From: Acidobacteriaceae bacterium | Lineage (GTDB): Bacteria; Acidobacteriota; Terriglobia; Terriglobales; Acidobacteriaceae | NCBI GenBank assembly: GCA_003169715.1 | Contig: PNAR01000330.1 | Span: 1-34,582 of the forward strand | Direction of reading: 5' to 3' | DNA: 34,582 bases | Shown here: piece by piece, positions 1-34,582 of the stretch | Position numbering within the stretch: position 1 is the first letter of the stretch | Layout of the letters: every line of letters starts with the position of its first letter | Translations under genes and position numbers: made by a program | Notes under the pieces: generated by a model | Database searches by the model: none | Seen by the model: only the letters and a program-made list of their open reading frames with translations | What the model was told of the DNA's origin: nothing

Positions 1-43
1 CCCCACTCAAGCCAAAACCGGGCTTGAATGGGCCACCGGCCCG

Positions 44-904
44 TTAGATAAAATCAGCGAAGTTGGTGGAGTCTAGTCGCGGTCGAACATCGTCACTCGG
101 CGCTGGATCATCGAGCTGAATGTAGGAGGTGGAGTTCACAAAATTCTGCGAAAAAACCGCGAGACATTCCTTTCCTGTCAAGGCTGAATCGTGCAAAATG
201 CCTTCAATTCCTGCGTCCACCGCAATGCCCCCAAAAATCTGACCTGCTGCAGGAACGTCATAAAGCAATGGCCAGTTCCTCCAATTGTCGTACATTAGCA
301 CGCTTTTCAACTCCGCCTCCGTAGTAATCAGTTGCAACGGGAAGCCCAACCGTCGCGCTTCCAAAATCAGCGGTTTCGAGAGCCTGAACGACTTGATCAG
401 ATTAACCAACGTCGACAAATTGCTTGACGCACGAACGTCCAAAACGGACTCCAACTTTCCGCTGACTGATACGGCGCTTATCGAATCCGGCTTGGTAAGT
501 GCCAGTTCTTCCGGCGTAAGCGATCCCACGTTCTTGTCGCGCCCAAGGACTTCCGCGAGAGCCGTGCCTTTATCAGATGCTAGGTACAGGGCGGGAAACA
601 TTGGATAGCGTGTAGGATCTATCGCGCCAACGTTGAATCGGCCGCCCGGATCGCTGAGACTGCCCTTGGCACTCAGGGGATCGAGAGAATATTTGTACTT
701 AACGACTCTTTGCCATCTTAAAAATTGAAAACCAGATGCCGCCCCTCGAAGTGAGCTGTTTAGTTGTTCGCGGATTTTTTTTCTTTGAAAGGCCAGCTCG
801 GAGTAGTAGCGCCAATGAAACTCAACCAGGTCTTCGTAAAATTTCTTTGACCTGACGATGTCAGAGATGCGCCCCGATTCGAGCAACTCCCATCGGCGGG
901 TCAT
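44..904 (-). CDS. RES-domain toxin (long variant, about 286 aa from the ATGA-overlap start)
   Basis: RES-like segment 'GGRFNVGAIDPTRYPMFPALYLASDKGTALAEVLGRD'. The ATG at 904 overlaps the antitoxin stop (ATGA), so the 327-aa ORF call is probably over-extended. Confidence 0.8.
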   Translation of the reverse strand: MTRRWELLESGRISDIVRSKKFYEDLVEFHWRYYSELAFQRKKIREQLNSSLRGAASGFQFLRWQRVVKYKYSLDPLSAKGSLSDPGGRFNVGAIDPTRYPMFPALYLASDKGTALAEVLGRDKNVGSLTPEELALTKPDSISAVSVSGKLESVLDVRASSNLSTLVNLIKSFRLSKPLILEARRLGFPLQLITTEAELKSVLMYDNWRNWPLLYDVPAAGQIFGGIAVDAGIEGILHDSALTGKECLAVFSQNFVNSTSYIQLDDPAPSDDVRPRLDSTNFADFI

Positions 905-1290
905 CTGCGCTGTTCGTTTTCGGACAAGGCCTGTAGAATGAACTGGCGGAGCTTCTTGAATCTCCCGATTTTTATCATGTCTCGGGGCGCGATGTCTCCC
1001 AAGAGCGGGTTCGGGGTTTTGAACCACAATACTGTTTTTTGTTCGTCCCTAAAAAACTGTGCAACGAGGTTAAGAGCAACAGCCCACTCTTGGATACGGT
1101 CCTGCAACTCCTTCGGCATCTTGGGCGGGTCATACCGGACCGAATGCAGCGAGATGTGCGAAGCCCTTGCCACGTCCTTCTTCCTAAAATCCAGAAGGTT
1201 TATGACCTTTTCGTAGTCGGTATCGCCGGAAGGAAAGAGACTGAGATAATCTTCCTTCGGAATAGTCTCAAACAGTGCAAGTCCGCCCAT
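901..1290 (-). CDS. MbcA/ParS/Xre-like (DUF2384) antitoxin
   Basis: C-terminal 'WFKTPNPLLGDIAPRDMIKIGRFKKLRQFI' matches the antitoxin toxin-binding motif; 4-nt overlap with the downstream RES gene. Confidence 0.78.
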   Translation of the reverse strand: MGGLALFETIPKEDYLSLFPSGDTDYEKVINLLDFRKKDVARASHISLHSVRYDPPKMPKELQDRIQEWAVALNLVAQFFRDEQKTVLWFKTPNPLLGDIAPRDMIKIGRFKKLRQFILQALSENEQRR

Positions 1291-1404
1291 TCAATTCACT
1301 CCATTCTTATTCCACATTTAGTCCATAATTGTACCACGCCGGGTGCCCCAGGGCCTCCCTTGGGCTTGTCGAAGGGTTCGCGTCGGGTTTTGACGCTAAC
1401 CTGG

Positions 1405-1468
1405 GTCAGCCAATACCGACGCGGCTCCCAGGTTACCGCCCAAAAACCGGGCGGAAACCTGGGGCACC
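1405..1468 (+). repeat. Dispersed repeat copy A (gtcagccaataccgacgcggctcccaggttaccgcccaaaaaccgggcggaaacctggggcacc)
   Basis: Near-identical copy in the same orientation at 5873-5927. Confidence 0.85.
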
Positions 1469-1534
1469 GGGCATCTCGAAGCGCAGCCGCATGCGTTCGA
1501 GGCATTCAATAAAAAGCTAGCAATGCCCATGTGG

Positions 1535-1554
1535 GTCGGACACTCTTGTCCGAC
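1535..1554. repeat. Perfect short palindrome GTCGGACA-CTCT-TGTCCGAC
   Basis: 8-bp arms with a 4-nt loop, read directly. Confidence 0.8.
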
Positions 1555-1830
1555 GCCTCTGACGTTGGTGTTGGGGTTGGTTCTAACCAAGCCCGGCCGG
1601 ATTCGTGGAATCGTTTCAATCCGCCCGTCATGCGAGACACCATGCGCTCGACAGCGATGCGCTGTCAGTGAGCCCAGAGCCTACTGAGCTTGTCGAAGGG
1701 TGAGCGCCAAAGAACGGCGCGAACCTGGGCACCGGCCATTCACCCCAAACCACCGACTAACCCTCGTCATTCCGAACGGGCGCAGCCCGGAGGAATCTGC
1801 TTTTCCATTCCGCCCAGACGGTTGGCCGAT

Positions 1831-1860
1831 TCTAAATTTCGCGTTCTTTGCGAAATTAGA
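1831..1860. repeat. Hairpin with conserved core TTTCGCGTTCTTTGCGAA
   Basis: TCTAAATTTCGC/GCGAAATTAGA arms; the core is shared with 6824-6855. Confidence 0.75.
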
Positions 1861-2267
1861 GTGGGGATGTTGGACGCTGGCGCAACCAGCATGAAGTCCC
1901 CGTGCGCGGTGAACCTACGCAATGCAGTGACGGTGTCGCAACAGCGCACGGGGAAACGCGTAGCCCAGCTTAGTCCCGCACGAATGAATGAGGTGTGCGC
2001 CACTCTGCGCTTCTCCCTGGGTTGCGATGCAAACTAGGGATTGGGGACGTTCCGTCTGTCCTCTGAATCTCCCTGTCCATCGGTGGAATTGCCCCACTCA
2101 CACCAAAAACAGGCTTGAATGGTACTCTCGTGCGAGGCCACCCATCTCCTGTGTATAATTATCTATTCTTATGCATTCCCCTCCCACCAATTTACGCGAA
2201 ATGAACTCTAACGTTTACGCACTTCGAAAGCCTTCCCTTTAGCTCCCTACTACCGCTTAGTAATTTA

Positions 2268-3551
2268 TTGGTGACAACCCGAATTCAATGGTTACTTAGC
2301 CTTTTGGGGGCTAAGTTGGAGGCGTTCGTGAAAAGTCGAAACTCTCGCGATAGGGCAGTTCCGGAATTCCGTGGAATTCGCAAAATCGGCGGAGCCGCCT
2401 CAGTTTTCTGCGATGAAGCCGGGTTCACTGGGAACAATCTGCTCGACAGCGCGCAAGAAGTCTTTGTTTTTGCGGGAGTTGCAATGCCCGGTGAGCGAGC
2501 AATTGAGGTCGTTGAACGCACACGACGCGATTTCAGGCTTCAAGGTAAAGAACTCAAAGGAAGTCGGATGTTAAAAACCGAGGCAGGTCGCCGGGCAATA
2601 ACCGCCATGCTGGAGGGATGCGCTGAACAGGCGCGGCTAGTGTCTCATTTAAAGAAATTTGCGCTCGCATGCAAATTCTTTGAATACATCTTTGAACCTG
2701 CATTGGCCGAGCAAAATTCACTTTTCTATAGTGTTGGATTTCACCTGTTCATTGGGAATCTCATGTTTGCCTTGTTACGAACAAGAGATGAATCCGCAGA
2801 GGTAATATTTGGAGAATTTTCAACATTTATGCGAGAAGGTAAGCTTGAGGCACTCGAAAAAATATTCCCACAACCAGGCAACGTAGAGTGGACTTCAAAT
2901 CCGCTCGCCGCTATATCTCTCTTCGCGATGACAAATAGAGCAGCTTTGCAATCGGAACGGGAAAGGACTCACAGTGCGACCGTTCTGAATTGGATTTTAG
3001 ACTTGACTACGACATCGCTCTTTAGCGTCTTGCGTTATTGGGGCGAGGTGTACGACGAAATTGACGTCTTTTGTGACAAATCAAAACCATTGGAAACGGA
3101 AATTGACATCCTAAAAAACATGGTTGGTCGCCGCGACCATATCCGTATGCAAATGTTTGGCAAGGATACCCAATTTACGTTCAACCTCATTCGTGAGCCG
3201 TCGCTAGTTGATTCTAAAGATTACGCCGGGGTGCAGATTGCAGATGTTTTCTCCTCAGCTGTCGCGAGCGCATGGCAAAAAAATTATTGGCAGCAAGCAG
3301 ATTCGACCGAAAAACGATGGCTGGATATAACCTTGCAATGTCATCTTGAGGACAACGTGTGGCCAGATTTGGAAAAAATCAATCTTAAAACCCGCTCGGG
3401 TTTCGTCAATGCCACAATCTTGCTTGAATTGGCACAAAGAAGTCTGAAAAAGGAAAATCTGTTTCGCGAAATGCCGGAATTTATCGCTATTTGCAATTTG
3501 GGATTTCAGGATTTCCTTCGAACCAATCGTAAACAGCGCCGGTTAAAGTAG
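2268..3551 (+). CDS. DUF3800 domain protein
   Basis: 'VFCDEAGFTGNN...FVFAGVAMP', internal 'DVFCDKSKPLE' and late 'GVQIADVFSSAVASAW' fit DUF3800. Start is TTG 2268 or GTG 2271. Confidence 0.75.
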   Translation: MVTTRIQWLLSLLGAKLEAFVKSRNSRDRAVPEFRGIRKIGGAASVFCDEAGFTGNNLLDSAQEVFVFAGVAMPGERAIEVVERTRRDFRLQGKELKGSRMLKTEAGRRAITAMLEGCAEQARLVSHLKKFALACKFFEYIFEPALAEQNSLFYSVGFHLFIGNLMFALLRTRDESAEVIFGEFSTFMREGKLEALEKIFPQPGNVEWTSNPLAAISLFAMTNRAALQSERERTHSATVLNWILDLTTTSLFSVLRYWGEVYDEIDVFCDKSKPLETEIDILKNMVGRRDHIRMQMFGKDTQFTFNLIREPSLVDSKDYAGVQIADVFSSAVASAWQKNYWQQADSTEKRWLDITLQCHLEDNVWPDLEKINLKTRSGFVNATILLELAQRSLKKENLFREMPEFIAICNLGFQDFLRTNRKQRRLK

Positions 3552-3675
3552 TAGTTGGGGCGAGTGGCCTTCGACACCAGCGAAGGCCTAAACCCCGCTG
3601 TTCGCTTTGAAACGACTGTCGCGAAACCGCTAACTTCTTCAGTTAGCTGGAACTGTTTTCGATTTGTGGCTTCTC

Positions 3676-5781
3676 TCAACGTCCGCAACAGCGTTTAAAC
3701 TTCTTGCCGCTCTTGCACGGGCACGGCTCATTTCTTCCTATTTTCCGGCCTTCCGCAGTCATGGGCTTGCCCCGAAGTTGAGCCGCCTGGCTTTCTAACT
3801 CTGGATCGTACCGCCGCTCGTAATTGGCAAAAACGATCACGTCAACGAGGCGCGGACTCGTCGCTAAACACCCCAAACCTAGCCAAACGTCTGCGTTTGA
3901 TTTGTATTTGGCGACCTCCGACAGCCAGAGCAGCTTCTCTCTGAGAATTGACGGTGAGCTAGGTTCGCAAAGAACTGTGATTCCGCTACGAGTTTCGGCC
4001 ATGGGTAGTCTCATGTCGTGCGGCTGTTGATCGGCTTGGGTCTTTCCTTTCGTGAGCCTTAGAGCTTTTATCAAATCGTCAGCGCCCTGACCGGACAAGT
4101 CGTAGAGGAAGAAGATGGCATCCGTGAACTTGGGCTCCCTTGTGGCCTTGACCTGATCGATTAATGTTTGGAAGTCCTCATTCCTCCATGTGGAGCGCAG
4201 CTTATCCGCAGCATCGGTGCGTGGAACGGAGCCTCGTACAACTTGAAAATTTGCGTCTATTAGCTGCGCAAAGCTACCGTCTAGTATTTTTGTCGTGCCT
4301 TCGCCTCTAAAGAGCTTATGCCCGAGGTGGTAGCCCAGCAGGCTCATTTCCGAATCGGCCTTGAAGTAATGATTCAGGGCGACTCTTTGGCGGAGATAAT
4401 AAGCGAACTCGAATGGATCTCGGAGGTAGAACGTGAGAACATCGAGGTCCAGTATGCTTAGTGCAATGGGGGTGGGGTCATTCGCTTGCTTTCTCAAGTA
4501 GACGTCGACCTGATGCGTAACCGCAGGGTAGCTGTCGACGGTTACGCAGAGGATATACGCCTCGTCGATTGGTTCGGTAAGTTGTAGCTCGGCACCCTCG
4601 ACAAATAATTTGTTTTTGCCATTTCTTAACACAGTTCTGCTCAAAAGCCCTTGTTCGTAGGCTTCCTGAACCGCCAGTTCAAAATCGGCTACCAACTTCT
4701 TCTCATCTCCACGTTTCGCTACTTCCGTTAATCGCTTTGATTTAACTTGCGCAATTACGGCCTTGTTCCCCACAATCGCAAGGACGTCGATGTCAGTGAT
4801 AGCTTGACCTTTCCGCTCTATGATCTGGACGTTCCGATAAACTTTGCTGGCACCACACGTGCTGGCCAAAAGCTCCGCTGTAACCTCTTCCGCAAAGTCT
4901 CCTCGATGCCGAAGTGCCGCATCCTTGTACTCGCGGTCTCGGTTCATCCAATAGAATGGCGACTCATATATGGCCTCAGACAAATTGAACGCGATTGGCA
5001 GGAACCACCGTCCGTCGCCGAGCCTGATGATAGGCCTTGATTGGGCCTCGTTATATTGGCCCGGCAATTCAAGAGCCGCGTTCGTAGCAGCTGGCGCGAG
5101 CGAGAACACTTCAAGGAATCGTCGAACGGCCCTTGGCGAAAATTCTGACAGGTCACTTTCGCCAAAGCAGAATACCGATAGTCCCGCCGTACAGAATTCT
5201 GCAAAGTTTGGTCGTGATGCCTGGAAAAGATCGTTGAACTTGCGTTCGTGCAGCGTTTTTAGTTTTCGTGCAATATTTGCCATTTCAGCGATGTCAACGC
5301 CGACTTGTTTGCGGAGCCAAGGGGTGTCGTTCTTGTATTTCTTAACCGCGAATTCTTGGTATTGGAAATCGTATGCGCCCGAGGCTGAGTAGAAGATCGG
5401 TTCAGCCATCGTGACCCCTTGGCCGAAAATCTTCCTGTAGTTCTCCTGCGGAGTGCCATCCCCCCGGCCGTGCGAAACGAGCCTGTTAATTTGTTCTAAG
5501 AACGGTTCGTGGTATTTCTTATGAAGTTCTTCAAACATCTGATAGGTCAGTTCGAATCGCTTTGCGGATTCGCCCTCGGTGGGAACTGTGAGATCGACTG
5601 CGTGTTTAACAAACAGACCCACAAGAAGGGTCAATTCCTGAATATTGAGGTGCTCTCTCGGATTAATATCCGCAATCTCTTCTGGCAGGAGGAATAGGTC
5701 ACGCAGCAGAATGAGCGCCAGCGTATACAGATAGCCGCGCTCGCGCGTAAGCGCCTCGATCCTACTTACAATCGTCTTCAA
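3676..5781 (-). CDS. SEC-C motif protein with a putative PD-(D/E)XK (QxK variant) nuclease-like domain
   Basis: C-terminal 'GRNEPCPCKSGKKFKRCCGR' (SEC-C); central 'ITDIDVLAIVGNKAVIAQVKSKRL' resembles an Mrr/PD-(D/E)XK core. Confidence 0.75.
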   Translation of the reverse strand: MKTIVSRIEALTRERGYLYTLALILLRDLFLLPEEIADINPREHLNIQELTLLVGLFVKHAVDLTVPTEGESAKRFELTYQMFEELHKKYHEPFLEQINRLVSHGRGDGTPQENYRKIFGQGVTMAEPIFYSASGAYDFQYQEFAVKKYKNDTPWLRKQVGVDIAEMANIARKLKTLHERKFNDLFQASRPNFAEFCTAGLSVFCFGESDLSEFSPRAVRRFLEVFSLAPAATNAALELPGQYNEAQSRPIIRLGDGRWFLPIAFNLSEAIYESPFYWMNRDREYKDAALRHRGDFAEEVTAELLASTCGASKVYRNVQIIERKGQAITDIDVLAIVGNKAVIAQVKSKRLTEVAKRGDEKKLVADFELAVQEAYEQGLLSRTVLRNGKNKLFVEGAELQLTEPIDEAYILCVTVDSYPAVTHQVDVYLRKQANDPTPIALSILDLDVLTFYLRDPFEFAYYLRQRVALNHYFKADSEMSLLGYHLGHKLFRGEGTTKILDGSFAQLIDANFQVVRGSVPRTDAADKLRSTWRNEDFQTLIDQVKATREPKFTDAIFFLYDLSGQGADDLIKALRLTKGKTQADQQPHDMRLPMAETRSGITVLCEPSSPSILREKLLWLSEVAKYKSNADVWLGLGCLATSPRLVDVIVFANYERRYDPELESQAAQLRGKPMTAEGRKIGRNEPCPCKSGKKFKRCCGR

Positions 5782-5872
5782 GTCGCCTCTCGGTTCGATT
5801 TCAGAGTACAGCTATCAATGGGCTAGCGGAAGAAACGCGGCTACACCACACCCGCGAGGTCGGTCAGCAATA

Positions 5873-5927
5873 CCGACGCGGCTCCCAGGGTTACGGCCCA
5901 AAAACCGGGCGGGAACCTGAGTGCACC
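5873..5927 (+). repeat. Dispersed repeat copy B (gtcagcaataccgacgcggctcccagggttacggcccaaaaaccgggcgggaacctgagtgcacc, core)
   Basis: Direct-orientation match to 1405-1468. Confidence 0.85.
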
Positions 5928-6208
5928 AGCCCCCAGGTGCGAAGAGCCAAACTCGCGACGCGCTATGTCGCAGATTTTCAGGACTAGCGGCATCCATGCC
6001 GTAGACCCATGGATCACCCGCCGGAAGCTGCACTTGCACGGATCCGAAGGCCAAATGTCCCATGGCCCAACTGGCAGCCTAAATCCCCACCGTTTCTTCC
6101 AATCCCCCAAAACTTGTCAATAGGCAGGAATGACACGACAGCATCTAAGCTGAGCAAACGAATGGAAATATATTTCTCTAAACCGTGGCGCATTTACTCC
6201 CCGCAACT

Positions 6209-6217
6209 TGATATAAT
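6209..6217 (+). promoter_or_regulatory. Extended -10 promoter element TGATATAAT
   Basis: TGn directly followed by the consensus TATAAT, about 150 nt upstream of the 6369 ORF. Confidence 0.5.
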
Positions 6218-6263
6218 AAAAGTATAGCTTAGAGAATTGAGCTAACAAATTCGACCGGATCAG

Positions 6264-6297
6264 GCGCGGCTTCTCTCACGAGCCGCGCTTTTCTTTT
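6264..6297 (+). terminator. Intrinsic-terminator-like hairpin in the leader of the 6369 ORF
   Basis: GCGCGGCT-(tctctcacg)-AGCCGCGC followed by TTTTCTTTT. Confidence 0.65.
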
Positions 6298-6368
6298 ACC
6301 CAACCTTTTCGAACAAACATGCACAGCTCTTGGGAGAAATGTGCCCGAAATAAACGAGGAACACACAA

Positions 6369-6806
6369 ATGGATGAGTGCAAGCAATTTAGAACTCTCAA
6401 AGAACGGGGAGAATACGTCGAGCTTCGCTTCATGGTTCAGGCCATGCTCCATGGATTCCAGGTTTCAAGGCCATGGGGCGATTCCTCCTCTTACGATATC
6501 GGGGTTGAGTGCGGCTCCCGCATCTTGAGAGTTCAGGTGAAATCCACCGCTAACCGCACTGGTGTGGGATACTGCTGTAGCTTCAGGCCCAATATCCGCA
6601 GGAAAAAGAAGTACTCGGTTGAACAGATAGAGTTCTTTGCCGCCTACGTCATTCCGCAAGACGCGTGGTACTTAATTCCATCTTCCGTCCTGCTCGAACT
6701 GCCTCGCCAACAAGGCGTAAGGCTCTGCCCCATGGGACCACACAGAAAACCCTACTACAAATTCGAATGCTACCGGGAAGCTTGGGATCTACTGCGCGGG
6801 GATTAA
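6369..6806 (+). CDS. Small PD-(D/E)XK endonuclease (PDDEXK_5 / I-Ssp6803I-like family)
   Basis: 'KERGEYVELRFMVQAMLHGFQVSRPWGDSSSYDIGVECGSRILRVQVKSTA' is typical of this family. Confidence 0.72.
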   Translation: MDECKQFRTLKERGEYVELRFMVQAMLHGFQVSRPWGDSSSYDIGVECGSRILRVQVKSTANRTGVGYCCSFRPNIRRKKKYSVEQIEFFAAYVIPQDAWYLIPSSVLLELPRQQGVRLCPMGPHRKPYYKFECYREAWDLLRGD

Positions 6807-6823
6807 ACCTTCAATGCGGGTGC

Positions 6824-6855
6824 CCCAGCCTTTCGCGTTCTTTGCGAAGGCTGGG
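6824..6855. terminator. Repeat-derived hairpin between convergent genes (possible bidirectional terminator)
   Basis: CCCAGCCTTTCGC-gttcttt-GCGAAGGCTGGG; shares its core with 1831-1860. Confidence 0.6.
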
Positions 6856-6869
6856 TCTTTCAACGGAAC

Positions 6870-7730
6870 TTATCGCAGGCGGTAGGGCCTTCCACGGTAC
6901 ATGCCGACTCGCTCGACGCCACGAATTTGGACCAACTGAACGCTGATATTGTCGCCACCATCCACCTGGTTGGCGAGGCCAACGAGTTTATGCGCGGCAG
7001 CGTTGAGATCCGCGCTGTGAGTCACGATAGTTGCCATTTCAGATGGAGTGACGGCGCCGTGGAGGCCATCGGAGCAAAGCGCGAGCACGTCGCCAACAAG
7101 AACTTGATGCTCGCTGGTCTCGACGTTTACGAACATCTCACCTCCGATCGACCGGCTGAGTACGTGGCGAGTTGGAGACTGAGATGCTTCGTGGCTCGAC
7201 AACAAGCCCATCCTGAGTTGCTCCCCCGCGACGGTATGGTCTCGCGTGAGTAGCGAAGCGTGAGCCCGCCGGATCAGGTAGCAGCGCGAGTCGCCCACAT
7301 GCGCGATGGAGGCGCGATCAAATCGCAGAGCGCAGCCCACGAAGGTTGTGGCCATGGCGGCGCGCCCGAGATTTGACTTCATGCCTGCCTCGTACACTTC
7401 CAGATTTGCGGCTTTGATCAATCGAGAAAGCAACGCCGAATGAGGTTCTTCACCCGGGGCTTCGCGAAATCCCGCGAGCACACTCTCGACCGCGGTATGA
7501 GATGCAACTTCACCTTTGTCCTGGCCCCCGACGCCGTCCGCAAGTGCGAAAAGCCATCCATGAGAACGCACGAGCATCGGCGTGCTGGGGATGAAGTGCC
7601 CGAGGTAGTCCTCGTTGTGAGGACGAACTCTGCCTGTATCCGAGAGTTCGGCGAAGTCAACGTCCAACGTAGGATGAGTTACCAAATGATCCTGTCCGAG
7701 AGTCTCCGGGTTTCGATGGCGATAATTCAT
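6870..7730 (-). CDS. PP2C-family serine/threonine protein phosphatase
   Basis: 'SDTGRVRPHNEDYLG', 'LFALADGVGGQDKGEVAS', 'HVGDSRCYLIR', 'GDNISVQLVQI' are PP2C motifs. Confidence 0.93.
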   Translation of the reverse strand: MNYRHRNPETLGQDHLVTHPTLDVDFAELSDTGRVRPHNEDYLGHFIPSTPMLVRSHGWLFALADGVGGQDKGEVASHTAVESVLAGFREAPGEEPHSALLSRLIKAANLEVYEAGMKSNLGRAAMATTFVGCALRFDRASIAHVGDSRCYLIRRAHASLLTRDHTVAGEQLRMGLLSSHEASQSPTRHVLSRSIGGEMFVNVETSEHQVLVGDVLALCSDGLHGAVTPSEMATIVTHSADLNAAAHKLVGLANQVDGGDNISVQLVQIRGVERVGMYRGRPYRLR

Positions 7731-7801
7731 GTTACCAACAGAATTACGGAGGGCAGTTGCCCTGAAAAATTCCGAAATTACTTGTCGGGCTTCGCTCGAC
7801 C

Positions 7802-7823
7802 GGACAGCCGAGGGCGACTGTCC
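7802..7823. repeat. Short palindromic element GGACAG-n10-CTGTCC
   Basis: Read directly upstream of the PP2C gene. Confidence 0.55.
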
Positions 7824-7911
7824 CTACGCGTGCATGGCATGGTACACGAGCACGGCGAAAGGCGGACGCATTTTACTGCGCCCGCCCATAGTTATTGCGT
7901 TAACGTAATCA

Positions 7912-9714
7912 TTATGACGCGGCCGGAATTCGCTCCTCCACCAGCGTGGTGCGGCCACTTCTTTTAGTCATGCGAGTGAAGAAAATCCCGCCATAGATTG
8001 CCCAGACTAGAGCGACTCCCAGCGCAAGCAACGGCTCCATTTTTGTTCCGTATCCCATGAATGGACCGATCACATAAAAAGCCATGCAGGCAAGGTTTGC
8101 GAGAAGACCAAATATTGGGATGATCAGATGCCGGACGACCTTGAACTTCGGGTGGTTGTGGTAGCAAACGATACAAGTGATGCAGCTCAGCATGTACAGA
8201 AGGAACGTTCCGAAGTTCGATGCGAGCGTTGTCGTCAAAAACGTATTTGGCAGCGCTGCCATTTTGTCATGCGTGGTATATCCAAAGCTGGACCAGAACC
8301 CATGGGGCAAGGCTGCGATAGCGGAATCCGCGGGGGCAGAACCGTCTCCGAAGTAAACCAATACGGTGATGCAGCCCACGATTGCGGAGATGATAGCCAG
8401 GGTCCAAATGGCCTTATGAGGGGTGAGGTTTCTGGAATGCAGCGCGCCCATGGAATCGGGCAACTCTTTATCCTTTCCCATGGCGTACGTGACGCGAGCT
8501 CCGGTATTGATGCAAGACAAAGTAGTGCCGATCAATGCGAGAAACACTGTCGCCGCTTCGACCAGCATGAAGATGCGTCCGTGCCCAGCGCCAAACAGGG
8601 CATCGCCAACGACGATCATCATGTCACCTATGGGCGCCGCCGAGGCACTGGCAAAGCCCATGGGATAGCCGCTATTGAGGAAATAGTTCGCCGCGAAGTA
8701 CTCAAACAAATAACAGAAACAGCCTTGAACGAGAAGCGACGTGATAACCGCAATGGGCACGTCGCGTTTGGCGTTCTTGGCCTCACCTCCCATGGAGGTT
8801 ACAGATTCAAATCCCACGAGAATCAGAATGGCAATCGTAGCTTGGACGAACATCCATCCGAAATTGTGTAAGCTGACCACCGACTTGGCATTCGGATGCG
8901 AAACAAAAGCACCGGTGGAATCTTTTTCGGGGTAGTCAATCTTAAAAGGAACCGGCTTTCCGGCTGCGTCGAGCGCGCACTGAGGCGTGCCGTCGGCGGC
9001 GCGGGTGATGGTGTCAGTACTAGCTCCGCTCACCATCGTTTTCGTGGTGGCGAACTCGCAACTAAAAGCGGCGCTGGTTTGCGGATCGAATTGGTACGCC
9101 GTGCTCCCGGGCGGATGATTGATGCGGAAACCCAAGGCTACAACTGTAAACACCAGCAAAGCACTGATCTGAATCACATTGATGCCGATGTTAATTGAGG
9201 TTGAACCGTTTACGCCGCGATGAGCAATATAGGCGACCGCGAATGAGAAGAAAATCGCAATGGCCATCATGAACATTGGCCCGGGATTAGAGGCGCTCAT
9301 GAAATTAGGCCAGATGGTGCCGACGAGATAGCCAGATATCACGCCGATAACGCCGACCATCACTCCCGGATAGATCCAGTAGTAAAGGTGTGAGCCCCAT
9401 CCGACGATGAATTTCGCTAAACGTGCGTAGGGCCATGCCGTTTCGTGATTGAGAAACGATTGTTCGGCGAAGTAATAGGAACTGCCGGTACCGGGATAGA
9501 GCTTGGCCATCTCCGCATAGCAAACGGCGGTGGCAAGACAGAGTAGGATCGCAAACAGAATACCGATCCACATGGAAGGCGCCGTTGCGCCTGCCGCCCC
9601 TTGTCCCGCAAAAGTCAACCATAGGAATGCGCCCGGCGCGATTAGCGCCATCGCATTCATCGTCAACCCCGTCAGGCCCAGGGTTTTCTGCATTTCTACT
9701 GGAGCATCGGCCAT
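7912..9714 (-). CDS. APC-superfamily amino acid permease
   Basis: Multi-TM; 'MQKTLGLTGLTMNAMALIAPGAFLWLTFAGQGA', 'GFESVTSMGGEAKNAKRDVPIAV', 'GARVTYAMGKDKELP'. Confidence 0.92.
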   Translation of the reverse strand: MADAPVEMQKTLGLTGLTMNAMALIAPGAFLWLTFAGQGAAGATAPSMWIGILFAILLCLATAVCYAEMAKLYPGTGSSYYFAEQSFLNHETAWPYARLAKFIVGWGSHLYYWIYPGVMVGVIGVISGYLVGTIWPNFMSASNPGPMFMMAIAIFFSFAVAYIAHRGVNGSTSINIGINVIQISALLVFTVVALGFRINHPPGSTAYQFDPQTSAAFSCEFATTKTMVSGASTDTITRAADGTPQCALDAAGKPVPFKIDYPEKDSTGAFVSHPNAKSVVSLHNFGWMFVQATIAILILVGFESVTSMGGEAKNAKRDVPIAVITSLLVQGCFCYLFEYFAANYFLNSGYPMGFASASAAPIGDMMIVVGDALFGAGHGRIFMLVEAATVFLALIGTTLSCINTGARVTYAMGKDKELPDSMGALHSRNLTPHKAIWTLAIISAIVGCITVLVYFGDGSAPADSAIAALPHGFWSSFGYTTHDKMAALPNTFLTTTLASNFGTFLLYMLSCITCIVCYHNHPKFKVVRHLIIPIFGLLANLACMAFYVIGPFMGYGTKMEPLLALGVALVWAIYGGIFFTRMTKRSGRTTLVEERIPAAS

Positions 9715-9738
9715 GTGACTTCTCCTTCGAAGCGGGAT

Positions 9739-9756
9739 TCGGACGTCGTCGTCCGA
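9739..9756. repeat. Perfect short palindrome TCGGACG-TCGT-CGTCCGA
   Basis: 7-bp arms just upstream of the permease start. Confidence 0.75.
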
Positions 9757-9947
9757 TTTCGATCTAAAACCGTTCCTACTAGCGCGGACTCGGCTTGGGG
9801 GCTTTTCGATCTGGCACCCAAGCCGGCCCGCATACTATCGAACACCTTTCTTATTGCGCCGTGCTAAATGCCTAAATCAAGCGCACCGCAAACCTGCTGC
9901 CCGGTGAGGCCTTGCTAAACCAAGCCCGGTAGCAGGTCCTTCGCGCT

Positions 9948-11174
9948 TTAAAACATGAAGCCTGCTTCAACCACCCCGCGCGGCTGATTGGCGCTCAGAC
10001 CGTTCGTACCGAAGCCGTCTCCGGCCGTCATGCTCGTCGCATGGACAATCGCCAGGTCTCCGCGCAGAAAGAATGCATCCTTGCGATAAGTTGGGGTGAT
10101 CGTGAGTCCAAAGGCACCGCTGCCGGGACCGTACATCAAATTCACCGCACCGTTGCTGGCGCTTCCCGAGCTCTTGATGTATTCAATCCGGGGCGCCAGC
10201 GAAAATCCATGCTTGAAGTTGTAGGTCATCAAGAGAGCGCCACTCTTTGTGCTCGCGCCTTGCGCGATCCCAATGCTCGCGTTCGTCGGAACGTCGGTGT
10301 ATTGGAAATACGGCTGCACCACCCAATTTCCTTTGGTGTAGGTATAAATCAGGTTGTAGATCTCCGAGTTATTCAGGGTCACAGGTGTTGCCAACGTGTT
10401 CTTTGCGTAGGAACCTGCGTTACCCATGCCTACAAAAGACAAGCTGTTTGCGGCATTGAATGCGTAGGTTGCCGAACCCGAGAGCCATGTGTAGCGGTTC
10501 GAATAAAAACCGTCATTCCAGCTTAGCGCCAGGGCCCACTTCTTGTAGGCCTCGTTGAGCTGAACGCCCCTATTGACGGCGTTCTCCTGGTTCCAGGGAA
10601 GGCCACGCTCGACGTTCATGTTTTCGAAGCTGAACGTGTACTCCGCGCCGATCAGGGTCGGCAGCGCGCCGATTTCTACGTTAAAGTTCCCTTTAACCAG
10701 CTTCAGGTAGCCTTGCGGAAACGGCCCATAGATGTTCTTGATCGTGTCCGAGGTTGAGAGGAAGGGCACCCCGATCGCGGGTAAGTTGTAGGCGCCGCCC
10801 TGCAAGTAGAACTGCCACCAGCCAGAAGTCTTTTGCACAAAAATTTGTGCGTTGCTGATGTCATAGTGCGTCGCGTTGTCACCGCTAACATGATTTCCTT
10901 CGGTCCAGCCAATGCCACTCAAAATTCCCGTAACCGCGAGTTTTCCGTCCTCAACCTCGTGAGGTACTGCGGTTTGTAGCGGCCCCGACATCGAAGGCAT
11001 GGGCAACGGCTGTGCGGCAGCCGTGGCTGGCGTGGGCGGGGGAGGAGCAGTGCCGCCAGCCGGAGCGGAGCTGGGCGCAGTCTGAGGATCCGAGGAGGCA
11101 TTTTGTCCAAAGGACGCAATGACCGCCAGCACGACGAATATCAGCACAGTTGAAACCACGAATCGTGTACGCAA
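9948..11174 (-). CDS. Outer-membrane beta-barrel protein (OmpL/BBP2-like porin)
   Basis: Signal peptide, Pro/Ala-rich linker, alternating beta-strand pattern, terminal 'VVEAGFMF' ending in Phe. Confidence 0.8.
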   Translation of the reverse strand: MRTRFVVSTVLIFVVLAVIASFGQNASSDPQTAPSSAPAGGTAPPPPTPATAAAQPLPMPSMSGPLQTAVPHEVEDGKLAVTGILSGIGWTEGNHVSGDNATHYDISNAQIFVQKTSGWWQFYLQGGAYNLPAIGVPFLSTSDTIKNIYGPFPQGYLKLVKGNFNVEIGALPTLIGAEYTFSFENMNVERGLPWNQENAVNRGVQLNEAYKKWALALSWNDGFYSNRYTWLSGSATYAFNAANSLSFVGMGNAGSYAKNTLATPVTLNNSEIYNLIYTYTKGNWVVQPYFQYTDVPTNASIGIAQGASTKSGALLMTYNFKHGFSLAPRIEYIKSSGSASNGAVNLMYGPGSGAFGLTITPTYRKDAFFLRGDLAIVHATSMTAGDGFGTNGLSANQPRGVVEAGFMF

Positions 11175-11560
11175 AGTTAATCTCCTTTTTTGGAATGCTC
11201 GGCAATTTACCGACTTCCATGGCGCATCAACGTGAAAATTCCACGCGAAGACAGAGGTCTCGAACCAAATTCAATATTCCCTGCGAAACGTCACTCAGGG
11301 CTCTTATGAGCGACGGACCACAAAAGTTCTGGGTGCAAAAGTATTGGGGACTCAGGTGGATGTCCAATTGATTGTTTTTTTAATGAGCATTAAAAATACT
11401 TTGAAAAGTAAAATCTATGGCCTGCATAAGCAGAAGTGTTAACCGCTGAAAGGAAAGAGTATGGCGAGTACCGAGTTAGCGGAAATGACCGAGCTTTGAA
11501 TCAGGCAAATTAGTTTTGTGAATGGGATCTACGGTTGACCTCACGGCGGGGTGGCACGCC

Positions 11561-12187
11561 TTATCGGCAATCAGCGCACACTTCGCCTCGTAACGCCTCC
11601 AGTCCCTCTTTGAGTATGATAGGAACCATGAGGACGGCGGCCAGTGAGTCAGCCCACCACCACCCAAATAGAGCATTAAGACCCAGCCCACAAAGCAGGA
11701 TCGCGGATAAATAGGCACAGATTGAGGTTTGCCGCGAGTCCGCCCGGAGTGCGCCGCTGCCAAGACTTGCAGCTGTTTTCCGCTTAAGACGAGCCAGCAC
11801 TGGCATTACGATCAGCGAAAGGATCGCAAGCGCGATACCGATGTCGCTCCGCTCGGGTTCTCGCCGGATCAATAGAGTTCTCACTGAACCGAATGTGACG
11901 TAGGCCGCCAGAGCCATGAAGCTTATGCCGACTAGCCGCAATGCCCGGCGTTCTACTCTCTCGATTTCATGACCGGAGCGCTCTGCGCGAAGCCGCCATA
12001 ATAGGATTGCTCCAGAGGAAGTTTCTATCAGGGAATCGAATCCGAACCCAATTAACGCCACGCTTCCGGCGAAGGAGCCAGCGGCGATTGCAATTGCACC
12101 TTCCAGCAGATTCCAACTGATCGTCAAGTATTCAAGGTAAATACCCCTTTCCAGATGATCAGACCGTGTGGCCGATTCTTTCGCCAT
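11561..12187 (-). CDS. Cation diffusion facilitator-like membrane protein
   Basis: 'SWNLLEGAIAIAAGSFAGSVALIGFGFDSLIE' and 'SLGSGALRADSRQTSICAYLSAILLCGLGLN...WWADSLAAV' match the CDF TM domain; the cytosolic C-terminal domain is absent. Confidence 0.78.
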   Translation of the reverse strand: MAKESATRSDHLERGIYLEYLTISWNLLEGAIAIAAGSFAGSVALIGFGFDSLIETSSGAILLWRLRAERSGHEIERVERRALRLVGISFMALAAYVTFGSVRTLLIRREPERSDIGIALAILSLIVMPVLARLKRKTAASLGSGALRADSRQTSICAYLSAILLCGLGLNALFGWWWADSLAAVLMVPIILKEGLEALRGEVCADCR

Positions 12188-12308
12188 TCACCGATGCTAT
12201 AGCAGACCCCGTATTTGTAGCAGCGTGGCCGAAGCGGGCTTAATTTTCATATCCATTTGTTAATGGTTACCCCCGATTACTATGGTGGTTCTATTCCCTT
12301 TCGCGTTA

Positions 12309-12337
12309 TTGCCCGCGTCCCCTGCCATACCTATAAT
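12309..12337 (+). promoter_or_regulatory. Sigma70-like promoter TTGCCC-17-TATAAT
   Basis: -35 at 12309-12314, -10 at 12332-12337, upstream of the lytic transglycosylase gene. Confidence 0.6.
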
Positions 12338-12425
12338 TGAGTCACTCTGGTAAGGATTCTCTCTTCAGGTTGCGGGTAGGCGTCCGCTGAGGTGTGTTTT
12401 CCTCCTGTTTTGTGATCGGTTTGCC

Positions 12426-13262
12426 ATGCGAAAACGCCTGCAACTCGCCTTGATGTCCATTGCTGCCATCGCGACCTTCCTTTCGGTCATGCCCTGCGTG
12501 CAGGCTCAGGCCTGGACGCCAGAGGTCATCACTGCCACGACCGACGATAGCGGCCACAAGGTTTATGTGAATGATTCGGTTCAAGCCCCGGTGAAGCGAG
12601 CACACCCTTCGACTTACGGGCAGAGTTCGCTCGTGTATTGGAGTGGAACCGACCATCGCTGGAAGCCCGTTCCTGCGGCAAACGTCCGTTCCGCCCGCTC
12701 TGCGGCGGACGAAGTGAAAATGATTCTTTCGCGCCGCTCGTCCGATAGTCCGGCGTTTCAACGGCCTTCCGGACAAGCTTTTACCCAGCCCGAAATAGAT
12801 GCCGCCATTAATCAGTCGGCGCTTCAACACAATGTTGACCCGAATTTGGTCCGGGCCTTGATTAAAGTCGAATCGAATTTTAATCCCAACGCCGTTTCGC
12901 CCAAGGGAGCGATGGGACTGATGCAGCTCATGCCGCAGACGGCGCGAGAATTGAATGTAACCAACCCCTTCGATCCGCAGCAAAACGTGGATGCGGGCGT
13001 TCGTCACCTGAAACATTTAATGGAGAGTTATGGCGGCGATGTGAGCCTGACCCTCGCCGCTTACAACGCTGGGGCGGGCGCGGTGGCGCGGAGTGCGGGC
13101 ATTCCAAATTTCCGGGAGACCCGCAATTACGTGACGCGGATTACGAATCTCTATCACGGCGCGCCCGGAGAAATTACGCGGAACTTGAGGGTTCCAGCTT
13201 ACTCGCCAGTAATGGTTCAACGAGATGCGAGCGGAGTTCTTTATATGAGTAACACGGATTGA
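12426..13262 (+). CDS. Lytic transglycosylase (SLT domain)
   Basis: 'VRALIKVESNFNPNAVSPKGAMGLMQLMPQTARELNV...AAYNAGAGAVARSAGIPNFRETRNYVTRI'. Confidence 0.93.
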   Translation: MRKRLQLALMSIAAIATFLSVMPCVQAQAWTPEVITATTDDSGHKVYVNDSVQAPVKRAHPSTYGQSSLVYWSGTDHRWKPVPAANVRSARSAADEVKMILSRRSSDSPAFQRPSGQAFTQPEIDAAINQSALQHNVDPNLVRALIKVESNFNPNAVSPKGAMGLMQLMPQTARELNVTNPFDPQQNVDAGVRHLKHLMESYGGDVSLTLAAYNAGAGAVARSAGIPNFRETRNYVTRITNLYHGAPGEITRNLRVPAYSPVMVQRDASGVLYMSNTD

Positions 13263-13332
13263 AAGAACGCATCTCAGTAGTACGACGTTAATTGTAAACA
13301 ACGGTTTCGGCAGCGATTGCGGTCTAAATACA

Positions 13333-15378
13333 TTGAAGAACCCCCATTCAAGCCACCGCCGGTTGTGCGGCAACGCTGCCTTCGTGATTCTGTTACTGTC
13401 GCTGCCCGCCCTCGCCAATATTTATAAATCCGATTCCTGGGCGCACGGGCAGTTTGCCATCGCGGAACACAAGCGCCAGGAATTGAATCAGCATCCGCCT
13501 GAGCGCCAAACTCGCCGCGAGTATCAAGACGTCATTGATTCCTATCGCCGGGTTTACTACGGAAGCCCGGCATCGTCCAAGGCGGACGCCAGCGTATTTG
13601 GGGTGGCGGACGTGCTGGCCGGCATGGGACGGCGATTTCACGAAGCAAAAACATTGCGTGCGGCCGTCGCGCAATATGAATTTTTGCGTCGGGAATATCC
13701 CGGCAGCAAATATCGCTTCGAGGCACTATTTAATATCGGCCATATCTACGCCAATGATCTCGATAGCCCGGATCGCGCGAAGAACGCTTTTGAGGAATTC
13801 GTAAGAAAATATCCGCGAAATCACTTTGCAGACGAGGCGCGTGCCGCTCTTGCGAATCTGCCTGGACCATCCGGGAAAATGAAGGAAAGTGAGGTTGCCG
13901 ACGGTTCTAGTTCCAACTCTAAGACGGAACTAAGTCCCGCACCAGCAGACGCCAGGCCACGAGTTGCGATTCAAACTGTAGTGCCGGAAGATACCGGCAA
14001 GCCTGCTCATATCATCTCCATCCATCACTGGTCGAAAGATGGCTATACCAAGGTGGCAATTGATCTGGATCATCCTGTCTCCTACAAGTCGCAGCGCATT
14101 GAAAATCCGGATCGCATTGTTTTTGATCTCGATGCCAATCTTTCGAGGAAGCTGATCGGCGAGACAGTTGATGTTGGCGACGACCTGCTTAAGGAAATCC
14201 GAGTGGCGCAGTTCAAGCCGGATCGCGCTCGCATAGTACTGGAAACGGGGGATCACTCCGACTTCAGTGCATCCGTCGAGCCGCATCCAACACGCCTGCT
14301 TATTAATCTCAAAGACAGCCGCATCCAGACGCAAGGACTTGAGAACAAAGATATTGAAAGCAGCGGGAATGTTTCGCGCGACGATAAAGACCGTCCGGGT
14401 TTGAAGCAGGCATCCGTAGATGTCAGGCCACAAAACGCGGCGAGATCCGCGATTCCCCTCAAGCGAATCGTCGAGGCCGACGAGGACGATACGGTCGCGA
14501 AGGTGGACCCAATCGCTCCGCCGCCCCCGGAGATACGAAAATCCCCTCTGCCGTCTTCCAAAACGCGCACGCCACTAAATCACCGCAAGGCGCGGCAGTT
14601 GGATGTGCGAGAGGCACAACCGACGGCGAGCGGCGACCGGTCTCTAATCCGCGCCTTGGGCTTGAAGATTGGGAAGATCGTGATAGATCCAGGACATGGC
14701 GGGTACGACACCGGAACTATCGGTCCGAACTCCCTCGAAGAGAAAGATCTCGTGCTTGACGTTAGCCGCCGCCTCGGCAAGCTGCTGGAATCCAGACTAG
14801 GCGCTCAGGTTGTTTATACGCGGAAAGACGATACGTTCGTGCCGCTCGAGACCCGCACTGCGATTGCGAATCAGGAACAGGCGGACCTCTTCGTTTCGGT
14901 GCATGCCAATTCCAGCCATGACCCTGCCGCGCGGGGAGTCGAGACTTACTACCTGAACTTCAGCTCTTCGCCGGACGCCCTCGAAGTCGCGGCACGCGAG
15001 AATGCGGTCTCTGAAACTTCAATCCACGAGCTTCAGGATTTGGTGAAGCAGATCGCGCTAAAAGAAAAGATCGAAGAATCTCGAGAGTTTGCCTCCGACG
15101 TTCAAGAGGAATTGCACAGCGGTCTGTCAGTCAGAAATCCCGGTCTCCGCGACCGTGGCGTGAAGAAGGCGCCTTTCATTGTGCTTATCGGCGCCAACAT
15201 GCCATCCATTCTGGCTGAGATTTCTTTTGTGAGCAATCCGGGCGATGAGCGGCGGTTAGAAACAGCGGCATACCGCCAACGGATCGCCGAGTCGCTCTAC
15301 CGCGGCATTTCGAAATACGTCAGCGGACTGAGCGGAGTAAAGGTCGCGAGCAAAATCGAAAAGACCTCAGTACAGTAA
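13333..15378 (+). CDS. N-acetylmuramoyl-L-alanine amidase with N-terminal TPR-like and AMIN domains
   Basis: 'IVIDPGHGGYDTGTIGPNSLEEKDLVLDVSRRL', 'FVSVHANSS', 'ILAEISFVSNPGDE'; AMIN-like 'SYKSQRIENPDRIVFDLD'. TTG start in the ORF track. Confidence 0.92.
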   Translation: MKNPHSSHRRLCGNAAFVILLLSLPALANIYKSDSWAHGQFAIAEHKRQELNQHPPERQTRREYQDVIDSYRRVYYGSPASSKADASVFGVADVLAGMGRRFHEAKTLRAAVAQYEFLRREYPGSKYRFEALFNIGHIYANDLDSPDRAKNAFEEFVRKYPRNHFADEARAALANLPGPSGKMKESEVADGSSSNSKTELSPAPADARPRVAIQTVVPEDTGKPAHIISIHHWSKDGYTKVAIDLDHPVSYKSQRIENPDRIVFDLDANLSRKLIGETVDVGDDLLKEIRVAQFKPDRARIVLETGDHSDFSASVEPHPTRLLINLKDSRIQTQGLENKDIESSGNVSRDDKDRPGLKQASVDVRPQNAARSAIPLKRIVEADEDDTVAKVDPIAPPPPEIRKSPLPSSKTRTPLNHRKARQLDVREAQPTASGDRSLIRALGLKIGKIVIDPGHGGYDTGTIGPNSLEEKDLVLDVSRRLGKLLESRLGAQVVYTRKDDTFVPLETRTAIANQEQADLFVSVHANSSHDPAARGVETYYLNFSSSPDALEVAARENAVSETSIHELQDLVKQIALKEKIEESREFASDVQEELHSGLSVRNPGLRDRGVKKAPFIVLIGANMPSILAEISFVSNPGDERRLETAAYRQRIAESLYRGISKYVSGLSGVKVASKIEKTSVQ

Positions 15379-15458
15379 GAGGAATGGGGTCTTAAGCTGC
15401 TAGCAATAATAGAGGTATCCCGCTCTGCAAAGAAGGATATCTGAAGTAGGCTAGAAGT

Positions 15459-15626
15459 ATGGCCACAGCAACCCCAAATCAAATAAGCGACGGAAAAGTT
15501 CAAGCTAGGGCAAAGATGGCCGGCTTTATTGACCGCGTTATTGAGACGATCCAGTCGGCGCCCAAGCCAAAAACGCAAGAAAGCGATCGGACTACTTCCT
15601 CCGCAGAGAATCCCGCAAAAGAGTAG
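15459..15626 (+). CDS. Small hypothetical protein (55 aa)
   Basis: Manually translated MATATPNQISDGKVQARAKMAGFIDRVIETIQSAPKPKTQESDRTTSSAENPAKE*; not in the ORF track. Confidence 0.35.
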   Translation: MATATPNQISDGKVQARAKMAGFIDRVIETIQSAPKPKTQESDRTTSSAENPAKE

Positions 15627-15794
15627 CGTTCTTTTCGAATTCTGCAATTAGTTCTTTTTTTACCTCGGCAGGCAGATGGGCCCCGTGCTTTCCTAGCAGG
15701 CGCTTGAAGCAGCAATGTCTCCCTTTTGGCCTGCGGCGTGAAATTCCTCGATAATTTCCTTGGCTAACTTAGGATCGCGTGAGGAAGGGGACAT
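15592..15794 (-). pseudogene. Apparently frameshifted small gene (about 67 aa)
   Basis: Frame 1: MSPSSRDPKLAKEIIEEFHAAGQKGDIAA...; then the -1 frame FKRLLGKHGAHLPAEVKKELIAEFEKNATLLRDSLRRK*. Confidence 0.45.
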
Positions 15795-15897
15795 CCGATT
15801 ACATTTCTATCATGTTTGCCGGGGCGCTTCATTGCAACGGTAAATATCCAACGGAACGACCGTTTGGAAACTTTAATTCCCTATCTGTAGTCTAATA

Positions 15898-17079
15898 ATG
15901 AAGGTATTTGCACGGCTTTCCATGAAAATCCTCAGATTCTTGTTTTTCTTCGCTGTGTACGGAATATCCGCTTTTGCTCTTGCAGGTCCGCCGACTGCGG
16001 TGAATGCAAAGGCCGCCTCCATCCTTCCAACGGAGTTCGCTGGATGGAACCTTGTTGGCACACTTCAAACTAGCAAAGACCCGTCTGTTGCCGATCCAGT
16101 TAATGCGACTGTGTTAAAGGAATACGGTTTTACCGGTTTCAACTCCGCCGTCTATACCCGCGATGATGGACGCAAGTTAACCGTACGAGCCGCCCAGTTT
16201 CAGGATGCAAGTGGCGCGTATGGTGCCTTCACTTATTACAAAAGCCCGCAGATGCAGAGAGAAAAAATTGGCGACCAGGGCGCGTCGTTTAATGAACGAG
16301 TTCTGTTTTATCGCGGCGACATCGTTATTGACGCCCAATTCCAAAAGCTTTCGGCAATGTCCGCCGAAGAGTTGCGCGATTTGTCTGCCGAACTTCCCCC
16401 GCCTCCGGCCAATGCTGCCGGGCTGCCGGGACTTCCCGTATACCTGCCCACGAAAGATTACGTAAAGAATACCGCGAAATACATCGTGGGTCCGGCGGCG
16501 CTGGAAAAGCTGGGCGCTCCCCTCAGTGCGCAACTCGTGGATTTTAATGCGGGTGCGGAGGTTGTACTCGGAGAGTACAGCACTGAGGATGGTCAGGCCC
16601 GCATGACGCTTATTTCTTACCCGACACCGCAAATTGCGATGGCGCATCTGCGCGGAATTGAGGATGCGAAACAGCAAAGCGCGCAAGGACCTCCGGCGCT
16701 GGATCCGGCCACCACGTTCGATAAGCGTACCGGGCCGATCATTGTCGTGGTCAGCGGAGCGATTTCGAACAGTGATGCGAAGTCTCTACTCTCCTCGGTG
16801 AATTATGAGGCCGACGTTACCTGGAACAAGAACACGTACTTTTCCCGAAGAGATGATCCCGCGAATTTCATCGTGAACGTCATCTATCTTTGCGCGATTC
16901 TTGGCTGCTTTGCAATCGTTTCCGGTATCGCTTTTGGGGGCATTCGAATACTGGCCAGGCGGCTCTTTCCGGACAAACTGTTCGACCGTCCGGACATGGG
17001 AATAATTTCCCTGCACCTGTCGGGGGACGCTCAGCCTTCCACAATCGCTGACGTAAGTCCATCAATCAAGACGGGTTAG
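15898..17079 (+). CDS. DUF6599-like secreted/membrane protein
   Basis: Signal peptide; 'ASILPTEFAGWNLVGTLQTSKDPSVADPVNATVLKEYGFTGFNSAVYTR'; C-terminal TM helix. Confidence 0.65.
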   Translation: MKVFARLSMKILRFLFFFAVYGISAFALAGPPTAVNAKAASILPTEFAGWNLVGTLQTSKDPSVADPVNATVLKEYGFTGFNSAVYTRDDGRKLTVRAAQFQDASGAYGAFTYYKSPQMQREKIGDQGASFNERVLFYRGDIVIDAQFQKLSAMSAEELRDLSAELPPPPANAAGLPGLPVYLPTKDYVKNTAKYIVGPAALEKLGAPLSAQLVDFNAGAEVVLGEYSTEDGQARMTLISYPTPQIAMAHLRGIEDAKQQSAQGPPALDPATTFDKRTGPIIVVVSGAISNSDAKSLLSSVNYEADVTWNKNTYFSRRDDPANFIVNVIYLCAILGCFAIVSGIAFGGIRILARRLFPDKLFDRPDMGIISLHLSGDAQPSTIADVSPSIKTG

Positions 17080-17181
17080 GGGTATAAAGTCAAAAAGCGT
17101 CTCACAATGGTGCAGTTACCGGCGATGTTTATATTCTTTGTAAGCCATTGAAAGTAAAGGTATTTATTTCGTAAAAATTCC

Positions 17182-17210
17182 TTGACACCCCCTTTGTAGC
17201 CCCATAAGAT
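17182..17210 (+). promoter_or_regulatory. Sigma70-like promoter TTGACA-17-TAAGAT
   Basis: Consensus -35, near-consensus -10, 17-nt spacer, with no downstream plus-strand CDS. Confidence 0.65.
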
Positions 17211-17216
17211 TTCGCC

Positions 17217-17300
17217 AGAAAGTTTTGACGGTAATCCTCCGTTGGAACTATTCTCCCTTGAAAGAGAAGGTCGCCCATGTTGCCGGGCGGCCTTTTCGTT
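17217..17300 (+). ncRNA. Candidate small RNA, about 80-85 nt
   Basis: Promoter immediately upstream, internal short hairpins (ACGG/CCGT, TTCTC/GAGAA), ends in a strong GC hairpin plus U-rich tract. Confidence 0.5.
17267..17300 (+). terminator. Intrinsic terminator AAGGTCGCCC-atgttgcc-GGGCGGCCTT-TTcgtttt
   Basis: 10-bp stem (one G-U pair) followed by a T-rich run. Confidence 0.7.
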
Positions 17301-17358
17301 TTCGCGTCAATTTTGGCGCAAGAGGTCACAGGTTAGTAGCGTTGCAACACTGCGCGCT

Positions 17359-17895
17359 TTATTCCCCGATTTCGCTTTCGAGCGCGGTCAGGGTTTCGTC
17401 GTCCACATCCCATTTCTTTAAGATTTTGAAAATTGTTTTTGACGCGAAGCCGGCGCGCGTTAACTGCCGGAAAATGCGTGCTGCATGCTTTTGATTTTCG
17501 GGCTTTTTGAGACGCTTGCGCCGCATGTAATCTCGCGCCTGTTTTGCGTCGCTTACCTCCTCGTAGACAAACGCCACAGCTTTTTCGATTACTTCGCTAT
17601 GAACGCCTTTGATTTTCAGGTCGGTAATTACACGCCTCCGGCCGAATTTCTCGTTGTCACGCCGGAAAGAGGAATACGCAGACGCGTATCTGGAATCGTT
17701 AAGATAGCCTTGATCTTTGAGCTTGCGAATCACAAGCTCCACCAGCGTTTGGCCGTATTCAGTATCGGCTTCGACCCGCGGACGCAGCAGGCGTTTTAAC
17801 TCCGCGACGGATCGCATGCGCCGCCCTAATGCGCCGACGGCATATGCATAGAGTTGCTCTTCGGAGTCAGTCTTCTTTGGTCGAGGGAAAGGCAT
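17359..17895 (-). CDS. recX: Regulatory protein RecX
   Basis: 'RRMRSVAELKRLL', 'LVIRKLKDQGYLNDSRYASAYSSFRRDNEKFGRRRVITDLKIKGV' are RecX repeats. Confidence 0.88.
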   Translation of the reverse strand: MPFPRPKKTDSEEQLYAYAVGALGRRMRSVAELKRLLRPRVEADTEYGQTLVELVIRKLKDQGYLNDSRYASAYSSFRRDNEKFGRRRVITDLKIKGVHSEVIEKAVAFVYEEVSDAKQARDYMRRKRLKKPENQKHAARIFRQLTRAGFASKTIFKILKKWDVDDETLTALESEIGE

Positions 17896-17962
17896 CAGAA
17901 TTAACTGGCGTTATTCAAAATCCGCCAAAACGTCGGAGAAAAAAGATGAACCGCCGCACGCC

Positions 17963-18062
17963 AGATCCTTCGCGGCCTTTCGGCCGCTCAGGATGACGTC
18001 AAAGACTTCAGTATCATTTTACCGGACGTCATCCTGAGCCGGTTTTAACCGGCGAAGGATCT
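17963..18062. repeat. Long nested inverted repeat (REP/BIME-like), 38-nt arms
   Basis: agatccttcgc[ggcctttcggcc]gctcaggatgacgtc ... gacgtcatcctgagc[cggttttaaccg]gcgaaggatct. Confidence 0.85.
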
Positions 18063-18518
18063 CGCGTGTGGCGGAAGGGTGCCGGTGTCCAGAAAACTTT
18101 ACGCCCGGCAGCGGGGATTCGCCCAGTTTTTCCGCACAAAGGCATGCAGTTACTTCTGTGCAAAACTAAAGTGACTTTGGACTTGCGTTTAACGCTCGAA
18201 GAACGGTACCATTCAAGTGTTCCCAGCGGCCGTGCTTTCTAGCTGGCCCTCCGCGCCCCGTAGCTCCTGGCGCCAAATGGACAGGATCCAAACGGACACA
18301 GATTCCAGACGGAACAATTGATCCAGAGCAAAACGATTCATACGAGAACGATTCAACGGACGAGTTTTTTTACGCGAGGTCGCAGCCGCATTGGGGTTTC
18401 ACACCTGCGAGCCATGTGCGCGCAGCGAAGCATTCCCGGTAATCGCGTCATATAACAGTAAACAAATAAATGGTCGTCTTCGGACGGACATAAGCACAGA
18501 GTATAAAACGAGAAAAAT

Positions 18519-19166
18519 ATGAATGCTGGACCAAGTCGCCCCTCCAACGGAGGAGGCAGAAACAGACGGAGACGCAGTCGCCGTCCATCAAATCGTAGCG
18601 GTCAGCCGTCAGGCCGCGATCGCAATGAACAAAACAGTATCTACAGCGCGCCCATGGACCACAGTTACAGGGCGAACATGGGGGGTGGGAATGGTTCGCG
18701 GCTAGGGCGCGTGCGTCCGGGCTTTGCGGCGGCCTATGCTCCCGCCGATCCGGACCCGTTGCCGTTCCGGGAGGACGCAAGTTCGCGCATCTTCGCGTTT
18801 GTGGACGACCTATTCTTCCAGGCCAAGATTCAGGAAACCGCGCGCAAGCTCAACGTAAAGGTCGAATTCTGTAAGGCGGAAAAAGACTTGCTAGAGCGTA
18901 TCAAGCTGAATGGCGAGGAGAAACCTTCGCTGATCATCTTCGATATGAACAATGCCAACGCCAAGCCACTGACCCTGATTCCGAAACTGAAGGCGAAATT
19001 AAAGAAGACTTCGGTGATTGGCTTCCTATCCCACGTTCAGGGCGATCTCAAGCAAAAAGCGCATGAAGTGGGGTGTGACATGGTGCTTCCGCGATCGGCG
19101 TTTTCGCAGAACCTTCCTCAATTACTTCGCAAACATGGGGCCCCCGAAGAGGAATCTGTAGGGTAA
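18519..19166 (+). CDS. Receiver-like (CheY-fold, probably degenerate) protein with a basic Arg-rich N-terminus
   Basis: N-term 'GGGRNRRRRSRRPSNRSGQPSGRDRN'; C-terminal 'RIFAFVDDLFFQAKIQETARKLN...PSLIIFDMNNANAKPLTLIPKLK...IGFLSHVQGDLKQKAHEVGCDMVLPRSAF'. Confidence 0.65.
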   Translation: MNAGPSRPSNGGGRNRRRRSRRPSNRSGQPSGRDRNEQNSIYSAPMDHSYRANMGGGNGSRLGRVRPGFAAAYAPADPDPLPFREDASSRIFAFVDDLFFQAKIQETARKLNVKVEFCKAEKDLLERIKLNGEEKPSLIIFDMNNANAKPLTLIPKLKAKLKKTSVIGFLSHVQGDLKQKAHEVGCDMVLPRSAFSQNLPQLLRKHGAPEEESVG

Positions 19167-19171
19167 TTAAA

Positions 19172-19271
19172 ATTGAGTAAGTGGGTAATTTTGTGATTGA
19201 GTAATTTAAACTCCGTCTTTATGCGGGTCTGGTTTAAATTGCCCAATCACAAAATTACCAAATTGCTCAAT
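19172..19271. repeat. AT-rich long inverted repeat, 40-nt arms (35/40 matched by hand)
   Basis: attgagtaagtgggtaattttgtgattgagtaatttaaac / RC attgagcaatttggtaattttgtgattgggcaatttaaac, between convergent genes. Confidence 0.85.
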
Positions 19272-19925
19272 CTAGCTGGGGAAGTGGAAGTGCACGTCCT
19301 GCCGCGAAGCAATCGCGATCCCATTCATTGTTGCGGGAGTAAAGCGCCAGTTTTTCAGCGCCTCTAAAACCTTATCTTCCAGCCCATAGCCCAGGGATTC
19401 CAGCACCTTCGCGCCTGCAACATTGCCTTTTTCGTCAATCGTCACTTCGACCACCACATCTCCAGCAACTCCGGAAGGTATATCCGAACGATCAACCGCT
19501 GGATTCGGAAAAACTACCGGCAGTGCCGGTCGCGATTCGTATCCCGTTCTTGGGCCAGATGACGAAGAGCCTAAAAGTGAACCGGCGCGCGCCGATTCGA
19601 CCGGAGCGTCAAGGGAAGGTTCTTCCTCGACTCTTGGAGCGGTTAGCTTGGATGCTGGCTGACGCTTCGCTTTGGGTCTAGGAGCCCTTAGAGGGGTTTG
19701 GTGAGGAACGGATGACGATCCTAAGTAAATGATCTCAGCCGATGTTCCCGAGCCAGCGTTGCCAAACGCAATCGAGGACGGCTGAATAAATCGGGGTCCG
19801 GCAGAAATAACGACGTACAACAAAGCACCATGCAACGCCAGCGACCACCATAAGGCTGTTCGCTGCTGGGCGCCCGGCAATAGCTGAAACATTGCGTTAC
19901 GTCGGATTGTGCCGTTTATATCCAT
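19272..19925 (-). CDS. TonB-family energy transducer
   Basis: N-terminal TM, Pro-rich linker, C-term 'GDVVVEVTIDEKGNVAGAKVLESLGYGLEDKVLEALKNWRFTPATMNG'. Confidence 0.85.
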   Translation of the reverse strand: MDINGTIRRNAMFQLLPGAQQRTALWWSLALHGALLYVVISAGPRFIQPSSIAFGNAGSGTSAEIIYLGSSSVPHQTPLRAPRPKAKRQPASKLTAPRVEEEPSLDAPVESARAGSLLGSSSSGPRTGYESRPALPVVFPNPAVDRSDIPSGVAGDVVVEVTIDEKGNVAGAKVLESLGYGLEDKVLEALKNWRFTPATMNGIAIASRQDVHFHFPS

Positions 19926-20022
19926 AAACAGAACAATTCTAGCACTGTGTTCAAGAGGGGCACGAACAGGCTATAGCATCGGCGTCGCAGGTGAGGTACG
20001 CCTTCGCGAATGGTAAAGCTAG

Positions 20023-20370
20023 TTATCCGGGAGGCCAGCTTAGCTGGCGGCCGCCTATTAAATGGACATGCAGGTGAAAGACGGATTGGCCCGCTTGCGG
20101 GCCGACATTCAGAACGGTGCGATAGCCATTTTCGATGTTGCGATCCCGGGCAATTTGGGCCGCCGCGAGATGGCATCGTCCGACGACTTCGGCGTCATCG
20201 AGAGAAGCTTCTTTTAATCCGGCAATATGTTTTTTGGGAATCACCAAAACATGGGTTGGGCCTTGAGGATTCAAGTCTTCAAAGGCAAGGATATGCTCGT
20301 CTTCGTAAACTTTTTTCGAGGGAATTTCACCGCGAACGATTTTGCAGAAGATGCAGTCAGGCGAGGGCAT
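20023..20370 (-). CDS. HIT-family (HINT-like) nucleotide-binding protein
   Basis: 'DCIFCKIVRGEIPSKKVYEDEHILAFEDLNPQGPTHVLVIPKKHI...VFHLHVHLIGGR'. Start placed at MPSPDCIFCK; upstream codons come from the AT-rich repeat. Confidence 0.93.
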   Translation of the reverse strand: MPSPDCIFCKIVRGEIPSKKVYEDEHILAFEDLNPQGPTHVLVIPKKHIAGLKEASLDDAEVVGRCHLAAAQIARDRNIENGYRTVLNVGPQAGQSVFHLHVHLIGGRQLSWPPG

Positions 20371-20466
20371 TGAGTAATTGGGTAATTTAGTAATTGGGTA
20401 ATTTGAAATCAGCAGGATCGCGACAAGCGGCGCAGTTAAATTACCCAATTACAAAATTACCCAATG
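20368..20466. repeat. Second AT-rich inverted repeat of the same family
   Basis: attgggtaatttagtaattgggtaattt vs RC attgggtaattttgtaattgggtaattt (1 mismatch in 28). Confidence 0.85.
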
Positions 20467-20469
20467 TCC

Positions 20470-21369
20470 CTAGCGTTTCAGCACCACCATGATCACTAGA
20501 ACGACAGGCAAGTATATTACTGAAGCATGAACCAGTTTTCTGGCGAGGACTGTCGAGGCGGAGGTAGAAAGTTTGAGCGAATGGTAAAACAGGAATGCCC
20601 CCGCGATGAACATTGCCGCGACATAATAGGACCCACCGCGATCAATGAAAGGCAGCATGGTGGTAACGATGAGGGCGAGGGTAAACAATACGATTTCTGA
20701 TCGCGTAAAGCGGCTGTCCAGGTCAAATTGAGGAAGCATTCTGTAACCCGCGCGCGCATAGTCGTCACGGTACATCAACGCGATAGCCAGGAAGTGAGGG
20801 AACTGCCACAGAAACAAAATTGCGAAAAGAAACCATGCCTGCGGGTCAATGCGGCCCGATCCTCCCGCCCATCCGATCAAAGTTGGCATCGCGCCCGGAA
20901 TTGCGCCGAGCAGCGTACAGAGCGGAGTTATGCGCTTCAAGGGAGTGTAAACAAGAAGGTAGGAGAGCAGGGTGGATAATGCCAGAACCGCCGACAACGT
21001 GTTCACGGTAGCGAACAGGTAGAGTCCGCCTCCAACGCTGAGAAGAATTCCGAAAATAAGTGCGTGAATGGAATTCATACGTCCGGATGGCATGGGCCGG
21101 TTCGCGGTGCGACGCATTTGGCCATCCCAGACCCGTTCCATCCATTGATTCAATGTTGCCGTGCCGCTGGCTACGAGCAACGTGCCAATCAGGGTATTGA
21201 CGAGACCAAAAAATCTGAACGTACCGCGCGAGGCAAGATAATAACCCGCTGACGTGGTCATCAGAATCAACAGATTCACTTCCGGCTTGGTCAGCGTATA
21301 AAAATCCCGCAGCCTGGACGTCAAGTCCTGCCTCTCGCCCGGCGGCGCCATTACCTGAGTTGTGGCCAT
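20470..21369 (-). CDS. ctaB: Protoheme IX farnesyltransferase (heme O synthase)
   Basis: 'DFYTLTKPEVNLLILMTTSAGYYLA', 'NQWMERVWDGQMRRTANRPMPSGRM', 'YRDDYARAGYRMLPQ' are UbiA/CtaB motifs. Confidence 0.94.
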   Translation of the reverse strand: MATTQVMAPPGERQDLTSRLRDFYTLTKPEVNLLILMTTSAGYYLASRGTFRFFGLVNTLIGTLLVASGTATLNQWMERVWDGQMRRTANRPMPSGRMNSIHALIFGILLSVGGGLYLFATVNTLSAVLALSTLLSYLLVYTPLKRITPLCTLLGAIPGAMPTLIGWAGGSGRIDPQAWFLFAILFLWQFPHFLAIALMYRDDYARAGYRMLPQFDLDSRFTRSEIVLFTLALIVTTMLPFIDRGGSYYVAAMFIAGAFLFYHSLKLSTSASTVLARKLVHASVIYLPVVLVIMVVLKR

Positions 21370-21387
21370 GCTCTCCTGTTACCAGCG

Positions 21388-21657
21388 TTACCAGCGTTCA
21401 CGCGATTCACCGATGTCTGCGGTCTGCTTAAATTTATTCCGTTTCCGATAAGCCAGGATTGTAATCCCAACCGAAAGGAAACTTGGAGGAACTACTAAAA
21501 CCAAAATCCCACCGCGCAAAGCGTGGATCATCCGCGCGCCTGCGGAAGCGGCCTGGGTATAGCACAATGCGCAGCTTTGCGAAAAAGCGGGCAGCGGAAT
21601 AAGGAGCACCACCAGTCCCGCGAAAACGATTGCCGCGACTTGTAAACGCGTCCGCAT
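21388..21657 (-). CDS. Small exported/membrane protein with a CxxC motif
   Basis: MRTRLQVAAIVFAGLVVLLIPLPAFSQSCALCYTQAASAGARMIHALRGGILVLVVPPSFLSVGITILAYRKRNKF...; start moved inward from the ORF call. Confidence 0.65.
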   Translation of the reverse strand: MRTRLQVAAIVFAGLVVLLIPLPAFSQSCALCYTQAASAGARMIHALRGGILVLVVPPSFLSVGITILAYRKRNKFKQTADIGESRERW

Positions 21658-21677
21658 TATTATTTTGAATGGAACCT

Positions 21678-21992
21678 CTAATGGTAACTGGAAAATGGCG
21701 CGCCCACCAGTATTCTGAAGCTGTCTGGCCACAAATAATTCATCGCGGCGAGAACGAATAGAGTAAAGACGGCGACAAAAATCAGGAAGCCCCGGGTCTC
21801 CATCCACAAGTGCATAAAAAATAGGACGCCCAATCCAGCTTCCAGCATGGCCAATGCCAGCATGCGCGCAAACATCTGTGCGCCGTCAATATGCTGGTAA
21901 GCGATCACAAACTGAAGGGCGGCAATAACCAGAATAGCCACGTAGACGATGAGGTCTCGCGCGAGAGAGCCGCGATCTTGCGTCGAATTCAT
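21678..21992 (-). CDS. Prokaryotic cytochrome c oxidase subunit IV-type protein
   Basis: Three-TM protein 'LIVYVAILVIAALQFVIAYQHI...LAMLEAGLGVLFFMHLW' in the cox cluster. Confidence 0.8.
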   Translation of the reverse strand: MNSTQDRGSLARDLIVYVAILVIAALQFVIAYQHIDGAQMFARMLALAMLEAGLGVLFFMHLWMETRGFLIFVAVFTLFVLAAMNYLWPDSFRILVGAPFSSYH

Positions 21993-22009
21993 AAATATCT
22001 CCTATGCTT

Positions 22010-22645
22010 CTAGTGTGTCGGCGCAACATTGAGAAGATAGACGAACGGCACTACGAACATCCAAACCAGGTCCACGAAGTGCCAGTACAATCCAAGAATC
22101 TCGATGTCATCCGCGTTGTAACGGCCGCCCCTGTACCGCAGCCCAACCACGATCAGAGCGATGACCCCGCCGGTGACATGGAGCAGGTGTAAACCCGTGA
22201 TGCTGAAAAAACTGGCGCCAAAAATCGCCGTGCCCCATGGATTGTGGAACAATGTGGCGCCTTCACCGATCATTCCCAGCCATTCGCGAATGTGCAAAAT
22301 GGCGAAAACAATGCCGCCGGCAGCCGTAATCAACATCCAGTTGAAGGCCTTGGATTTGTTTCCCGCTTTCGCGGCGCGAATCGCGATCAGCATGGTGAGA
22401 CTGCTGGTGATGAGAATGAAAGTCATTACCATCGCGTTAACGACCGTGGGCAAAAATTGGAACGGCTTCGGCCAGTCCGGCGTGGCATTGCGCAAGAAGC
22501 CGTAAGCCATCAGGCATGCCGCGAAGGTTGCCGCGTCAGAGATGAGGAACAGCCACATCACCAGTTTTTTGGTGGGAATCGAGAATGGCGAGCCCTCGCT
22601 CAGTTCTTGCGAGTGCGCTCCCACTGCTACATTTGCGTGGCTCAC
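22010..22645 (-). CDS. Cytochrome c oxidase subunit III-type protein (second copy)
   Basis: GTG start (MSHANVAVGAHSQ...) preceded by AGGAGG; 'KLVMWLFLISDAATFAACLMAYGFLRN', 'GLHLLHVTGGVIALI', 'LYWHFVDLVWMFVVPFVYL'. Confidence 0.9.
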   Translation of the reverse strand: MSHANVAVGAHSQELSEGSPFSIPTKKLVMWLFLISDAATFAACLMAYGFLRNATPDWPKPFQFLPTVVNAMVMTFILITSSLTMLIAIRAAKAGNKSKAFNWMLITAAGGIVFAILHIREWLGMIGEGATLFHNPWGTAIFGASFFSITGLHLLHVTGGVIALIVVGLRYRGGRYNADDIEILGLYWHFVDLVWMFVVPFVYLLNVAPTH

Positions 22646-22667
22646 GGCGCCTCCTGTATTTGAGTCT

Positions 22668-23345
22668 TCACATCTTGCTCCAGAGAAGCAAAAGCAGATA
22701 CAGCCACAGAACGTCCATGAAATGCCAGTAATAAGAAGTTGCGTCCAAAGTGCTGCGGCGCAGGACTGACTTGCCAAGCTTTCTGATGACGCGGACCAGA
22801 CCGCCGAGGCCTCCCAAGACATGTAACGCGTGTGCGGCGGTCAACACATAGAAGAAAGAGCTACTGGGATTCGTGGCCAGATAGAGACCCTGAGATTTTA
22901 GTTGGAGCCACGCCACATATTGCCCTGCTACGAAGATCAGGCCCAGAAATAAAGTTATATATAACCACTTTGCAGGGGGGGCAGCCTGCGATCTTAAACC
23001 TCCCATGAACGCAGCCACTCGACGCCGTCCGAGTTCAAGCGTGACGCTACTGGCGAGGAGCACCAGGGTGTCGAAGTAGAGGATCGAAGGCAGGGTGAAA
23101 TGTCGCCAGTCTGGCGATGCGCCCTGGCGAACAATCAGCGCACTGGTGAACGCCGCAAAGGACATCGTGATCGCAGCCATTCCCACCCACACCCCAAGAC
23201 TTGCGGGAGGAGGGGAATATTGCTGCACATCGCGCATGGTGCCATCGGCAGGAACCAGGTTGCGCCAACCCCCGCCGCCGCCGTCCTGCCCAACGGGATC
23301 CCGCGGAGGCTCGATTTTGGGAGGTTCGTGCGTGGTGGTGGCCAT
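22668..23345 (-). CDS. Cytochrome c oxidase subunit III-type protein (first copy)
   Basis: 'SLGVWVGMAAITMSFAAFTSALIVRQ', 'AAHALHVLGGLGGLVRVI', 'SYYWHFMDVLWLYLLLLLW'. Confidence 0.88.
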   Translation of the reverse strand: MATTTHEPPKIEPPRDPVGQDGGGGGWRNLVPADGTMRDVQQYSPPPASLGVWVGMAAITMSFAAFTSALIVRQGASPDWRHFTLPSILYFDTLVLLASSVTLELGRRRVAAFMGGLRSQAAPPAKWLYITLFLGLIFVAGQYVAWLQLKSQGLYLATNPSSSFFYVLTAAHALHVLGGLGGLVRVIRKLGKSVLRRSTLDATSYYWHFMDVLWLYLLLLLWSKM

Positions 23346-23350
23346 AAGAA

Positions 23351-25141
23351 CTATTTTTCGTCCCGTACGGTATGTATTTGCTCGGGCGAATCTTGCATTA
23401 CGTAGTCGTTTGAAGATCCTTCGATCCCGTACTGATAGGGATCGTGGTATACGACGGGATGTTTACCGCCGAAGTTATCGAACGGGGGTGGTGACGGCAT
23501 CGTCCATTCAAGAGAAGTAGCTTCCCACGGATTGGGCGGCGCTGGCGCTCCGCGGAAACGGCTATGAATCAAGTTGTACAGAAAAATCAATTGAGCCGCG
23601 CCAGTGAGCAGCGCTGCGATGGTAATGAACTTGTGCACCCCAAGCAGGGGTTGCATGTAATCATCCACGAACGCCTGGTAGCGGCGAACGTTGCCAGCCA
23701 TCCCCAGGTAATGGAAGGGCATGAAGATTGCATAAGTGCCGACAAATGTCAGCCAAAAGTGGAGCTTCCCAAGGCTTTCGTTCATCATGTGCCCGGTCAT
23801 CTTGGGGAACCAGAAATATGTCCCGGTGAAAATGCCGAACAACGCCGCTACCGCCATCACCATGTGGAAGTGGCCGACGACAAAGTAAGTGGCGTGAAGG
23901 TAGATATCGAGCGAAGGCTGCGCGAGGAAAAAGCCGCTTACACCACCACTCACAAACATTGAAATGAAACCGAGCGCAAATAGAGAAGCGCTGTTGATGC
24001 GCAACTTGGAACCGTAAAGGCTGAAAATCCAGATCAGCACGATAATCGTGGCTGGAATGGTGATGACTAAGGTTGGGAAAGAGAACACCAGTCCGGAGAA
24101 AGGGTTCATCCCGCTGACGAACATGTGATGCCCGTACACCATGTAGCTCAGGAATGCCAGCGCACCCATGCATCCGATCATCACTTTGTGGCTGAGAAGC
24201 GGCCGCCGCATGTTGGTGATGAGCACGTGAGAGACGATCCCCACGCCCGGCACGATCGCAATGTAAACCTCAGGATGGCCGAAGAACCAGAATAGGTGCT
24301 GCCACAGCAAAGTAGAGCCGCCAGAGTGGGGAAGCATCTTGTCATTGATCACGAGACCGGATGCGATAAAGAAGCTGGTGCCCGCCACATGATCAAGAAT
24401 CAGCAGGATGCACGCCGGGAGCAACACCGCGAACGCGGTTAGCCCCATGCATGATGTGATAAACCACGCCCAGACGGTGAGCGGCATCCGCATCAACGTC
24501 ATGCCTTTGGTACGAAGATCGAGCGTAGTCGTGATGAAGTTCAGGGAGCCTAATAACTGCCCGACGCAGAACAGGGCAATGGATATCGCCCACAAAACCT
24601 GACCGGTACCTTGTCCAGGACCAGCGATTGCACCGACCGCGCTCAACGGTGCGTAGGCGGTCCAACCGGAAAGTGGGGGGCCGTCTCCCACGAAGAAAGC
24701 TGACATGAGAACGCAGAAGGCCACGAAGGTAATCCAGAACGACATCATGTTGAATCGGGGGAAGGGCATGTCTTCCGCGCCAACCTGGATCGGCAAGAAG
24801 AAGTTTCCAAAGCCGGCAAACGGCGCCGTTGTGAGCACAAAAAAGACCATGATTGTCCCATGCATGGTCATCAATTCCAGGTAGTATTCGGGCGTCATTA
24901 ATCCGCCGGGGGCTCCCACGCTCGAAAGCCACTGCAATCCGGGAATCCTCGCGTTTGTCCATGCGAGATGGAATCGCATCAGCCAGGAGATGGCCATCCC
25001 AATATAAACGGCGATCAAGGCAAGGCCGTAATACTGCTTGCCAATAACTTTGTGGTCCAGGCTAAAGATGTATTTGCGAATGAAGCTTGTTGGCGCGTGG
25101 TGCTGTGCCGCATGGGCAGACATGTCATGCATGATGCTCAC
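23351..25141 (-). CDS. ctaD: Cytochrome c oxidase subunit I (A-type, aa3-like)
   Basis: 'MHGTIMVFFVLTTAPFAGFGNFFLP', 'FWFFGHPEVYIAIVPGVGIVSH', 'YGHHMFVSGMNP', 'ATYFVVGHFHMVMA'. Confidence 0.97.
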   Translation of the reverse strand: MSIMHDMSAHAAQHHAPTSFIRKYIFSLDHKVIGKQYYGLALIAVYIGMAISWLMRFHLAWTNARIPGLQWLSSVGAPGGLMTPEYYLELMTMHGTIMVFFVLTTAPFAGFGNFFLPIQVGAEDMPFPRFNMMSFWITFVAFCVLMSAFFVGDGPPLSGWTAYAPLSAVGAIAGPGQGTGQVLWAISIALFCVGQLLGSLNFITTTLDLRTKGMTLMRMPLTVWAWFITSCMGLTAFAVLLPACILLILDHVAGTSFFIASGLVINDKMLPHSGGSTLLWQHLFWFFGHPEVYIAIVPGVGIVSHVLITNMRRPLLSHKVMIGCMGALAFLSYMVYGHHMFVSGMNPFSGLVFSFPTLVITIPATIIVLIWIFSLYGSKLRINSASLFALGFISMFVSGGVSGFFLAQPSLDIYLHATYFVVGHFHMVMAVAALFGIFTGTYFWFPKMTGHMMNESLGKLHFWLTFVGTYAIFMPFHYLGMAGNVRRYQAFVDDYMQPLLGVHKFITIAALLTGAAQLIFLYNLIHSRFRGAPAPPNPWEATSLEWTMPSPPPFDNFGGKHPVVYHDPYQYGIEGSSNDYVMQDSPEQIHTVRDEK

Positions 25142-25184
25142 CTCGGAACAATGTGCTCGTCCGCCAAGATCGCGAACTGACGAC

Positions 25185-25988
25185 TTACTGGTTTGCCGCT
25201 TGCTGCTTTAGCCAACTGTCAAAGTCGGTCTGGGACATGACTTCCAGGTAGGCCTTCATGTTGTAGTGACCCAGACCGCAAAGCTGCGTGCACACGATCT
25301 CATACTTCCCAATTTTGTTGGCGGTGAAATGAAGCGAAAGGTCCAGCCCGGGAACGAAGTCCTGTTGGACTCGCAACTCTCTTACGTAAAAAGAGTGACC
25401 CAAGTCCTTGCTATGCATCAGCAAATGCACTTCCTTGTTTACTGGCATTGCCATTTCCGCAGTTACAATATCGTCTTTCGCGGCGGGATCGTTTGCCGGA
25501 TCCAGACCGAAGAAATTCTGGTTGCCCTCGTCAATCTTGTCGGGATGAATGGTTCCGAATTTTCCATCCGGCCCTGGGTAGCGGAAATAAAAGGCGAACT
25601 GACCCGCCTGCACTTGAATTGGCATGGAGTCGGCTGCGGGGGGCGTGAAGTACACCGCAGCCCAAGCTTTGGTTCCGAAAACGCCGAGTGCGAGAACCTC
25701 AGTCCCAACCAAAAGAAAAGCGGCAATAACCAAAGCCATTGCGCCGCCCGGAAAGTGACCAATCTTTGCATCCTTGGGGCGTCCGGAAAACTTCCAGATA
25801 AAGAACGCAAGAATAATTTGGGCGGCCAGAAACGCGATTCCAGCTTCGGCCATAGTGTCGGCCATTTGTTCGTCAATCAGGGGGCCGTGAGTGGAGATGT
25901 CCACTGGCATTGGCCAGGTATGCATGAGAATCGGGACCGCAGAAGCAATTGCGATCACGAAGATAGTCACCGCGAAAAGTTTTGCCAT
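25185..25988 (-). CDS. ctaC: Cytochrome c oxidase subunit II with CuA site
   Basis: 'LLMHSKDLGHSFYVREL' and the CuA motif 'CTQLCGLGHYNM'; two N-terminal TM segments. Confidence 0.94.
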   Translation of the reverse strand: MAKLFAVTIFVIAIASAVPILMHTWPMPVDISTHGPLIDEQMADTMAEAGIAFLAAQIILAFFIWKFSGRPKDAKIGHFPGGAMALVIAAFLLVGTEVLALGVFGTKAWAAVYFTPPAADSMPIQVQAGQFAFYFRYPGPDGKFGTIHPDKIDEGNQNFFGLDPANDPAAKDDIVTAEMAMPVNKEVHLLMHSKDLGHSFYVRELRVQQDFVPGLDLSLHFTANKIGKYEIVCTQLCGLGHYNMKAYLEVMSQTDFDSWLKQQAANQ

Positions 25989-26086
25989 GGCTCGCTCCTA
26001 GCGCACCTGGGATGACTTCCGCCCAGCGATAAGGTCGTCACCTGCGACGATTGACGGCCCCGAAAGAATCATCATTACCAGTTTTT

Positions 26087-26830
26087 TTACTTCGCTTTAA
26101 AAGTGAAATTCACTGCGGCCGGCTTTCCGGCCGCTACAGTCACTTTCTGAGTTTGCGTTCCATATTCTTCCTGCCACGCGGTTAACGTGTAGCTTCCCGG
26201 CGCCAGCCCCTCAAGCTTGAAGTCGCCACTGTTATCGCTGACGGCATAAGGCCCTTTCACGACTGCCATATAGCCGTGCATCCAGGGATGGATATTGCAC
26301 TTCACGTTGATCGCGACTTCCGGATTCGCCCACGTTACATCGAAGGGTTGAGATCCGGGCGGTTGTGATTTATTCCATTCTGAATTGTTCTTAGGTTGCG
26401 GATGGATGTTGTGGGAGGTTTGGTCGCTGTTTACGACCTTGAAGTGCTGGCCGGGGTTTAGCGCGATTACATGGGGAATATACTGGCAGCCCTTTTGATC
26501 CCAAGTCTGCATCTGGGTAGAGTTCGCTTCGTTGCCCGAAAGCCCTTGGGTGACATAGACAACGACGTTTTGCAGTCCTCCATTTGAGCCTACTACGACA
26601 CTTTCGACTTTCACGGGATTGCTCGCGTGTTCCTTTGCGCAACTCGGCTCCTTGGACATATCAATGGATCGTTCGTGCGGCGCCGTCCCATCGAGTTTGA
26701 CAGTGCCGGCAACGCTTCCGCCCGATGGCGGGGCAGCGTCCACCTTTTGACCCAGGATCATTACTCCCAGCCCGAGCAATAAGAATGCAGAAAACAGTGC
26801 CGCCAATTTGTATTTGTACCCGGTCTTCAT
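26087..26830 (-). CDS. Exported cupredoxin-like protein with C-terminal carboxypeptidase-regulatory-like domain
   Basis: 'FKVVNSDQTSHNIHPQP' + 'VKCNIHPWMHGYMAVV' (possible His/Cys/His/Met copper ligands), then 'SGDFKLEGLAPGSYTLTAWQEEYG'. Start placed at MKTGYKYKLAALF. Confidence 0.78.
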   Translation of the reverse strand: MKTGYKYKLAALFSAFLLLGLGVMILGQKVDAAPPSGGSVAGTVKLDGTAPHERSIDMSKEPSCAKEHASNPVKVESVVVGSNGGLQNVVVYVTQGLSGNEANSTQMQTWDQKGCQYIPHVIALNPGQHFKVVNSDQTSHNIHPQPKNNSEWNKSQPPGSQPFDVTWANPEVAINVKCNIHPWMHGYMAVVKGPYAVSDNSGDFKLEGLAPGSYTLTAWQEEYGTQTQKVTVAAGKPAAVNFTFKAK

Positions 26831-26852
26831 GGAACGCTCCCTGACCTGCGAT

Positions 26853-27761
26853 TTACTGTTGTGGAGCAGGCGCCGGCGTTGCTGCGGGCGTCGCCTCCGG
26901 AACCGGTGCGTTTGGATCAATCGGTTTCAATCCCAGTTGCTTTGCAATCTGTCTTTCCTTTGAGTGCATGGGTTGCAGCGTGCGCAAGTAGAAAACCAAG
27001 TCCCATGCCTCATCTGGTTTCACGTTATCGGCAAATGACGGCATAGGAGTTCCGTCGAGCCCCGTCATGAAAATCTTGTAGATATCCTGGTCGGAGCTGC
27101 CACATTTAGGTCGAGTACCGTCCGTGAAGTCGTATGGCTTGATGGGGCGGTTCTGGTCGTCTTGTAGGGTGTCCGCAGAAGGGCCGTTCGCTTTGCCCTC
27201 GACGCCGTGACACTTCCAGCATTCCAGCTTTTGGAACAATACCTGGCCAGTTTTAATCCTGTCCGCGGTGACTTCCGGTTCTGGAGGAATCTGAATCGGC
27301 GTTCCTGGCTTCTCCGTCTGGAACTTTGGCGAGAAGTGTTTGACGTAGGCAACCAGGTCAGCTCGCTGCTGCCTTGTAAAGGTATTCCACGGAGGCATAT
27401 TCGAACGATCCAGGCCGCGAGCGATGGTATCGAAGAGGTCCTCGTCGGTGGGTAAGGTGCCAGTCGGGGTAGAGCGGCACTTGAACTGGCCGAGGGTGAA
27501 GTTACGGGGCTTGGGATCGAGCCATGGCTCGTTCGCGCCCATTCCGTCGCCGTCATCGCCGTGGCACCCCACGCAATAGCGGCGGTAATCCATCGCGGCG
27601 GCTTTGGCATGGCCCGTCACGTTGCCAATATGGCTTTCCGTTCCCAACCGCTGGTCTTCCTGGTACCTGGTTATTTGCGCAGACGCAGAGCCGGATAGCG
27701 CGAAAAATACGCCTACGGTTACACTCACGACTAACGAACATTTCAGTAGAGTTGCGCGCAT
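26853..27761 (-). CDS. Di-haem c-type cytochrome, exported
   Basis: Signal peptide; CVGCHGDDGDG and CWKCHGVEGKANG, each followed by a class-I-like domain with 'SNMPPW' / 'TPMPSF' distal Met regions. Confidence 0.92.
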   Translation of the reverse strand: MRATLLKCSLVVSVTVGVFFALSGSASAQITRYQEDQRLGTESHIGNVTGHAKAAAMDYRRYCVGCHGDDGDGMGANEPWLDPKPRNFTLGQFKCRSTPTGTLPTDEDLFDTIARGLDRSNMPPWNTFTRQQRADLVAYVKHFSPKFQTEKPGTPIQIPPEPEVTADRIKTGQVLFQKLECWKCHGVEGKANGPSADTLQDDQNRPIKPYDFTDGTRPKCGSSDQDIYKIFMTGLDGTPMPSFADNVKPDEAWDLVFYLRTLQPMHSKERQIAKQLGLKPIDPNAPVPEATPAATPAPAPQQ

Positions 27762-27773
27762 CGCTATCCCTTT

Positions 27774-29144
27774 CTAGAAGTCGAAGTCAAATCCGAGTAA
27801 AAGACTGCTGCTGCTGAGGTCGCCGCCATCGGGCGCGGTGCCACGCTGCCGGGTCCACGAATACTCGTTGTGCCAGGCGAAACCGGCCCGGCTGGTCATA
27901 ATCGGGTAGTAGCGGTATCCGATGGTGTACATGTCAACATCGCCGAAATTCGATGCGCTGGTAGGATCTGCCTGTTGAGACATGCGCTCCCACTCCGAGC
28001 GCTGGATGAAGATCAATTGAGGGCTGTAAACGTAGTGAGTTTCCAGCATGTACCCATTCCACGTCGGAGCCCGAGCGCCGACCGGAAGGGTCGTGCCGGG
28101 GATGTTATTATTCACGATAGTTCCACCGGGTAGATCGCCATATCCGGCGCCGAACCACGCGCTGTCGGAGCCGTGTTGGGTCACCGCCAGGAAATCAAGC
28201 TTCCCAAAATAGAACAATCCAACGAAGCCCTCGCGGCTGTAGGATTTATTCCCAATCGCGGCGCCGGGAATGATGCTTCCTCCGTTTTGTGTGATGTACG
28301 TGGTCGGCGCTTCTCCGACCATGGCATAGGCGCCAATGCGATCCACCCCGAGTTTTCCGACGTCGAAGGCCTGGCTGGCGGCAAAGAATCCGCTATAAGA
28401 GTTTCCGTATGAAAGATTCACATTGCCGTCGCTGGAACTCAGCAATGCAGCGGATACGCGGGTACGGTCGTTGACGGAGTGGCCCATCCACTCCACACCG
28501 AGCTGGTTGTCGCCAATTTGCCCAAAGATGTTGCCATCCCCTTGCGGAATGAAGTGATAAGTCTGGTAAATCCCAGAAATGCTCGTTAGAGTCAGAATTC
28601 TTTTTTCGGAAACGAGGTTATCAAGCTCGAATTTGCCAAGCTTTACGTTCAACCATGGGCTGCCAAAGATATTGTCGAGCCGGGCGAAGACCTGCTCAAA
28701 ATGGAAAGAGGCCGTGGGGTCGGATGAGGGAAGGACGTAAAAAGAAATGTTTTTATCCAACGTCCCGCCGGTGTGGAAGTCGAGACCGGAAAGGTCAAAA
28801 CCGTGGGATGTGACTTGAACTTCCCCGGAGTTGGGTCCCGCAGGTGTATCCACTAAAACCTTATTGGTGCTTTCCCGGTGCCAGTTTGGGGTAATGCGAA
28901 ATACGACCGGCCAGTAGGAAGGGTTCTGCCAGATCGGGGCGTCCCTGTCATTCATCAGCTGATAGCCGTTATCTTTGAATTTCTGCCCGAAGTAGTTGAG
29001 CATCGGCCATGCTTCGTGACAGGCCGAGCAGCGGAGTCCATATTTACGGGCGAAAGCAGGTAAGGCGTGGGCGCTAGAGGCAAATCCGAGAACTATGAAA
29101 ACAAAAAGCAATGCAGATGCAAGACTTCTACGGAACGAAGTCAT
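27774..29144 (-). CDS. Fused mono-haem cytochrome / outer-membrane beta-barrel protein (Cyc2-like)
   Basis: Signal peptide; 'LPAFARKYGLRCSACHEAWPMLNYFGQKFKDNGYQL' followed by a beta-strand-rich region ending '...LLLGFDFDF' (C-terminal Phe). Confidence 0.75.
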   Translation of the reverse strand: MTSFRRSLASALLFVFIVLGFASSAHALPAFARKYGLRCSACHEAWPMLNYFGQKFKDNGYQLMNDRDAPIWQNPSYWPVVFRITPNWHRESTNKVLVDTPAGPNSGEVQVTSHGFDLSGLDFHTGGTLDKNISFYVLPSSDPTASFHFEQVFARLDNIFGSPWLNVKLGKFELDNLVSEKRILTLTSISGIYQTYHFIPQGDGNIFGQIGDNQLGVEWMGHSVNDRTRVSAALLSSSDGNVNLSYGNSYSGFFAASQAFDVGKLGVDRIGAYAMVGEAPTTYITQNGGSIIPGAAIGNKSYSREGFVGLFYFGKLDFLAVTQHGSDSAWFGAGYGDLPGGTIVNNNIPGTTLPVGARAPTWNGYMLETHYVYSPQLIFIQRSEWERMSQQADPTSASNFGDVDMYTIGYRYYPIMTSRAGFAWHNEYSWTRQRGTAPDGGDLSSSSLLLGFDFDF

Positions 29145-29205
29145 TCAGCCCTCCTGACAGGTAAATCGAAACCGCACTCACAAACTTCTTGCGCGCACCC
29201 CACAA

Positions 29206-29223
29206 AGTGCGCGTGGACGCACT
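29206..29223. promoter_or_regulatory. Palindromic operator candidate AGTGCG-n6-CGCACT
   Basis: Perfect 6-bp arms overlapping the predicted transcription start of the 29247..29225 promoter. Confidence 0.5.
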
Positions 29224-29224
29224 A

Positions 29225-29252
29225 ATTATCATGTCGGTTATGCGTGTGTCAA
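29225..29252 (-). promoter_or_regulatory. Sigma70-like promoter TTGACA-16-GATAAT driving the respiratory cluster
   Basis: Minus strand: -35 at 29252-29247, -10 at 29230-29225, about 80 nt upstream of the Cyc2-like start. Confidence 0.65.
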
Positions 29253-29304
29253 GAAAAAATCAGAAATGCCGTTAAAACACGGAAAAAGTAAATGCAAAAA
29301 TCCA

Positions 29305-29970
29305 TTAGACGCCGCGCAAGAAAATTTCTGCGACGTGACGGGCCATGACCCGAGCGCGCGCACGGTCCTGTCCGAGGGCGACAGGACGAAGAAAACCGAA
29401 ACCAAAACCCAGCAAGCCAATAAATCTTGCCAGTCCGTGCAGTTCGTCGAGGGTCAGAGATCTGCATTCCTTAAAATGTTTAAGCCGCTCGACGATGGCG
29501 TCGGCATGCCGGGAAGTGCCGACGCGACTCAGGACCTTTCCGACTTCGGGATCAAGTAAAGCTCGAGGAATGATCACTCGGAGGAAATCCCGGTCTTCCC
29601 ACATGCGCTGAAGTTCCCACTCCAGCAACTGGAGGAACTCCAGGGAGAAGCTTTGTGCAAGAGGAACATGAGCGTTTAAATCCACCACTTCGCGCGCGAC
29701 GCGGTCCTGGATGATGGCCAGAAGAAGTCCTTCTTTGCCGGTAAAATACCGATGGATAAGCCCCTCGGCACATCCCGCGCAAGCGGCGATCTCGCGAGTG
29801 GTGGTGGCCTCGTATCCCCGGCATGCAAAGAGTTTGATTGCGGCGGCGAGGAGCGCTTGCTGTTTGGCCGCGCGATCACGCCGCCGTTTTGGCCTGACTC
29901 CAGATCTTGCCGCAGAGCGCGGGTGCTGCGGAGTAATCTTGCTCTTGCGAGACTGATTGAAAGATTTCAT
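29305..29970 (-). CDS. TetR-family transcriptional regulator
   Basis: 'AKQQALLAAAIKLFACRGYEATTTREIAACAGCAEGLIHRYFTGKEGLLLAII'. Confidence 0.92.
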   Translation of the reverse strand: MKSFNQSRKSKITPQHPRSAARSGVRPKRRRDRAAKQQALLAAAIKLFACRGYEATTTREIAACAGCAEGLIHRYFTGKEGLLLAIIQDRVAREVVDLNAHVPLAQSFSLEFLQLLEWELQRMWEDRDFLRVIIPRALLDPEVGKVLSRVGTSRHADAIVERLKHFKECRSLTLDELHGLARFIGLLGFGFGFLRPVALGQDRARARVMARHVAEIFLRGV

Positions 29971-30018
29971 ATCGGATGCGTCCGAATGATAATGTTTGCC
30001 AAGCGACGGTATGACTCC

Positions 30019-30942
30019 ATGAGACCTGTGATGTCAAGCATTAGTTTTGTTTTCTTGAAAATTTCGCGCGAATACTGTTTCTTAAGGCTCCATACTTTGC
30101 TGGGGGCACTGATCCTGGTCATGTTGATCTCCCCGCTGCAAGCGCGGGAAAAAGCCAAGAAAGTTGATTATGGAGCGGGCTTGAGCGTGGAAATCGCGTC
30201 ACCAGAAACCGAAGTTCTGCAAGCCGTTGAGGACGTCGCCGACGACGGGATCATTCAAGGGACCAAGGAATACAACAAGGACGAGAATATTAGCGGAGCG
30301 TCTTCCGTTGCCTCAACCCCGCTATACCCTGCGTGGACTGGCCCAGGAAAGGTTTTCTACAAGGTTCGAACCGAAGCGCTGGATCCGCGTAATTTCAAAG
30401 AAGGCGGCGATGTGGGGACGCTGGCGGTGCGATACATTGTGCAAAGTGCCGGCCCAGGCAAGACTACCTTGCGCATTGATGCGGTCTTTGTCGAAGATTT
30501 TCGACGGACCGTCCATCCTTCCAATGGCATGGTGGAAACGAGCGAGTATAAAGACATTACCGATCATCTCGACCAAATGCACTTGCGACAAAAAGAAACT
30601 GACGAGACCGCAAAAAAACGCGAGCAGGACGTTGCCCGACGCGAACTGCTTCGTGCGCCGAGCGACAACAACAACAACGCGTCCCGTCTGGCCGCTGCGC
30701 AATTCTCATCTCAGACGCTAGAACAGCACATACAGGATTTGCGGCATCAGGTGGAGCGCCGGGTGGCGGCCTCGGGCGCGTCCCTTAAATCGGCGCCTTT
30801 TCACACGGCGAGTACGCTCAAACCTCTTACTCCCGGTACGGAAGTAGTCATCTTGATTGTGACGCCTTACTGGTACGGGATAGAGACTCAGGATGGACAA
30901 CACGGGTGGCTCTTTCACGACCAAGTTGAGGCTTTGCCGTGA
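30019..30942 (+). CDS. Hypothetical exported/membrane protein with C-terminal SH3-like segment
   Basis: Hydrophobic N-terminus 'LHTLLGALILVMLISPLQA'; C-terminal 'GTEVVILIVTPYWYGIETQDGQHGWLFHDQVEALP'. The ORF-track start at 29752 overlaps TetR and is unlikely. Confidence 0.6.
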   Translation: MRPVMSSISFVFLKISREYCFLRLHTLLGALILVMLISPLQAREKAKKVDYGAGLSVEIASPETEVLQAVEDVADDGIIQGTKEYNKDENISGASSVASTPLYPAWTGPGKVFYKVRTEALDPRNFKEGGDVGTLAVRYIVQSAGPGKTTLRIDAVFVEDFRRTVHPSNGMVETSEYKDITDHLDQMHLRQKETDETAKKREQDVARRELLRAPSDNNNNASRLAAAQFSSQTLEQHIQDLRHQVERRVAASGASLKSAPFHTASTLKPLTPGTEVVILIVTPYWYGIETQDGQHGWLFHDQVEALP

Positions 30943-32195
30943 AGAGTGAGCGTTTGCAACGTTTCTGCGGATTGATCCTGTTCATAATTGCGTTCTGTGT
31001 CCTTGCACTTTGCAGCGAAAATCCCAATCCTTCCACCGAACGGACGTTTCCACAATCCAAAGCTGCGATTGAAAAAGTTATTAAAGCACTTACGATGTCG
31101 GGGCGTCTCCCGGTGCTGGACGGATTTGCAATTCCGGGAGAACGCCCGCTGGACCGCTTTCAGCGGGGATACTATCAATGCGCGGTTCAAGTATCCGCTG
31201 TTCCCTCCGGGGGTGCGAAAGTGCGCGTGAATGCAAAGATCACGGCTTGGTATACGGATCCAGTGTCATCGCGCTCTGGATATCAGACTTTGCCGTCAAA
31301 TGGGAGGATTGAAGCAGACCTGTTGGATCAGATTGGGCAGGCATTGGGTGTTGGCGCGGCGGAGAATGTTGGGTCGCAACGGGGGAAAGGCCCGGTCCAG
31401 GCGGCTGTGACCGAGACGGGCGAGCCTTCTATCTCAGCTCCGATGCCGAGAATCCCCGAAGAAGCTCTGCATGGCTCGGCGATGGCTGTTCCGAATAAAG
31501 ACGGAGTGTCCTTGCAATCGCAAACTGACGCATTGGAAAAACATGAGCAGGAATTGGCTGACGAAGCGAAGAGCCTGGAAGAAATTCTGCAGAATCAATC
31601 CCACCCTACTAATTTAGCGGCAGTCAAGAAAACTGGGATACCGATTTTGCAGAGTCCGAGTGCGGACGCAAAAATCTTATTTCCAGCAACAGCCGGAGAC
31701 GAATTCGAAATCCTGGATATTAATTCCAATTGGGTGCATGTCCGAATCTCGGGACTTTCACGAGGATGGATTCGGCGGTCAGCACTGGAAATGCCCGAAG
31801 ATTCTTCCGCGAAACAAGCCGGCGCATCAGCTCAAAACATGGCCGAAGAATTTCGAATCGGCAACGAACAAATTGCGCCATTCCCCGGCGATTGGGAACC
31901 TCTGCGAGGAAAAATCGTGAAGATTGTTACGGTTCAAAAAGCGAAGGAGAGCGGTACGGCCACGGGGGCGGCGGCAAGACTTCAATTTGCGAAAGCGCTG
32001 TTCATGAAGGAGTATTCGAATGTTGCGACGACATCGGACACTCCCGCTGGCATTGTACTGATCTTCGATTCAGACGATGGCGGCATGATAGCCGCGACAT
32101 CAGCAACGTTAAAGCAGTGGCAGGCGGGTTCTGCGTCTGACGAAGAAATATGGCGGCAATGCTTTTTCGATCCTCCGGAACTTTCCGGGAAATAA
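30939..32195 (+). CDS. Hypothetical exported protein with an SH3-like domain
   Basis: GTG start with 4-nt overlap (GTGA); 'IPILQSPSADAKILFPATAGDEFEILDINSNWVHVRISGLSRGWIRRSAL' is SH3b-like. Confidence 0.65.
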   Translation: MKSERLQRFCGLILFIIAFCVLALCSENPNPSTERTFPQSKAAIEKVIKALTMSGRLPVLDGFAIPGERPLDRFQRGYYQCAVQVSAVPSGGAKVRVNAKITAWYTDPVSSRSGYQTLPSNGRIEADLLDQIGQALGVGAAENVGSQRGKGPVQAAVTETGEPSISAPMPRIPEEALHGSAMAVPNKDGVSLQSQTDALEKHEQELADEAKSLEEILQNQSHPTNLAAVKKTGIPILQSPSADAKILFPATAGDEFEILDINSNWVHVRISGLSRGWIRRSALEMPEDSSAKQAGASAQNMAEEFRIGNEQIAPFPGDWEPLRGKIVKIVTVQKAKESGTATGAAARLQFAKALFMKEYSNVATTSDTPAGIVLIFDSDDGGMIAATSATLKQWQAGSASDEEIWRQCFFDPPELSGK

Positions 32196-32209
32196 GATTC
32201 TGCCGCAAT

Positions 32210-32229
32210 GACGGGCGGGGACGCCCGTC
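32210..32229. terminator. Palindrome GACGGGCG-GGGA-CGCCCGTC between convergent genes
   Basis: Perfect 8-bp arms; no U-tract, so repeat-derived or bidirectional terminator function is uncertain. Confidence 0.5.
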
Positions 32230-32252
32230 TCTCCATTGCATTTCAATTTTCG

Positions 32253-32969
32253 TTATTTCCAGAAGAAGCCTGCGACGAGGAGAGCTACCTGGGCGGTGGC
32301 GAGAGTAAACCAAATCCGCCGCCGAAAGCGGGACCGGCGCAGATCCCTTTTCAAATCAATTTCGAGACCCTGGATAAATTCGAGCTCTCCCGGATCCACT
32401 TGCGGCTTTGCGTCGGGAATATTCGTCCGGGAAAGGCCCGCATAGGTAAGCTTCGGTTTGGCGGGGAGAAGAGCCTTAGGACCGCTGATTACAGATGACC
32501 AATGAACTAACAGGAGGAATCCAGGGGTGAAGCCCGGATCGGCGGGCATCGAAGTCAACTGAAGAGGAGTCTGTCTTTCCGGTGCGGCCGCATCCGCAAG
32601 ACTGCGCAGCAGAGATGTCCACCACATATGATTCAACTGGTCGCCTATCAATTCGCCGAGTTCAACAGGACGAGATTCCAGTTGCAGCGGTGGTAGCGTT
32701 TCCGGCGAGATCACGTCGCCCAGATTCGTGAAAATTGTCCGATACCAAGGCATGCTTAGCAGGTCGCCAGCTAACATTCCCGTATCCACGGGGCGAGATG
32801 TGAGAACCAGAGGGGGAAGGGTCTCGGGAGAAAATTTATCGCGCAAATTTCCGAGCAAAGACTTCCAGAGAGGACGCGTGAGACTCTCTGGCGGGGAAAA
32901 GTCGAGCGTGTAGGTTTCCTGGGCGTTGTTTTCAGAAGAACCTGGCGGAATCGCGTTTTGAGAAGGCAT
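32253..32969 (-). CDS. Hypothetical C-terminally membrane-anchored protein with three internal repeats
   Basis: Three about 40-aa units around 'L(R/G)D..SPETLPPL.L.SRPV..G.L.GD.L'; C-terminal 'IWFTLATAQVALLVAGFFWK' TM. Confidence 0.65.
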   Translation of the reverse strand: MPSQNAIPPGSSENNAQETYTLDFSPPESLTRPLWKSLLGNLRDKFSPETLPPLVLTSRPVDTGMLAGDLLSMPWYRTIFTNLGDVISPETLPPLQLESRPVELGELIGDQLNHMWWTSLLRSLADAAAPERQTPLQLTSMPADPGFTPGFLLLVHWSSVISGPKALLPAKPKLTYAGLSRTNIPDAKPQVDPGELEFIQGLEIDLKRDLRRSRFRRRIWFTLATAQVALLVAGFFWK

Positions 32970-33031
32970 TTTTTCTAAAGCTCTAGTGTAATTGGAGCGG
33001 GCGAGAAGACCAAACAGTCATTATGGTTGCG

Positions 33032-33108
33032 GAGGACGGGAGTCCTCACCTGCGGATTTCCGCAAGACTGGTGAGCTCGCTCACCTGCCCAGACGAGAGC
33101 GTCTGGGC
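33032..33108. repeat. Cluster of four consecutive perfect hairpins
   Basis: 33032-33047, 33052-33063, 33070-33085, 33087-33108, all read directly. Confidence 0.8.
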
Positions 33109-33164
33109 CTACGTGAATTTTGCGGTATTCTTCTAGGTACCCAACCCTAGGATTTATTCGAACT

Positions 33165-34445
33165 ATGATTAAAGCCGTCCGAGGAACGCGCGATCTGTTG
33201 CCGCCGGAAACCGCGCTATGGAATTCCGCCGAGGCGACGGTACGCGATGTATTCCGCGCTTACAACTTTCACGAAATTCGCACGCCGATTTTCGAGAGCA
33301 CCGAACTGTTCTCTCGAAGCGTGGGAGAAGAAACGGATATTGTCGCGAAAGAAATGTACACCTGGGAGGATCGCGGTCGCGCCCAGAGCGAAAAAGGGCA
33401 GTCACTTACCCTGCGCCCCGAAAATACCGCAGGAGTCGTTCGCGCATACATCGAACACAAACTCTGGGAGTGGGGATTAAACAAGCTCTACTACATCGGA
33501 CCGCAGTTTCGCCGCGAGCGTCCGCAGAAGGGACGCTACCGGCAGTTCTTTCAAATCGGTGCCGAGATCATCGGTCCTGCCAGCGCCGGTAGCGAGTCAC
33601 CCGCGCGCGATGCGGAAATTCTCGAACTGCTCGCGACATTGCTTGACCGGCTCGGAATCAAAGGCTGGAGTCTACAGCTCAATTCGGTTGGGTGTGCCAA
33701 AGACCGCGCCGCGTACAACGAAGCATTGCGGAAGGCGCTCGAACCGGTTGTGCCACGGATGTGCGTGGACTGTCAGCGTCGCGCAGTCACGAATCCATTG
33801 CGAGTCTTTGACTGCAAGGTTCCGGAAGATCAGCCGATTATCGAAACTCTGCCTCGCATCAGCCAATTCCTCGATGAGCCATGCCGCGAACATTTTCAGG
33901 CGGTTCAGGAAATTTTGAAATCAGTGGGAGTTGATTTCCAGTTAGATGACCGGCTGGTGCGCGGCCTCGATTACTACACTCGCACAGCTTTCGAATTCAC
34001 CCACGGCGCTCTGGGCGCACAAAATGCGATTCTCGGAGGAGGCCGCTACGACGGACTTTCTGAATCCCTCGGCGGACCGCAAGCCCCGGGCATAGGTTTT
34101 GCCATCGGTGAAGATCGCTTGATACTCGCGTTGCAGGAATCCGCCGAAACGGTCCAGCCTAAGCCCGATGTTTTTATCGCGCCTCTTGGTGCGGGCATGG
34201 ACCGTGAAGCCGCACGGCTCGCGCGGGAACTCCGCGCTCAGAACATTGTTGCCGAACTCGGCGATGAAACCTTCCGGCTAAAAAAATCTTTCGAAGCTGC
34301 CAGCAGGCTCAAAGCTCGCCATGTCCTTATCGTCGGAGAGAACGAAGTCAAAGCCGGCGCATTCGCCCTTAAGAATCAGGAAACGGGCGAGCAGATTTCC
34401 GTTCCTCGCGCAAATCTCGCGGAAAGAATCCGCGGAAAGCAGTAG
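33165..34445 (+). CDS. hisS: Histidyl-tRNA synthetase
   Basis: 'MIKAVRGTRDLLPPE', 'LRPENTAGVVRAYIEH', 'GPQFRRERPQKGRYRQFFQIGAEIIG', 'LVRGLDYYTRTAFE', 'LGGGRYDGL'. Confidence 0.97.
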   Translation: MIKAVRGTRDLLPPETALWNSAEATVRDVFRAYNFHEIRTPIFESTELFSRSVGEETDIVAKEMYTWEDRGRAQSEKGQSLTLRPENTAGVVRAYIEHKLWEWGLNKLYYIGPQFRRERPQKGRYRQFFQIGAEIIGPASAGSESPARDAEILELLATLLDRLGIKGWSLQLNSVGCAKDRAAYNEALRKALEPVVPRMCVDCQRRAVTNPLRVFDCKVPEDQPIIETLPRISQFLDEPCREHFQAVQEILKSVGVDFQLDDRLVRGLDYYTRTAFEFTHGALGAQNAILGGGRYDGLSESLGGPQAPGIGFAIGEDRLILALQESAETVQPKPDVFIAPLGAGMDREAARLARELRAQNIVAELGDETFRLKKSFEAASRLKARHVLIVGENEVKAGAFALKNQETGEQISVPRANLAERIRGKQ

Positions 34446-34560
34446 TCAGCAATCCGCCGTTTTTCCCCGTATCGTTCTTGACGATAAGATACTCCTCCGT
34501 CTACTATCGGCACGATTCGGTCGTGGCCCGGTATGCGAATTCCGGTTTCAATCTGAGGGG

Positions 34561-34582
34561 TCATCCTGAGCTTGCGAAGGAT
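34561..34582. repeat. Truncated copy of the tcatcctgagc...gcgaaggat repeat
   Basis: tcatcctgagcttgcgaaggat matches the outer arms of the 17963-18062 element; runs off the window. Confidence 0.7.

Follow-up and report, generated by a model that had tools for sequence, protein, structure and literature searches.

Acidobacteriota, which rank with the most abundant bacteria of soils, are usually regarded as heterotrophs. A 34,582-nucleotide stretch from a member of the Acidobacteriaceae (contig PNAR01000330.1; the window) carries a gene whose product resembles the iron oxidase Cyc2, and the locus raises the question of whether such bacteria can draw electrons from a donor outside the cell, and to what acceptor these electrons would pass. 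Our analysis indicates that the product, here called CYC2L, is probably a Cyc2-family electron-uptake protein that feeds a dedicated O2-reducing chain in heterotrophic Terriglobia, with Fe(II) as its most likely donor. Acidobacterial Cyc2 homologues have already been mentioned (PMC10654088), and in the literature searched we found no reports of iron oxidation in Terriglobia.

A probable fused cytochrome–porin of the Cyc2 family

The initial annotation proposed that a single polypeptide combines a haem, a Cyc2-like N-terminus and an outer-membrane barrel. The ORF is real, its coordinates proved exact (Table 1), and the peptide quoted from it corresponds to residues 29–61 of CYC2L, which contains AHALPAFARKYGLRCSACHEAWPMLNYFGQKFKDNGYQL. 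The gene lies on the minus strand, a point on which the annotation was silent; the plus-strand frame at 27774–29144 is interrupted by stops. The protein has one CxxCH only and a terminal Phe (C-terminus GFDFDF), both as had been described. The pattern FAR[QK][TY]xxxCxxCH did not occur in any of 200 shuffled windows read in six frames, so the motif is far beyond chance. Its residues are invariant in alignments of 23 and 61 sequences; AxPxFAR[Q/K][T/Y] is exact in 76 of 79 homologues, and all 79 carry PxL at +4 from CxxCH (CSACHEAWPML in CYC2L). Searches of CYC2L against Pfam, NCBIfam and PDB sequences returned no family match; matches to LysR regulators (E ~1.7) and to a phage protein (E 0.14) were set aside as chance.

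We modelled CYC2L with AlphaFold2 from an alignment of 61 sequences, comprising our own and those of the named loci. The model (mean pLDDT 82, pTM 0.80) has 17–18 strand segments spread over residues 80–455, which bears out the claim that the remainder of the protein consists of barrel strands, and places a helix at residues 5–20 in the signal peptide region. Foldseek against the PDB showed that the nearest solved folds are 16-stranded porins, with matches to BpsOmp38, OprP (2o4v, rank 2), PorB and OprO (4rjw, rank 12). OprP and OprO are also the templates reported for Mariprofundus Cyc2 (PMC8406198). The haem-bearing residues 22–69 have pLDDT below 50, so the model is mute on the position of the haem relative to the lumen.

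Cyc2 proteins are defined by AxPxFAR[Q/K][T/Y] upstream of a single CxxCH with PxL four residues downstream, and further by a length of at least 365 residues and a porin (PMC8406198). In CYC2L, a signal peptide (recognized by eye) precedes a single CxxCH, the motif reads ALPAFARKY, PxL lies at +4, the length is 456 aa, and the predicted structure is an approximately 16-stranded OprP/OprO-like barrel. This agreement with the published definition, item by item, together with the porin folds, supports the Cyc2-like reading of the N-terminus. CYC2L thus has in common with A. ferrooxidans Cyc2 and Mariprofundus Cyc2-PV1 (PMC8406198, PMC7029218) the signal peptide, the single CxxCH, both motifs, the length and a porin barrel near OprP/OprO, but it carries the [K][Y] variant of the motif. 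A CYC2L profile aligned to canonical-motif Cyc2 at the N-terminus only, over the first ~140 columns (E 1.6e-16), whereas the porin part past about residue 160 was left unaligned; the canonical set includes one sequence from an A. ferrooxidans plasmid and no biochemically verified Cyc2. A network study places Leptospirillum Cyt572 beside acidobacterial and Nitrospira homologues (PMC10654088), and Cyt572 falls in Cluster 3 (PMC7029218), the cluster whose function is most uncertain (PMC8406198). Judging from the [K][Y] variant and this literature, CYC2L would be Cluster 3-like. The MtoAB and PioAB systems likewise pair an outer-membrane barrel with haem for electron uptake, but there a separate decahaem cytochrome sits inside a 26-stranded porin, whereas CYC2L carries one haem, its CxxCH and barrel being parts of one polypeptide.

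Other Cyc2-like genes were seen in these bacteria and beyond. A third family in Terriglobia (SRQYGTSCSTCHVDFPKLNDFGKAFKD...; loci L026, L029 and L030) aligned to CYC2L by profile over its whole length (probability 99.7%, 430 columns). Its members, however, are ~500–525 aa long compared with 456 aa, and their neighbours are cupredoxin-like and Rieske/cytochrome b genes, not those of an aa3 oxidase. In the genome from which the window comes, a second gene of the Cyc2 type carries the canonical motif (SRQTGMPCATCH...PELTPFGRTFKLEGYT; locus L024, contig C336, positions 779–4707). It stands at the head of genes for cytochrome c, a Rieske protein and cytochrome b/c, in an order repeated in L027 and L150; this set may form an uphill counterpart to the downhill aa3 branch encoded in the window. 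Two plasmids, CP084173 and NC_009469 (L155 and L156), whose records name Acidithiobacillus ferrooxidans YQ-N3 and Acidiphilium cryptum, share one layout of a Cyc2-like gene, a c-type cytochrome and a neighbouring transposase, which would reflect either transfer or a mis-assigned record.

A conserved respiratory operon

The most informative evidence is a respiratory operon that the initial annotation missed. On the minus strand, CYC2L is followed by genes for a dihaem cytochrome c and a cupredoxin-like protein, then by coxB, coxA, coxC, a second coxC, a gene for a small membrane protein and ctaB (Table 1). The gap between CYC2L and the dihaem c gene is 12 bases and that between the dihaem c and cupredoxin-like genes is 22 bases. 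A close solved relative of the dihaem cytochrome is 6h5l chain B (E 4e-62), which we take to be the small dihaem component in a multihaem reductase complex of anammox bacteria; a weak NCBIfam match to cytochrome 579 (1.3e-11) was below the cut-off. Because the listed start of the second coxC overlaps the first, its true start is probably further in. The small membrane protein, which also occurs in unlinked cox operons, is possibly an oxidase assembly factor or accessory subunit. On the other side of CYC2L, the TetR-type protein is a possible regulator. The product of the divergently transcribed gene has no match in Pfam or NCBIfam, and its true start is probably near 30016, since the listed start overlaps the TetR gene.

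Table 1. Features of the CYC2L locus, in window coordinates
Feature	Position	Strand	Basis or remark
Cyc2-like fused monohaem cytochrome–porin (CYC2L), 456 aa	27774..29144	-	Sequence, alignments, AlphaFold2, Foldseek
Signal peptide, ~residues 1–26 (SSAHA before and LPAFARK after the cut)	29067..29144	-	Cleavage site placed by eye
Cyc2 signature AxPxFAR[Q/K][T/Y] = ALPAFARKY, residues 27–35	29040..29066	-	Compared with the published motif (PMC8406198)
Haem-binding CSACH, residues 39–43, with PML at +4	29016..29030	-	Sequence and alignment
C-terminal predicted outer-membrane beta-barrel, residues 80–456, terminal Phe	27777..28907	-	AlphaFold2; Foldseek to porins
Periplasmic dihaem cytochrome c (CVGCH, CWKCH), 302 aa	26853..27761	-	Proposed electron acceptor of CYC2L
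Cupredoxin-like protein (HNIHP...CNIHPWM) with C-terminal CarboxypepD_reg, 247 aa	26087..26830	-	Putative copper site, from ligand pattern
Cytochrome c oxidase subunit II, CuA motif CTQLCGLGHYNM, Mg-site Glu replaced by Gln	25185..25988	-	
Cytochrome c oxidase subunit I, HATY instead of HDTY at Mg site	23351..25141	-	
Cytochrome c oxidase subunit III (first)	22668..23345	-	
Cytochrome c oxidase subunit III (second)	22010..22822	-	
Small conserved membrane protein, CALCY motif	21388..21807	-	In nearly every operon copy
Haem o synthase CtaB	20470..21369	-	TIGR01473 above cut-off
TetR-type regulator	29305..29970	-	Precedes CYC2L in some relatives
Divergently transcribed protein	29752..30942	+	Adjoins the operon in most relatives

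About 20 relatives share the operon order, as do most of the 80 named Terriglobia contigs; all are acidobacterial MAGs, many of them from soil and from peat sites (palsa, bog, fen). The dihaem cytochrome c gene adjoins CYC2L in 72 of the 76 loci with room to see it, and 70 of 71 cupredoxin-like proteins retain the pattern of copper ligands. This aa3 oxidase lies downstream of CYC2L in 56 loci and is absent from 12 with enough downstream sequence, while 12 contigs are too short; the 12 loci that hold CYC2L without this oxidase show that the two are not inseparable. Among 100 relatives, full-length CYC2L was found in 22 genomes and an orthologue of the linked cox1 (70–84% identity) in 22, with both present in 21, either one alone in a single genome each, and neither in 77 (Fisher P ~2e-19, ignoring shared ancestry). 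In the genome with cox1 alone (G056), the contig breaks off shortly after the cupredoxin gene, at the place expected for CYC2L.

Most genomes have other cox1 genes, with identities of at most 63%, and the unlinked cox operons inspected contain neither CYC2L nor the dihaem cytochrome c. The possibility that the window holds an ordinary acidobacterial cox operon was rejected, since the unlinked ones have cox1 at ~60% identity, HDT[YF] and CAELC, and no CYC2L or dihaem c. Other acidobacteria have cupredoxin-like and cox genes together in an operon that lacks CYC2L, which leaves CYC2L and the dihaem cytochrome as the only specific additions. The open-licence literature, to which the search was confined, yielded no description of this operon, of co-occurrence with a dedicated oxidase, or of the Mg-site loss described below.

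The linked oxidase and comparison with known iron-oxidation systems

In bovine oxidase, D369 of COX1 and E198 of COX2 bind Mg2+ between CuA and haem a3. In the linked cox1 of the named loci, the HDTY that precedes the haem ligands is changed to HATY (46 of 49) or HGTY (3 of 49), and the CuA loop of the linked cox2 reads CTQLC (53 of 55) or CSQLC (2 of 55). Five unlinked oxidases retain HDT[YF] and CAELC. As the positions of the bovine Asp and Glu are replaced in every linked oxidase seen, the CYC2L-linked aa3 clade appears, from sequence, to have lost both acidic Mg ligands while keeping CuA, and this loss would mark the clade as functionally separate. The intact CuA suggests that the oxidase takes its electrons from a c-type donor.

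The rus operon of Acidithiobacillus has the order cyc2-cyc1-cup-coxBACD-rus-ctaT-ctaB-ctaA (PMC10654088), and the order in the window (cyc2-like, dihaem c, cupredoxin-like, coxB, coxA, coxC ... ctaB) is almost the same. The protein in the 'cup' slot of the window is cupredoxin-like by its ligand pattern and carries CarboxypepD_reg; we do not claim homology to AcoP. Unlike the rus operon, the window has two coxC genes and lacks rusticyanin, and its oxidase is without the Mg-site Asp and Glu, a comparison that refers to the bovine and unlinked oxidases and not to the Acidithiobacillus enzyme. No match to rusticyanin (TIGR03095) was found in the source genome (75.8% complete) or in any CYC2L carrier among the 100 relatives. 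A link to rusticyanin was therefore rejected, and because of this absence we do not file the operon as a rus operon, although by analogy it may work like one. Since the cupredoxin-like/cox operon exists without CYC2L in other acidobacteria, a parsimonious history would be the addition of a Cyc2-like/dihaem pair to a duplicated cox operon, with convergence on the rus layout. Rusticyanin-like proteins (TIGR03095, below cut-off) were seen at L132, L133 and L135, in a sister family (f2) that is rich in canonical-motif Cyc2 copies.

There are also resemblances to the Cyt572/Cyt579/cbb3 system of Leptospirillum. Cluster 3, to which we provisionally liken CYC2L, holds Cyt572; the dihaem cytochrome weakly matches cytochrome 579; and a distant CYC2L homologue adjoins a cbb3 oxidase. 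In contrast to the Leptospirillum system, CYC2L is mostly found with an aa3 oxidase, and the likeness to Cyt572 comes from the literature, not from sequence.

Direction of electron flow, donor and physiology

The distant homologue, full-length and 31% identical, is encoded in another acidobacterial family (G368; locus L144, positions 7800–14055). The genes there encode, in order, a cupredoxin-like protein, the CYC2L homologue, a dihaem cytochrome c, CcoN and a fusion of CcoO-FixO and cytochrome that has EF-hands, the last two constituting a cbb3 oxidase. The presence of the same Cyc2-like/dihaem pair beside two unrelated oxygen reductases, aa3 and cbb3, is the best evidence here pointing to an oxygen sink, and hence to inward electron flow to oxygen. 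We propose that CYC2L, located in the outer membrane, would accept single electrons on its lone c-haem from an extracellular donor, of which Fe(II), dissolved or chelated, is the most likely. From the haem they would go to the periplasmic dihaem cytochrome c, whose gene starts 12 bases downstream, and from this, perhaps with help from the cupredoxin-like protein, to CuA of the aa3-type oxidase of the same operon. From CuA the electrons would move through haem a to haem a3/CuB and O2, the oxidase reducing O2 and conserving energy.

The same oxidase linkage bears on the opposite direction of flow. Cyc2B and Cyc1 isoforms have been described for ferric iron reduction (PMC10715153), and CYC2L might likewise reduce Fe(III) or humics, a role suggested for certain Cyc2 isoforms of Acidithiobacillus and Acidiphilium; with a dedicated oxidase co-occurring almost one to one, and two unrelated terminal oxidases linked to the pair, we regard outward flow as very unlikely. 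We give equally little credence to the idea that the barrel acts as a porin and the N-terminal haem in sensing, gating or assembly, with no part in respiratory electron transfer. The low pLDDT of the haem segment, for which no barrel contact is demonstrated, would be compatible with such a role, but neither the Cyc2-specific motif (PMC8406198) nor the conserved adjacency to a soluble dihaem cytochrome and an oxidase fits it.

A change of donor would leave both conduit and oxidase in place. Instead of Fe(II), CYC2L could oxidize Mn(II), Cu(I), reduced humics or some other reductant outside the cell, or the system could serve metal detoxification and not energy gain. The uncertainty over Cluster 3 function (PMC8406198) leaves room for this, as do the origin of most carriers, which are peat or soil MAGs from where humics are abundant, and the lack of RuBisCO in the carriers searched, which gives no sign of autotrophic growth on iron. 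On the other hand, all Cyc2 proteins tested to date, from Acidithiobacillus, Leptospirillum (Cyt572) and Mariprofundus, oxidise Fe(II) (PMC8406198, PMC7029218). We therefore consider a donor other than Fe(II) unlikely, if clearly less so than outward flow or a sensing porin, and Fe(II) as the likely, still unproven, donor of CYC2L.

RuBisCO was not found in any of 15 carrier genomes searched, so Calvin-cycle autotrophy is not supported in them. This makes an energy supplement to heterotrophy more likely than an iron-based autotrophy, and the carriers appear to be heterotrophs for which the chain would be an extra energy source. Stated in full, our proposal is that heterotrophic soil and peat Terriglobia possess a complete, dedicated chain from extracellular Fe(II) to O2, with a Cyc2-family porin and dihaem cytochrome c leading to an aa3 oxidase that lacks the Mg-site Asp and Glu, and that this chain was assembled apart from the rus operon by adding the pair to a duplicated cox operon and supplements their energy. 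This composite account is tentative, and we hold it to be possible rather than probable.

If it is true, iron adds to the energy that non-autotrophic Terriglobia obtain. The oxidase signature, HATY or HGTY together with CTQLC or CSQLC, provides a marker of the pathway for metagenomes, and Cluster 3-type Cyc2 proteins gain a strong genomic link to oxygen respiration. A conserved operon of Cyc2 with its own oxidase would make many Acidobacteriota, in soil as well as in peat, candidate iron oxidisers.
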